From Mesostigma viride (taxonomy: Eukaryota; Streptophyta; Mesostigmatophyceae; Mesostigmatales; Mesostigmataceae): a DNA stretch of 64,000 bases. The DNA lies in contig RPFO01000644.1 of assembly GCA_009746045.1 (NCBI GenBank), positions 821,180-885,179 of the forward strand. The letters run 5' to 3'. Shown piece by piece: positions 1 through 64,000 of this stretch (its first letter is position 1; every line of letters starts with the position of its first letter). The notes beneath the pieces are model-generated. The model saw only the letters and a list, made by a program, of their open reading frames with translations, had not been told where the DNA came from and made no database searches. A program made the position numbers and the translations under genes.

Positions 1-1
1 G

Positions 2-313
2 CGTCCGGCACCCACGAGTGGCAGCGGCAAGAAACACAAGGCGAAGAAGTATCCGCTGGGGAATGTTGTGGCGCAGGCCGATGCCTTCCTGCGTGCCGTC
101 GGGCAGGAGCTAGCCGGCGAGGCACTGGCCGAGGGGGGCAAGGGTGCGGGGGAGAAGGGGGCGGAGGCAGGGCTTGGCATGAAGCAAGTAGCGCAGGAAC
201 GGCCTGGCGTTAAGGGGTTGGCAATGGATGAGGTGAGTGAGGGTTTCCAAGAGGATTCCCCGCAGAATCAGGCGTTAGAGGGTCAGTCTGCGAAAAAGAA
301 AAAGAAGAAGTAA
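2..313 (+). CDS. 3' terminal exon of an unrecognised host gene (partial)
   Basis: An open frame enters from the left edge and ends at TAA 311-313, giving about 103 residues. The product is hydrophilic, rich in Ala, Gly, Glu and Lys, with an early basic patch (GKKHKAKK) and a C-terminus of six lysines, which would suit a nuclear or nucleolar protein. No domain is recognisable. A TGTAA motif at 377-381, 64 bases after the stop, fits a green-algal polyadenylation signal. The true start and any upstream introns lie outside the window. That it is a gene rather than a chance frame rests on its uninterrupted reading, composition and the poly(A) motif. Confidence 0.5.
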   Translation, partial: RPAPTSGSGKKHKAKKYPLGNVVAQADAFLRAVGQELAGEALAEGGKGAGEKGAEAGLGMKQVAQERPGVKGLAMDEVSEGFQEDSPQNQALEGQSAKKKKKK

Positions 314-507
314 CTAAGTACTTGCGTGTCATGGGCAGAAGCATGCGACGGAGTACTAGTTATGCTAATCTTCTTTTGTAATAACTCGAAAGTAAAAAAA
401 CAAAGATCGTCTGCATCATGCCCCAACTCTAGCCTTACGAGATGGGCACTGCAGATTTGTAATGACCAAAGATGATTAATTATACACTAATTGATTAACC
501 ATCTATA
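314..507. other. AT-rich 3' UTR and intergenic DNA
   Basis: Contains TGTAA motifs near 377 and 454 and AT-rich sequence, and no supportable coding frame. It probably holds the 3' UTR of the gene ending at 313. Confidence 0.4.
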
Positions 508-606
508 TTTTGGCTGTGGTGCCCACAACCCTGTAACTAGCAACTAGATAGCTAGCATCATCCATTCCATCCCAGCGTTTATTGCTGCCATTCGCCGGCT
601 GTATGA
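508..606 (+). repeat. Chimeric LINE scrap: family A tail joined to family B RT fragment
   Basis: 508-563 resembles the end of family A (a ggccgcggtgcccacacccctg-like stretch, then CATCCATTCCATCCC). 564-606 switches to an internal piece of family B RT, matching 4795-4833. Family A coding sequence then begins at about 617. This could be a template switch or successive truncated insertions. Confidence 0.6.
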
Positions 607-616
607 GGGCTCACTC

Positions 617-2457
617 CAGCCCTGACGGAACCCCTGGCCGACCCCAACGAGCTACCGCCGTTCACCGAGCTCGAGCTGAGCACCGCCGCCAAGCAACTCC
701 GCTTCTACGCCACCGTTGGACCTGACCAGCTCCCAGCCCCGGTGATTAAGCTGACGGCGCTCACGGGGTTCCTGCTTGACGTCTGCAACCGGATCCTGCT
801 TGCCGACGCGCCGCCGATTCCTGAGTGGCAGCACAGCTACCGTTTTATGCTGTACAAAAACAAAGGTTCCCCTGACGACCCCGCCAACTACAGAGGAGTC
901 TGCATCCAGAGCGCCGCACTCAAGTTGTTCATGCGCATGATCCTCAACCGCCTTCGTTCTGCTCTCGACTGTCACCTTGGGGAAAGTCAAATGGGCTTTC
1001 GTCCTGGGCGCAACACCGTCATGGCCATCTTCGTCGCGCGTCGCCTCTTCGAGGAAATCGCTCTCCTGCAACCTGGTGAGTTTCCCGCCATCCTGATCTT
1101 CGTCGACTTCATCAAGGCTTTTAATTCTGTCCTCTGGGACGCTCTATGGGCTGTACTTGCTCGCGCTCGCGTCCCCACTCCCCTGATTACCGTCATCCGC
1201 ACGCTGTATGAGGGGTCGACCACTTCGGTGCGCACTCAACACGGCATCACCCCGCCATGCCCACTGCAGACCGGCGTCTGGCAGGGTTGCGTCCTGTCGC
1301 CGTACCTGTTTATTATTGTAGTGGATTATGTTATGCGCCAGGCACGTGCTCGCTTTGCTAGCATTGCAGGCCGTGCCCCCGGCCTAGCGATCACGAACGA
1401 GCTTGGAGAAGGGGGGCCGACTAACAAGCAGAATTTACTAGCTGACCTCATTTATGCCAACGACATCACGCTCATCGAGAAGCCGGAGTCTGCCCAACTT
1501 TGGCTGGACTGCCTGGCGCTCGAGGCTCGGGAGGTTGGTCTAGAAATCAGCCCCAAAACGGAGGCCCTGGCCCTCGGCATGCCATGCCGAGGCAGGGCCC
1601 CCACCCACACTCCCCCCGGGCTCTTAGACGACACCGAGGTCCCCTACTGTACCCTACTTCAGGCCGCTTCAAGCTGCTCGGCAGTTGGCTTCCCGACTGC
1701 GAGGACGACCTGACGACACGGATCGGCATGGCGTGGGCGCAACTCCATGACCACCACCGCTGGTGGAGCAACCCCGCCCTACCCCGGATCGTCAAGCGTG
1801 ACCTCTTCAAGGTCGTCATTCTGCCGATCCTGACCTACGGCGCCGAGACCTGGACACTGACGCAGGAGCTGGAGCAACGACTCGACGGCGCGCCGTCACC
1901 CCCTCGAAGGCGCCTTTAACATCCCCTTTGGTTTGCACATTAGTAATGAGGTCGATTTGTACGCTGATTTGCCCTATGTTTCCCACATTATTAGGCACAG
2001 GCGCCTGGGCCTCGCCGGGCACCTGGCCCGCACAGATCAGGTAGATACATCAGATAGACTAGCTGGCACCAAGCCCGCCCAGCCTGGGCGATATGTCTTG
2101 AGTCACCTGGCGTGCCCCAGGCCGCGCGCGGCAGGGCCGCCACCAGTGGACTTTTCGTGATAGACTCGGCATGGGCACTAGACGTGACGGGCTCACACCC
2201 GGGCAGCCTCCTGGTTTGTCTGTAATATGGAGGCAGATGGTGCGCAAGGATAGATGGCAAGTAGTGATCACCCCCTTGGAAGCCTGTGGGGGCTCCGCGT
2301 GTGACTGTGTATGGCATTCATAGCGATTCAGGCCGCGGTGCCCACACCCCTGTAACTAGGACCTAGATAGCTTACACCATCCATTCCATCCCATGTTCCC
2401 CTCCCACGGAGAACTTATGCTCACGTGACACAGTCACGTGTCTATTAATTAATTAAT
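617..2457 (+). mobile_element. LINE family A, 5'-truncated copy with TTAA-repeat tail
   Basis: Collinear with the better copy at 38060-40083, from the ALTEP region before the RT to the 3' UTR. It ends in the family A hairpin (arms CACGTGAC/GTCACGTG in intact copies, decayed here) and a run of TTAA-type repeats. Single-base changes and small indels are scattered along its length, so it is older than the 38-kb copy. Confidence 0.85.
742..2270 (+). pseudogene. Decayed LINE family A reverse transcriptase
   Basis: 742-1713 reads as RT fingers and palm: KNKGSPDDPANYRGV, GFRPGRNT, FVDFIKAF, GVWQGCVLSPYLF. Reading then shifts frame near 1600-1650 and again near 1890-1960 through the YGAETWTL thumb and GHLARTDQ C-terminal region. 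Two conserved aspartates are lost compared with the 38-kb copy: block A reads KAFN rather than KAFD, and the catalytic YADD reads YAND. Frameshifts and the lost active-site Asp make this a dead copy. The architecture (APE-type endonuclease in the related family B, then RT with the YGAETWTL and GH motifs) resembles RTE/CR1-like LINEs, but the clade is not fixed from sequence alone. Confidence 0.85.
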
Positions 2458-2478
2458 TAATTTACCGTATTATACCGT

Positions 2479-2824
2479 AGAAAATCCTAACTACACTACT
2501 CATCAAAACGCCTCCTCCGCTTGGGGGGAGGTGGCTTGCCCACAGGGTCGGGCGTACGTGTGTGCCTTGACAATCTTCTTCCACCGCGTCTTGTCCTGCA
2601 TGGCAGTCCAAAGACGGTACCTAGAGAGAGTGGATGCGGTGCTCAAACTGGGCTGGGACCACTAGGTCGTCCAGCAACATCTGAACGCAGTTCGTGACAG
2701 GTTTCCCTACCCTTTTGATGAGTAGTGTAGTTAGGATTTTCTAGATAGCTTAGAGTTAGGATAGTTCGATCACGCGGCTTCCTCCACCCCATCCATCATG
2801 GAATATGTGCTACATGACCCCCCC
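2479..2824. mobile_element. Older LINE family B fragment with 5' inversion, split by a younger copy
   Basis: 2479-2717 is the end of family B ORF and early 3' UTR in minus orientation. From 2714 onward the same family's 3' UTR runs in plus orientation (gatgagtagtgtagttagg...). An inverted 5' part followed by a direct 3' part is the signature of twin priming. The plus tail stops inside the terminal hairpin at 2824 and resumes at 6069-6106. The missing middle is the 2825-6057 insertion. Confidence 0.75.
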
Positions 2825-4118
2825 GGATCGAGGAGCTAGTCGCATTTTGCATTGAGCATCGTGTATCTATATTAGGCGTCCAGGAACACCGCCGCACGGT
2901 GCCACTTGGCCTGGTGAGCACTGCTCGCTTGGCGGGTGGCTGGCGGTTTTACTTCGCTGGCAGCGGTACGCCTGGCCAAGGTGGTGTTGGTCTTTTGTGT
3001 TCGCCGCTGGCAGTTACTAGCCTCAGCACGTAGGTACCAGCCTTAAGTTTCGCCTTATGGTAGCACATTTCACCTCTGTCGCGGAGGGGCGGTCTAAACA
3101 CCACCTCACGGTGGGGGTGGGCTACGCACCCCACAGTGGTCTACCTGAGTCGGCCCGTGAGGAGTTCTTCGAATCTTTGCATGACCTTGAGGGGGTCACT
3201 CCGGCCCGCCACTTTTTGGTTATGCTGCTCGACGCCAATGCTACGCTCCCCGTGGGCACTGCTGGCAGTCGCTTTGCGCCTGCTGACACGGAAGCTAACG
3301 CCAACACTCCCCTTTTCTCTGCCTTTTTGCGGGATAGCGGGATGGTTGCTGTCAACTGTCAATTCCAACGTCCCTCACAGGACTTGGTCACTTTTCGTGG
3401 CCCTAACGGCCGTCAGGCCTGTCTGGACTACGTGGTGGTACGGCAGCCCAGGTGCACCTCGGTTCTGGACGCCCGAGTGTTTGACACGCCCACGGTGTGC
3501 TCTGACCACCGGTTGGTGCGCGCGACCCTTCGGCTCCGGTTCCACGTCCCCGCGCGCCGCGCCGCACTGGTCCGCCCTGACTGGTCTGCTCTACGTCCGG
3601 TCAAGGGAGATCCTGAGGACTGGACGGACGCCGAGCACGAGCGGAACCGGTGCCGACGGAGTACCTGTCGGCCCTGGACGCCCGGGCGGACGTCGACGAG
3701 CTGGACAAGGGTGCCCCCAACGCAGCCATTTTTGCGGGCTTTGCGGCCCGTGCCCCGTTGCTGGCGGCCCGGCACCTGCCGGTCATGCCCCGCCGCCGCC
3801 CCGGCCCGCTCTACCGCCAGGACCCCAAGGTCTTGGCCGCCCGGCACCGCCTCAAGCGTAACCGGGACCCGCTGCAGAAACCATTGCTCAAGGCCGCCCT
3901 TGTGGAGGCCTACGAGCACGCTCAGGACGCGGAGGCGGCCCAGTGCATCGCGGATGCCAAGGCCTGCCAGGCCCGCAACCAGGGCAAGGACATGTGGTAC
4001 CACCTCGACCGGCTCGGCGGCCGGCGGCAGCGCACCCCGGTGGAGCACACGGGGGACGGCACGGCGCCGGTCAGCCTTGACCGCTGGTTGGCCCACAATG
4101 TTTCCTTGACCGGTGGGG
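2824..4118 (+). pseudogene. LINE family B APE-type endonuclease and linker (frameshifted)
   Basis: Frame 1 from 2824 reads RIEELVAFCIEHRVSILGVQEHRR, with the QEHR glutamate of exonuclease-endonuclease-phosphatase nucleases, up to a TAG at 3031. From 3057 a second frame carries VGYAPH, LDANAT, LDYVVV and CSDHRLV, the remaining metal and phosphate-binding blocks. Near 3645 the frame shifts again into a Lys/Arg/Ala-rich linker (DKGAPNAAIFAGFAARAP...) that runs to a run of nine C at about 4126, where it rejoins the RT frame. Role: nicking of target DNA to prime reverse transcription. Three breaks make this copy non-functional unless some are sequence errors. Confidence 0.85.
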
Positions 4119-5927
4119 CGCGCGCCCCCCCCCGCCGCTCACCCCGAGACGGCCGCCCGCCTCGGGGTCGCCGGACCCCCGCCGCCGCCAGCGCCCCCCT
4201 CCTCGGCCGCGGACTACCAAGTCCCCGCCTTGCAGGAGGGCTGCCTTGCCACTGACGACGTCGTCCCCCCCTTCACTTTGAAGGAATTGGACGGCGCCCT
4301 TGCTCGCCTGCGGTACGATGCGGCGGTCGGTGCCGACCACCTTTCTGCTGAGCTGCTGAAGACCCCTGATCTGGCGGTTAGGGATCTTCTGCTGGCGTTC
4401 TGCAACCGTGTCCTGCTCTCTGACGAGCCTCCGCCTGCTGAGTGGCAGACGGCCATCCGCGTCATGCTGTACAAGAAGGGCTCTGCTGCTGACCCCGGCA
4501 ACTACCGGGGTGTCTGCCTCCAGAGCGCCGCGCTGAAGGTCTTCATGCGCATGATGCTGCACAGGCTCCGCGCCGCGCTGGACCCACACCTGGGTGAGTC
4601 TCAGATGGGTTTCCGTCGTGGTCGTAACACTGTCATGGCTGTGTTTGTCGCGCGCCGGTTGATGGAGGAGGTGCGTCGACTTCCCCCTGACAGTTTGCCG
4701 CTGGTCTTCATTTTTGTTGACTATATCAAGGCCTTTGACACGGTTCTCTGGGAGGCTCTTTGGGCCATCCTAGCTCTGGATCGGGTACCACCTGCGTTTA
4801 TTGCTGCCATTCGCCGACTGTATGAGGGCTCACAGGCAGTAGTGCGGACTGCGGAGGGCACCACTCCACCATTCCCCCTTCACCACGGGGTGTGGCAAGG
4901 TTGTGTCCTGTCCCCATACCTGTTCATTATTGTCGTGGATCACGTCATGCGCCGGGCACGTGCGCGCTTTACTGCTCTTAAGGGGTTCGAGCCAGGCTTG
5001 GACATCCTTAACGTGAAAGAGCACGGCGGGGTTAGACCTGGTTACCGCCTTGCCGACCTGATTTATGCGGATGATACCACCCTCATCGAGAGCCCCGAGC
5101 ACATTCAGACCTGGCTGGACTGCCTGGGCCTGGAGGCGCGGGCGGTGGGGCTGGAGATTAGTGTCAAAACTGAGGCGATGGTGATAGGGGCATCCAGTAA
5201 ACCACCGCTGCCGCGCCTGCTCGACGGGACGGAGGTCCCGTTCCGCGACCGCTTCAAGCTGTTGGGGAGCTGGCTTCCTGACACCGCCGACGATGTGGAC
5301 ACCCGCATCGGCCTTGCCTGGGCCAAGCTCCGTTCGCTCACACCTTACTGGCGCTCGAAGGGCCTGGACGGGCACCGCAAGCGCATGCTCTTCAAGGTCC
5401 TCGTCCTCACGGTGCTCACGTATGGCGCCGAGGCGTGGACCCTCCCACCCAAACTGGCAGCTCGGCTCGACGGCACAGTTTACAGGATGCTCCGGCAGGT
5501 CCTTAACGTAGGTTTTTCCGAGCGTCCGTCATCAGAGTCTTTGTATCATGGCATGCCTCGTGTTTCGGACGAGATTAGGCAGCGTAGGATAGCATTTGTA
5601 GGACACCTTGCCCGCACCAGCCAGGTCGACACCACCCTTGGTCTGGCCGGCCCCCAGCGGCTTGGCCAGCCAGGGCGGCACATTCTGACCTGGCCTGGCC
5701 CCGCGGACATTCCCAAAAGGGTAGGGAAACCTGTCACCAACTATGTTCAGATGATGCTGGACGACCTAGTGGTCCCAGCCCAGTTTGAGCACCGCATCCA
5801 CTCTCTCTCCCGTCTTTGGACTGCCATGCAGGACAAGACGCGGTGGAAGAAGATTGTCAAGGCGCACACGCCCGACCCTGTGGGCAAGCCACCTCCCCCC
5901 AGGCGGAGGAGGCGTTTTGATGAGTAG
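4113..5927 (+). CDS. LINE family B reverse transcriptase (604-codon open frame)
   Basis: A long uninterrupted frame with RT blocks in order: YKKGSAADPGNYRGV, GFRRGRNT, block A FVDYIKAFD (Asp203, Asp209), block B GVWQGCVLSPYLF, block C YADD (Tyr318-Asp321), then the thumb YGAEAWTL and a C-terminal GHLARTSQVDTTLGLAG. All catalytic Asp are present, so this part could still be active. The C-terminus ends RRRRRFDE. The annotated Met is only the first ATG in frame; the natural protein is an endonuclease-RT fusion whose upstream part is frameshifted. It is about 60% alike family A by eye. Confidence 0.9.
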   Translation: MGRAPPPAAHPETAARLGVAGPPPPPAPPSSAADYQVPALQEGCLATDDVVPPFTLKELDGALARLRYDAAVGADHLSAELLKTPDLAVRDLLLAFCNRVLLSDEPPPAEWQTAIRVMLYKKGSAADPGNYRGVCLQSAALKVFMRMMLHRLRAALDPHLGESQMGFRRGRNTVMAVFVARRLMEEVRRLPPDSLPLVFIFVDYIKAFDTVLWEALWAILALDRVPPAFIAAIRRLYEGSQAVVRTAEGTTPPFPLHHGVWQGCVLSPYLFIIVVDHVMRRARARFTALKGFEPGLDILNVKEHGGVRPGYRLADLIYADDTTLIESPEHIQTWLDCLGLEARAVGLEISVKTEAMVIGASSKPPLPRLLDGTEVPFRDRFKLLGSWLPDTADDVDTRIGLAWAKLRSLTPYWRSKGLDGHRKRMLFKVLVLTVLTYGAEAWTLPPKLAARLDGTVYRMLRQVLNVGFSERPSSESLYHGMPRVSDEIRQRRIAFVGHLARTSQVDTTLGLAGPQRLGQPGRHILTWPGPADIPKRVGKPVTNYVQMMLDDLVVPAQFEHRIHSLSRLWTAMQDKTRWKKIVKAHTPDPVGKPPPPRRRRRFDE

Positions 5928-6009
5928 TGTAGTTAGGATTTTCTAGATAGAGTTAGGATAGTTCGATCACGCGGCTTCCTCCATCCCATCCATTATGAAA
6001 TATGTGCTA

Positions 6010-6032
6010 CATGACCTCCCCACGGAGGCATG
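6010..6032 (+). other. Terminal stem-loop of LINE family B
   Basis: Outer arms CATG/CATG, one unpaired A, inner arms CCTCC/GGAGG, loop CCAC. It lies just upstream of the TTTAA tail, in the place where a LINE RT would recognise its RNA. The same fold with compensatory changes occurs in families C and D. Confidence 0.75.
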
Positions 6033-6068
6033 TTATAATTTAATTTAATTTAATTTAATGACCCCCCC

Positions 6069-6106
6069 ACGGAGGCATGTTATAATTTAATTTAATTTAA
6101 TTTTAA
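6069..6106 (+). repeat. Distal remnant of older LINE family B tail
   Basis: The second hairpin half (ACGGAGGCATG) and TTTAA repeats continue the tail interrupted at 2824. This explains the apparent doubling of the hairpin and microsatellite. Confidence 0.75.
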
Positions 6107-6183
6107 TAATTATACCGTATAATACGCCGTATAATGGAACACTGCTGTGCCTACACCAACATGCTGCGTTCATCCATCTTCAC

Positions 6184-6607
6184 TAGGGCAGCGTGAGGCT
6201 GTCTAGATAGATGTTGTAGTTAGAATGCTGTTAGATAGATGTCATAGGTAGCGGATGTAGATAGCTTAGACCGGTAGGACTGTTTGCACCCATCCACCCA
6301 TCCATCGGGGTTAATGCTCCGTGACTCCCCAACGGGAGCACGAGACTAATTAATTAATTAATTAATCCATCTTCAGAGTAGGCTATGCTGCCCATGTTCG
6401 CAATGAGGACCTGTACCTCGGCATGCCATATATCACCAGCACCATTAAGTGGCGCCTGCAGCTAGTATAGGGCACTTAGCTCGCACCACCCAGGAAGACA
6501 CCTCACGTGGCCCCCCCGCGGGCCTGCGCCCAGCTCTGACAGCCTGGCCGGCACCTCCTTACGTGGGCCGGACCCCGTGATGCTAGACGCCGCAAGGCCT
6601 GCATGCA
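6184..6607 (+). mobile_element. LINE family C: 3' tail followed by a second C fragment
   Basis: 6184-6365 is a family C 3' UTR (tagatagatgttgtag..., CATC repeats, hairpin at 6320-6342, TTAA-type tail). 6366-6607 restarts inside a second C copy, encoding the C-terminal FRVGYAAHVRNEDLY and GHL region with frameshifts. The palindromic MITE then interrupts it. One C copy appears inserted into the microsatellite tail of another. Confidence 0.75.
6320..6342 (+). other. Terminal stem-loop of LINE family C
   Basis: Outer arms CGTG/CACG, one unpaired A, inner arms CTCCC/GGGAG, loop CAAC. The architecture is the same as in family B. Other copies lie at 9.69, 9.94, 18.46 (minus) and 48.71 kb (minus). 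Confidence 0.75.
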
Positions 6608-6827
6608 AGTTATTATAAATAGTGACGGAACCTTTTTGCCACTTGGCAATTAGGTCCGTCACTATTTATCTGGCGAAAACCACTCGCCGGTATCTATTCC
6701 GCGAATCCGCGTTAAGTTCACGTGAACGTGGCGCGGAATTGATACCGGCGAGTGGTTTTCGCCGGATAAATAGTGACGGACCTAATTGCCAAGTGGCAAA
6801 AAGGTTCCGTCACTATCTATAATAACT
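6608..6827. mobile_element. Palindromic MITE, copy 1
   Basis: Nearly the whole 220 bp is one inverted repeat centred on CACGTG, with terminal repeats AGTTATTATAAATAGTGACGG. Each outer arm also folds on itself (AATAGTGACGG against CCGTCACTATT), so the palindrome is hierarchical. There is no real coding capacity; the 66-codon frame is a by-product. The superfamily is undetermined because the target duplication is unclear. Confidence 0.8.
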
Positions 6828-6954
6828 AAAACGTCGTAGTGTGGGGGCCGATATCTATCGTACCGCTGATGCCTACTGCAGTACCGAATCTCCATATTCC
6901 AACCGGGCATTTTTCCCTTCTGGCACTTTCGTTTGGCCTTCTGGTATCAATTCC

Positions 6955-7092
6955 TAGCGATTCGGGCCGCGGTGCCCACACCCCTGTAACTAGGACCTAG
7001 ATAGCTTATACCATCCATTCCATCCCATGTTCCCCTCCCACTGAGGACTTATTATGCTCACGTGACGCAGTCCGACGTGTCTATTAATTAAT
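6955..7092 (+). repeat. LINE family A 3' tail (unit 1)
   Basis: Starts at the gcgattcgggccgcgg stretch of the 3' UTR, passes CATCCATTCCATCCC and the CACGTGAC-type hairpin, and ends in TTAA repeats. It is a very short 5'-truncated insertion. Confidence 0.8.
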
Positions 7093-7119
7093 TAATCAAT
7101 CAATTCCTTCCGGTATTCG

Positions 7120-7173
7120 GAAATGCCCGTGTCACCACAGGGATTCGAACCCCCGACTTACGTACGAGGTCTT
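7120..7173 (-). other. tRNA-like 3' half (B-box), unit 1
   Basis: On the minus strand the sequence GGGGGTTCGAATCCC is a classic T-arm/B-box, preceded by a variable-loop-like stretch and followed by TGTGGTGACA. The 5' half and A-box are missing where the MITE begins, and the T-stem is imperfect. It is probably a tRNA pseudogene or SINE scrap cut by the MITE. A second copy lies at 7686-7739. Confidence 0.4.
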
Positions 7174-7393
7174 AGTTATTATAAATAGTGACGGAACCTT
7201 TTTGCCACTTGGCAATTAGGTCCGTCACTATTTATCTGGCGAAAACCACTCGCCGGTATCTATTCCGCGAATCCGCGTTAAGTTCACGTGAACGTGGCGC
7301 GGAATTGATACCGGCGAGTGGTTTTCGCCGGATAAATAGTGACGGACCTAATTGCCAAGTGGCAAAAAGGTTCCGTCACTATCTATAATAACT
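7174..7393. mobile_element. Palindromic MITE, copy 2
   Basis: Appears identical to copy 1, in the second tandem unit. Confidence 0.8.
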
Positions 7394-7520
7394 AAAACGT
7401 CGTAGTGTGGGGGCCGATATCTATCGTACCGCTGATGCCTACTGCAGTACCGAATCTCCATATTCCAACCGGGCATTTTTCCCTTCTGGCACTTTCGTTT
7501 GGCCTTCTGGTATCAATTCC

Positions 7521-7662
7521 TAGCGATTCAGGCCGCGGTGCCCACACCCCTGTAACTAGGACCTAGATAGCTTATACCATCCATTCCATCCCATGTTCCC
7601 CTCCCACTGAGGACTTATTATGCTCACGTGACGCAGTCCGACGTGTCTATTAATTAATTAAT
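7521..7662 (+). repeat. LINE family A 3' tail (unit 2)
   Basis: Same short tail as in unit 1, with gattcagg in place of gattcggg and one extra ATTA step. Confidence 0.8.
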
Positions 7663-7739
7663 TAATCAATTCCTTCCGGTATTCGGAAATGCCCGTGTCA
7701 CCACAGGGATTCGAACCCCCGACTTACGTACGAGGTCTT

Positions 7740-7808
7740 AGTTATTATAAATAGTGACGGAACCTTTTTGCCACTTGGCAATTAGGCCCGTCACTATTTA
7801 TAATAACT
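7740..7808. mobile_element. Minimal MITE, 69 bp
   Basis: Only the outer arm of the MITE is present, closed as its own hairpin: AGTTATTATAAATAGTGACGG and its exact complement enclose AACCTTTTTGCCACTTGG and adjoining bases. It is either an internal-deletion derivative or the ancestral short form from which the double palindrome arose. Confidence 0.7.
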
Positions 7809-8453
7809 TGCGGGCCTTGCGGCGCCTAGTAGGCCTCTCCGTGATTTGGAAAAAGATGATGGACAAGGCCAAGTGGGCCCAGGTCATAGAGGACCAACAC
7901 ATGTGCTGCGTTCCATTTTCAGAGTAGGATATGCTGCTCATGTCCGCAATGAGGACCTGTTCCAGGGCATGCCATATATCACCAGCACCATTATTAAGCA
8001 GCGGCGCCTGCAGCTAGTAGGGCACCTAGCGGGCACCAACCAGGTAGACACCTCACGTGGCCCCCCCGCAGGACTGCGATCAGCTCAGCCTGGCCGGCAC
8101 CTCCTGACGTGGGCCGGGCCCCCTGATGTTAGACGCCGCAAGGCCCGCACCTTCAAAGAACAGCTAGTATAGAGGACATGGGGGGGCTAGGCCTCTCCGT
8201 GATTTGGAAGAAGATGATGGACAATGCCAAGTGGGCCCAGGTCATAGAGGACAACGAGCCCCCCCCTGTGGGGAAGCGCCCGCGTGTGCAAACGTGTGGG
8301 AGGCACGCCAGACAGCTCCCCTAGGGCATCGTTAGGCTGTCTAGATAGATGTTGTAGTTAGAATGCTGTTAGATAGATGTCGTAGGTAGCTGATGTAGAT
8401 AGATTAGACCGGTAGGACTGTTTGCACCCATCCATATCCATCCATCCATCCTT
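7809..8453 (+). mobile_element. LINE family C fragments with 3' UTR
   Basis: Two rearranged pieces of C ORF2 C-terminus (FRVGYAAHVRNEDLF, GHLAGTNQVDTSRG; WKKMMDKAKWAQVIED occurs twice) followed by the C 3' UTR with its CATC repeat. The terminal hairpin and tail are absent because other sequence joins at about 8454. Confidence 0.75.
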
Positions 8454-8518
8454 GCGCGCATGGGCCTCCTTGGTGAGATTAAGCTGACTGCCCACCGCCT
8501 CCCCTGCGCGCGGGGTAA

Positions 8519-8809
8519 GGCCGGGGCGCCTCCGCAGTTCTTCTCATCTTTGAGAGCCCGGCGGACAAGAATTCGTTTCTCAGACGCCGCAAGCGGCTCG
8601 AGAAGACTCACTTCACCATTGACGACGACTTGACCCTGGCGCAGCAACAAAGGCGATGGGAGCTATGGCCGACCTACCTCCAGCTCCGGCAGACCAAGGC
8701 GGGCCAGCCGGTGTACTGGAAGGGGGCGGCCATCTACGTCGGCCACAAGCCCTGGCAAGCGACCCCCTCGACCACATCGGCCCCAGCGACCCCAGAAGCC
8801 CCAGCCTAG
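8519..8809 (+). pseudogene. C-terminal fragment of a LINE ORF1-like protein
   Basis: A 97-codon open stretch follows a TAA at 8516 and ends at TAG 8807. It reads LLIFESPADKN, then RRRKRLEKTHFTIDDDLTLAQQ, then PVYWKGAAIYVG. The DDDLT block and the basic/aromatic tail recall the C-terminus of L1-type ORF1 nucleic-acid-binding proteins. There is no N-terminus and no adjoining ORF2, so it is a remnant. It probably belongs with the family D tail that follows. Confidence 0.5.
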
Positions 8810-9250
8810 GGGAATACAGCAGTAGTAGTGTAGAATAGATAGACCGTGGCCATGTACATGTACGCCTACTACAGGCACTATACTAGCTAAGCCACGCGCT
8901 TTATTTAACCATGTACATGCGTGCCGATGATGTGCCACACTCCAGATGATGCCTAGCCTTATTTAGTAATGTTGTGCCCATGCAGGGAGTAACTCTCTGC
9001 TGAGATGCCATGCCCTATAGCTTTTTGTATAGCCATGCTGATCTTCCCCCCCATGACAGGCTCCCCCTTCGCTGGGCATAGCTTGAAGATCATGGAGATG
9101 CAAGTGCCCTGGTGCACCTAGAGCAAGGGTCCTTTACATTCCCACCCTTGCAGGAAGTAGCTTAGAATGTATGATAGGCCATATGCCCCTTCTCTGGGCT
9201 ATGTGCTACATATACTCCCAGCGGAGTTATGTTCCTAATGGCTAAATAAT
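8810..9250 (+). repeat. LINE family D 3' region with terminal stem-loop
   Basis: Non-coding. It ends in a hairpin at 9209-9231: outer arms CATA/TATG, unpaired T, inner arms ACTCC/GGAGT, loop CAGC. This is the fold of family B with two compensatory base-pair changes. The tail continues at 9654 after the LINE B insertion. Confidence 0.6.
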
Positions 9251-9641
9251 TAAAAAAAAATTAAATTAAATTATAACATGCCTCCGTGGGGAGGTCATGT
9301 AGCACATATTCCATGATGGATGGGGTGGAGGAAGCCGCGTGATCGAACTATACTAACGCTAGGCTATCTAGAAAATCCTAACTACACTACTCATCAAAAC
9401 GCCTCCTCCGCTTGGGGGGAGGTGGCTTGCCCACAGGGTCGGGCGTGTGCGCCTTGACAATCTTCTTCCACCGCGTCTTGTCCTGCATGACAGTCCAAAG
9501 ACGGGAGAGAGAGTGTATGCGGTGCTCAAACTGGGCTGGGACCACTAGGTCGTCCAGCAACATCTGAACGTAGTTGGTGACAGGTTTCCCTACCCTTTTG
9601 GGAATGTCCGCGGGGCCAGGCCAGGTCAGAATATGCCGCCC
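9251..9641 (-). mobile_element. LINE family B 3' fragment, 12-bp target duplication
   Basis: Flanked by TGGCTAAATAAT at 9239-9250 and 9642-9653. On the minus strand it holds the last about 75 codons of ORF2, the 3' UTR, the hairpin (9277-9299) and the TTTAA tail. It is inserted in the tail of the family D element. Confidence 0.9.
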
Positions 9642-9653
9642 TGGCTAAATAAT

Positions 9654-9985
9654 GCCATTAATTAATCCATCCATCGGGTTTAATGCTCCGTGACTCCCCA
9701 ACGGGAGCACGAGACTAATTAATTAATTAATAGAGGACCACGAGCCCCCTCCCGTGGGGAAGCGCCCGCGTGTGTAAGTTTTACACACGGGAAGCACGCC
9801 AGAGAGGTCCCCTAGGGTAGAGTTGATGTTGATAGATTTTGTAGATAGCTTTTGTAGATAGTTGTGGTAGATAGATTAGACCGGTAGGACTGTTTGCATC
9901 CATCCATCCATCCATCCATCCATAGGGGTTAATGCTCCGTGACTCCCCAACGGGAGCACGAGTCTAATTGATTAATTAATTAATT
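9654..9985 (+). mobile_element. Two LINE family C tails in series
   Basis: 9660-9732 is a C hairpin and TTAA tail. 9733-9985 is another 5'-truncated C copy starting at the [14 protein letters not shown] codons, with UTR, CATC repeat, hairpin and tail. The second copy sits directly in the TTAA run of the first. Confidence 0.8.
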
Positions 9986-10099
9986 AATCGCATATATATG
10001 CGGCATCGGATCGCCATGCATCCATGGGAATAGTTGTCTTGTGAGGACATAATAGTCCGTAAACTGGGTCATTGCTAGCTACAGCATGCACCCATTTCT

Positions 10100-10925
10100 G
10101 GTACCCGTCATATTTCGCGAATTTCCGGGAGCGCCGCGCCAGATGTGACGGTGGCAAGTGGCCCAACGCGTCCAAGAACTCGTGAGCATGCAGAAAAAGT
10201 GTAGGGTTGGGGGGGTAATTCGCCATAGCCTGTATGTAAAATATAGCCCAGGAAAGGAAATTATCACGTGACTTTGGCGGGAAATTTTCACTCACGCGCG
10301 CGCGAACGAGACATGGCTGCCAACGTGCCGTTAGCAAGGAAAAATTGCGTCTCCCGGCTAGAAACGGTTCAGACTGTTGCTCAGAGTGGTGATGCGTGAT
10401 TTTCGCAAGACAGGCATGGCCAGATTTTTAGGATTGGGAAAATACAGGTGGGAAAATACTGTCTTCTTGGTCGTCAGTGCCAGATGGGCCATAGCGTATC
10501 GTCTTTCGATTTTCTCCTTATGGCCGGGCAGTCTGAGCCAGCCCGAGCATCCAGTTTATTACGGAACATCCGCCGCACCATTTCCTGGGCTTGCGGATGC
10601 GTTTATAGGCCATCTATGCACGGAACATCAACCTCAGTGGTAATCATGTCAGATGCATGCATGATGAGGATCTGGCGGCCTAATATGCCTGTATAGCATT
10701 AGTATGTGTGAGATATGAGGGTCCCGGCCAGCAGAATCCGGAAAGGTCGTGCTCGAGCCAGGTACGGCCACGTTTTTGCGTGTTGTTTGCAGCGGAGTAC
10801 GCGTCTTCCATCCATTACATTTCACGAGTTTACTAGCTAGTGCACCGTTCAGCAAGCTTCCATACCTGCTGTAGAGGGTGGTATTAGCCCTGAAAGTGCC
10901 CAGTTTGTGGCATGTCTGATCTCTA
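10100..10925 (+). mobile_element. Truncated second copy of the TTAA element seen at 19391-20719
   Basis: Aligns by eye with about 19450-20240 over most of its length (for example ATCACGTGACTTTGGCGGG and gggtcccggccagcagaa). Both terminal repeats are missing. The right side is cut by a LINE A fragment. No transposase is evident; it is a non-autonomous relic. Confidence 0.7.
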
Positions 10926-11208
10926 GACCAACCGCCCGAGCCTCAAGCGCCAGGCAGTCCAGCCAAAGTTAGTCAGACGCCGGCTTCTCGATGAGCGTGA
11001 TGTCGTCGGCATAAATGCATGAGGTCAGCTAGTAAATTCTGCTTGTTAGTCGGCCCCCCTTCTCCAAGCTCGTTCGTGATAGCTAGACCAGGGGCACGGC
11101 CTGCAATGCTAGCAAAGCGAGCACGTGCCTGGCGCATAACATAACCCCCTACAATAATAAACGGGTACGGCGACAGGACGCAACCCTGCCAGACGCCCGT
11201 CTGCAGCA
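10926..11208 (-). pseudogene. LINE family A RT fragment
   Basis: On the minus strand it encodes GVWQGCVLSPYPFIIV and ARARFASIAGRAPGLAITNELGEGG, corresponding to RT block B through just before block C, with a damaged YADD region. It has neither 5' end nor tail. Confidence 0.8.
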
Positions 11209-11689
11209 CCATGTGCATGCAGAGCCGGAAAAAGGGAGTCAATTTAATTGACCCTAAATATAGGCACTTAAATTGTGGCGGATGCCGGCGGAAGCCACGA
11301 CGGTGCATTGTGGCTGTCGGCTGTAGGATTCCTCAAGATCGACCAGTGCATGCATATCATTATTTACATGTATATATACATTATATGTACATGAAAATTA
11401 AAGGGCAAATGATATAATATTAATAAATCAACTTAGGTAAAATTACAAATGAGCTAACATTGGGGAGCCTGAGAGCTAATATAGCACATTGACAGTATTT
11501 TAAAATATTATCGTATTATTAATGAAGTCTGGTATGAACATTTAGGACACTGCCGAGCCATGCGATCCGAGCCGTGGCCGCCAATTCAATGTGGGTCAAC
11601 CCTGGGTATGCCCTAACAACCTGCCGGCAGGGCGGGCAGGCCTGGCCGGCCGTGAGAGGCCAGCTTTATATTGTGGCAACCCCCCCTAC
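11209..11689. other. Unassigned AT-rich stretch
   Basis: I see no supportable gene and no clear repeat. Confidence 0.4.
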
Positions 11690-11955
11690 TATTGTTGTTG
11701 TTGTTGCCCACGCCGCACATAGGCCACCTACTTTATTATGTATACATTTACTGCCGCCTCGATTATGTAATCGAGGCGGCATGCACGCCGCACGGCATCC
11801 GCTTTGTGGCGGCCGGCCTACTCTTGTTGTTGGGGTCAAGTATCTCACCGCTCTCACCTTGTTTGCCACCCATAAGGCAGGACCAGCCGTTGGATCCACT
11901 ATTAATAACCCTGTCGGCACACCGGGGCGGGAATAAACTCAACTCAACTCAACTC
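11690..11955 (+). repeat. Family E retroelement-like repeat with CTCAA tail
   Basis: Starts with a TTGTTG run and gcccacgccgcaca, and ends accctgtcgg...cgggaataa followed by CTCAA repeats. A relative lies at 55768-55955. An internal hairpin at 11751-11778 has 13-bp perfect arms (GCCGCCTCGATTA and its complement) and a 2-base loop. It is probably a short non-autonomous retroelement; no protein is encoded. Confidence 0.55.
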
Positions 11956-12739
11956 TTGTTGTTTCGCACGTATACACTCAAAAGTAACTTGGGCTTGAAC
12001 CATGTGACGGCAGAGCTAGGAGAAACTCCTGGGCCCGTGGGGCGGCCAATCTGTGGCCCATGCTCAATAATTGTTGAAAATAGAATTCGATTAGTATTAT
12101 TAAATGATAATTACGGTAACTGGGTTTACAAACTCAGAGCCAACTCCGCCAAGCCCCCAGCTTCATCCACGCAACCATAGCCAGTGCCTGTGCCAGCAGA
12201 GTTGCGACAACCGTTGGACCGCTGTGGATCAGCATCGTCTGGCGGCTAGCCTACGGCGCTAGGCACCAGCGCAAGCCTAATTGGGAACGCGTCTAGTTGT
12301 ACGCACCAACCAACCCTCATTTCCATTACTGAACATATCAGCATAGTACAAACTAATAGGAGAACAAGAATATTCTGACACTTGTCACGCCTGACGGCAG
12401 TGACCAATGGCAAAATCATAGTACCGTATCATCGTACCTCGGTACCGGACCACTGCACAGCCAAAGTCTCTGGCGTAACTCAGATGGCAACCCGCACAGC
12501 GTAACTTAAATTGGCGTTGCTCACACGTCATGCCGAAATTCAGCCGAACCTCAAAACGGCCGGAATCTCTCGACTACCAGTACATAGTGACAGTAGTGAC
12601 TCACACTACTAGTGAAGTCCCAACGAGCCGAATTACCCAAACGCCTTAATAAATAATAACCACAAAATGGCTTGCGGGCACACACCGGAGCTGGCGTCGA
12701 CGTCGACGTGCTTCAGGCACAACTAGACAAAGATAGCAT
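11956..12739. other. Unassigned intergenic DNA
   Basis: No recognisable gene, repeat or RNA feature. Confidence 0.4.
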
Positions 12740-14410
12740 TCAGAATGCAGAAAAATTGCGCGAATATTACGGATGATGAGTTTATTATGTTATTCCATAG
12801 CGGACTTCGTGCGTTTTAACAATGTCGATGATTTTATTGATGACCATCGCCACGCGGGGGGCGACGTCCAATCTAGATCTGACATTTTCGTCGCGAGGAA
12901 TACATTAGATTGCACGCTAGCGGCGGTGATTGTCAGGTTTTATTGGCTTCATTTAGCTTCAAGGATCGTGTTTACATTGCTATCCGTAGAGCTTAGAAAA
13001 ATTTCGTGGGTTTTAGCAAGATTTCCGTCAATATCGCGCGCGCGATCCGATCGCGGGTGAGCTGTGTACAGTACTCTCCAACATGCATGCGCACTAGGCT
13101 GGTGGGATGCGTGTCTTAGTATCTTTCCGTGGAAGGTTTGTCTTTCTTGCGCCGCTGGGCGAAGGACGATGCCGGTAATGGTACGAAAGCGTGCTCAGCG
13201 TCACCTTGTAAATGTTTCGCTTCTTACGGTTTTCAACGAATGCGCAATTAGTTTTTGCCTTCTTTCCTTGCAGTTAAATTAGCACCAGTTATATATATAT
13301 ACATATGTAATTGCCGTTCCGTGCAGCGCATTGCCGAATTCCTGGCAGCTTTCAGTGATTTCATTTTCGCGACATGGCTGATCGGACGTGTCAAGGCACG
13401 AGCCATCGATCGCGGCATCAAGTTATTACGGGATTTGTCGTGTGGTTTCTTGGAAGGATCGGAGTTTGCTAACAGCACCTAGCTCTCTTTACGTGAATAC
13501 TCATGACGCAACCTTTCTTAGCAGCGGTCTCGCTGTACTTAGCTTATGCAGCTCACAATCTTGAGCTTGTTTCTTAGCGAACGATTGCGCTGGTAAGAAA
13601 GGCGATAGTGGGTGTTCTGAGGGGCATACTGCATAATATTGCAATATTATGGGTGGAACTGCATGTAGCTAGGTAGGGATCATCATAGTTTTCTTTGCCT
13701 CTCTCCCACTTATTTTATTATGGGAGAGCCCTAGTTCATATATAGCAAATTAAGGCAAAGTGACCATTGTAAGAAGCCCTAGGCCTGGCACGCAGCATGC
13801 ATGCTAAGTATACTTTCTCTCATGTGGACTGTCTATTGTTCCCCTTGGTTTGGCAATCAGTGGATATGGATTTAATCTAGAGTGTATTTGCTTTGGACAG
13901 CGTGGTTTTGGTATCATGATGTTCCCACCATACACCTGGGATATGCTTTTGAAGTGTTGGTTGGCCATGTAAAGCTACCTGCCTCATTAATTAGCTGTGC
14001 ACACACGCGTAAGGTGCCCGTGCCGAGAGAAGGCAAGGGCACATGAGGTGCCCAGCCACCTCCTTGTACGTTTTGGTCAAACTGGACTAAGCGATGGGCG
14101 GCTTTTGGATGGCATAGGAAGTGTTAGTGCCTTAATACTCACTATTGCCTTCCTTAGCGTCTGCACCGGTGGTCAACTGCCATGCAAGCGTTGTAATTAC
14201 TTTCACGTTTGTTGTCATTTATAATGCGCTCAACCTTTGACAGCTGCTGTATGCGCACCTGTAGTATTTAAGTGAATATCTCCAGAGGGTTAAATGATGT
14301 GTTGTTGATTTGTTTTATTTTTTCCTGCATCCCTGAAAAGTACGCCTTTGGGGGGAAACTTACTGTAATAACTCATGAAATACTCATTATATAGAAGAAG
14401 AAGATATAAG
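12740..14410 (+). mobile_element. Diverged, end-less copy of the 15.3-kb TTAA element
   Basis: Several blocks match 15.4-17.3 kb by eye (gatgagtttat.atgtta, cctggcagcttt...gatttcatttt, aaaagtac.c.tttg.ggg). No terminal repeats or coding sequence were found. The right side is replaced by LINE B at 14411. Confidence 0.5.
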
Positions 14411-14915
14411 GTCCACAATGTTTCCTTGACAGGTGGGGCTCGCGCCCCCCCCCCCGCCGCTCCACCCCGAGACGGCCACCCGTCTCGGGGTCGCCGGACC
14501 CCCACCGCCGCCGGCGGCCCCCTCCTCGGCCGCGGACTACCAAGTCCCCGCCTTGCAGGAGGGCTGCCTTGCCACCAACGACGTCGGTTCACCCCTTCAC
14601 TTTGAAGGAATTAGACGGCGCCCTTGCTCGCCTGCGGTACGACGCGGCGGTCGGTGCCGACCACCTTTCGGCTGAGCTGCTGAAGACCCCTGACCCGGCG
14701 GTGAGGGATCTTCTGCTGGCGTTCTGCAACCGGGTCCTGCTCTCTGACGAGCCTCCGCCTGCTGAGTGGCAAACGGCCATGCTGACAGACAGTACAAGAA
14801 GGGCTCTGCTGCTGACCCCGGTAACTACCGGGGTGTCTGCCTCCAGAGCGCCGCGGTGAAGGTCTTCATGCGCATGATGCTGCACAGGCTCCGCGCCGCG
14901 CTGGACCCACACCTG
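14411..14915 (+). pseudogene. LINE family B fragment lacking a 3' end
   Basis: Corresponds to about 4090-4595 (the HNVSLTGGARAPPP linker through RT block 2), with a small rearrangement near 14780. It stops at ALDPHL without a 3' UTR, so it was cut after insertion rather than made by ordinary 5' truncation. Confidence 0.85.
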
Positions 14916-15307
14916 CACAACACCTTGAAATGGCCTTTTTTTTTTATACATTATGGCCCATGGCAAGTTTATTGTCAGATTGACCTAGGATTGGATCCCA
15001 CCACTCCCCGGGATGTGTCTGGCTAGTGGTGGAGTAGTTGAGTCAAAATGTTAAGTTTACATGGTACTCCCCGCTTAAGTTAACTCCAGATCCAAGGCCA
15101 AAACTGGCCACCGAAACCACTTGCACTTGCATAGAAACAATAGTTGATCTCAGATTATGCTGTAACTTTGCAGTGGTGATGAATAATAGTTGTTCTGACC
15201 TTGTACAAAGTTCTACGCCATTTGGAGCCCTAGCTGGTGACAAATGCTAGCAAAATTTTGCTAGCATTTGTCATTAATTTAATTTAAGTTAAGTTAAGTT
15301 AAGTTAA
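14916..15307 (+). repeat. Family F 3' end: 34-bp perfect palindrome plus TTAAG tail
   Basis: A perfect palindrome spans 15239-15272 (arm GACAAATGCTAGCAAAA). It is followed by about five TTAAG repeats. The layout of a hairpin then a microsatellite is the same as in the LINE tails. Coding sequence is absent. Confidence 0.55.
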
Positions 15308-16651
15308 GGGGACGGGACACCCCCGAATTTTTTGGCGCCAAAAAATTCGCGCCGGAGCCGAAGGTCACAAATTTCACGTGCACGGTGCGCGCACCCCTTG
15401 CGGAAGTGGCCATGGCGACTGCGTTCAGGCGAAACTACCACACTAGGGCAGGCGAAATGCAAAAATTTTACTCGAATCTAAAAGGAGATGAGTTTATGAT
15501 GTTAGTTTGTGGCGGAAATCAGCTGGTTTACAATATCGCTGTTGTTTTTTTATGCCATCGGCATGGGGGGTAATCTGAATTTTTTGGTCGCGCGGAATGA
15601 AATAGAATTCATGATAGCGGCTGTAAAATAGCGGTTTTGGGGGCTGTTCTGACCTTGAAGCAGGCATTAATATCGGTTGCATCGAATTCTAAACCGAGCT
15701 GGTGCTTTTTGCCAGATTTTCGGCCATTATCGGTAAGTAATTGTTCAGACCTGCGCAGTGTGTGTCTGACCTGTCCATGGAAGAACTGCTGTTGTTGCGC
15801 GCCTGGGCGAGGGATTTACGAGGGCAAGGTGCAGATTTGTCGCGAACGTTATCTGCTATCGGTGCTTTCTTCTATTATGAGCTCATCGTTCGAGGTTTTT
15901 TGCGTTCTTTTTGGGCAGTTTCCGCCAGCTAGCTCGCCGTCGCTTGCCGTTGTGTTGTCGAATACCTGGCAGCTTTAGATTGTTTTCGTTGATTTTGTGA
16001 TCAGGGCCGCTTCAGTCGCAGCCTATAGCTCTTCGGGAAGGTATAAGGCATTTCATAAAACGTGTTCTGGCAAGGATGTTGTGCGTATGGACGCTTCTTG
16101 TTGTTTGAGAGTGACGCACCCTCTCCTCACAGGCCGCAGCGGCATCACAGCGCTCATGCGGTGAAGGGCCGCCAATGGTTTCTTTGCATTTTATCGTGCA
16201 GGGATGGAAGTGTTATAGTGATGATGATGTTGGAGATATTGCATTTGTGTGACTGCATGTAGATATTAGCTGGCACCAATGGTTGTTTGAGCTTTCCTTT
16301 GTTATGATGATGTGACAAGACTACAATGTGCTGAGCCAACCATGGTTGAGATGCATGACTGCATGCAAGCTATATATACCATGTTCTTACTTGGTTCCTT
16401 GCCCTCCATAGTCCCAGTTTGTCATCCATGCCGGGGAGGACAGTTTAGGAGGTGTTGTTGTGTTGATTAGCTTGGTTGGCATCAACCTTACACTCTAACC
16501 TGGGAGAAACATAGGAAATGCTGCTTAGGCATGTTAGGGCTACCATCGTCAAGGCTATGCACATATTTACAAGGCTGGCCATGCTGGAGGGATGATGAAG
16601 ACATATGAGGTGCGTGGCCACCCCTTTGTACTTTGTAAACATACTCTGCAT

Positions 16652-16678
16652 TTCTGGCCTGCGCTGGTTGTCTCCTTG
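16652..16678 (+). mobile_element. 27-bp Penelope-like 3' terminal fragment with 11-bp target duplication
   Basis: ATACTCTGCAT at 16641-16651 and 16679-16689 flanks 27 bp (TTCTGGCC...GTCTCCTTG) that match the last 27 bases of the element ending near 26272 and of the copy at 51270-51809. Confidence 0.75.
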
Positions 16679-17567
16679 ATACTCTGCATGGTTTTGGTGC
16701 ATGTTGGATGGCATATTAAGTGGCACTGTGGGGTTACTAACTTACTGAGTGGCCCCTTAGCGCCTTGTCATGGGGTCATATAGGAAACCCATCAACTTGA
16801 GCAGTTCTTGTCGCAATGACCCCCCACATTGAGCGTGCGTTGCCGTCAGCGTGCAAGAGTTGATTATGTGTGCTTTGGTCAGTTTGCAGATGTCTTTGAT
16901 GAAGAAGGAGGTGCTAGTGTGGCTAAATGGTTACTCTAATTTCCTTGTAGCGTCTACATGGGTGACCGTCTTGGAATGATTGTAACTTGGGCAGTTCTTG
17001 TCAGAATGGCGTCAAACCTTGAACATAGGAGGTACCATATGTGCAGAGAATGGTAGTATGTGGTTTGGCCAGTTTTCATGAGGCTTAGATGTATAAAGGG
17101 GTGTTAGTGTGGTTAAATACTAGCTAAAACCTCCCTTAGCTTCGTCACAGGTGGCAATCTAGGAATATCCATCAAATAGGGCTGCGCTTGTCAGAATGAC
17201 CTGAAAATTTGGAGCTGCATGTCCCCCCTCTCTAGTATTTGAAAATATAAGATATGGCATGATTCCATGTGTTTATGATTTGTTTTTTTTTTTTTGGTGA
17301 AAAAAAGTACCCTTTTTGCGGGAAAATCCATCAATGTGTCTAAACATCATTGTTTTGTGCTCAAAATTAGGCAGACTTTCTCAAAAGTGGGGGAACTATA
17401 TGGAAGTATATGATTTGGTCCAAATATATTTTAAAAATATAATTACTTACAGCAGAGTGAAATCACTCAAACCAAAACAAACGCCCAGCTAGAAACCTAT
17501 ATACAGAGCCATGTCAAAGCTCTATACTACGATAAGACCAATGGAAACGCCTACTAACGGGAGGAAC

Positions 17568-18202
17568 CTAATAGCCCTGCTGCACCGCAAAATCAGCCCG
17601 CGTACGGCGGAGCATGATGTCAGCCATGGCCCGAGTCAGCGCCACCGACAAGCGCTGACGCCAATATGACGTCCAGGTCCGCGCCGACCATGGGGCCCGC
17701 TGGCCCTCCAGGTCCAGCCGGTCCTCCCGGAGCCGGCAACACTCCTTGAAGAAGGCGGAGGTCAGGGGCCCCATGGCCCCAAACTCCTCCAGGACAAAGG
17801 GCACCACACGATGGTGCCCGACGTCGCCGTAGGCCAGGAGCTTGGCCCGCTCCGCCCGGTCCGCCGTGTAACCTGCCGTGAGGGAGGCCCCAGCCACGTG
17901 GCTAAGAGCCAAGGGCCGCGCCACCGAAACGTCAATAAGCAGATGCCGGCCACCCCCTCAAAGTCCAGCACCACGATGTCAGGCCGGTGGTTGGGGGAAT
18001 AGAAGGCAGCGCCATCCGCATCCTCGGACCGGATGTTCGCGTGGGGGAAAACCGACCGAATCATGGCGAGCACCACCGTCAGGAGGACAGTGTGCAAATA
18101 CAAATACCAATTCTGATTCTGTTGGCCCCCCATGCAGGCAAGGTAGTGAGTCCCCGTGGGATCCAGCGGCTGCCCACAGCTACCACAAGGCCGCCCTTCC
18201 AA
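17568..18202 (-). pseudogene. Restriction-like endonuclease domain of a retroelement, frameshifted
   Basis: On the minus strand from 18202 it reads CGSCGQPLDPTGTHYLACMGG (Cys/His knuckle), MIRSVFPHANIRSED, then HRPDIVVLDFEGVAG. After a one-base shift near 17935 it reads LLIDVSVARPLALSHVAG and continues to the stop at 17568. Knuckle, then PD...DxxV, is the layout of a C-terminal PD-(D/E)XK nuclease of some retrotransposon ORF2 proteins. No RT precedes it. It is assigned by pattern, not by a close match. Confidence 0.5.
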
Positions 18203-18435
18203 ATATATTTGCCCATTGTCCTAGGGAAAATATGCCGTCTTTTTCTATTTTTAGCGCGTAACCGGCATTTGGTGGGGGCTAGTACCCCCCCCAAGTGGTT
18301 GGAATTTTTTTAAAAAATCATATTTATGGTCCCCGATCATAATTGGATTTTTAGCACATGCATACGAATGGTTTGCAGAAAAGTGCCCTTTAGGGGTGTC
18401 CCCTCCCCTTAACCCAAGCAAGCTAGGCAGGCAAT

Positions 18436-19303
18436 TAATTAATTAATTAATTAGACTCGTGCTCCCGTTGGGGAGTCACGGAGCATTAACCCCGATGGAT
18501 GGATGGATGGGTGCAAACATTCCTACCGGTCTAATCTATCTACATTGGCTACATACTACATCTATCTAACAGCATTCTAACTACAACATCTATCTAGGCA
18601 GCCGCTCGCTGCCCTAGGGGGAGCTATCTGGCGTGCCTCCCGCGGGATTGCACACGCGGGCGCTTCCCCACTGGGGGGGGCTCGTTGTCCTCTATGACCT
18701 GGGCCCACTTGGCCTTGTCCATCATCTTCTTCCAAATCACGGAGAGGCCTAGGCCCCCCATGTCCTCTACTAGCTGTTCTTTGAAGGTGCGGGCCTTGCG
18801 GCGTCTAACATCACTGGGCCCAGCCCACGTCAGGAGGTGCCGGCCAGGCTGGGCTGGTCGCAGACCTGCGGGGGGCCACGTGAGGTGTCTACCTGGTTGG
18901 TGCGAGCTAGGTGCCCTACTAGCTGCAGGCGGCGTTGCTTAATGGTGCTGGTGATATAGGGCATGCCCTGGTACAGGTCCTCATTGCGGACATGAGCAGC
19001 ATATCCTACTCTGAAAATGGAACGCAGCATGCTGGTGACCGCGCCGTCCAGCTTGCGGGCCAGGTCGGCGGTGAGGGTCCACGTCTCGGCGCCATACATG
19101 AGAACAGGAAGGACGAGGACCTTGAACAGGTCCTGTTTCTCGATCTTGCCCAGGGGCTTGCGCCACAGGGCCCGGTACTGGCGTAAAGCGTGCCAGGCGA
19201 GGGAGATGCGATGATCCATATCAACCTCGCAGCTGGGGAGCAGGCTGCCCAGCAGCTTAACGCGGTCCCGATACAGGACTCGAGAGCCGTCTAGGAGATA
19301 GAG
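18436..19303 (-). mobile_element. LINE family C, 5'-truncated, 11-bp target duplication
   Basis: AGGCAGGCAAT at 18425-18435 and 19304-19314 flanks a minus-strand C copy: ORF2 C-terminus, UTR, four GGAT steps, hairpin, TTAA tail. It is the best C reference in the window. Confidence 0.9.
18830..19290 (-). pseudogene. LINE family C ORF2 C-terminal fragment
   Basis: The open part (19219-18830) reads MDHRISLAWHALRQYRAL, then YGAETWTLTADLARKLDGAV, then GHLARTNQVDTSRG. This is the RT thumb and C-terminal domain, homologous to families A and B. The palm and endonuclease are absent through 5' truncation. Confidence 0.85.
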
Positions 19304-19390
19304 AGGCAGGCAATGATCCGCAATTGTTTCTTTCCCCTCCCTCCCACCCTGGAGGCTTCTTGCTTCCGCGTGCGGATTGAGAAACCTTAA

Positions 19391-20719
19391 CCCATAGTCC
19401 GGAAACAGTTCGATATATCGAACTGTTTGACCCCCGGTGGCGCGGCGCTCAATTCCAGGAGCGCCGCGCCACCCGTGACGGATGTCAGTGGTCCGGTGGG
19501 TCTGGGAACACTTAGGGACGAAGGTGATGCATAGGCTTGGGGGTAATATTCGCCATAGCCTGGTAAATACAACGTGTATTGAGACAGTATCACGTGACTT
19601 TGGCGGGAAATTTTCACTCGCGCGCGCGCGTAACGAGATATGGCTGCTAGCGTGCCGTTATCAAGGAAATTTTGCGTCTCGCGGCTTGTAATGGTTCAGA
19701 ATGTTGCTCAGAATGATGATGCGTGATTTTCGTAGGTCAGGGGTGGCCAGATGTATAGCATTGGTAAAATACAGGTAGGACATTACTGCTTTCTTGGTCG
19801 TCAGTACCAGATGAGTAATGGCATGCCATATTTCGATTTTCTTCTTATGGCCCGGCAGTCTGCGCCAGCCCGAGCACCCAGTTTTGGTACGGGACATCCG
19901 CAGCAGCGTCCCTGTGAATTCGGATGCGTTTATAGGTCATCTTTGCACAGAACATCAACCTGGTAATCATGTCGGATGCATGCATTATGCGGCTATGGCG
20001 GCCTATGCCTGGAAAGCATTAGCCAGTGTGAGATATGAGGGTCCCGGCCAGCAGAACCCGGAAAGGTCGTGATCAAGCCAGGTACGGCAACGTGTTTGCA
20101 TGTCGTTTGCACGGGAATCTGTCGTTTATACATCCATTTTACACGAGTGTATCAGTGCCTCTTGCAGCAGGTTTCCATGCCTGCTGTATGAGTGCTATTA
20201 GCCCCAAATCTGCTCAGTTTGTGGTGTTTCTTTGGAGGATGCCATTCCGTTAGTGCTGGTTTAGCACTTCTTTGTTTCCCAGCACTTTTTACAGTCCTAT
20301 GTGGCTGTATACAATGCATAAGTGTGTGGCATTTCATGGATGGCTGCTTACGCGCGCGTAACCCACACACGTAAGTGAGCGCATTATATAGGTCAGATGG
20401 GCTATCCGTGCGGTCTGACCCAAGGAAAGCATGGTGGCACTATCTATTGAGATTGTCCAACCCCAGAATAATTTTTTAGAACCCTCCCTGCAGGGGATTT
20501 CCCTTGCCTGAAAATGATCGTCTTTTGTCCAACTTTGGCAGTAAATATCTTGCAAAGCACTGAATGGACTTGAGATATTATTGCATTTTCTGAAAGCCCT
20601 TGAAGTGTAGATACTCCTAGCACCTTGGTTGGGGGTATTTGGAGTTGTGGCCTATGAGTTATGATTTTTTCCATTTTCAGGGGTCTAAAAATGCCAAAAA
20701 CCCATTCCCGGACTATGGG
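19391..20719. mobile_element. piggyBac-like non-autonomous element T1
   Basis: TTAA at 19387-19390 and 20720-20723 bounds perfect 12-bp ends CCCATAGTCCGG/CCGGACTATGGG. The TTAA duplication with CCC ends is the piggyBac signature. A subterminal perfect 24-bp palindrome lies at 19404-19427 (arm AACAGTTCGATA). No transposase is encoded. A truncated relative lies at 10.1-10.9 kb. Confidence 0.85.
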
Positions 20720-20904
20720 TTAAGGCCACTGTTAACTGCTGCATTTGTGGCAGGGCTCCACTTATTGTATTCAATCAAATGCTGGTCTTCTTGGGAGCTG
20801 ACTGAGTGATCTTAACATATTCTGATCAGACACTCCGCAAAGGTGAAAACCATTTGCGGTTAGTGCCGGGCCGCGGAAAACGCGGAAAAACGCGATCTGC
20901 AAAT

Positions 20905-20985
20905 GAATCCGACCGGAATCGAACTGGGGACCTCTCGCACCAATTTTGCTGACTATAGGACGGACGTCTCCGGTTACCATGGCAT
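20905..20985 (-). other. tRNA-like sequence (pseudogene or SINE head)
   Basis: On the minus strand CCCCAGTTCGATTCCGG resembles a B-box/T-arm and is preceded by an anticodon-arm-like stretch. No matching acceptor stem was found, so it is not a working tRNA. Confidence 0.35.
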
Positions 20986-21122
20986 CGCCAACTTACACCT
21001 ACAGTTATCCGCAAAATTTCTCCTGTCCGGGGAGTGATGCAAGCCTTTCGGATTTGGTACTAGATAAATCACTCGAGATCTGTGTGTAGGAGTACTACAC
21101 ACGTGTCTGTTAACATATATAC

Positions 21123-21527
21123 ATGTCCGTAAACCCACAGCCATATAAGCATATTACGATTCGGGGTGCTTCTGACCCCATACCCAGCCCTTACCAATCT
21201 GTCGAAGTCAAGTTTCATGATCCTGAACTGGGAAGGAGTGTTCGAATCGTATACTCTGGCAATCGCTTCATTTGTAAAGACATAATCACGTACCTGTATG
21301 CAAGGACTGGTCGTCTTTTGACCAGAGGGCGCAGTCTGGTCCACGACACACAAGCGAGACCCTTTGTCGTATTTGAGGGGGGCTCATTCGGCATTACTAC
21401 TTACGACGCCGAGATCTGGCATACAATAAACTCTATGCTCTACGACTGGAGTTTGGTGCGGACTGCAACCATTGAACACTATTTCCTGAGTGAGAGTCAG
21501 CAAGAATACTATTTCCTGAACGAGTGA
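21123..21527 (+). CDS. Hypothetical 134-residue protein upstream of gag-like frame
   Basis: An ATG-initiated frame with a soluble, unbiased composition (HITIRGASDPIPSPYQ, VRIVYSGNRFICKDIITYLY, FVVFEGGSFGITTY). It ends 22 bases before the next ATG-led frame, a gag-like gene on the same strand, so the two may belong to one element. No domain is recognised with confidence. A repeat (ATTTCCTGA(G/A)) sits at its 3' end. Confidence 0.4.
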   Translation: MSVNPQPYKHITIRGASDPIPSPYQSVEVKFHDPELGRSVRIVYSGNRFICKDIITYLYARTGRLLTRGRSLVHDTQARPFVVFEGGSFGITTYDAEIWHTINSMLYDWSLVRTATIEHYFLSESQQEYYFLNE

Positions 21528-21549
21528 AACCTGTTTTTTCCTTTTTCGA

Positions 21550-22448
21550 ATGGCCGCCCCAGCTGTTGTTCGCGGCATCAAGGAGGGGACAGTGTTGGGT
21601 GCACTGAAGCACCTGTCTTTTGATGGCGAGAGACTAAACGATTTCCCTGTTTTCAAACTCAAAGTCGAAGGTACCCTGAAGGCAATTGGATATGAGGAGG
21701 CCCTCAAGGGCACACTGGGCGTCATTAATGAGCAACAACAACGCCTCGGATATGCATCTCTCCTGTCAGCTGTGAATGGGACTGCAGCTCTGTACGCAGC
21801 CGGCCCTAGCTCCAAACGGTTTACTTCACGAAGCGTGGGCAATTCTGGTAGACGTATATGGTCATGATCATGCAGACCACCTCCACACACCAGGCGACTA
21901 CGCTCGAGGAGCTGCTGGCTACGGAGAAGGTGCCAGTGGAGAAGGTGGCAGCCCATCTGAATGAGATGGAAAGGAAGTATCTTGAATACAACAAACTCAG
22001 CAGCAACAAACTCCATGACTCAATCCTGGTAACCAGCCACCGCCGACGTCTTCCAGCCGTATACGGCCCAGTCCTGGCCGCCTATAACCTTCCAGTTGAC
22101 CTCTCCTGGAAAGATTACAAGGCAGCCGTCCTTAAGGCTGATGATCATCTGCGGGTCAACCGCAATGGTGCAGGGTCTTCTTCCAACACCACCAGCGGTA
22201 CCGCCTACACCACCCAGGTCGCCTGTCCTCACTGTCAAGAGGACCTGGATGAGACTGTCTTTCACACCGCAGGTCCGAAGGTCAAGACCTGTTCACACTG
22301 CCGTCGCACCGGGCATACCAAGGAGCGTTGCTGGGCGCTCCATCCTGAACTGAAGCGGGCCAAGAGTGTGGCCAACGCCACTCTGGATATCCAGAAGATG
22401 AACCTGGATCAGGAGCCTGAGGAGGTTCCCCCTGGATTTGTTTTCTGA
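21550..22448 (+). pseudogene. Ty1/copia-type Gag, one frameshift, no pol
   Basis: The N-terminal part reads LSFDGERLNDFPVFKLKVEGTLKAIGY, typical of the copia Gag-like (UBN2) region. The frame shifts near 21790-21860 and continues TTLEELLATEKVPVEKV to a zinc knuckle CSHCRRTGHTKERC (CX2CX4HX4C), then ends PPGFVF. A preceding CPHC pair suggests a second metal site. No protease, integrase or RT follows before 23.2 kb, so this is a gag-only relic or part of a non-autonomous element. Confidence 0.75.
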
Positions 22449-23259
22449 ACAACTCTTACTTGTAGCCCTGCCTCACAGCATGGGGGTGTGTCAGAATTTT
22501 TGGTACTTTTCTGCTGTTCGTCTTACCGGCAATATTTTCAGTTCACTTTGCCAAAGTCCGATGTAGAGGTGTTGCGCTGGATTAGGACAAATTGCGGAAG
22601 GCATCAGAAGTGTTGAAATGTTGAAAAACGTGTTTTTTTTAACCAGGGGCATTGGCAAATAAGGTTTGGAATGGTTTTCACCATGTAACTGTATCGGCAG
22701 TGGCAATTTACCGTAAAAATACCGTGTTTCAGTACCAAACGCTATAAACGTTGTCACCACTCGGGGATGACACAATATTCCCAAGGTATTATACAACATG
22801 ATACGGTATTCCCCAGGTATTATACAACAAGAATGGATCCACTGTGTGCAATTGTTTGGTCGAACACTATCTCATACGTGTGGTGTTGTCAATTCCGTGG
22901 CAGCGACCCTTAACGGCATCAATGTGCGACGTTACCTGCGGGGCTTGGAACCCAGGCATCTCTGAACAATTTTTTACTAGATAATAAACATGCACCTGCA
23001 AGAAGTTGGGCAGGCCAGTGAATACCAGCTATGGCTGCATAGACAGTATGAGAAGAAGCAGCTTACGGAATGTGGCTGAATGGAAAAGGAGCGACCTCGA
23101 ATGGAAAAGGAGCGACCTCGATCCGACCAGTCGTTAAGAAGTTATGACGACAGCAATGTCGGCAGGCCACATGTCATCAAGTTAGTCGTTTCCTATAGAA
23201 CCTTCTAGAAGATATATTGCGACAGCCATGCTGAGTCAAAGAGTCTAGAGCCTTCTATA
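22449..23259 (+). other. Non-coding stretch with short tandem duplications
   Basis: 22567-22597 encodes a peptide (EVLRWIRTNC) that recurs on the minus strand near 37.1 kb. AGGTATTATACAACA occurs twice (22784, 22816), and a 23-bp tandem duplication lies at about 23076-23120. No gene is supported. Confidence 0.4.
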
Positions 23260-25707
23260 TTGCGTCAATACCTGCTGAGTCAGATTGCGCTTTGCGCTAT
23301 CAATCATGCCCACCCATATCGCCCCTATCCCCCCAGCGTCACCCCGGCCCCTCCACCTTCCACACATGTGTCCACCGATCCTTCCCTTTACTCCACCAGT
23401 CTCCGCTGCTTACGTCACATGTCTCGGCTTATGCAACGCGGCAACTTTCATGCATCCTATCTCGAAGCCTGCAGCTTGAAGAAGCTTACCAGCTTACACA
23501 TTGCCGTCGGGTCGTGCTCCCCAGCTGATCTGCAAGTCCCCCGCTCCCATGCCACTAGTCTGCGAGGCCTTCTCTCACGTATCATTCGGCACCGTGTCAA
23601 TGGGAATGCAGATGCACTGCGTCCGCGCCGTTTACTGATCTCACCTTTCATTCATGCTGCGATGGATGAGCTGTGTCTGCCACACATTCTGCATTTGCCG
23701 CAAGTGCAGGCTGCGATGCCGCTCGTGGTGTGCAACACTTTCGGCACTCCCATTGCCGCCTGGCGTTACTCTCCCACCTTGCATGGGACAAATCGGGTTT
23801 TCAGCAACGGGCAGGTCAGCTAGCTGCGATACAACGCCCACCGAGCTGGCCACCATCTTGGCAGGGCCCTGCCCCTGCCAACAACAACGGTATTTCAAGT
23901 ACCTTGATCCCACCTCACAGCACGTCATGACCGCTGACCTCAGCATCCTGCCGAGCCACACGCGTGTAGACCTTTTTGCCAAAGGCACCAAGTTTCGGCC
24001 GTGGGTCCAGCGCACGTGTGCCAAAGAGGTGAATGCAATGCTCTCAACATCACTGCGCAAATTCTGCAATGCCATGTGCACGGACCTACAGCTTGCTCCC
24101 CTTGCCATGGAACCGTGGTTTCGCGCCGTCATTCACGAATGCAATGCACGTCTCACCAGGCTTGATTACCGTCTCCGGCAGGTCCACCGCACCACCTGGC
24201 TCAACACCACAGATAAAGCACTTCTTGACCACTTCAAGCAGGACTTTATCATCACGTGTGTTGACAAGAGTGCCAACAACTTTGCTTTCATATGCAAGAA
24301 GCACTACCTTGCTACTTTGCAACACGAGTTGGCGTCCAGCCCTACCTATGTTCAGCGTGCACAGTCCACCGCCAGTATCACTGCTGCTCATCGGGCTTTT
24401 CTGCACAGCCAAAACATTTTTGCTCGGGCATTCCTTAAGCGGCAGCGACGCGCCACCACCACTACGTTCCCATATCTGTATCTCACTCTTAAGCTGCACA
24501 AAACTCCTGTTGCTTTGCGCACCATTGCTGCGTCGCATTCAGCCCCACTGATGCCTCTCTCGAAACTCATCTGCCATGCTTTGAATGCTCTTCTCCCCGA
24601 AGCCAATGCATTACATATGGGTGGAGGTGCTGTCGAATGCCGGGTATGAATGCGCTGGTAGTTGGATCGTCATAGACTCAGCCCAAGTACGCCTACGCCT
24701 TGCCGCCCTTAGCCGTTCTAAGACAGCAGCAGAGAAACGTATACCTATGCCCATAGCCACCTATGATTTCACCACTCTATATACCACACTAGATTTGCAC
24801 GATTTGAAAGCTCGTTTAGATAGCCTCCTTACTCGTCTGTATGCACGTAGGCCTCACGGGCGCAACCACCTGCACGTGCGTGTTTCTCAGACCAAGCCCA
24901 CGGCAACGTGGCTCTCATTCAGGGATCGCGGCAGGTGCTATCGTGCGGGATGGTTATAATTATATTATCACGAAGGCTGACCTTGTCCATTGGATCTCTT
25001 ATCTTGTTGATAACACCTTCATCTGTTTTGCGGGCAATGTATACCAACAAGCTATCGGCATCCCTATGGGCACTAACTGTGCCGGGCTCCTTGCAAACCT
25101 CTATCTATACACTTATGAGCTTGCCTTCATGGAGAATCTCATTGCCTCAAACGATGATGTTCTCATCAGGCGTTTTATCCATACATGTCGATACATTGAT
25201 GATGTCATCGCTTTCGACAACCCTGATTTCGCAACCCATTTGTATATCACCGCTGGTCTGCCTGGCATCTACCCGCAAGCGTCCCTCACATTAAAGCTCA
25301 CGTCGGAGGATACTCATTGCAATTACCTCGATCTTAACATTACCCATAACAAGAAGGGCTGGCGTACGGCTGTCTATGATAAGCGCAAGGATCCTAAATA
25401 CCAGCAAATTCCTTTTATTCGTTACCCCGATATTCACAGTCTCCTTTCCCACACAGCAAAATATGGTGTTGTTCTTTCTCAGTTACATCGTTTTTCCCGT
25501 CTTTGTTCTTATCGTGTTGATTTCATCACGACTCTTGTTGAACTCTTGCAGCGTTTATTGGTCAAAGACTATGACCGAGCCATTATGCTCCGTCAAGTCC
25601 GATGTTTTTTGCAACGTCACCCACATCTGTTCGGTGCTGCCCCTTGGCACAAGCTCTACAAACAGGTCGTGGACCGGCTGGATCGCATAGTATCTCCGCA
25701 CATCTGA
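23260..25707 (+). pseudogene. Penelope-type reverse transcriptase, three frameshifts
   Basis: Pieces: 23260-23820 (N-terminal region), about 23815-24630 (FIITCVDKSANNFAFICKKHY, YLTLKLHKTP), about 24620-24940 (YDFTTLYTTLDL, block A) and about 24930-25707 (GIPMGTNCAG block B, CRYIDDV block C, NYLDLNIT). Each junction is a shift of the same sense. DFTTLYT, GIPMGT and YIDD are typical of Penelope-like RTs rather than LINE or LTR RTs. No GIY-YIG endonuclease motif is visible at the C-terminus. It has the catalytic Asp pair but cannot be translated as one protein as it stands. Confidence 0.75.
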
Positions 25708-26272
25708 ACCCTGTGATGCCAAATCTCCTTTGCGGCCGTTCCGAGCTTGGCACTGGATTCGTTGTCCACATCGTCGCGTCGCTGCCGCAACACGATGTTT
25801 TCTGGCATCCGCGGGCTTTTGGTTCCCGCCGCACATTTGAAAGACTGTGCTGTCCTCCGGCTTTTTGCCTTTGCACCGTGTGCAGTTCTTGGACGTTTGG
25901 AATCATGGCATGGCTAACGTGATGACTGACTAGCTAGACCTTTTCAGTGGTTTTCCATTTGCGGGTATTTCCTCGTAAATGGTGGGAGAGCGATCGCAGC
26001 AATGGTGCTCACCACTAGACACTCCCGGCCAGTTAGGCTAGAAACACACGCCCTGATCAAGCATGCTGTTTCCGGCCCCACCGTCTAGGTCATCTAGTCG
26101 CTCCACACGTAAGCCAGCCATAATTTCAATGCACAAGGATACACATTTCCATCACCATTCATCTTCATCATCCTGAACGACTCGAAAACGCGGAAAAGAT
26201 AACGGCAGGCTCGAGCTACCATGGTCCGGATTCTCCCGATTTCTGGCCTGCGCTGGTTGTCTCTTTGATGAT
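23260..26272 (+). mobile_element. Penelope-like retroelement, decayed
   Basis: Contains an RT open in four successive frame pieces (23260-25707) and a 565-bp 3' UTR. The 3' terminus at about 26272 (...GTTGTCTCTTTG) is defined by two other insertions, at 51270-51809 and 16652-16678, whose ends stop at the same place. The 5' boundary is uncertain. Confidence 0.75.
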
Positions 26273-26510
26273 ATTTCTATGCAATATAAAGGCGCGATGG
26301 CCTCTGGGCCACAGCCGTCTTTACTAACGCAAACACTCACCTGTTTCACCTCAACGCAAGAGGCACTTTCCAAAAGTGCGCTGAGCATGCACCGGCCCCC
26401 AAACAAGGCCCGATTCCTCGAAACAAGCGGCTGGAGCACAGAAGCGCCATCACCGGAACCAGCTACAAAAAATTGCCCGCTATGAAGCCTCAGCCTGGCA
26501 ACCCCACGTT

Positions 26511-26644
26511 TGTCGCGTACTCGTGCCAAACTCCCTGCACTGACAGTAGCCCACGACCTCGTTGGCCCTCATGAGGTATGGCTGCATGGGCCGGTGATCG
26601 ATGGGCCACATGCTAGCCTTACCCCACTAGTGCTGCCCACTTTT
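26511..26644 (-). repeat. Unit X1 (134 bp), outer end of the element
   Basis: Apparently identical to X2 at 27776-27909. In element orientation it begins AAAAGTGGGCAGC, a polypurine-like start, and ends CGCGACA, complementing the TGTCGCG at the other end of the element. Confidence 0.75.
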
Positions 26645-26646
26645 CT

Positions 26647-27773
26647 TAAGACGAGAAGCCAGTGCCAACTGCACTTCTCAAAAAGGTGAGACCTGAGAGT
26701 GAGGTATGACTAGGTTAGGCTTCACACTGTGTTCTTTGTTGCAAATGAAATAACGTTTTTATTACCAATACTCTACCTAACTTGGCAGCTCTGTTTCAGC
26801 AATGGCTGGGCTCGATGAAAGAAAGGAGGGCTGGCCACACTTGCCACGCACCACCATGACCAAGACAGAGTTCAAGGATCCACACAGAGCTACATCCAAC
26901 GCCCTGGTGGAAACACACACTTATCCCAACGAATGCCTCACACTTACGCAATATCTTGCGTCAGCCTTACCACGTAGCCACGCTCAGTATCTGATCCTGA
27001 CGACAACCGCTTTGTCGTCCATACTGCTTCAATTACACCAAAGCTACTCCGTGGCACTCGGCTTTGGTCAGCACCAAGACCTAAAAGTACACAAAATCCT
27101 AAGTCGTTGTCTGCAACGACTCCCTGTTCCGCATATGAAACATATCATCTAGCACTTTCTCTTTAGACGACAAAATCAACTAGACAACCTGGGTAGGCCA
27201 GAAATCCCAGACGACAAAATGTCCTTGTCGCAGATCACTCCAGTGTCGACTTGCCGACCCCTGAGCTTGCCAAACAACTATATCACCAACCAAGCATGTA
27301 CGACAACTAGCTGGCCCTGACGAGAAAAGCTGCCTCGTCGCATTCACAAAAGCGGCTTGCCAGCCTGCCGAATATCAATGCCAATATTGCACGACATTAT
27401 CTACCTGCAGCGGACAGTTCTCGAGATCAATAACGCGCCAGCTTGCGTGCACGTGCATGTTCAGCCTGCACGATAAAGCATAATTGCCAGGCTGGCAGCC
27501 TAGCTTGGTCCGTGTTGTAGTCCAGCAGCCAGTGCGTGCTGCTTGCCAGCGTTGGCACTGACCTCTTGGTGACGCTTGTCAGTACCGCTGTCAACTCCCA
27601 GTGCTGCGCGTCGCACTACGGCGCATGCGTTGCTCCCGTAAGGCCCAAATGCCAAAGGCGTAACAACTCGCACACGCGCAATGCCTATAGCTGCCTCGCC
27701 TCGTCCCCCGGGCCGGCCGCGTGGCGGCCCCGCGTAAAGCCGATACTCGTGCGAATCGGAACGGCGCGCGACA
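26647..27773 (-). repeat. 3' LTR core (1127 bp)
   Basis: Nearly identical to 34410-35535, with a few indels and substitutions near 27570. In element orientation it starts TGTCGCGCGCC and ends CTTCTCGTCTTA. Two bases (AG) separate it from X1, and two (GC) from X2. Confidence 0.85.
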
Positions 27774-27775
27774 GC

Positions 27776-27909
27776 TGTCGCGTACTCGTGCCAAACTCCC
27801 TGCACTGACAGTAGCCCACGACCTCGTTGGCCCTCATGAGGTATGGCTGCATGGGCCGGTGATCGATGGGCCACATGCTAGCCTTACCCCACTAGTGCTG
27901 CCCACTTTT
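27776..27909 (-). repeat. Unit X2 (134 bp) between pol and the 3' LTR core
   Basis: A copy of X1. Its junction with the LTR core makes a perfect 16-bp palindrome CGCGACAGCTGTCGCG (27766-27781). The pol frame ends inside X2, at codons shared with X1. Confidence 0.75.
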
Positions 27910-30900
27910 AGCGCGGTGTACAATGGTCATGTTATATTCTTGAATAATCATGGCCCAGCGCGCCAGCTTGCCAGTCAGATTGGCACTTGTCATCAACCAC
28001 TGCAGTGGCTGATGGTCGGTGACCAGCGTGAACTGACGCCCGAACAAGTATGGCCGAAAATGTTTGATGGCCCACACCACGGCCAGAGCCTCGCCCTCAT
28101 ACGATGAGTACTTGGCCTCAGCCGTGTTGTTGCTCCTGCTGGCATACGCCACCACATGTTCCTTGCCATGCACGTCCTTCTGTGCCAACACAGCACCAAG
28201 TCCAACCCTGGACCAATCCGTGTATAGCACAAATGGCTGGGCATAGTCGGGCTGACGGAGTATCGGCGCTGAGGTGAGCTCTGCCTTGATGGTCTCAATG
28301 GCGCGTTGCTGCGCCGGACCCCATGCCCAGACTGCACCTTTCTTCAACAGCTCCGTCAGTGGCTTAACCTTGGTGCTGAAGTTGGGGATATAACCTCGGT
28401 AATACCCCGCCAGCCCCAGGTAAGCCCGCACACCCGCCACATCCGTGGGCGTTGCCGCGTTGACGATCGCTTCCACCTTGGCCGCTTGTGGAGTTCTGCC
28501 GCCAGGAATGATCTGGTGTCCGAGGAAGTCGAGGCTCCGCTGCGCAAACCGACACTTCTCGGGATGCAGCTTCAGGTTGGCTCGCGCCAGTGCCATGCGC
28601 ACCTGCTCAAGGTGCTGGAGGTGTTGCTCAAATGTCTCACTGAAGATGATCACATCATCAATGTAACACGCAGCGAATGGCATGCCATTCAACACTTGAT
28701 CCATGGCACGCTGAAAGATGGCACTCGCATTCCTATGCCCGAAAGGCATCCTGACCCACTCATAGAGTCGGTGGCCCCCCCAGAACGCGAGCTTGCGTTG
28801 GTCACCCTCCGCCACTTGGATTTGGTGAAACCCACTGCGGAGGTCTAGGGATGAGATGAACTGCACGCGTGGCGATATCCGGTCAAGCACATCGTCCACT
28901 CGCGGCATGGGGTACCTGTCCATCGGGGTGTGTGCGTTGAGTTGCCGCAGGTCCGTCGCCATGCGCATCCCAGTCCATTCACCTGTCACCGCATCCTTCT
29001 TGGGCGCCACGACGGTCGCGGCCGCATAGTTGGATGTGGATGACCGAATGATGCCAGCAGCCTCCAGCTCCTCGCATTGTTGCTGCACAAACTCCAGCTC
29101 AGCTTGACTCAGCCGGTGTTGTCGGCGAAACAGTGGCTGATCGGTGTCCAGCGGGACCCGCATCTGCCCACCATTGTAGCATCCCAGCTCTTGACTGCTG
29201 AATGCAAACGCGTTGCGCGCACCTTCCAGCCACTTGAGCAGCCTCGCACGTTGCTCAGCTGTGAGGTGCTCACAGACGCTCCATTGATGGTTTGCTGCCG
29301 GGTCGCTTGCGCTCGAGACATTGTGCACAGCCACCGTGGGACCGCGCACGGCCGCCGACTGAAACAGCATGTATGCCGCCGCTCCCGGCGTAATGCCTCG
29401 CTCTCCCACCTGCCGTTGTGCCTTCGCCACGAGGAACTGAAAGGCCGGAGCCGCCGAGAACACACAGCTGGTGAGGAGCGCAGTCATGAGGATGACTGAC
29501 CATACCTGGCGCCAGGTGTAGGACCACCCTTGGCCCCTGCCGCCTGCACGCTCCGCCTTAGGCACACCAGCCGGCGCAGCACCGGTGGGTGGAGAAGTTT
29601 CACTCTGCGCCTGTGCAGTCGCAGCATGGACGGGAAGTGCAACCCGCTGCACCCTCCGCACACCTTGCGCTGCTAGCAAGGTGTACCCCACCTGCCAGGC
29701 TGACATGGCCTGGCCAATGAGCGACCATCGCTCCACCTCCAGGAGCCCTGGGGCGGCGGATGCACCTTCGGCAAAGCCCATGCTTAGTTCACGAAACCCC
29801 GCGGGTGGCTGAACCAAGAGACCTGTGGCACGCTCCCACACAAGCCCCTTGCCCCGGTCACGATAAGCCTGGGACCCTTGGTAACTGACAAGGGTGGGCA
29901 GTGCTCGCATGGGGGCGCCTGCCTTGTTGACGGGCGCGTAGGGTGCCTGATCATCGTGCTCCACATACTGCGCCGTGAGTTGACTGGGCAACACGACATC
30001 GACCGGTGGCAGCTCAATGTGGCTAGCGACATGCTGCATCACCGCCTGCGTAGAACCTTGGCCAGCGATGTTGGTCCAGAACGCGCGCAGCCGATGGGTA
30101 TTCCCTCCCAGCCCGGCATTGTCCGACACCACGGGTTCCCCCAAAATACCCACAATGGTGCCCCAATCCTCCCGAACAGTGGGGCTGGGACTGTCCACCG
30201 CCACTACGTTTTCAAATAAGTAGGCGGGTGGCACCTGCTGCAGCTGCTGGAGCTCGCCCACAATGCGCAGCATGTCCCAAAATAGGCCGCTCCTGCTGTC
30301 GGCAAGGCCCCGGCCATGCCCAGCCTGGCTCATGCCTTGGCACTCCCAGCCAGCAATGACCAACCCTACCTCGCCATGTTGTGAGATGAGGCGGCGCAGC
30401 TGCTGCTGCCCAAGGAAGCGCACGTCATGAGTGCCCTCGCCGAAGACATCAGCCCAGGCGGATGGAGGAAATTGTGCTGGGTATGCTTGCGACAAGATAG
30501 CGCAGTGGTGCAAATATGCCGCCCTGGCTGTGAGCGATGCCTCCACCGCAATGAGCTTGCTGCATACCCCCCCGCTGCTCAGGAAACCGGCTATGCCGCC
30601 ACCCATACCTGCGAACAGCTCCAGCACGACGGTGGCACGCCCGAAGTCCGGGATGCGTTCCAGCACCTCTGCGCTAAAGCCGGGGTACTGCGTGATGGCA
30701 CCCGGCTGGCGCCGCTTCCCCCCAGCACCCTTGGGCAGTGCCTGACATGCCGCCATCACCCGTGCGCGCACATCGCGCAGGCGTGGCAGGGGCGCAACCT
30801 GGGCAAGCCAACTTTGCCTCTGCGCATCCCGCGCTGGCAACGCCGCAGGCAGCACACACCGGTGCCTATCGCGCGCGCGCTTGTCGCTAGCCGCTTGCGC

Positions 30901-30945
30901 CATGTGCACCGCTTGCGCGTCCGGCCACACGCCCCCCCCCAGTTC
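27892..30945 (-). CDS. Pol polyprotein: C5 cytosine DNA methyltransferase + reverse transcriptase + RNase H, no integrase
   Basis: The frame opens straight after the UGA ending Gag and is in the same frame. Numbering from GTG 30930: methyltransferase motif I VLELFAGMGGG (102-112), motif IV WECQGMS with candidate catalytic Cys197, motif VI ENV (240-242), motif VIII HRLRAFW (279-285), motif IX GFRELSMGF (378-386), motif X IGQAMSAWQVGY (405-416). A hydrophobic stretch (about 477-501) separates it from RT: KKDAVTGEW, SLDLRSGFHQI, MPFGHRNASAIFQ, YIDDV (756-760), then RNase H (TDWSRVGLGAVLAQ, ... TDHQPLQWL). It stops at HRAKSGQH, where Ty3/gypsy pols normally go on to integrase. RT and RNase H copy the element; the methyltransferase would modify cytosine. 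The catalytic motifs look intact, but activity is unproven. Confidence 0.92.
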   Translation of the reverse strand, partial: ELGGGVWPDAQAVHMAQAASDKRARDRHRCVLPAALPARDAQRQSWLAQVAPLPRLRDVRARVMAACQALPKGAGGKRRQPGAITQYPGFSAEVLERIPDFGRATVVLELFAGMGGGIAGFLSSGGVCSKLIAVEASLTARAAYLHHCAILSQAYPAQFPPSAWADVFGEGTHDVRFLGQQQLRRLISQHGEVGLVIAGWECQGMSQAGHGRGLADSRSGLFWDMLRIVGELQQLQQVPPAYLFENVVAVDSPSPTVREDWGTIVGILGEPVVSDNAGLGGNTHRLRAFWTNIAGQGSTQAVMQHVASHIELPPVDVVLPSQLTAQYVEHDDQAPYAPVNKAGAPMRALPTLVSYQGSQAYRDRGKGLVWERATGLLVQPPAGFRELSMGFAEGASAAPGLLEVERWSLIGQAMSAWQVGYTLLAAQGVRRVQRVALPVHAATAQAQSETSPPTGAAPAGVPKAERAGGRGQGWSYTWRQVWSVILMTALLTSCVFSAAPAFQFLVAKAQRQVGERGITPGAAAYMLFQSAAVRGPTVAVHNVSSASDPAANHQWSVCEHLTAEQRARLLKWLEGARNAFAFSSQELGCYNGGQMRVPLDTDQPLFRRQHRLSQAELEFVQQQCEELEAAGIIRSSTSNYAAATVVAPKKDAVTGEWTGMRMATDLRQLNAHTPMDRYPMPRVDDVLDRISPRVQFISSLDLRSGFHQIQVAEGDQRKLAFWGGHRLYEWVRMPFGHRNASAIFQRAMDQVLNGMPFAACYIDDVIIFSETFEQHLQHLEQVRMALARANLKLHPEKCRFAQRSLDFLGHQIIPGGRTPQAAKVEAIVNAATPTDVAGVRAYLGLAGYYRGYIPNFSTKVKPLTELLKKGAVWAWGPAQQRAIETIKAELTSAPILRQPDYAQPFVLYTDWSRVGLGAVLAQKDVHGKEHVVAYASRSNNTAEAKYSSYEGEALAVVWAIKHFRPYLFGRQFTLVTDHQPLQWLMTSANLTGKLARWAMIIQEYNMTIVHRAKSGQH

Positions 30946-33759
30946 TCAGCCGCATCCCCCTGGCTCCACCTCTATGCTGGCGGGCGACACCACTGCAGCC
31001 ACACACGCGTCTAGCGACACCACCCCCTGCGGGTTAGGCTCCGGGTCGCTGCTGCACTGAATGGGAAGAAGCGCCTTTTGCTTCCCCTCCCCCTGCCAAT
31101 CACGGCGGTAGGTCGCAACCTCCAGCCAAGGGTCAATTATGAGCCCGAGGCGATACATGACGTCCATCCCGATAAGGGCTGCATACCCACACCTGTCGAC
31201 CACCAAGGCCGGCACAGCCACGCAGGCCATCCGCTTTGGGTCCGTGGGGTTGAGGATGACGTTGATCAGCATGGAAGTCATTGCATCGGGTCGCGCCGCT
31301 GGCCCTTTCCATCCCTCCACGAGAACGGTGCTGTCTATGAGCCCGCCGTTCTCACGGGTCGCACCACACATCTTGGCCAGCTCCATGGTGATCACGAGCG
31401 GCCCGGCTCCGCCATCCAGCTTGGTGACGGACTTTGCGCTGGGGCACACCATAGGGCCCCAACAAGTGCCGTCCTCGCTGATTGCCTGGAAAGCGATAGC
31501 CGGGGACCCATCAGGGTGCTTTGCCACCGTGACTGTCCTCGGCACCCGTGACATCCGCTCCTCGCGGGTTGCTTCCCGGGGCATGGTTGGTGCTGGGACG
31601 TCTGCCGGGGTTGCCGGCATAACTGGCATGGTGACCCGCCGCGCAGTTTCCGCCACCGGCAATGTGCGTGCGTCTAGGCTGTCGGCGCACCGCTGCAGTG
31701 CCGCAGCTGCTTGGTGCACCAACGTGATGCCCCGCTGCCCGCAGCCATCAATCACTTGCCTGGCAGAAAACAAGGGAGCATCAATCACTCCATCCACTGG
31801 CAAGAATGGTGGCAGCTTGCGCCGCTGCTCGGCGTCGGCGGGGTTCGGGTGCTCCAGCAGCGATGACTCACCGCCGGTTGAACCTGCCGGGAACGATGCA
31901 GGAAGCTGGGGTGGCCCCCCCTCACCATTTCCCGTGGTTGGTAGGAACGACGGCAATGCCCGTGCCTGCTTGCCTCGGGTAGCTGCCTGGACCTCGACGG
32001 CATGGATAGGAGCCCAGAACAAGTCGGGTTGCTCCACCAGCGTATACGCGTCATACGCTTCCATCCCCGCCGCCTGCCCACTCGGTTGGCTGGGTGACGC
32101 CGGCGCTGCCGATACCTCAGCTGCCTGCTCTGTTGGCGTGCTGTCGGCCGCCACCATGGCCGCTGCATGTGCTTGCACGGTCTTGGTGACCACTGGGTAC
32201 TTGCACCCTGCCGGAGCATGGGCGGGCGTTCCAGCCGCGTGCTCCTTCTTGCACTGGGCTGGGCAGGCCCGCTTCACGTGATCTGGCTTCCCGCAGATCC
32301 AACATGCCTTGTGCGGGTCAGCCGTCGCCTGGCCGGTGCTGCTGGAGGCCGTGTTGTCGCCCCCCGCGCTGGCTGGCTTGTCCGCCTGCGACCCAAACTG
32401 CCGGCTGCTTGGTCCACCCCTTCCACCGCTGGACCCTCCACCGCCTGATTGCGCGCCACCCACCCTGTTACCCTTGTGCGCTTGGGCGACTTCTTGGCGT
32501 ACCAGCTCCACTAGGTCCGGGAGACCCCGTGCCTGTCGCCGGTTGAATGCATGCACTTCCGTGCACAGCTGGGCCAGGTCCCAGTGACAACCAAATCTAG
32601 GTTGTGGGATCATGGCAGCTTTTGGACCCAACGCCTTGAGCCACTTCTCACACGCCTCCGCCTCCGTCCATGCCGGGACCTCATCCCGCAAGACCTCCAG
32701 GCGGTCCATCGTGGCGTCAGGCGACTCCTTGTCCCCCACCTTGAAATCATGCCACTCCGCCTCCGCCTTGGTGGAGGAGTGGGCGTACTTGGCGCGCAGA
32801 AGTTCCCACAGCTCCTCGGCAGGGTCGACGTCAAATACCACGTGTTGGTAGTCCGGCAAGCCTTGTTGGTCGCGCCTGTACCACACATCGGATCTTCCCG
32901 TCTTCAGCGCCACCTCATGGTAGCCTGTGACCCACCGCTGCACCAGCTTTTGCGTGTTGCCCGAGAAAAACATTGGGATGTTGTCCATCTCAAAGGACTT
33001 CGGCAGCTGGTTATGCGTGACGATATACTGCTGGTGCAGCCAAGTCTTATATTTCCAATAGGCTTGGTTGATGTCAACAAGCCCACCGTCAGCAGTATAC
33101 CTGTCCTTGAGCTCCACCTGCGCTTGCACCGGCATTCCCACCTTGGATCCCTCAATCGGCGACCCATTGTAGCCCACCGGCATGCTTGGCGTCCTTGGTA
33201 GAGTAGCCACAAACCTCGGCTCCAGCCCATAGCCTCGTTCCACCGTGTATGGACTGCCTCGCTGCAATCCCGGAATGATGCCTGGCCGCACCCACGGTGT
33301 TTGTAGCCGTGGCGTCGCTGGGTTTGTTGGTGCCGGCGCATGCGGCACGCCAAAAGAAAACCCAGTTTGTGCACTAGGCATCCCAGGCACATGCTGCCGC
33401 GACGCCTGCATCTGTGGCGCTTGCGCCTGTGGCTGCACGGATGGTGCCTGCGACATTAAAGGCACCTGCGACTGCAACACCTGCGCTTGGGGCTGCCAAA
33501 CTTGCGCCTGCGGCTGCAACACTTGCGGCTGTGGTAGGTGCGGCGCTGGTGTCAGCGTTGCTTGCGCGGTCCACGTCGCGTGCAGACTTGCAATCTGCGC
33601 CGCCAACTGCGCCGTCTGCTGCTGCTGCAACTGCATAGCCAGCTGTTGCTGCTGCATCTGTTGTTGGGATTGTGCTACATGTTGCAAAATCTGCTGCAAC
33701 ACATCCGCACCCACCCCCTGGCTGGCACTTGGCCCCGGCGCTAGCCCGGTGCCTGCCAA
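30946..33759 (-). CDS. Gag with zinc knuckle and retropepsin-like domain
   Basis: 937 codons ending in TGA (30946-30948). Residues about 20-130 are Gln-rich, probably coiled coil then low complexity. Residues 220-430 carry the Ty3-type Gag core (YWKYKTWLHQQYIV, MFFSGNTQKLVQRW). A zinc knuckle CWICGKPDHVKRAC lies at 486-499. A C-terminal aspartic-protease fold has LDGGAG at about 780 and ALIGMDVMYRLGLIID about 90 residues later. The usual D-T/S-G is D-G-G here, so activity is uncertain. Roles: RNA packaging, particle assembly and polyprotein cleavage. The first ATG given may not be the real start: a second frame upstream (33741-34127) looks like the true N-terminus. Confidence 0.85.
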   Translation of the reverse strand: MAGTGLAPGPSASQGVGADVLQQILQHVAQSQQQMQQQQLAMQLQQQQTAQLAAQIASLHATWTAQATLTPAPHLPQPQVLQPQAQVWQPQAQVLQSQVPLMSQAPSVQPQAQAPQMQASRQHVPGMPSAQTGFSFGVPHAPAPTNPATPRLQTPWVRPGIIPGLQRGSPYTVERGYGLEPRFVATLPRTPSMPVGYNGSPIEGSKVGMPVQAQVELKDRYTADGGLVDINQAYWKYKTWLHQQYIVTHNQLPKSFEMDNIPMFFSGNTQKLVQRWVTGYHEVALKTGRSDVWYRRDQQGLPDYQHVVFDVDPAEELWELLRAKYAHSSTKAEAEWHDFKVGDKESPDATMDRLEVLRDEVPAWTEAEACEKWLKALGPKAAMIPQPRFGCHWDLAQLCTEVHAFNRRQARGLPDLVELVRQEVAQAHKGNRVGGAQSGGGGSSGGRGGPSSRQFGSQADKPASAGGDNTASSSTGQATADPHKACWICGKPDHVKRACPAQCKKEHAAGTPAHAPAGCKYPVVTKTVQAHAAAMVAADSTPTEQAAEVSAAPASPSQPSGQAAGMEAYDAYTLVEQPDLFWAPIHAVEVQAATRGKQARALPSFLPTTGNGEGGPPQLPASFPAGSTGGESSLLEHPNPADAEQRRKLPPFLPVDGVIDAPLFSARQVIDGCGQRGITLVHQAAAALQRCADSLDARTLPVAETARRVTMPVMPATPADVPAPTMPREATREERMSRVPRTVTVAKHPDGSPAIAFQAISEDGTCWGPMVCPSAKSVTKLDGGAGPLVITMELAKMCGATRENGGLIDSTVLVEGWKGPAARPDAMTSMLINVILNPTDPKRMACVAVPALVVDRCGYAALIGMDVMYRLGLIIDPWLEVATYRRDWQGEGKQKALLPIQCSSDPEPNPQGVVSLDACVAAVVSPASIEVEPGGCG

Positions 33760-34127
33760 CCCGCTGAGCCGTATCTGCGATGATGGTGTGATGGGAAGTA
33801 CTGTTCCATCTTGAGGACCTGCCGCGCTGCCACCCAGCCCTCCGTTGACGACCGATGTGTCACCACCACCACCACCAACGCCACCACTCCGATCGGCGAC
33901 CCCCCCCCATTGCCCATCCCGGAACCCGAGGCTGCTGGTGGGACGAGTGGCCCATTGCCGTTGTCGCCAGTTGGCAAGGATGCCTGCGTGCCTGCAGCAT
34001 CACCCTGCCGCGGTGCGCCATCCACCACCGTGCCTTGGTTGGGGTTGGCGCCCCCTTGATGTTGACCATCTTGGTCTGCCATCAAGCTTCGTGCTTGTGC
34101 TCTCGTGAGCACCGTTTCTGCAACCAA
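33741..34127 (-). pseudogene. Probable N-terminus of Gag, out of frame
   Basis: Starts MVAETVLTRAQARSLMADQDG, a typical Ty3-type Gag opening, and runs as a Gly/Pro-rich linker into a GTG/GGT trinucleotide run (about 33860-33880), after which it is out of frame with the main Gag. Slippage in that run probably caused the shift. Programmed frameshifting is possible but less likely. Confidence 0.55.
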
Positions 34128-34409
34128 TCAGTGGGCTACAGAGTGAGCAGACGTAGTGCAAAATCAGTATGCACCACAGGGGCCACCACTTGGCCCCTTC
34201 AACTTGCTGGCACCACACCAGATGCAAGGGCAAGGAGAAAGAAAACAATTGCCTGAAAGCTGAAAACCAATGCTGCTTCAGGACCTTCTTGCAAGCTGCC
34301 TGCCTTGACAGCCTTGCACAGCCAGCTTTACCTCTATTCCTAGTATTCAGGAAGAGGCCTCAGCCTTGACCAAGCTTACCTACCAACTCTCAGTCTAGCT
34401 CTGTGTGGA

Positions 34410-35535
34410 TAAGACGAGAAGCCAGTGCCAACTGCACTTCTCAAAAAGGTGAGACCTGAGAGTGAGGTATGACTAGGTTAGGCTTCACACTGTGTTCTTT
34501 GTTGCAAATGAAATAACGTTTTTATTACCAATACTCTACCTAACTTGGCAGCTCTGTTTCAGCAATGGCTGGGCTCGATGAAAGAAAGGAGGGCTGGCCA
34601 CACTTGCCACGCACCACCATGACCAAGACAGAGTTCAAGGATCCACACAGAGCTACATCCAACGCCCTGGTGGAAACACACACTTATCCCAACGAATGCC
34701 TCACACTTACGCAATATCTTGCGTCAGCCTTACCACGTAGCCACGCTCAGTATCTGATCCTGACGACAACCGCTTTGTCGTCCATACTGCTTCAATTACA
34801 CCAAAGCTACTCCGTGGCACTCGGCTTTGGTCAGCACCAAGACCTAAAAGTACACAAAATCCTAAGTCGTTGTCTGCAACGACTCCCTGTTCCGCATATG
34901 AAACATATCATCTAGCACTTTCTCTTTAGACGACAAAATCAACTAGACAACCTGGGTAGGCCAGAAATCCCAGACGACAAAATGTCCTTGTCGCAGATCA
35001 CTCCAGTGTCGACTTGCCGACCCCTGAGCTTGCCAAACAACTATATCACCAACCAAGCATGTACGACAACTAGCTGGCCCTGACGAGAAAAGCTGCCTCG
35101 TCGCATTCACAAAAGCGGCTTGCCAGCCTGCCGAATATCAATGCCAATATTGCACGACATTATCTACCTGCAGCGGACAGTTCTCGAGATCAATAACGCG
35201 CCAGCTTGCGTGCACGTGCATGTTCAGCCTGCACGATAAAGCATAATTGCCAGGCTGGCAGCCTAGCTTGGTCCGTGTTGTAGTCCAGCAGCCAGTGCGT
35301 GCTGCTTGCCAGCGTTGGCACTGACCTCTGGTGACGCATGTCAGTACCGCTGTCAACTCCCAGTGCTGCGCGTCGCACTACGGCGCATGCGTTGCTCCCG
35401 TAAGGCCCAAATGCCAAAGGCGTAACAACTCGCACACGCGCAATGCCTATAGCTGCCTCGCCTCGTCCCCCGGGCCGGCCGCGTGGCGGCCCCGCGTAAA
35501 GCCGATACTCGTGCGAATCGGAACGGCGCGCGACA
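34410..35535 (-). repeat. 5' LTR core (1126 bp)
   Basis: Copy of 26647-27773. It is not followed by unit X; the sequence right after it in element orientation (TCCACACAGAGC) does not look like a tRNA-primed binding site. The X end and primer site may therefore have been deleted. Confidence 0.85.
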
Positions 35536-35884
35536 CGTTTCTTCATCCAATACCCATTCCAGCGTCGAATATTAAGTGGAAAGCATGCAATGTTAGCCGC
35601 CACGTATTGCTGGCTTAGCTGCACCATGAATCCGCCGCGGATGCCACCTATTTCCCCCTTGCGGGGGCGTGGAAATGGCAAAGGCATAGAGTTACTATCC
35701 CGCAGCCCTACCGCGAGGGAGATTTTTTTAAAAACTCAATGAATTATGCTAAAAATTAGCTCGATCATTGATTAGTAACTCGTTGATTCCCCGACAATAA
35801 TTTGGCCAGCCATAGCTCGGTAGGATGTCTGGCAAGTAGTACTGCGGTCGTGCTGCGTGCATAGCACCTCGGGCAGCCTTGTGT
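35536..35884. other. Unassigned flank of the LTR element
   Basis: Starts with the CGTT target copy. No gene is recognised. Confidence 0.4.
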
Positions 35885-36305
35885 GGAATCGCCTGGCCAT
35901 ACCTTGTGTGGAATCGCCTGGCAGCGCATTCCAACCGTAGAGACTTGTTTCGAGTACCGGCGGGTGAAACTCTGGTGCTAGATACTCTGGGCCATACCTT
36001 GTGTGGAATCGCCTGGCATCGCATTCTAACCGTAGATACTTGTTTCGAGTACCGGCGAGTGAAACTCCGGTGCCAGATACTCTGGGCCATACCTTGTGTG
36101 GAATCGCCTTGGCATCGCATTCTAACCTAGATACTTGTTTCGAGTACCGGCGAGTGAAACTCCGGTGCCAGATACTGGGGGCATACCTTGTGTGGAATCG
36201 CCTTGGCATCGCATTCTAACCGTAGATACTTGTTTCGAGTACCGGCGAGTGAAACTCCGGTGCCAGATACTCGGGGCCATACCTTGTTTTGAAATTTGGA
36301 ATCGC
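35885..36305. repeat. Minisatellite, about 96-bp unit, about 4.3 copies
   Basis: Each unit contains CCATACCTTGTGTGGAATCG, CGCATTCTAACCGTAGATAC and TTTCGAGTACCGGCG. Units start near 35897, 35992, 36088, 36182 and 36277 and differ by a few bases. Frames on both strands are by-products. Confidence 0.85.
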
Positions 36306-37669
36306 CTGGCATCGCCTTCCAAGATACGCCAGGTCCCGCTTGAATTTTTGCCAGCGACCTCCGGGATTGTTGGCAGCGCAATGCTGAGTTAACTGACGAT
36401 GGCGGATGACTATGTCGGATTTTAGTGGCTGGATGCATGAAAAATGTCGGGAGTTTCAACATAATGATAGGGGTTAACGATATAATTTATGTTATGCAGG
36501 AGATTCCTGTCGACAGTGGGCATTGGAAAAAAAAGGATGATGCCAAGAAAGAGGACCTTTTGGGCGGTGCTAACCACCCGTGCCTCAAAAATTGCGGCAA
36601 GCAGGTGCATGATTTCTGCACCGGAATGTTTCAAGAGCCGGATGCGGAAGAGGGAACGCGGGATGGACTTGCCCGGAGTGTGGCGGGCCAGGGCGCCGTT
36701 CAGAACCAAACGATGATACCATGGCGGTAGATAACAAGCCCAGCGGCCCGGACCTGCCAACCGACAATCAAAGTTCTACCTTATACTATGGCCATAATGT
36801 GTGAAGCTAGCGTTTTCACGTTTGTTGCTTTCTGACGACAATACTGTGTGAAGTCATTATGTGTCCTGACATGACTTATTGCCCATGATGACTTAGAACT
36901 GTGGGAGAATCTCTTATGCATTATATGGACCATGCCACATAGAGCCGGAATCACGTCCATGTTCGTTTCACGGTTGGACAAGTTTGAGATTGAGAAAATT
37001 AATGTCCCCTACATTAGAATCAATGTTAGCCACACTTAAGGAGACCAAATCAACTTATTTTCTTGAGTCGGCATCAAAAGTGTCCTAAATTTCGCAATTT
37101 GTCCTAATCCAGTGCAACACCTCGTAGTATAAATCGGCACTAAATGTATCTCCAGCACTGTTCGCTGCCATTCGTACCGTACCGAGTGGTACTGTAGCCG
37201 CCTGACAAATTTGCCTGGATCCGCGCTTCGCGCCGACCCTATGTTCACTAAGTGCTGCCCTGGAGGCGCAATGTCCTTGTACTTGCATACTAGTGACCCA
37301 ACGCATCATTTTCGTGTTGATGTAAGCCACCCACTTTTGTGTGGCGGCTGGATGCACTCTAACTTGCACCGTAGATTATTCCTAGATCGACGGATATAGA
37401 GACGGTGTGTTTTTCCACCTAATGCCGTTGCTCTTGCCACGGTGTGTTTTTCCACCTAATGTTGCTATTGTCATGGCTACCGAGTTGGTCGGCTGAGCCT
37501 CAGTCTAATCCAAGGCATGTTTACAGCCTAGTTGGCTGCCCCTTAAAGCCTAGTTGGCTGTATTGCCTACTGTAGTTGGCATCCTTGCCTAGTTGGCATC
37601 CTTTGTATTTCGCACCTAGTTGGTGCATCATCTCATTTTTAACATAAAAGCCGATTACAGAGGTGAAAG
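36306..37669. other. Unassigned DNA with short direct repeats
   Basis: 37093-37122 on the minus strand shares a coding-like motif (EVLHWIRTNC, then a stop) with 22.57 kb. 37400-37640 has repeated CGGTGTGTTTTTCCACCTAATG and CCTAGTTGGC blocks. No gene is supported. Confidence 0.4.
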
Positions 37670-38059
37670 ATCTTTCCTCCTCCACTCGTCGTCTGTCTCT
37701 GGTCCTCTACGGAGAACTGAGTTGAACTCAGTCCTCTCTAGAGGACCGAGTTTTTGGGTTTCGTAGAAAATTCGCCCCGGTCAGAATGTTTGACAAAAAA
37801 ATTCTCTCAAAATTTATTCAAATACTACGTGAAAAGATCTTTCTTGGACATATTTTAAAGATTTTTTTGGATTTGGTATGAGCGGCTAAATGTACGGTCA
37901 AAGTACAGGTGGTAAGGGTACTTTTCCACGTGAAACACGAGTTGCGGAAATGCACGACCTAGCCAGGGCGGCTCGCGCCCATGCATGCAGTTTACGTTTG
38001 CGGACGATTTAGCTGTCCAAACTCAGGAAATAGATTTAACATGCTCTAAAGATGATAAA

Positions 38060-40083
38060 TTGCTAGATGATGCTGGCTCACCGCAGCAGCAGCTCAACCA
38101 GTGGTATTCCTCCCAGTCCCGGCTGCTCGGCGCCCCCCCGCCGCCTCCGCCGCTTGGCCCTCTGGCGGCCGCACCGGCCTGGCAGTAGCACCGGCGGACG
38201 TCCCTGCGCCGCCCACGCCGCCCGCCGCTGAGCAGGACTACACGTACCCAGCCCTGACGGAACCCCTGGCCCACCCCAACGAGCTCCCGCCGTTCACCGA
38301 GCTCGAGCTGAGCACCGCCGCCAAGCAACTCCGCTTCTATGCTGCCGTTGGACCTGACCAGCTCCCAGCCCCGGTGATTAAGCTGACGGCGCTCACGGGG
38401 TTCCTGCTTGACGTCTGCAACCGGATCCTGCTTGCCGACGCGCCGCCGATTCCTGAGTGGCAGCACAGCTACCGTATTATGCTGTACAAAAACAAAGGTT
38501 CCCCTGACGACCCCGCCAACTACAGAGGAGTCTGCATCCAGAGCGCCGCACTTAAGTTGTTCATGCGCATGATCCTCAACCGCCTTCGTTCTGCTCTCGA
38601 CTGTCACCTTGGGGAAAGTCAAATGGGCTTCCGTCCTGGGCGCAACACCGTCATGGCCATCTTCGTCGCGCGTCGCCTCTTCGAGGAAATCGCTCTCCTG
38701 CAACCTGGTGAGTTTCCCGCCATCCTGATCTTCGTCGACTTCATCAAGGCTTTTGATTCTGTCCTCTGGGACGCTCTATGGGCTGTACTTGCTCGCGCTC
38801 GCGTCCCCACTCCCCTGATTACCGTCATCCGCACGCTGTATGAGGGGTCCACCACTTCGGTGCGCACTCAGCACGGCATAACCCCGCCCTGCCCACTGCA
38901 GACCGGCGTCTGGCAGGGTTGCGTCCTGTCGCCGTACCTGTTTATTATTGTAGTGGATTATGTTATGCGCCAGGCACGTGCTCGCTTTGCTAGCATTGCA
39001 GGCCGTGCCCCTGGCCCAGCGATCACGAACGAGCTTGGGGAAGGGGGGCCGACTAACAAGCAGAATTTACTAGCTGACCTCATTTATGCCGACGACATCA
39101 CGCTCATCGAGAAGCCGGAGTCTGCCCAACTTTGGCTGGACTGCCTGGCGCTCGAGGCTCGGGCGGTTGGTCTAGAAATCAGCCCCAAAACGGAGGCCCT
39201 GGCCCTCGGCATGGCAGGGCCCCCACCCACACTCCGCCTCTTAGACGATGCCGAGGTCAACTACCCTACTTCAGGCCGCTTCAAGCTGCTCGGCAGTTGG
39301 CTTCCTGACTGCGAGGACGACATGACGACACGGATCGGCATGGCGTGGGCGCACCTCCATGACCACCGCCGCTGGTGGAGCAACCCCGCCCTACCCCGGA
39401 TCGTCAAGCGTGACCTCTTCAAGGTCGTCATTCTGACGATCCTGACCTACGGCGCCGAGACGTGGACACTGATGCAGGAGCTGGAGCAACGACTCGACGG
39501 CGCCGTCACCAAGATGCTGCGCAAGGCCCTTAACATCCCCTTTGGTTTGCACATTAGTAATGAGGATTTGTACGCTGATTTGCCCTATGTTTCCCACATT
39601 ATTAGGCACAGGCGCCTGGGCCTAGCCGGGCACCTGGCCCGCACAGATCAGGTAGATACATCAGATAGACTAGCTGGCACCAAGCTCGCCCAGCCTGGGC
39701 GCTATGTCCTCACCTGGCGTGCCCCCGGCCGCGCGCGGCAGGGCCGCCACCCGTGGACTTTTCGTGATAGACTCGGCATGGACATGTGCTACACTAGACG
39801 TGACGGGCTCACCCCCGGGCAGCCTCCTGGTTTGTCTGTAATATGGAGGCAGATGGTGCGCAAGGATAGATGGCAAGTAGTGATGAAGGAGACCACCCCC
39901 AAGCCTGTGGGGGCTCCGCGTGTGACCAAGTATGGCATTCATAGCGATTCGGGCCGCGGTGCCCACACCCCTGTAACTAGGACCTAGATAGCTTATACCA
40001 TCCATTCCATCCCATGTTCCCCTCCCACTGAGGACTTATGCTCACGTGACGCAGTCACGTGTCTATTAATTAATTAATTAATT
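38060..40083 (+). mobile_element. LINE family A, best copy, 12-bp target duplication
   Basis: AAAGATGATAAA occurs at 38048-38059 and 40084-40095. The copy is 5'-truncated before the RT, holds a long RT frame, and ends with the hairpin at 40043-40061 (arms CACGTGAC/GTCACGTG, loop GCA) and TTAA repeats. Confidence 0.92.
38101..39987 (+). CDS. LINE family A reverse transcriptase (628-codon frame)
   Basis: RT blocks in order: YKNKGSPDDPANYRGV, GFRPGRNT, FVDFIKAFDSV (block A), GVWQGCVLSPYLF (block B), YADD at residues 329-332 (block C), SGRFKLLGSWLPDCEDD, thumb YGAETWTL, C-terminal GHLARTDQVDTSDRLAG and a basic tail ending PVTRT. The active-site Asp pair is intact, unlike the 0.6-kb copy. The first residues (MVFLPVPAARRPP) are out of frame compared with family B's linker, so the natural frame shifts near 38185 and this copy is probably already damaged there. 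The endonuclease is absent through 5' truncation. Confidence 0.9.
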   Translation: MVFLPVPAARRPPAASAAWPSGGRTGLAVAPADVPAPPTPPAAEQDYTYPALTEPLAHPNELPPFTELELSTAAKQLRFYAAVGPDQLPAPVIKLTALTGFLLDVCNRILLADAPPIPEWQHSYRIMLYKNKGSPDDPANYRGVCIQSAALKLFMRMILNRLRSALDCHLGESQMGFRPGRNTVMAIFVARRLFEEIALLQPGEFPAILIFVDFIKAFDSVLWDALWAVLARARVPTPLITVIRTLYEGSTTSVRTQHGITPPCPLQTGVWQGCVLSPYLFIIVVDYVMRQARARFASIAGRAPGPAITNELGEGGPTNKQNLLADLIYADDITLIEKPESAQLWLDCLALEARAVGLEISPKTEALALGMAGPPPTLRLLDDAEVNYPTSGRFKLLGSWLPDCEDDMTTRIGMAWAHLHDHRRWWSNPALPRIVKRDLFKVVILTILTYGAETWTLMQELEQRLDGAVTKMLRKALNIPFGLHISNEDLYADLPYVSHIIRHRRLGLAGHLARTDQVDTSDRLAGTKLAQPGRYVLTWRAPGRARQGRHPWTFRDRLGMDMCYTRRDGLTPGQPPGLSVIWRQMVRKDRWQVVMKETTPKPVGAPRVTKYGIHSDSGRGAHTPVTRT

Positions 40084-40095
40084 AAAGATGATAAA

Positions 40096-41397
40096 AATCA
40101 ATTTTTAGCTCGCGGGGATGCGATTTACCCGGTGTCGGCAAGGTTCTTGCTGGAAAAAACTGCGATAAGGCAGGTCGACGGAATTGATGACTGCGCTTGC
40201 TTTCCGGCGCAATTTCAATGGCTGATAGGTTTCTTTCTACATTTTAACATGCATTGTATTAGAATATATTGAGTGACAGTATAGATTTGATGATTTCGAC
40301 CATTCTGTCACGTCATGGTCTATGTGCCGCAAAGTGCCACTTTTGCGGGCACCGCCTGGGCCAAGGTAACGCCAGCCGTGCCAGGTAAAGCCGGATAATC
40401 GTTGCCTCTTCGTTTCTTGATGTTCGTATATGAGTTTAAGCTTGCGAGGCGTTGTCAGGTTCAAGTCTTGATGCTCTTTCTTGACCGTTGCCTGCCCCTC
40501 TCTAAAACCCCCTTTTCAGATGATGTTAGCAGGCATTTGCCTCAACCCAGTGTAGTTGTGCAGGGTTTTAGGAGCTGTGCAGGTTTCAACACCTTCATAG
40601 ATGTTAGTTATTCTTTTGCTACGTTCATACTGCATGATTGTGTGGCCACGGGCTGCGTCAAGGGTGCATTCAAGCTTTTACGGGTGAGTGAAAAGTCTTG
40701 GTGACAAACCACTGCCATCATGTGCCAGCAACTATGTTGGCCACATCATGGCAAGGCAAAACAGTTATAGCCATATCTATTGTTGTTAGAAACAATGGAA
40801 ATATGCTTAACCTACCCATTATATTGGTGGTTGACACTTATAACATAACCCTTTTTTGGTAGGTATCCAAGCCCATTCCCTATATGGATGCATAGGCTCT
40901 CACTGCATGATAAGGTATGATATACCTGAAGTATGATGATGCAAGTGTGTTGTCCTGTAATGCTTGAAGGGAAATGAGTTGTTTGGGATGGTTGGTGGCC
41001 ACGGTGATGTGTAGTATGACCGCACTTACATGCTAGCAAAGTTAGCAAAAGCCCCATTCCTCTCCTGAGGACTGAGAGTTTTTTAATTGTTTCAGGCAGT
41101 TGCAGTGGCCAAATCGAGCCCAGTTTTTTGCCACGTTTCAAGAACTATATTGTTTACATGCCTATATTTTTTCTTCATGCACCAGGATTTGATTGAATTT
41201 TTCCCACTCGTTCTTATCCCGAAAAATGCAAATTCGCGAGGGGTGCCCAACGTCCGTGTAATTTTCAGGTGTTCGGGTCAAGTTTTCACATATGCAGTAT
41301 TTTTGCCAACAAAATGACATCTAGTACACCCCCGATCCACATCAAAACATTTGGGATGGACCCCCCACCTAGTCGCTACACGCGGTTGAAAATTGTC
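40096..41397. other. Unassigned DNA inside the 37.7-41.5 kb inverted-repeat unit
   Basis: No gene is recognised. It follows directly on from the sequence left of the LINE A insertion. Confidence 0.35.
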
Positions 41398-41460
41398 AAC
41401 TCAGTCCTCCTGTGAGGACTGAGTTGGGACAGACGACGTGGAGGAGGAGGAGGATATTTA

Positions 41461-42616
41461 AACAGACCAGCTGCATGGGGTTCGCCCATGTGGCGTACGG
41501 CGAGCGCGGGGAGCAGAGGAGACCGACGCCCCCGTTCCCGGTGCCGTCGCCGCCCCCGTAGTAGAACCCCCAGCCGTCGATGTCGCCAGCAGCCAGGGCA
41601 GTCGATCCGCGGGCCGATGCAGTGCGCCTGTGTTCTTGGATTCCCAGGATGGCGATATTATTGTCGATGCAGAAACCAATAAGATTGGAGACTCGGTGGC
41701 ACTGACAGTCGTCACTGCGCTGGCAGTGACAGCGGTCAGCGTCGGGCTGGAGCGTGCGGGCGTTGAGGGAGGCGATGACCTAGGGCGCGCGTTGACCGAA
41801 AAGGGGGATGCAGGCGGGGGTGGGGGCGGAGATGGAGCAGGGTGGTGATGATGGGGGTGGGCCGGGGTGGAAATGGTGGGGTAGGGGGGGCGGTTTGAGG
41901 ACTTATGCTTTCAATCACCGTTTCGATTCTTCCTGCCAACCCGTAGAGGCCACGCCGACGGTTGGCTCGGGTGGCCAGGTAGAATGAGTCTGCGTCCGCA
42001 TAAGAAATGCGCGCATAAGAAATGCGTGCAGTCGGAGGAGGTTTCGGAGGCGGCCGCGCGAGGCGGGGCGAACCTGGCTCACTGCCGACCCGTTGCTCTC
42101 TCTCCGACAGCCCGAGGGCTGCGAAGGCAAATGGGCGGGAAGGGGAGTTAGGCAGATCCCACTGCTAGTAGAGCCGCGGAGCCGCGGGGCCGCGAGCGTC
42201 GTCATTGATAGGAGAGAAGGGTTCGCAGCGCGGGCTCCGGCTCAGGTGCAAAGCAACGAATTTATTAGGGGGACGGCCAAGCCTGGCAGCCATACCTGAG
42301 CTGAAGTTGCCGCGGTGGATCCCCACACGTGCTGGGGAGCAGGTGACCGTCGATGCCGGTGGCGATGGCGGTGACGGCGGGGGCCGAGCAGGGGGCTGGG
42401 GCGCTCGCACGGCGGTATCCATGGGGGTCGCCGTCACTGGAGGAAGGTCCTGGCCATTAATGCGGACGATGAAGACGCCATTCAAGAGGCGGGCATAGAT
42501 TCTGGACCGTAGTTGCGGGTTGGCCTGCTTGACCATGAACAAAACGGATGACAAACTAGGCGAAATGGTTGTACGCAGCCACCACGACAAACCGTTACAT
42601 AAAAGTAGTAAGGAAG
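41461..42616. other. GC-rich segment with unrecognised open frames
   Basis: The minus frame 42165-42590 (VKQANPQLRSRIYARLLNGVFIVRINGQDLPP, then Pro-rich) has the most protein-like start. Plus 41630-41848 (DSQDGDIIVDAETNKIGDSV, then Gly-rich) is another. Neither matches a family I know. It could be a retroelement ORF1 or a host exon. Confidence 0.3.
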
Positions 42617-43120
42617 GAACTTAAATTAACTTAAATTAAATTAAATTAAATCAAATCAAATCAAATCAAATCAAATCAAATTAACTAAATTAAATTAAAT
42701 TAAATTAAATTAAATTAAATTAAATTAAATTAAATTAAATTAAATTAAATTAAATTAAATTAAATTAAATTAAATTAAATTAAATTAAATTAAATTAAAT
42801 TAAATTAAATTAAATTAAATTAAATTAAATTAAATTAAATTAAATTAAATTAAATTAAATCACATTAAATCAAATTAAATCAAATTAAATCACATTAAAT
42901 CACATTAAATCAAATTAAATCAAATTAAATCAAATTAAATCAAATTAAATCAAATTAATCAAATTAAATTAAACTAATTATTTGATTATTTAATTATTTA
43001 ATTATTTAATTCTTTAATTAATTTCATTATTTCATTATTTCATTATTAAATTATTACATTATTACATTATTACATTATTACATTATTTAATTATTTAATT
43101 ATTTAATTATTTAATTATTT
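42617..43120. repeat. TTAAA pentanucleotide microsatellite, about 0.5 kb
   Basis: About 60 TTAAA steps, then TCAAA variants, then TTATTTAA and CATTATTA degenerations. The unit is that of family B tails, whereas the right part merges into the tail of a minus-strand family A copy. Confidence 0.9.
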
Positions 43121-43540
43121 AATAGACACGTGACTGCGTCACGTGAGCTAAGTCCTCAGTGGGAGGGGAACATGGGATGGAATGGATGGTGTAAGCTATC
43201 TAGGATATGGAATGTGGGAAACATAGGGCAAATCAGCGTACAGATCCTCATTACTAATGTGCAAACCAAAGGGGATAATAAGGGCCTTGCGCAGCATCTT
43301 GGTGACGTTGCCGTCGAGTCGTTGCTCCAGCTCCTGCGTCAGTGTCCAGGATTGTCAGAATGACGACCTTGAAGAGGTACGTCACGCTTGACGAGCCGGG
43401 GTAGGGCGGGGTTGCTCCACCAGCGGCGGTGGTCATATGGAGTTGCGCCTGGAGTTGATCAGAATATGGAGTTGCGCCCACGCCATGCCGTGTCGTCAGG
43501 TCGTCCTCGCAGTCGGGAAGCCAACTGCCGAACGGAGTCA
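43121..43540 (-). mobile_element. LINE family A, internally deleted copy
   Basis: Tail, hairpin and 3' UTR jump at about 43203 straight to the thumb region (encoding LHISNEDLYADLPY to LGSWLPDCEDD). An insertion of about 26 bp repeats ATATGGAGTTGCGCC. Non-coding in practice. Confidence 0.8.
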
Positions 43541-43614
43541 TGTTCCTAATTAATTATTTAATTAATTATGCCTATTAATTATTTAATTATTTAATAATTA
43601 ATTAATCATTAATA

Positions 43615-43845
43615 ATTAATAGACACGTGACTGCGTCACGTGAGCATAAGTCCTCAGTGGGAGGGGAACATTGGATGGAATGGATGGTGTAAGCTATCTA
43701 GGTCCTAGTTACAGGGGTGTGGGCACCGCGCGGCCCGAATCGCTATGAATGCCATACGCGGTCACACGCGGAGCCCCCACAGACTTGGGGGTGGTCTCCT
43801 TCATCACTACTTGCCATCTATCCTTGCGTACCATCTCAGTGCCTC
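43615..43845 (-). mobile_element. LINE family A 3' tail copy
   Basis: Hairpin, UTR and the last about 30 codons (RKDRWQVVMKETTPKSVGAP). It sits between the tails of two other A copies in the same orientation. Confidence 0.8.
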
Positions 43846-43849
43846 CATT

Positions 43850-44886
43850 AATTAATTAATTAATAGACACGTGACTGCGTCACGTGAGCATAAGTCCTCA
43901 GTGGGAGGGGAACATGGGATGGAATGGATGGTGTAAGCTATCTACTAGGTCCTAGTTACAGGGGTGTGGGCACCGCGGCCCGAATCGCTATGAATGCCAT
44001 ACTTGGTCACACGCGGAGCCCCCACAGACTTGGGGGTGGTCTCCTTCATCACCACTTGCCACCTATCCTTGCGCACCATCTGCCTCCATATTACAGACAA
44101 ACCAGCTAGGAGGCTGCCCGGGGGTGAGCCCGTCACGTCTAGTGTAGCACATGTCCATGCCGAGTCTATCACGAAAAGTCCACAGGCGGCCATGCCGCGC
44201 GCGGCCGGGGGCACGCCAGGTGAGGACATATCGCCCAGGCTGGGCGGGCTTGGTGCCAGCTAGTCTATCTGATGTATCTACCTGATCTGTGCGGGCCAGA
44301 TGCCCGGCTAGGCCCAGGCGCCTGTGCCTAATAATGTGGGAAACATAGGGCAAATCAGCGTACAAATCCTCATTACTAATGTGCAAACCAAAGGGGATGT
44401 TAAGGGCCTTGCGCAGCATCTCAAGGTGACGTTGCCGTCCAGTCGTTGCTCCAGCTCCTGCGTCAGTGTCCAGGTCTCGGCGCCGTAGGTCAGGATCGTC
44501 AGAATGACGACCTTGAAGAGGTACGTCACGCTTGACGATCCGGGGTAGGGCGGGGTTGCTCCACCAGCGGCGGTGGTCATGGAGTTGCGCCCACGCCATG
44601 CCGATCCGTGTCGTCAGGTCGTCCTCGCAGTCGGGAAGCCAACTGCTGAGCAGCTTGAAGCGGCCTGAAGTAGGGTAGTTGACCTCGGTGTCGTCTAAGA
44701 GGCGGAGTGTGGGTGGGGGCCCTGCCATGCCGAGGGCCAGGGCCTCCGTTTTAATTCTGGGGCTGACTACTAGACCAACCGCCCGGAGCCTCGAGCGCCA
44801 GGCAGTCCAGCCAAAGTTGGGCAGACTCCGGCTTCTCGATGAGCGTGATGCCGTCGGCATAAATGAGGTCAGCTAGTAAATTCTGC
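43850..44886 (-). mobile_element. LINE family A, 5'-truncated at RT block C
   Basis: From tail (43850) to just after the YADD codons (44850s), where the frame reads ADGI. It is cut at 44886 by the TTAA of the next element. The frames in 44063-44860 hold YGAETWTL and GHLARTDQ pieces in three frames, so it is a pseudogene. Confidence 0.85.
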
Positions 44887-44890
44887 TTAA

Positions 44891-47800
44891 GGGGACTCGC
44901 ACGTCCAAAAGCCTGAAAAACTGACTTCAATGAATTTCAGTTCCAATGCACTCGGGAACCATCTAGTGATGATTGAGTACCATAAATATGATGTTTGGAC
45001 ATTCATGCCACCACTTGTTGGGGGTACTACGCCCAACCACGCACCGGTGGCGAGCTAAAAATAGAAAAAGACGCTATTTATGAGATATTTTGCCCAAGAC
45101 AAACCACTTATCCAAATGACCTGCCCATACATTTCTGCAAAGTTCCCCCACTTTTTTAAAAGCTGGGCTATTTACATGGCCAAAATGGTCACATTTGTTT
45201 GAGTTATTAATTTTCCCGCAAAATGGGTACTTTTTTGAGCCAAAAAAAATAAATCAAATCATTAACACATCAGATTGGGTCATCCATACATTTTAAATTC
45301 CACTGAGTAAGGGGAAACACAACCCCAAAGTTTGAGCTCATTCTGACAAGCGTAGCTCAAGTTATTGATTTTCCTGTGATGCCACCTGGGTAGACGCTAA
45401 AAGAGAATTGAGCTAGTGCTGAGCCAAAATGACATCTGTTTTGCTACCCTAGACACCCAAAAACATGCCCACTTTGATCACGGAGTGTGAGGAGGATGTC
45501 CGGAGCGTCATACGCCCCACCCCTCCATCGTCACAGCCAGCCTTGTGAGTCTACCCTTAACAACAAGGCTGGTAGGACGACACGCCTGAGCAGCATATGT
45601 CATGCCTATCTCAGGCTAATAATGTGTGATTTTGTGCCAACAACCAAGTTGTTCCACCCAACAACACATTAACCCTTAAATGGTGTACGCTCAGTCCTAT
45701 TAAACGGACTGAGTTGCACATCTTCGCACATATGTTCATCTATGGCCTAAAAACAATTTCTGGCTACCCCTTGGTACCAAGCATGCATTTATGTTGAATT
45801 TCTTTGGGGACATGCCATTGGTCCCATATCTATGACTTTTGGGTGCTATAAATAGCACCAACCCCTGGGGGGTACGGAAAAATGGGATTTGAGACATACA
45901 TCATGCAATATGGACCACTTATACAAATCAGAAGGCCCTGGAATTTCAAAGGCAGTTACTTTATATCACAGGCATGCCATCAATGCATTCACAACATGAC
46001 ATGCCACAGAGCTGCACAAGCCAGCTAGCAAAAAGTCCAAAATAGCTCAGTCCGTTTAATAGGACTGAGTTTTTTTTTGGGGGGGGGCTAGCACTACCGT
46101 TTTGGTTTCCCATCCCAATGTGGCATAAAACATCATAGCTGGCCACACATGCATCCTCCAACACATTTCCAGCATATAAAACAGCAGCTCATGCTATATA
46201 ATACAGTAAATCTAATGCCATTGGGCATAAAGCACGTGTAGAAGGCACATGCAAGGAGCTTATTACCAACGTACCTTATACGCTACAAACAACTTCAAAA
46301 TACAAGGAAAAAGGAAAGAAACAAAATTAGCAACTTGCTGATGCTTCAATGCAAGCAGATCCCAGGCATCTCTATGTCTCTAACACACAGCAAACACACA
46401 AAAAGAAGGCGGACTTGGCCAGCATGCATGCCTAGAACTGGGCAGAAAAACATTCGCCCTGAGCTGTTAAAGCAACGGAAAGCATCGTATCATCACAATA
46501 AACATTATTACAAACGATATCTGTCGTTATACCAGCATTCATGTTGCAGCATACGCTAAAAGCAGTCAAAACTCGTCTAAAATCTGGCCGAGGTAACATT
46601 ACTACCCAGCCATCACAAGCCTATCCACAGAAGCAATAAAGCAACAAAAAGACACTCGTAAAGCCTCGATTATAGCCCCGAGACCTGTATAGAAACAATA
46701 TATGACACATGCGCGGTCACTGAGACATGGTAAAAGGCTAAAACGTACCTGGTCGAAACCGCAGATTACCTTGTTTGCGGGAGCTAGCACGCCCACCCCA
46801 CGAACGTAGCCTCAATAATGTCCTGGCCGCCATTGATGATCAACTGTGCTAGGAACAACGTAACTAACTCATCCATGCGCAAAAGTCCGAACATTTCCTG
46901 CCGAGCAACGAGTAGAGCTTGCACTGTCATCGCCTGGCCGCTCACACGATTTGCTGCGCCGCCACATAACCTCGGGACATATCTAGGCATTTGTAAATGA
47001 TGCACGGCTACGCAAATAGCATTTATAAGACCTAGGGATGATGCCTACAAAGTTTCAGTCGAATACGTCAAGCCATGCTCTCGCCCCAGTCAGTTGTTTG
47101 TGCCACCATAGCCGCGGACGTGAATAATTTTTATTCACGTCGTCCTTGTTTGGCCATGGTACCCCCCCAACTTTCCTTGACCATAGGTCCCTGTCCAGGT
47201 GTCCAAAAGTAGTAAACCAGGGGTGCACGAGAATCTACAAATCTAGATCTCAAAGCTGGTCCAGACAGAATCTCAAAAAGTTTGCTAGAATCTGAGCTAG
47301 TTCTGCCACAAACTCGGTCCGTTTAATAGGACTGAGAAAAACTCAGTCCTTTAAAACGGACCGAGTACCATTTAAGGGTTAAAAACCCTCTTCCAACAAG
47401 CCGCCGGACATGTGGAGGACCACACACGCAGTATATAAAGAGAAAACAAGCTGACTTTTTATCCACTGAGCCAACCTGTGGCTAGCTGCTCTGGTTAGCA
47501 TGACAAAGGCTATCATTTACTCAGTGGGAAAGGTGAAGAGACCATTGGAACAACCTACCTGACGCATGTGCCATCAAAGCATTGTGTCCCGCAAAATGCA
47601 CACTGCCTCCTTTCTAACAAGCACGAGCCACTTTCTTTAGGAGACAGGTGCCAGCTCGTGAGTGTCTGGGGAAAATGATGCCGCTGCTTAGGAAGACCGC
47701 GTGAATTTCCTCGAACACAACTGTCTATAAAGCAAAAGAAATTTCAGAGAAGCATGGAAATAAAAGCATTACACCTTCCCGACAGGTTGTGGGCCACGCG

Positions 47801-48506
47801 CTGCAGCAAGCCAGCCACGTCACAGACGAACTTGCTAAAAAACATCCAGGAATCCAGCGATGCAGCGCCAGGACCCGCAACTTCATGGCTGCATCTGGCC
47901 GGAAAGAAGGCAAAAAGCTTACGCTCAACGAGCTAAGAAAGCAGGAAAGCGCTATCTTAGGACGTTTAATACAAGAACGTACCATAACGGGCATTTATTC
48001 GTGCCCAGGCGCACAAGAAAGGCCACCCTTTCATGGAGAGGTCGGGCGCGCATCGCGCAGGCCTAATGTTATCTTACCGCAAAATGACGGGAAAGGTAAA
48101 GATAGCAGCGGGAATTTTTACGGCTTTAGAAACATCATTAAACTAGCTTCCATTAGGACCATCAAAACTGGCAACAATCGACAATCACACCTGCAGGCAT
48201 CAATTATACTTTATTCATCCCGACAGAAATTCAGGCCGGACCCCCCCTGCCGATGGTAAAGAAAAAGAGCCCGCGACATTATAGATCGCAACTATCCCAC
48301 CATAAAGTAGAATCAGTAACTAATTTTCTCCAAGAATCGAGCATTTTTTCTGCTTTCCGCGAGCCAGATTTGTCACGTTTCGTCTAAAAGCAGTCGCCAT
48401 GGCCACTTCCGCAAGGGGTGCGCGCACCGTGCACCCACTTTTCACGGTACGGAGGGTACCGCGGAATTTTTTTGGCGCGGAAAATATTCGCCGCGCCGAG
48501 TCCCCT
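44891..48506. mobile_element. TTAA-flanked DNA transposon, family P copy 2 (inverted)
   Basis: TTAA at 44887-44890 and 48507-48510 bounds GGGGACTCG inverted ends. Its right end matches, in reverse, the left end of the 15.3-kb copy (CGGTGCGCGCACCCCTTGCG block), and its left part matches 17.3-18.4 kb. No transposase is recognised. It contains the nested element 45673-47378. Confidence 0.7.
45673..47378. mobile_element. Nested piggyBac-like element T2
   Basis: TTAA at 45669-45672 and 47379-47382, with perfect 12-bp ends CCCTTAAATGGT/ACCATTTAAGGG. Subterminal hairpins of the CTCAGTCC...GGACTGAG type lie at about 45690, 46047 and 47312-47366 (the last has 25-bp arms). Non-autonomous. Confidence 0.8.
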
Positions 48507-48686
48507 TAATTGTAAATTATGCCTATACATTGAATGCCTTTACCCCTCCACCGTCTCTGACTCGTGACTTAAATGAGTCACGAGATGTACAGGTGGCAGC
48601 GCCCCCATTCAGCCTAATTTTTTTTTCTAGACCATACTAGGAACCAAGCATAACCATACATAGTCCATGGTAGGGCCCACCTGGGG

Positions 48687-49581
48687 AATTAATTTGACTT
48701 GTGCTCCCGTTGGGGAGTCACGGAGCATTAACCCCGATCGATGGATGGATGGATGGATGGATGGATGGATGGATGGATGGATGGATGGATGGATGGATGG
48801 ATGGATGGATGGATGGATGGATGGATGGATGGATGGATGGATGGATGGATGGATGGATGGATGGATGGATGGATGGATGGATGGATGGATGGATGGATGG
48901 ATGGATGGATGGATGGATGGATGGATGGATGGATGGATGGATGGATGGATGGATGGATGGATGGATGGATGGATGGATGGATGGATGGATGGATGGATGG
49001 ATGGATGGATGGATGGATGGATGGATGGATGGATGGATGGATGGATGGATGGATGGATGGATGGATGGATGGATGGATGGATGGATGGATGGATGGATGG
49101 ATGGATGGATGGATGGATGGATGGATGGATGGATGGATGGATGGATGGATGGATGGATGGATGGATGGATGGATGGATGGATGGATGGATGGATGGATGG
49201 ATGGATGGATGGATGGATGGATGGATGGATGGATGGATGGATGGATGGATGGATGGATGGATGGATGGATGGATGGATGGATGGATGGATGGATGGATGG
49301 ATGGATGGATGGATGGATGGATGGATGGATGGATGGATGGATGGATGGATGGATGGATGGATGGATGGATGGATGGATGGATGGATGGATGGATGGATGG
49401 ATGGATGGATGGATGGATGGGGACACATGCACAATCCTACCGGTCTAATCTATCTACAGCATCAAGCCAACTCTATTCTAAGCTTTCTACCCTACATAGG
49501 GGTCCTGTCTGGCGTGCTTCCCGCGTACGTGTTTGCCAACGCGGGCGCTTCCCCACGGGAGGGGGTTCGTTGTCCTCTATG
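48687..49581 (-). mobile_element. LINE family C 3' fragment with a giant GGAT expansion
   Basis: ACCTGGGG at 48679-48686 and 49582-49589. The right arm shows the empty site (gggcccacctggga). It holds only the last codons of ORF2, the UTR, hairpin and tail, but its internal CATC/GGAT repeat is about 680 bp instead of the usual 15-30 bp. Confidence 0.85.
48740..49420. repeat. Perfect GGAT microsatellite, about 170 units
   Basis: 681 bp of GGAT with no visible interruption. Long frames across it (Met-Asp-Gly-Trp or His-Pro-Ser-Ile repeats) are artefacts of a 4-bp repeat without stops. Confidence 0.98.
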
Positions 49582-49682
49582 ACCTGGGGGTACAGTGGGT
49601 GGTCCCAGTGCTAGCCCCCCCTGCTCTATAAATAGCTCCCCCCCTCAGGGGGGTATGGTGAGTGTGCGCGGTGACACCCTTA

Positions 49683-50002
49683 ATAATTAATTCTAAATAA
49701 TTTATTACTAGACACGTGAAGTCCTGCGTCACATGAGCATAAGTCCTCAGTGGGAGGGGAACATTGGATGGAAATATGGAGGGTGTAAGCTATCTAGGTC
49801 CTAGTTACAGGGGTGTGGGCACCACGGCCCGAATCGCTATGAATGCCATAAGCGGTCACACGCGGACGGCCCCCACAGACTTGGGGGTGGTCTCCTTCAT
49901 CACTAAGTACATGCCATCTATCCGTGCGTACCATCTGCCTCCATATTACAGACAAACCAGGAGGCTGCCCGGGCGTGAGCCCGTCGCGTCTAGTGTAGCA
50001 CA
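49683..50002 (-). mobile_element. LINE family A 3' fragment, 14-bp target duplication
   Basis: CGGTGACACCCTTA at 49669-49682 and 50003-50016. The right foldback arm has the uninterrupted version (cggtgacccactta, reverse of 52690s). Confidence 0.9.
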
Positions 50003-50525
50003 CGGTGACACCCTTATAATGGATGATAGACCCCTTTCCTCTCGAGATGAGTTGATCCTGGGGTTGTATTTGTAGATAGATTTTTTAGTTAGGATGGGAT
50101 ACAAACACTACAAATCGTAACTGCCCCAGGGACCCATCAGCTGGTGCTAAAAATAACTGGGTTATTTCCCTACTCAGACAGCTGTGCACCAGGGTACCCC
50201 AGTACCCCCTTGACTTTGACCAGGCTTTCCACCCTGATACGGTGGCAAACTACGGTCAGACAAGTGTCCTATGTACAGATAGTGTGAATCTAGATCTTTT
50301 CGGTGGTCTAGTTGGTTCCCCCCAAAACCTTCACGCCAAATCCCTATACAGGGCGCACAAACTCGTGCAGAACGTGAGGCATGAGAAAAACTGGCAGTCG
50401 AAAATCAGCACGAGGACGGTTGGGGGGTTAATGTATATTTCCGGTATAGGACCCACAGTAGTGGGATTGTAGTCTTTGACAATGACCGCACATCATTGCT
50501 AGCTTATCCTGCATATCTGACCATT

Positions 50526-51114
50526 CGACGGCGCCGTCACCAAGATGCTGCGCAAGGCCCGGCCTTAACATCCCCTTTGGTTTGCACATTGGTAATGAGG
50601 ATTTGTACGCTGATTTGCCCTATGTTTCCCACATTATTAGGCACAGGCGCCTGGGCCTAGCCGGGCATCTGGCCCGCACAGATCAGGTAGATACATCAGA
50701 TAGACTAGCTGGCACCAAGCCCGCCCAGCCTGGGCGATATGTCCTATCCTGGTGTGCCCCCGGCCGCGCGCGGCATGGCCGCCCGTGGACTTTTAATTTG
50801 TGATAGACTCGGCGTGGACATGTGCTACACTAGACGTGACGGGCTCACCCCCGGGCAGCCTCCTGGTTTGTCTGTAATATGGAGGCAGATGGTGCGCAAG
50901 GATAGATGGCAAGTATTGATGAAGGAGACCACCCCCAAGCCTGTGGGGGCTCCGCGTGTGACCAAGTATGGCATAGCGATTCGGGCCGCGCGGTGCCCAC
51001 ACCCCTGTAACTAGGACCTAGATAGCTTATACCATCCATTCCATACCATGTTCCCCTCCCACTGAGGTCTTATGCTCACGTGACGCAGTCACGTGTCTAT
51101 TAATCAATTAATTA
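50526..51114 (+). mobile_element. LINE family A 3' fragment, 11-bp target duplication
   Basis: ATCTGACCATT at 50515-50525 and 51115-51125. It runs from the thumb (GAVTKMLRKA) to hairpin and tail. A frame at 50582-50803 encodes YADLPYVSHIIRHRRLGLAGHLARTDQ, then shifts. Confidence 0.92.
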
Positions 51115-51269
51115 ATCTGACCATTAATCTGAGTCATTGGGGCTGAGCGGATGACGCCAACACCGTCTTTGCTCTGCATGTCAGCCAAAATCATATCGCG
51201 GATCGTCCGATGTTGGCCACCGCGTCGCCTAACCCTGACAGGGCCTGCATGGCCACGTAAGAAGATATC

Positions 51270-51809
51270 AAGGAGACAACCAGCGCAGCTGGCCAGAAAT
51301 CAGGAGAATCCGGACCACATTGGTAGCTCGAGCCTGCCGTTATCTTGTCCGCGTGTTCGAGTCGTTCAGGATGATGAAGATGAATGGTGATGGAAATGTG
51401 TATCCTTGTGCATTGAAATTATGGCTGGCTTACGTGTAGAGACTAGGACCTAGATAGCTTATACCATCCATTCCATCTCATGTTCCCCTCCCACTGAGGA
51501 CTTATGCTCACGTGACGCAGTCACGTGTCTATTAATTAATTAATTAATGACGTGTAGAGCGACTAGATGACCTAGACGGTGGGGCCGGAAACAGCATGCT
51601 TGATCAGGGCGTGTGTTTCGAGCCTAACTGGCCGGGAGTGTCTAGTGGTGAGCACCATTGCTGCGATCGCTCTCCCACCATTTACGAGGAAATACCCGCA
51701 AATGGAAAACCACTGAAAAGGTCTAGCTAGTCAGTCATTACGTTAGCCATGCCATGATTCCAAACGTCCAAGAACTGCACACGGTGCAAAGGCAAAAATC
51801 CGGAACGGT
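51270..51809 (-). mobile_element. Penelope-like 3' UTR fragment, 15-bp target duplication
   Basis: ACGTAAGAAGATATC at 51255-51269 and 51810-51824. On the minus strand it matches about 25855-26272 and ends at the same terminus. It contains the LINE A insertion 51442-51549. Confidence 0.9.
51442..51549 (+). mobile_element. 108-bp LINE family A tail nested in the Penelope fragment
   Basis: ACGTGTAGAG at 51432-51441 and 51550-51559. The parent sequence near 26110 gives the empty site (acgtgtggagcgactag on the reverse strand). Only the 3' UTR end, hairpin and TTAA tail were copied. Confidence 0.93.
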
Positions 51810-52531
51810 ACGTAAGAAGATATCTCCCAGGCTGGCCCGACTATAGTACTGTGCGCAAGGGACCAGCAGGGCCCTCCCACTCATCTGTATCAACCTGATT
51901 AGTACGGGCTAGATCATCAATTGGCCAGCAAATTGTAGTCTACGCTGCCTATAGCATATCCCCTAAACCGTCCTCGTGCCGATTTTCGACCACGAGTTTT
52001 ACTCATGACTGGAATTCGGCATGAGTTTGTGCGCCCTGTAGAAATCTCGCGGGAAGGTTTTCGCGGGTAAAAATAGGACCGTTGGAAAGGTCTAGATTCA
52101 CTCTATCCGTAGCACTCTTGAAAGACTGTATCTGACCACCGGACCAGGGTGAAAACCCTGGTCAAAGCTGACAGGGTACCCTAAACTGGTGACTCAAAAT
52201 AGTCATAAGATATTTTGAGCATTATCTTGTGGGTCCCTGGGTGAAACAAGACATGGAAGTGCTTGGATGTAGTGCTTGGGTACACTTACAGTCCCCCCTG
52301 AAATACTAGGGTGAAATCCAAGGTATACGTGGTCCATCATGCATTGGTTGTGAAGTTTATACTCGCGACCCGCGCGCAGCTGTCTCCAAGCATATGCGGC
52401 AGTGGTTATGGTGAATATTGGTGGCACACAGGTTGAAATATGCGTTAACATGCATGTTTGCCAATATTCCATGCTTACCTATCATGTCCAGGTTCAAAAC
52501 TGCACTAGAATGCTTGTTCTAGCCCCCCCTA

Positions 52532-52559
52532 AACTGGTGACTCAAATGAGTCACCAGTT
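52532..52559. other. 28-bp perfect palindrome in foldback arm
   Basis: Arms AACTGGTGACTCAA and its complement. The opposite arm's outer hairpin (about 48558-48582) has CTCGTGAC/GTCACGAG, a compensatory C-G to G-C swap. Confidence 0.6.
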
Positions 52560-52935
52560 ATTTTTAGCTCCATCTGGTGGGCCCCTGGGGCAGTTACAAT
52601 TTTTAGTGCTAGTATCCCATCCTAACTAGTAAATCTATCTACAAAACCAACCCCAGGGGCAACTTATTGAGAAAAGTGGTCTATCATGCATTGTAAGTGG
52701 GTCACCGCGCACACTCACCGTACCCCCCTGAGGGGGGTGCTATTTATAGAGCAGGGGGGGCTAGTACTGCCAGGACCACCCACTATACTCCCAGGTGGGC
52801 CCTCATATGGGGATGCTTGGTTCCCAGCATGGTCTAGAAATAATAATTAGGCTGAATGGGGGCACCTGTGGCGTACTATGAAACTGGTGACTCACCTTAG
52901 GCACGAGTGCGAGACGGTGGAGGGGATATTATATC

Positions 52936-54303
52936 AGACTCAGTGACAGCCCTGGCATCCCATCATGTGTAAGTCCTGATTAGCTCTTCTAAGCTGTACT
53001 TTGGAGCCCAGCCATAGCAGCCTCCCATATGCAGCCTACAGCCTGTGCTAGTTACAGACAATCAGTTGTCTCACTTACTGTCAAGAGACGACCCAGGACT
53101 GGGAGCACCCAGCACTTGGCCTGTTTGTAACCTGATGTTCTTTGTTTGTAAATTAGATAAATTTAATTCAACATCGACATGCCTCCAGGGGTAACTCGAG
53201 TCTGAGGCCAAGGAGCACTAGCTAACTACTCGGCCTAGGTAGTCGTTATGTACAACACTATCTATATATGTCCAAGCGGCTTCCACACGTGCAAGACAGT
53301 CAGGGACCCTCGATCAGCCTCTTGTAATTCGTGGCGCCGCAATTAGCAGGGTTATGGTAGTAGCCTGGGTTGTACACGAGTTCAGTATGTACAACTCTAT
53401 AGACGCTTACTGCTCCACTTGGCCCCTCCGTTATTGAAGGGACAGATAATTTATGGATTAATTTACTAACCAATCGCAAACAATGCAAGGTCGGTGTTCA
53501 CATACCCTGGCAGTGCAGCGCACGTGTAGCTGTCACGCCCCGGCCCGATCTCATATGTAAATAGATGAGCGACTGTTGCTGGGCCAGCTGGGCACCAAGC
53601 ATGTCGCGCGTCATCTCTGCACCAAAAGCTCGTTAAAAGGCGCCGGCGTAGGAGTGCCAACCAGAGAGTAACATACTTGCCTCCCCCAAAGCCTCTCCAA
53701 AAAGGCTGCATATTACAGCTAGCGCCCAAGGGGAGAGTTAATTTCACTGCCGCCTTCAGTTCTCCAAAAAGAGTAAGGCAACGTAGCATGGAAGATGCCA
53801 CAAGTGCGCACTGCAGGAAGTACTTGTAGGCCTAATTCTCTTCCCTAATGGCTGCCACGCGTTGAGCATAAGCGCCATCCTGCACTTCTGAGTTGCATCG
53901 CTCAACTAGTACCATCAGCCAAAAAAAGTACCATCGGCGACAAGATGCCGCCCCCCCGGACCCGGGTCCACTCCCCTCTGATCAACACGGCCACTTAAGT
54001 ACAACTATCTGTTTCTTCAGCTGCTGGCAGCCCAATGGAGATTAATCACAATTTCGCTCGCAAATTCAGCAACTCGAATGAGCTTCCAACTTGCAGTCTG
54101 GACACAAAATTTCTCCAGAAAGCAAGTGGACGCCGAGCACCAATCACTGCAGATATATGTGCAGCGCCAGCTGCCACTAGATGGCAAATTAAGCTGAATC
54201 TCTTACAAATTAACACATGACGTACCAGGGAGGAAATTCGCCACTTAATCTCAGTGCCGAAAAAAATCAAAGAATATCATCTCTGACTTTCCTTGATGAG
54301 CCC
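52936..54303. other. Unassigned intergenic DNA
   Basis: The longest frame (53466-53801, minus) has no recognisable features. The 3' UTR of the AT-hook gene occupies the right end, with TGTAA (minus) at 54203-54207. Confidence 0.4.
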
Positions 54304-54816
54304 TTAATTTGCAGCCGCGGGTCGTGGTTCTTGGCTCAATTTCTGTTCGCTCTTTTCTTCGTGATCATGATCACCCGCGGACGTCGTCGCGGCCGTCGTC
54401 AGCTGATCTGCAGCCTTCGCCGTAGCTGCAGCTGCATCGGCTGGCCGCACATATTTGCCTTTTTCACCGTCCCATACATGACCTGCCGGCGCTCTGCCCC
54501 GCGGTTTGCTAATTGGCTTTGTGTCAGACTCGTTGACAGCTGGAACGTACTTTTTCTCTTCGGCATCCCAGACATAGCCCTTTGGTGCACGTCCGACAGG
54601 CTTGCCATCGGCGTTGGCGCTTCCGCACTTTGGCACATACGACTTTGTTTGTATGTCCCACATCATTCCAGCAGGAGGACGTCCTCTAGGCCTGCCATCC
54701 ATGGTAGGCTTCTTAACAGGCAGTGGTGTACCGTCGGGAACGTATTTCTCGGTCTCCTCATCCCAGCGATGGCCTACCGGCGGTCGGCCTCGCGGCCTCT
54801 TCGACGCCTTCGGCAT
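54304..54816 (-). CDS. AT-hook protein with four GRP-WD-YVP modules
   Basis: 170 residues from an ATG that begins MPKASKRPRGRPP. Four modules follow P-x-G-R-(P/A)-P-x-G-x-x-W-D-x5-Y-V-P: RPRGRPPVGHRWDEETEKYVP, GRPRGRPPAGMMWD, GKPVGRAPKGYVWD and SKPRGRAPAGHVWD. The (R)GRP cores are AT-hooks, which bind the minor groove of AT-rich DNA; the W-D-Y-V part is a constant spacer of unknown role. The tail is Ala/Thr/Lys/Glu-rich. No introns are needed, and a TGTAA lies about 97 bases past the stop. Similar modular AT-hook proteins are known in algae and in large DNA viruses of algae, so an origin by transfer is possible. Likely nuclear or chromatin-associated. Confidence 0.8.
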   Translation of the reverse strand: MPKASKRPRGRPPVGHRWDEETEKYVPDGTPLPVKKPTMDGRPRGRPPAGMMWDIQTKSYVPKCGSANADGKPVGRAPKGYVWDAEEKKYVPAVNESDTKPISKPRGRAPAGHVWDGEKGKYVRPADAAAATAKAADQLTTAATTSAGDHDHEEKSEQKLSQEPRPAAAN

Positions 54817-55767
54817 TTCTTAAATATAGAAAACTCCACCGATAAATATCACAAGGGTGCCGGTATTTTCGTGGTGTATTTGTTTAATATATATTTTAAT
54901 TTTTTTTCCTGCAGAAAATGCGCGCAGGTAATTCCCACAAATCGGCAACAATTCGAGGCGGGTTATTCGGCGCTGCAAAATAGGGCACCCGGCGCGCAAG
55001 TTCTCGCTCTTGTCTCTTTCATGCCATGATAGATAGAACCAGGATACGGGGCGCGAGATGCGGAGCAATAGCCGTTCATTTGATTTGTGTTCAGCGAAAC
55101 ACACCATACATAACCTAGTTGGAGCAATACCAAGATATTTTCCCGGCGCAAGGCGGCCTCCCGTCGCTGAACAAATCGGCAGTACGAGATCATACCGATG
55201 GTCCAAAATGCTAGACAAGTGGCTCAAGGAGAGGCAGTGTCCGTAACTGGCGCTTACTTGTAGAAATGCGGCAGGCACGTGGTTGGAATTGTGGCTTGCG
55301 TTCTTGGCCCTGCACTTCTTATGCACTGTTCAGCGAAAAGTTCCCCTTCGCTGTCTGAGGTTCTGAGGTTCTGAGTTCTGACGCAAAAGGGCGGACGCGT
55401 TAGCGACCTCGCCACAATCAAACCAGAATAACCCCGACCGCGCACTTGGCGCCTTGTTTGGCGACCACAAGCAAGAGCGGTTGGCAGGGACCTCTACCTC
55501 GTCAGTGAGCCCATACGAATCCCATCCCTAGCAGGCCTGCACTCAGCGCAGAGAGAGCATGTGCCGTACCATTGGAGAGTCATTGTGAACTACTGATCGA
55601 AGTTCATAATTGGCTAAAAAAAATAGACCCATTTCCCCGAAAAAACTACTGATCGAAGCGATACAGTAATATAAATCTACTTGATGTATCTGGAAGTATT
55701 TGTTTTCTCCTGGCCGTTGATCAGCTCCCATGTCTTGCAAAAATATGACTATGCTGCTTACCAGGTG
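54817..55767. other. Presumed promoter side of the AT-hook gene, otherwise unassigned
   Basis: A minus frame at 54820-55326 is probably chance. No motif stands out. Confidence 0.35.
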
Positions 55768-55955
55768 TTGTTGTTGACTTGTTGTTGTTGTTGTTGTTGT
55801 GTGACTTCACTGACGTGTCCCACGCCGCACATTTTGGATCCTCTCCATACTACTGTAAAATCCTGTATAATAAATATATAATACCTAGGTAACCCTGTCG
55901 GACCACCGGTGCGGGAATAACCTCAACTCAGCTCAACTCAACTCAACTCAACGCA
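55768..55955 (+). repeat. Family E repeat, second copy, CTCAA tail
   Basis: A TTGTTG run, CCCACGCCGCACATTTTGG, then accctgtcggaccaccgg.gcgggaataa and CTCAA repeats. A broken head of the same family (attgttgttgttgttgcccgcgccg) lies at about 56000. Confidence 0.55.
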
Positions 55956-58038
55956 CATGAGCACTGAGCAGCAGAGAATCTGTAGTGGCCGAGGGCCGGA
56001 TATTGTTGTTGTTGTTGCCCGCGCCGTTGGATTCACTTTTTTAAAATGTGAAAAAGAAATGTTTATCTGAACAAAAATGATGTCAGTTCCGACTTTTATT
56101 ATTGGCGCGCACACCGGTCGGTCGGAATGTGCGGCGTGGGATACAGGTACAACTGACTGACTGACTGACACCGGTCGGAAACCTGTTTTTCAGGGTGCAT
56201 AGTTTCAACTTACCTGTCAGCTTAAACCTGGGTTGTCAGCTTAACTCATGTACTCCCCTGGAACGGGTTCGGCAACACCGCGGGACCTCCCCAATCAATG
56301 CCCGGGATGTGAGAAACTTCTGGCGAACGTGCCAGTGCGAAACTGCATTAGCTTTAGAGTTTAGAGTAGCGATACAGTATATATACAGTATGTAGCAGCT
56401 GCGATAGCGATATGTATAATTTAGTTAATTACGAGCGAATACGAATTATACGATACAGTAGCAGCTGCGATAGCGGCCCTGGTGGCCTGCTGAGTGCTGA
56501 CTGCTGTACGTATTGCTGAAGACGTGCGTCTTATTATAATTTTTATTGAGGGCATCGTACGAACCGAAAATGGGGAATTACATTCCTTGAAGCATTGCAC
56601 ACTTGAAGCAGTGACGTTGGGTTGGGATTTGGGATGCATATGTACGTTGCCATCGCCGGTATATTTGTAAGTAACGGCGTAGTACGTGTAATTTGCCTCC
56701 TCGGCAATAGGCGGCGTTCGCATTTTCAACTAGGAGTCCACTAGAACCTCCCAGCCGTCAGGGAATTGGTAGTGCGTTTCTCTGCATCCACGAGCAAAAT
56801 CCTCGTTTGCTAGGATACGGGGATTGCCTTAGCCGGCTAGGACGCTTGATCGACGCAAAGGCGTGAAGGCCGCACGTGTCAGAGGCCGGCTTAAGTTTGT
56901 GATTGGGGTTGAACTCCCACCTGCTAATAGGTATTACAACAGCCACGCCAGGTAAGTCCTTTAATGGCACACCCCCGAATGTAAGCACTTGAGGCTGGAG
57001 ACATGTGCAAGCTTACACTTGGGCGAAACATGACGTGGCCATGAAGTACTTGGATGAGTCTAAGAATGCAGACGATCGCGCCAAAAAGGACGTTGCGTTT
57101 ACGTCTCCATGATAGGCCAGCCATCGTGATTCACGGGCTAAAGAACTCAGTTAGAGTACGCACTGGTCCCGGCTCATCCAGGACAAATGGTTGAAACAGC
57201 CTGCAGCTATACTTAACTTCATCTCATTCCGTTGGCCATTCCCACCTCAAAGGCTGGAAGACGACGACTGCCGCTCTGTCCAGGCTGTTCCCACGCCTAC
57301 GCTCGACACTCTCCTCTGCTCAAATCGCATAGCGACACTCCTTTTGTCTATACATTTTTTGCCACCTGTTCAACCAGTCATGCCCGTCCTTGGTCCAGCC
57401 ATGCCCATGGCGCTGACAAGTTCGTTAGTAGGCGTGATCGCGTGCATTTGCTCCATCGCGCTCGGACTACGCATGATGGCTGCGCCACCAATTTGTGCTT
57501 ATGCCCCCACGCACGTTGTCTCTACATGATTGCTCCGATGCACCCCTCGCTTCCTGGCCGGCATTCACTATGGATGCAGCAGCACCCAGGTCATGCTGAT
57601 GCTCTAGTTATCTACATCACTTCGTGCTTCGTGCACGCACCACAACCAGCCCGCCCATCCACATGCCGATTCAGCTGCCCCCTGCCCCCTGCGCCCTTCT
57701 TCTCCCTGGCTTGCCCGCCTGGGCTCACCCTGCTCTTTCTCTGCTTCTGCGCCGTACCCCTGTCCACCCTGGTCCCTACTCGTCCCACTGTTGGTGTACA
57801 GTTGCGATCCGAAGACCTGTGAAGCAGGAGGCGCCGTCACCCATCATCATTCCGGATACTGCCACGTGCCGCCACGTGCTCCCACGTTCGGCCAAGTGCC
57901 GCCAGGCCACTACAGTCCAACTCCCAGGTCTCCACGCGTGTTGCCAGGTCTCCACGTCTACCGCCACCCTAGTGACAGCCTTACTAGTCAAAGGCACCAT
58001 CGAGTACGATAGCCTTTATCATCCATAAACAGGGGCCC
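55956..58038. other. Unassigned DNA and upstream region of nucleoside hydrolase
   Basis: GCAGCTGCGATAGCG occurs at 56395 and 56461. Frames at 57.2-57.8 kb are Pro/His/Cys-rich and probably chance. No clear promoter motif. Confidence 0.35.
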
Positions 58039-58614
58039 ATGGTCTCCCATGTATCCTTGGGCGATGCTGCGGGGGGGTCGGACCCCGCCACGCATGCCAC
58101 CGCTGGTGGAGCCATGCCCCCCTCATCCCCCGGTACCCCGCCCCCACCCGTCTGGTTCTCCCATGACGGCGGTGTCGATGACTACGTGACGCTCGCGCTG
58201 CTGTGTGGGGCCCACCACGCAGGCCGGTTGCGACTGCTGGGTGTCAGCGTGACCGAGGCGGATTGCTTCTTAGAGCCTGCGGTGTTGACCAGCCGCAAGC
58301 TGTTGGACTTGGCGAACCTGTCATCTGTCCCCGTGTCCATCTGCCCTGCACGGCCCGTGCACGCGTTCCCTTCCGAGTGGCGTCGGGCTGCTTTCGCGGT
58401 ATGCCATCTCCCGGCCCTGCTGCGTGACGGAGCCCCGCGCGCCCCGCTGGACCCGCGCGACGCGAGCGAGTGCCTGCTTGCGACGCTACGAGAGGAGGCG
58501 GCGCCGATCACGGTGCTGGAGACGGGACCGTTGAGCTTGGTGGCAGGGGTGGTGCAGCGCTTGGCGGCGCTGGATAAGGAGGAGGCGGCTGTTCTGCGGT
58601 CGCACGTGAAGCAG
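58039..58614 (+). CDS. Inosine/uridine-preferring nucleoside hydrolase, first coding exon
   Basis: 192 codons, then GTAGGT at 58615 (CAG|GTAGGT), a good phase-0 splice donor. Residues about 38-47 read FSHDGGVDDY, the calcium- and ribose-binding Asp cluster in the HDGGVDD variant of the family. Then LLGVSVTEADCFLEPAV, SRKLLDLA, VHAFPSEWRRAAF and TVLETGPLSLVA, all in family order. The enzyme would split nucleosides into base and ribose (purine or pyrimidine salvage). The C-terminal half, with the catalytic-site His region, must lie in later exons not seen here. Translation could start at 58039 or at the Met at 58114, just before the domain; the first 25 residues are not a clear targeting peptide. 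Confidence 0.8.
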
Positions 58615-58871
58615 GTAGGTGTGTGGTGGTGGGGGTGGGTCTGGTTGCATGGTCTAGGATGTACGGCATGTGTATTTGTTGGTTTCCTCTCAGATGACCG
58701 GTTTAGTCGGTAAACGCCATGTGCATGCCGCGTGCCAAGGAATGATTGCATCATTTAATACGTACCTGTATTTGTTCTTTATATATACTACTGTAGAAGT
58801 AAAATATATGGCACAAGCTGTGCGACGGTGGTCTCTATATGTGCGATGTTATAATGTGCTCTGTGAAGAAC
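58615..58871 (+). other. Start of the nucleoside hydrolase intron
   Basis: Runs from the GTAGGT donor to the minisatellite. A frame reads through for another 32 codons, but they are Trp/Gly/Val-rich and unlike the family. Confidence 0.6.
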
Positions 58872-61800
58872 ACTGTAGTGGATGTAGGCGCACGCTTGTG
58901 TGGTGGATGTAGGCGCACGCTTGTGTGGTGGATGTAGGCGCACGCTTGTGGTGGATGTCATACACGCTTGTGTGGTGGATGTAGGCGCACGCTTGTGTGG
59001 TGGATGTAGGCGCACGCTTGTGTGGTGGATGTAGGCGCACGCTTGTGTGGTGGATGTAGGCGCACGTGTGTGGTGGATGTAGGCGCACGCTTGTGTGGTC
59101 GATGTAGGCGCACGCTTGTGTGGTGGATGTAGGCGCACGCTTGTGTGGTGGATGTAGGCGCATGCCTGTGTGGTGGATGTAGGCGCACGCTTGTGTGGTG
59201 GATGTAGGCGCACGCTTGTGTGGTGGATGTAGGCGCACGCTTGTGCGGTGGATGTAGGCGCACGCTTGTGCGGTGGATGTAGGCGCACGCTTGTGTGGTG
59301 GATGTGGGCGCACGCTTGTGTGGTGGATGCAGGCGAACGCTTGTGTGGTGGATGTAGGCGCACGCTTGTGTGGTGGATGTGGGCGCACGCTTGTGTGGTG
59401 GATGCAGGCGAACGCTTGTGTGGTGGATGTAGGCGCACGCTTGTGTGGTGGATGTAGGCGCACGCTTGTGTGGTGGATGTAGGCGCACGCTTGTGGTGGA
59501 TGCAGGCGCACGCTTGTGTGGTCGATGTGGGCGCACGCTTGTGTGGTGGATGTAGGCGCACGCTTGTGTGGTGGATGTGGGCGCACGCTTGTGTGGTGGA
59601 TGTGGGCGCACGCTTGTGGTGGATGTAGGCGCACGCTTGTGTGGTGGATGTAGGCGCACGCTTGTGTGGTGGATGTAGGCGCACGCTTGTGTGGTGGATG
59701 TGGGCGCACGCTTGTGTGGTGGATGTAGGCGCACGCTTGTGTGGTGGATGTAGGCGCACGCTTGTGTGGTGGATGTAGGCGCACGCTGGTGGTGGATGTA
59801 GGCGCACGCTTGTGGTGGATGTAGGCGCACGCTTGTGTGGTGGATGTAGGCGCACGCTTGTGTGGTGGATGCAGGCGCACGCTTGTGTGGTGGATGTCAT
59901 ATAGCTTGTGTGGTGGATGTGGGCGCACGCTTGTGTGGTGGATGCAGGCGCACGCTTGTGTGGTGGATGCAGGCGCACGCTTGTGTGGTGGATGTAGGCG
60001 CACGCTTGTGTGGTGGATGTCATACACGCTTGTGTGGTGGATGTAGGCGCACACTTGTGTGGTGGATGTAGGCGCACGCTTGTGTGGTGGATGTAGGCGC
60101 ACGCTTGTGTGGTGGATGCAGGCGCACGCTTGTGTGGTGGATGTGGGAGCACGCTTGTGTGGTGGATGTAGGCGCACGCTTGTGTGGTGGATGTCATACA
60201 CGCTTGTGTGGTGGATGTAGGCGCACGCTTGTGGTGGATGTAGGCGCACGCTTGTGTGGTGGATGTGGGCGCACGCTTGTGTGGTGGATGTCATACACGC
60301 TTGTGTGGTGGATGTAGGCGCACGCTTGTGTGGTGGATGTCATACACGCTTGTGTGGTGGATGTGGGCGCACGCTTGTGTGGTGGATGTAGGCGCACGCT
60401 TGTGTGGTGGATGTAGGCGCACGCTTGTGTGGTGGATGCAGGCGCACGCTTGTGTGGTGGATGTGGGCGCACGCTTGTGTGGTGGATGTAGGCGCACGCT
60501 TGTGTGGTGGATGTAGGCGCACGCTTGTGTGGTGGATGTAGGCGCACGCTTGTGTGGTGGATGTCATACACGCTTGTGTGGTGGATGTGGGCGCACGCTT
60601 GTGTGGTGGATGTGGGAGCACGCTTGTGTGGTGGATGTAGGCGCACGCTTGTGTGGTGGATGTCATACACGCTTGTGTGGTGGATGTAGGCGCACGCTTG
60701 TGGTGGATGTAGGCGCACGCTTGTGTGGTGGATGTGGGCGCACGCTTGTGTGGTGGATGTCATACACGCTTGTGTGGTGGATGTAGGCGCACGCTTGTGT
60801 GGTGGATGTCATACACGCTTGTGTGGTGGATGTGGGCGCACGCTTGTGTGGTGGATGCAGGCGCACGCTTGTGTGGTGGATGTGGGCGCACGCTTGTGTG
60901 GTGGATGTAGGCGCACGCTTGTGGTGGATGTAGGCGCACGCTTGTGTGGTGGATGTAGGCGCACGCTTGTGTGGTGGATGTAGGCGCACGCTTGTGGTGG
61001 ATGTTGGCGCACGCTTGTGTGGTGGATGTAGGCGCACGCTTGTGTGGTGGATGTGGGCGCACGCTTGTGTGGTGGATGTAGGCGCACGCTTGTGTGGTGG
61101 ATGTAGGCGCACGCTTGTGTGGTGGATGTAGGCGCACGCTTGTGGTGGATGTAGGCGCACGCTTGTGTGGTGGATGTGGGCGCACGCTTGTGTGGTGGAT
61201 GTAGGCGCACGCTTGTGTGGTGGATGTAGGCGCACGCTTGTGTGGTGGATGTAGGCGCACGCTTGTGCGGTGGATGTAGGCGCACGCTTGTGTGGTGGAT
61301 GTAGGCGCACGCTTGTGTGGTGGATGTAGGCGCACGCTTGTGTGGTGGATGTGGGCGCACGCTTGTGTGGTGGATGTAGGCGCACGCTTGTGTGGTGGAT
61401 GTAGGCGCACGCTTGTGTGGTGGATGTAGGCGCACGCTTGTGTGGTGGATGTGGGCGCACGCTTGTGTGGTGGATGTAGGCGCACGCTTGTGGTGGATGT
61501 AGGCGCATGCTTGTGTGGTGGATGTAGGCGCACGCTTGTGTGGTGGATGTCATGCACGCTTGTGGTGGATGTGGGCGCACGCTTGTGTGGTGGATGCAGG
61601 CGCACGCTTGTGTGGTGGATGTCATGCACGCTTGTGTGGTGGATGTAGGCGCACGCTTGTGGTGGATGTAGGCGCACGCTTGTGTGGTGGATGTAGGCGC
61701 ACGCTTGTGTGGTGGATGTAGGCGCACGCTTGTGTGGTGGATGTCATGCACGCTTGTGTGGTGGATGTAGGCGCACGCTTGTGTGGTGGATGCAGGCGCA

Positions 61801-63500
61801 CGCTTGTGGTGGATGTCATGCACGCTTGTGTGGTGGATGTCATGCACGCTTGTGTGGTGGATGTCATGCACGCTTGTGTGGTGGATGTGGGCGCACGCTT
61901 GTGTGGTGGATGTAGGCGCACGCTTGTGGTGGATGTAGGCGCACGCTTGTGTGGTGGATATAGGCGCACGCTTGTGTGGTGGATGTAGGCGCACGCTTGT
62001 GTGGTGGATGTAGGCGCACGCTTGTGTGGTGGATGCAGGCGCACGCTTGTGTGGTGGATGCAGGCGCACGCTTGTGTGGTGGATGTGGGCGCACGCTTGT
62101 GTGGTGGATGTAGGCGCACGCTTGTGTGGTGGATGTGGGCGCACGTTTGTGTGGTGGATGTAGGCGCGTGCTTGTGTGGTGGATGTAGGCGCACGCTTGT
62201 GTGGTGGATGTAGGCGCACGCTTGTGTGGTGGATGTAGGCGCACGCTTGTGTGGTGGATGTAGGCGCACGCTTGTGTGGTGGATGTCATACACGCTTGTG
62301 TGGTGGATGCAGGCGCACGCTTGTGTGGTGGATGCAGGCGCACGCTTGTGTGGTGGATGTAGGCGCACGCTTGTGTGGTGGATGTAGGCGCACGCTTGTG
62401 TGGTGGATGTAGGCGCACGCTTGTGTGGTGGATGTAGGCGCACGCTTGTGTGGTGGATGTAGGCGCACGCTTGTGTGGTGGATGTAGGCGCACGCTTGTG
62501 TGGTGGATGTAGGCGCACGCTTGTGTGGTGGATGTAGGCGCACGCTTGTGTGGTGGATGTAGGCGCACGCTTGTGTGGTGGATGTAGGCGCACGCTTGTG
62601 TGGTGGATGTAGGCGCACGCTTGTGTGGTGGATGCAGGCGCACGCTTGTGGTGGATGTAGGCGCACGCTTGTGTGGTGGATATAGGCGCACGCTTGTGTG
62701 GTGGATGTCGGCGCACGCTTGTGTGGTGGATGTAGGCGCACGCTTGTGTGGTGGATGTAGGCGCACGCTTGTGTGGTGGATGTAGGCGCACGCTTGTGTG
62801 GTGGATGCAGGCGCACGCTTGTGTGGTGGATGTAGGCGCACGCTTGTGTGGTGGATGTGGGCGCACGCTTGTGTGGTGGATGTAGGCGCACGCTTGTGTG
62901 GTGGATGTAGGCGCACGCTTGTGTGGTGGATGTAGGCGCACGCTTGTGGTGGATGTATGCGCACGCTTGTGTGGTGGATGTAGGCGCACGCTTGTGTGGT
63001 GGATGTCATACACGCTTGTGTGGTGGATGTGGGCGCACGCTTGTGTGGTGGATGTCATACACGCTTGTGTGGTGGATGTAGGCGCACGCTTGTGTGGTGG
63101 ATGTAGGCGCACGCTTGTGTGGTGGATGTGGGCGCACGCTTGTGTGGTGGATGTAGGCGCACGCTTTTGGTGGATGTAGGCGCACGCTTGTGTGGTGGAT
63201 GTGGGCGCACGCTTGTGTGGTGGATGTAGGCGCACGCTTGTGTGGTGGATGTAGGCGCACGCTTGTGTGGTGGATGTAGGCGCACGCTTGTGCGGTGGAT
63301 GTAGGCGCACGCTTGTGTGGTGGATGTAGGCGCACGCTTGTGTGGTGGATGTAGGCGCACGCTTGTGTGGTGGATGTCATACACGCTTGTGTGGTGGATG
63401 TGGGCGCACGCTTGTGTGGTGGATGTAGGTGCACGCTTGTGTGGTGGATGTAGGCGCACGCTTGTGTGGTGGATGCAGGCGCACGCTTGTGTGGTGGATT
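58872..63500. repeat. 4.6-kb minisatellite, 25-bp unit, about 185 copies
   Basis: The unit holds GGATGTAGGCGCACGC then TTGTGTGGT. Variants: tgtggg, tgcagg, a gtcatacacgc type, and 22-bp units lacking tgt. A higher-order repeat of about 469 bp is visible (rare gtgggagc variant at 60143 and 60612, with the same order of variants after each). The unit has no stop in most frames, so minus-strand frames of up to 562 codons (His-Pro-Pro-His-Lys-Arg...) are artefacts. Confidence 0.97.
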
Positions 63501-64000
63501 CAAGCACATAGTACACACGTGATAACTGTCTTGTACCAGTGGCCCAGGGTGTGATCCGCGGACACCGACACACGTACCCCAACGGCTTGCTCATCGCTGA
63601 TGTGCCATGTGTCCAGCATGGGGGAATCTGATTCAACATTTGCCATGTGGGCGTGGGCACATTTTTCTAACCCACATGGCCTAGAGTGTGGGACTTTTAT
63701 CTATTGATTATGTCGTGCTATGTGTCCGTTAGCTAAGTAATGCATCGTGCTCCTCTGTGGGGCATGGTTCCACTGGCATGCAGCATCAGTCACGCCTTCC
63801 TTGGGTGGCCACATGGCCGCTGGGAGGCATGGCCGTGCACAAGATAGGAGCCGCGTGTGGGGATAAGAGCTGTCTGATGCTGCGGGACAATCCACCCTTC
63901 TAATGAGTGTTATGACACTTGAGCTCCCAAGAAAACCAGCATTTGATTGAAAACAATGAGTAGAGCCCCTGCCAAAGGCAGGTTTAAGTAGTCATCTCGT
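63501..64000 (+). other. Probable continuation of the intron
   Basis: I find no exon encoding the C-terminal half of the nucleoside hydrolase before the window ends. Confidence 0.4.

What the first reader, a model, noticed from the sequence alone, without database searches (positions are those of the whole stretch)
27892..30945. Retrotransposon Pol carrying a complete-looking C5 cytosine DNA methyltransferase
Motifs I (VLELFAGMGGG), IV (WECQGMS), VI (ENV), VIII (HRLRAFW), IX and X occur in order and in one frame with RT and RNase H. A selfish element that could methylate cytosines might silence or protect its own copies, or alter host methylation. Capture of cytosine methyltransferases by eukaryotic retrotransposons has been reported in a few algal and protist lineages; the placement before RT, the WEC form of motif IV and the host here may be new.
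Basis: partly seen in the sequence, partly recalled or inferred. Interest (0 to 1): 0.95.

Follow-up and report, generated by a model that had tools for sequence, protein, structure and literature searches.

The report
DNMT3-type methyltransferase in algal retrotransposon
A jumping gene in the green alga Mesostigma viride carries, inside its own replication protein, an enzyme of the kind that cells use to mark DNA with methyl groups, and it belongs to a wider group of jumping genes that have kept this enzyme.

Summary
On the minus strand one frame (30945-27892) encodes a C5 cytosine methyltransferase (Pfam E 1.1e-10), a Ty3/Gypsy-type reverse transcriptase and RNase H. Near-identical Mesostigma viride gene models (98-100% over 164-278 aa) identify the host. 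By profile and predicted fold the domain is DNMT3-like. Capture of DNMT3 by a streptophyte Gypsy Pol was published for Klebsormidium in 2018 (PMC5890265), so the principle is known. Not found in my paper searches: (1) the Mesostigma element; (2) a set of related elements with two Pol orders, MTase-RT-RNH and RT-RNH-MTase-INT, one switch on the trees; (3) motif IV is Glu-Cys in 63 and Pro-Cys in 11 of 74 family rows, changing at least 5-7 times on the tree, while Cys, ENV Glu and RxR never vary; (4) DIRS-like split repeats (A1-coding-B1-A2-B2) with TG...CA ends, a 4-bp flanking match and no recognised integrase or recombinase. That the enzyme methylates the element's cDNA is inferred, not shown. 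The own genome could not be searched, so other copies were not examined as DNA.

The parts
26507..26510 (.). right-hand 4-bp flanking match (AACG on the minus strand), putative target site duplication
   Evidence: chance of a 4-base match in these flanks 0.0047 at fixed borders
26511..26644 (-). repeat B2, outer 3' end CGCGACA
   Evidence: identical to B1
26647..27773 (-). repeat A2, begins TGTCGCG
   Evidence: 99.82% identical to A1
27776..27909 (-). repeat B1; its first bases are the last codons of pol
27892..30945 (-). pol frame: methyltransferase, RT, RNase H; no integrase recognised
27916..28329 (-). RNase H (pol residues 873-1010 counted from 30945)
28495..29019 (-). reverse transcriptase (pol residues 643-817)
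29596..30669 (-). DNMT3-like C5 cytosine methyltransferase domain (pol residues 93-450)
30340..30351 (-). motif IV Gly-Trp-Glu-Cys with the catalytic Cys
30946..30948 (-). in-frame UGA between gag-protease and pol
   Evidence: not present in the gene models P0001, P0008, P0013
30949..33999 (-). gag-protease frame (stop to stop): zinc knuckle below Pfam cut-off, retropepsin-like stretch
   Evidence: the protease is read from motifs (recalled) and from alignment with P0001
34410..35535 (-). repeat A1, outer 5' end TGTCGCG
35536..35539 (.). left-hand 4-bp flanking match (AACG on the minus strand), putative target site duplication

Best explanation
A young retrotransposon of the Ty3/Gypsy lineage in Mesostigma viride whose Pol carries a captured DNMT3-type C5 cytosine methyltransferase between protease and reverse transcriptase. 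Shown: the domains and their order, DNMT3 kinship, intact catalytic residues, split direct repeats A1-coding-B1-A2-B2 with TG...CA ends and a 4-bp flanking match, no recognised integrase or tyrosine recombinase in this copy, and a wider set of elements that kept the domain. Inferred: Gag packages Pol with the RNA; RT copies the RNA through a circle-like intermediate that restores the A-coding-B-A-B form; the methyltransferase methylates the new double-stranded cDNA, most likely at CG, before or soon after integration, so that the new copy arrives with a host-like mark that hides it from defences or tempers its harm; integration uses an integrase supplied in trans by integrase-bearing relatives. 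Odds of the parts: identity about 0.95, cDNA methylation as the function about 0.45, integrase in trans about 0.4. The confidence below is for the identity together with an active methyltransferase acting on the element's own DNA or on host DNA.
Against: No activity is shown. Pro of the usual Pro-Cys motif is Glu here. The Klebsormidium Gypsy domain gave no methylation in yeast (inconclusive). CpG observed/expected is 0.79 in the element against 0.84 and 0.80 in two flanking stretches, no sign of strong self-methylation, though a young copy need not show one. An in-frame UGA precedes pol, so this very copy may not make a full Gag-Pol. Selection at DNA level and other copies could not be examined.
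Confidence: 0.6

Rival explanations
1. The domain keeps the methyltransferase fold but does not methylate; it serves Pol as a DNA- or RNA:DNA-binding, packaging or targeting module, as DNMT3L serves DNMT3A (recalled).
For: Motif IV carries Glu in place of Pro in 63 of 74 family rows. No methylation by the Klebsormidium Gypsy domain in yeast. CpG not depleted.
Against: Residues needed only for catalysis (Cys, ENV Glu, RxR) do not vary in the rows with a letter. Pro-Cys and Glu-Cys forms interchange at least 5-7 times on the tree, which would be odd if Glu-Cys were dead.
Confidence: 0.25
2. The methyltransferase acts mainly on host DNA or rival mobile elements or DNA viruses rather than on the element's own cDNA.
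For: Proposed for retrotransposon-borne DNA methylases as a virus defence (PMC6338049, passages) and, for Symbiodinium, as a possible influence on the host methylome (PMC5890265, parts read).
Against: Fused within Pol it should be made with RT and sit beside the cDNA; no trace of an effect on host DNA was or could be tested here.
Confidence: 0.12
3. The A-coding-B-A-B layout and the missing integrase are a private rearrangement of this one copy (deletion, recombination or assembly error) of an ordinary LTR element with integrase.
For: Only one copy was seen in full. Relatives with the same Pol order carry integrase behind RNase H (P0016, P0017, P0034, P0049). The pol frame ends just behind RNase H, inside repeat B.
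Against: The 4-bp match and the TG...CA ends lie exactly at A1 and B2, as one insertion would give, and the same repeat layout is described for the Klebsormidium elements (Fig. 4 legend).
Confidence: 0.25

Closest known systems
KnitGypsy-Dnmt3 of Klebsormidium nitens (PMC5890265)
   Same: Streptophyte alga, Gypsy Pol with a DNMT3-related domain, repeats laid out as in DIRS elements (section 9 and Fig. 4 legend).
   Different: No Klebsormidium sequence was obtained, so common descent, motif IV, position of the domain in Pol and presence of integrase could not be compared.
SymbioDIRS-Dnmt3 of Symbiodinium (PMC5890265)
   Same: DNMT3 domain in one frame with RT; A-coding-B-A-B repeats.
   Different: DIRS elements with a tyrosine recombinase in a separate frame; here RT and RNase H are of Gypsy type and no recombinase was recognised.
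Vertebrate DNMT3A/3B catalytic domain
   Same: Best profile and fold match; motif order not permuted.
   Different: About 22% identity over the aligned structure; Glu-Cys instead of Pro-Cys; no other DNMT3 domains in this Pol.
DIRS/PAT-type elements with split direct repeats
   Same: Order A1-coding-B1-A2-B2.
   Different: Those insert by tyrosine recombinase without target duplication (recalled); here TG...CA ends and a 4-bp flanking match.

Membership tests
C5 cytosine DNA methyltransferase (PF00145) | Profile match above the curated cut-off | tested here: met
   42 bits against 22
C5 cytosine DNA methyltransferase (PF00145) | Catalytic Cys, ENV Glu, RxR | tested here: met
C5 cytosine DNA methyltransferase (PF00145) | Pro before the catalytic Cys (Pro-Cys motif) | tested here: not met
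   Glu in the window and in 63 of 74 family rows; usual but, on this showing, not defining
C5 cytosine DNA methyltransferase (PF00145) | Methyl transfer to C5 of cytosine | not testable with these tools
   needs an assay
DNMT3 | Closer to DNMT3 than to DRM, DNMT1, DNMT2 or bacterial enzymes | tested here: met
Ty3/Gypsy retrotransposon | Gypsy-type RT and RNase H, Gag with zinc knuckle, protease | tested here: met
   RT and RNase H; zinc knuckle only below cut-off; protease by motif and alignment only
Ty3/Gypsy retrotransposon | DDE integrase behind RNase H | tested here: not met
   no integrase in the ten stop-to-stop frames of 170 aa or more overlapping the element and none behind RNase H by tblastn
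Ty3/Gypsy retrotransposon | Two plain LTRs as outer ends | tested here: not met
   A1-coding-B1-A2-B2
DIRS order | Split or inverted repeats | tested here: met
DIRS order | Tyrosine recombinase | tested here: not met
   no such Pfam match in the ten frames; shorter or broken frames not scanned
DIRS order | No target site duplication (recalled) | tested here: inconclusive
   a 4-bp match flanks the ends, one copy only
KnitGypsy-Dnmt3 | DNMT3 in a Gypsy Pol with DIRS-like repeats | tested here: met
   against the description
KnitGypsy-Dnmt3 | Common descent by sequence | not tested
   no Klebsormidium sequence obtained

The most novel reading that the evidence does not exclude
The Glu-Cys methyltransferases are a distinct retrotransposon-borne branch of the DNMT3 family with altered chemistry or substrate (for example RNA:DNA hybrids made during reverse transcription), captured once in a Gypsy ancestor and moved once within Pol; and elements such as this one copy themselves through a DIRS-like circle but insert with a DDE-integrase footprint, a hybrid life cycle that I did not find described.
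Probability: 0.2. Interest if true: 0.85.

Novelty: new variant of a known kind. Interest (0 to 1): 0.6.

Why it matters
Hosts usually methylate transposons to silence them; elements that bring their own methyltransferase turn this round. A set of elements that kept the enzyme through a move within Pol argues for a real benefit to the element and makes the question of why they carry it testable. Natural exchange of Pro and Glu beside the catalytic Cys is an experiment on a motif usually taken as fixed. DIRS-like repeats with an integrase-like footprint and no integrase bear on how the two main ways of retrotransposon integration are related.

Tried and rejected
Bacterial or viral source of the Glu-Cys domain: two pattern scans of GTDB genomes gave 22 and 26 stretches, none confirmed. 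Two scans of IMG/VR gave 6 stretches, none confirmed, and 41 stretches with one confirmed, L001, a stand-alone enzyme with the usual Ser-Pro-Cys, so only a general relative. These scans need exact short patterns and can miss divergent relatives.

Ordinary LTR element bounded by A1 and A2: rejected, because B follows A2 and the flanking match sits at A1 and B2. The borders were chosen after seeing the sequence, so the 0.0047 chance is a lower bound.

Integrase remnant: tblastn of ten integrase pieces against the window listed, at a limit of E 1, one hit below 0.01 (E 4e-4, P0016 H2C2 against 30726-30511, in front of and within the start of the methyltransferase); the same query at a limit of 1e-3 listed nothing. 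It is not behind RNase H and I do not count it; the other listed hits have E 0.02 or more.

Protein searches: one search scored 7,997 and 7,990 capped candidates; one search was drawn towards the RT part and missed P0002-P0006, so absence of Klebsormidium there means little. One search was not capped (3,932 candidates), but only proteins of about 700-2240 aa could appear.

Rows dropped: of 82 proteins (81 P ids and the window pol) 79 match the methyltransferase profile; they were found by that likeness, so this is no frequency. Three low-scoring ones (P0011, P0012, P0013) were left out, giving 76 rows, plus DNMT3A. One search used 73 rows (at least 200 letters; P0007 and P0008 also left out), 70 (P0065, P0066, P0080 also left out for long branches). 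In one search 14 rows were counted as RNH-MTase because integrase follows the domain in a protein that starts near it; 9 of unknown order were not counted. RT trees used the 42 rows with both RT and RNase H.

Weak points of the trees: only two plain Gypsy rows were at hand, so single capture is weakly tested; that the six MTase-RT rows form one clade is neither shown nor rejected (AU p 0.36). In one search the bootstrap had not settled, and motif IV is only slightly more clustered than in shuffles (7 changes against a mean of 8.6; as low in 21 and 16 of 500), so part of the interchange may be tree error or recombination.

Structure: of five models the best had mean pLDDT 80.7, the others 58-70, from seven sequences. 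DRM does not appear among the 50 rows; this excludes nothing.

Papers: PMC5890265 read in parts (parts 1-2 of 7, sections 9 and 10, passages); PMC6947507, PMC12344493, PMC11244446 and PMC6338049 as passages; others as search listings. Statements on what is not in print rest (open-licence PMC only; no supplements).

Full report
What is there. On the minus strand a stop-to-stop frame of 1,017 codons runs from 30945 to 27892 (1,012 aa from the first listed start). Pfam recognises in it DNA_methylase (E 1.1e-10), RVT_1 (E 1e-29) and two overlapping Gypsy-type RNase H models (E 3.6e-35 and 1.5e-38), in that order. Directly upstream in the same frame, behind one UGA, lies a gag-protease frame (33999-30946) with a zinc knuckle below Pfam's cut-off and a retropepsin-like stretch that I read from its motifs. 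The Mesostigma gene models P0001, P0008 and P0013 pass from the protease region into the methyltransferase region without a stop; gene models may bridge stops, so whether the UGA is a read-through site, a mutation or a sequencing error is open.

Element borders. Two pairs of direct repeats frame the coding part: A1 (35535-34410) and A2 (27773-26647), 99.82% identical, and B1 (27909-27776) and B2 (26644-26511), identical. On the minus strand the order is A1-coding-B1-A2-B2, the split-repeat layout of DIRS-type elements. The outer ends are TGTCGCG and CGCGACA, a 7-base inverted match, with AACG on both sides. A 4-base match at fixed borders has a chance of 0.0047 in these flanks; as the borders were chosen after looking, the true chance is somewhat higher. 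B1 and A2 meet as CGCGACA-GC-TGTCGCG, which looks like the closed junction of a circle. The unit A1 to B2 therefore seems to have been inserted as a whole and recently, with a footprint more like that of a DDE integrase than of a tyrosine recombinase. Yet none of the ten stop-to-stop frames of 170 aa or more overlapping the element matches an integrase or recombinase in Pfam, and pol ends just behind RNase H inside repeat B.

Host. EukProt models of Mesostigma viride match at 98.9% over 278 aa (P0007), 98.2% over 164 aa (P0011) and 100% over 209 aa of gag (P0008; its methyltransferase part lacks a piece). Mesostigma is a streptophyte alga. Its genome paper reports LTR elements as 27.9% of the assembly and detects 5mC (PMC6947507, passages).

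Related elements. A search from P0002 found 69 proteins: the Mesostigma P0001, four from one or more unnamed EukProt species, one from Haematococcus lacustris, one from Closterium, and 62 without a named organism, P0002 included. With the earlier hits and the window, 79 of 82 proteins matched the domain profile. In 8 the domain precedes RT or RNase H (window, P0016, P0017, P0023, P0034, P0049, P0068, P0080), with integrase behind in P0016, P0017, P0034 and P0049; in 43 RT or RNase H precedes the domain, and where the protein goes on, integrase and usually a PHD finger follow; in 14 the protein starts near the domain and goes on into integrase; 14 have too little to tell. On the methyltransferase tree one change of order suffices. 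On the RT-RNase H tree of 42 rows the 34 RNH-MTase rows form a clade (support 100/99), and the 40 methyltransferase-bearing rows stand apart from two plain Gypsy rows (100/100). The simplest account is one capture and one move within Pol, but two outgroup rows are too few to prove a single capture.

Motif IV. In 74 family rows with a letter the residue before the catalytic Cys is Glu in 63 and Pro in 11 (the twelfth Pro counted there is DNMT3A). On a tree of 70 rows built without that column the two forms need 7 changes (6-7 in bootstrap trees, at least 5 forced by well-supported branches; shuffled labels need 8.6 on average). Cys is kept in 75 of 75, ENV Glu in 76 of 76 and both Arg of motif VIII in 77 of 77 rows with a letter, DNMT3A included; the His before them in 75 of 77. 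So the Glu is not decay of this copy but a trait of the family that comes and goes. Whether it changes catalysis is unknown.

How it most likely works. Fused within Pol, the enzyme is probably made with RT, packaged, and acts on the element's own cDNA. Two Symbiodinium DIRS DNMT3 domains methylate CG de novo in yeast; the Klebsormidium Gypsy domain did not, in an assay its authors call inconclusive. Against heavy self-methylation stands the CpG ratio of the element, 0.79, close to flanking stretches at 0.84 and 0.80, though a young copy need not show loss. I rate self-methylation of cDNA at 0.45, a non-catalytic role at 0.25 and action mainly on host or rival DNA at 0.12. The missing integrase is best explained by help from relatives (0.4) or by loss in this copy (0.25).

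What is known. DNMT3 capture by a streptophyte Gypsy Pol with DIRS-like repeats is published (PMC5890265) and repeated in PMC6338049 (passages). PMC12344493 (passages) mentions DNMT3 within LTR and DIRS elements, citing the same work, but calls the LTR ones Copia. I found no paper on the Mesostigma element, on the two Pol orders or on the Glu-Cys motif in the searches, which cover open-licence PMC only.

Limits. The own genome could not be searched, so copy number, selection at DNA level and the layout of other copies are open. No host DNMT3 and no Klebsormidium sequence was obtained.

Noticed in passing
window 23639-25707, + strand: Two frames with a GIPMGTNCAGLLANLYLY...YIDD stretch that looks like a Penelope-type reverse transcriptase (by recall); no Pfam match.
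   Followed up: partly
window 607-1710, 4110-5924, 38071-39984, + strand: Three frames with RVT_1, probably non-LTR elements; the last lies in a large inverted repeat with 43087-44888.
   Followed up: partly
window 58874-63499: A 25-bp tandem repeat of about 187 copies, with strong GC skew.
   Followed up: no
window 48736-49420: GATG microsatellite of about 171 copies.
   Followed up: no
window 35895-36287: A 95-bp tandem array of about 4 copies some 360 bp outside the A1 end of the element.
   Followed up: no
window 31405-31419, - strand: The protease-like stretch reads LDGGA where P0001 has LDSGA and P0004 LDTGA; P0008 shares LDGGA. An unusual form of the retropepsin active site (by recall).
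   Followed up: no
P0012 (EukProt, Prorocentrum lima): A 159-aa dinoflagellate transcriptome protein 55% identical to the window's methyltransferase end and linker over 160 columns: horizontal spread or contamination.
   Followed up: no
P0019 and other RT-RNH-MTase-INT proteins: Many end in a PHD finger behind integrase, possibly a chromatin-reading module in the place where chromoviruses carry a chromodomain (by recall).
   Followed up: partly
window 29428-29505, - strand: A hydrophobic stretch (WSVILMTALLTSCVFSAAPAFQFLV) between methyltransferase and RT, similar in P0012.
   Followed up: no
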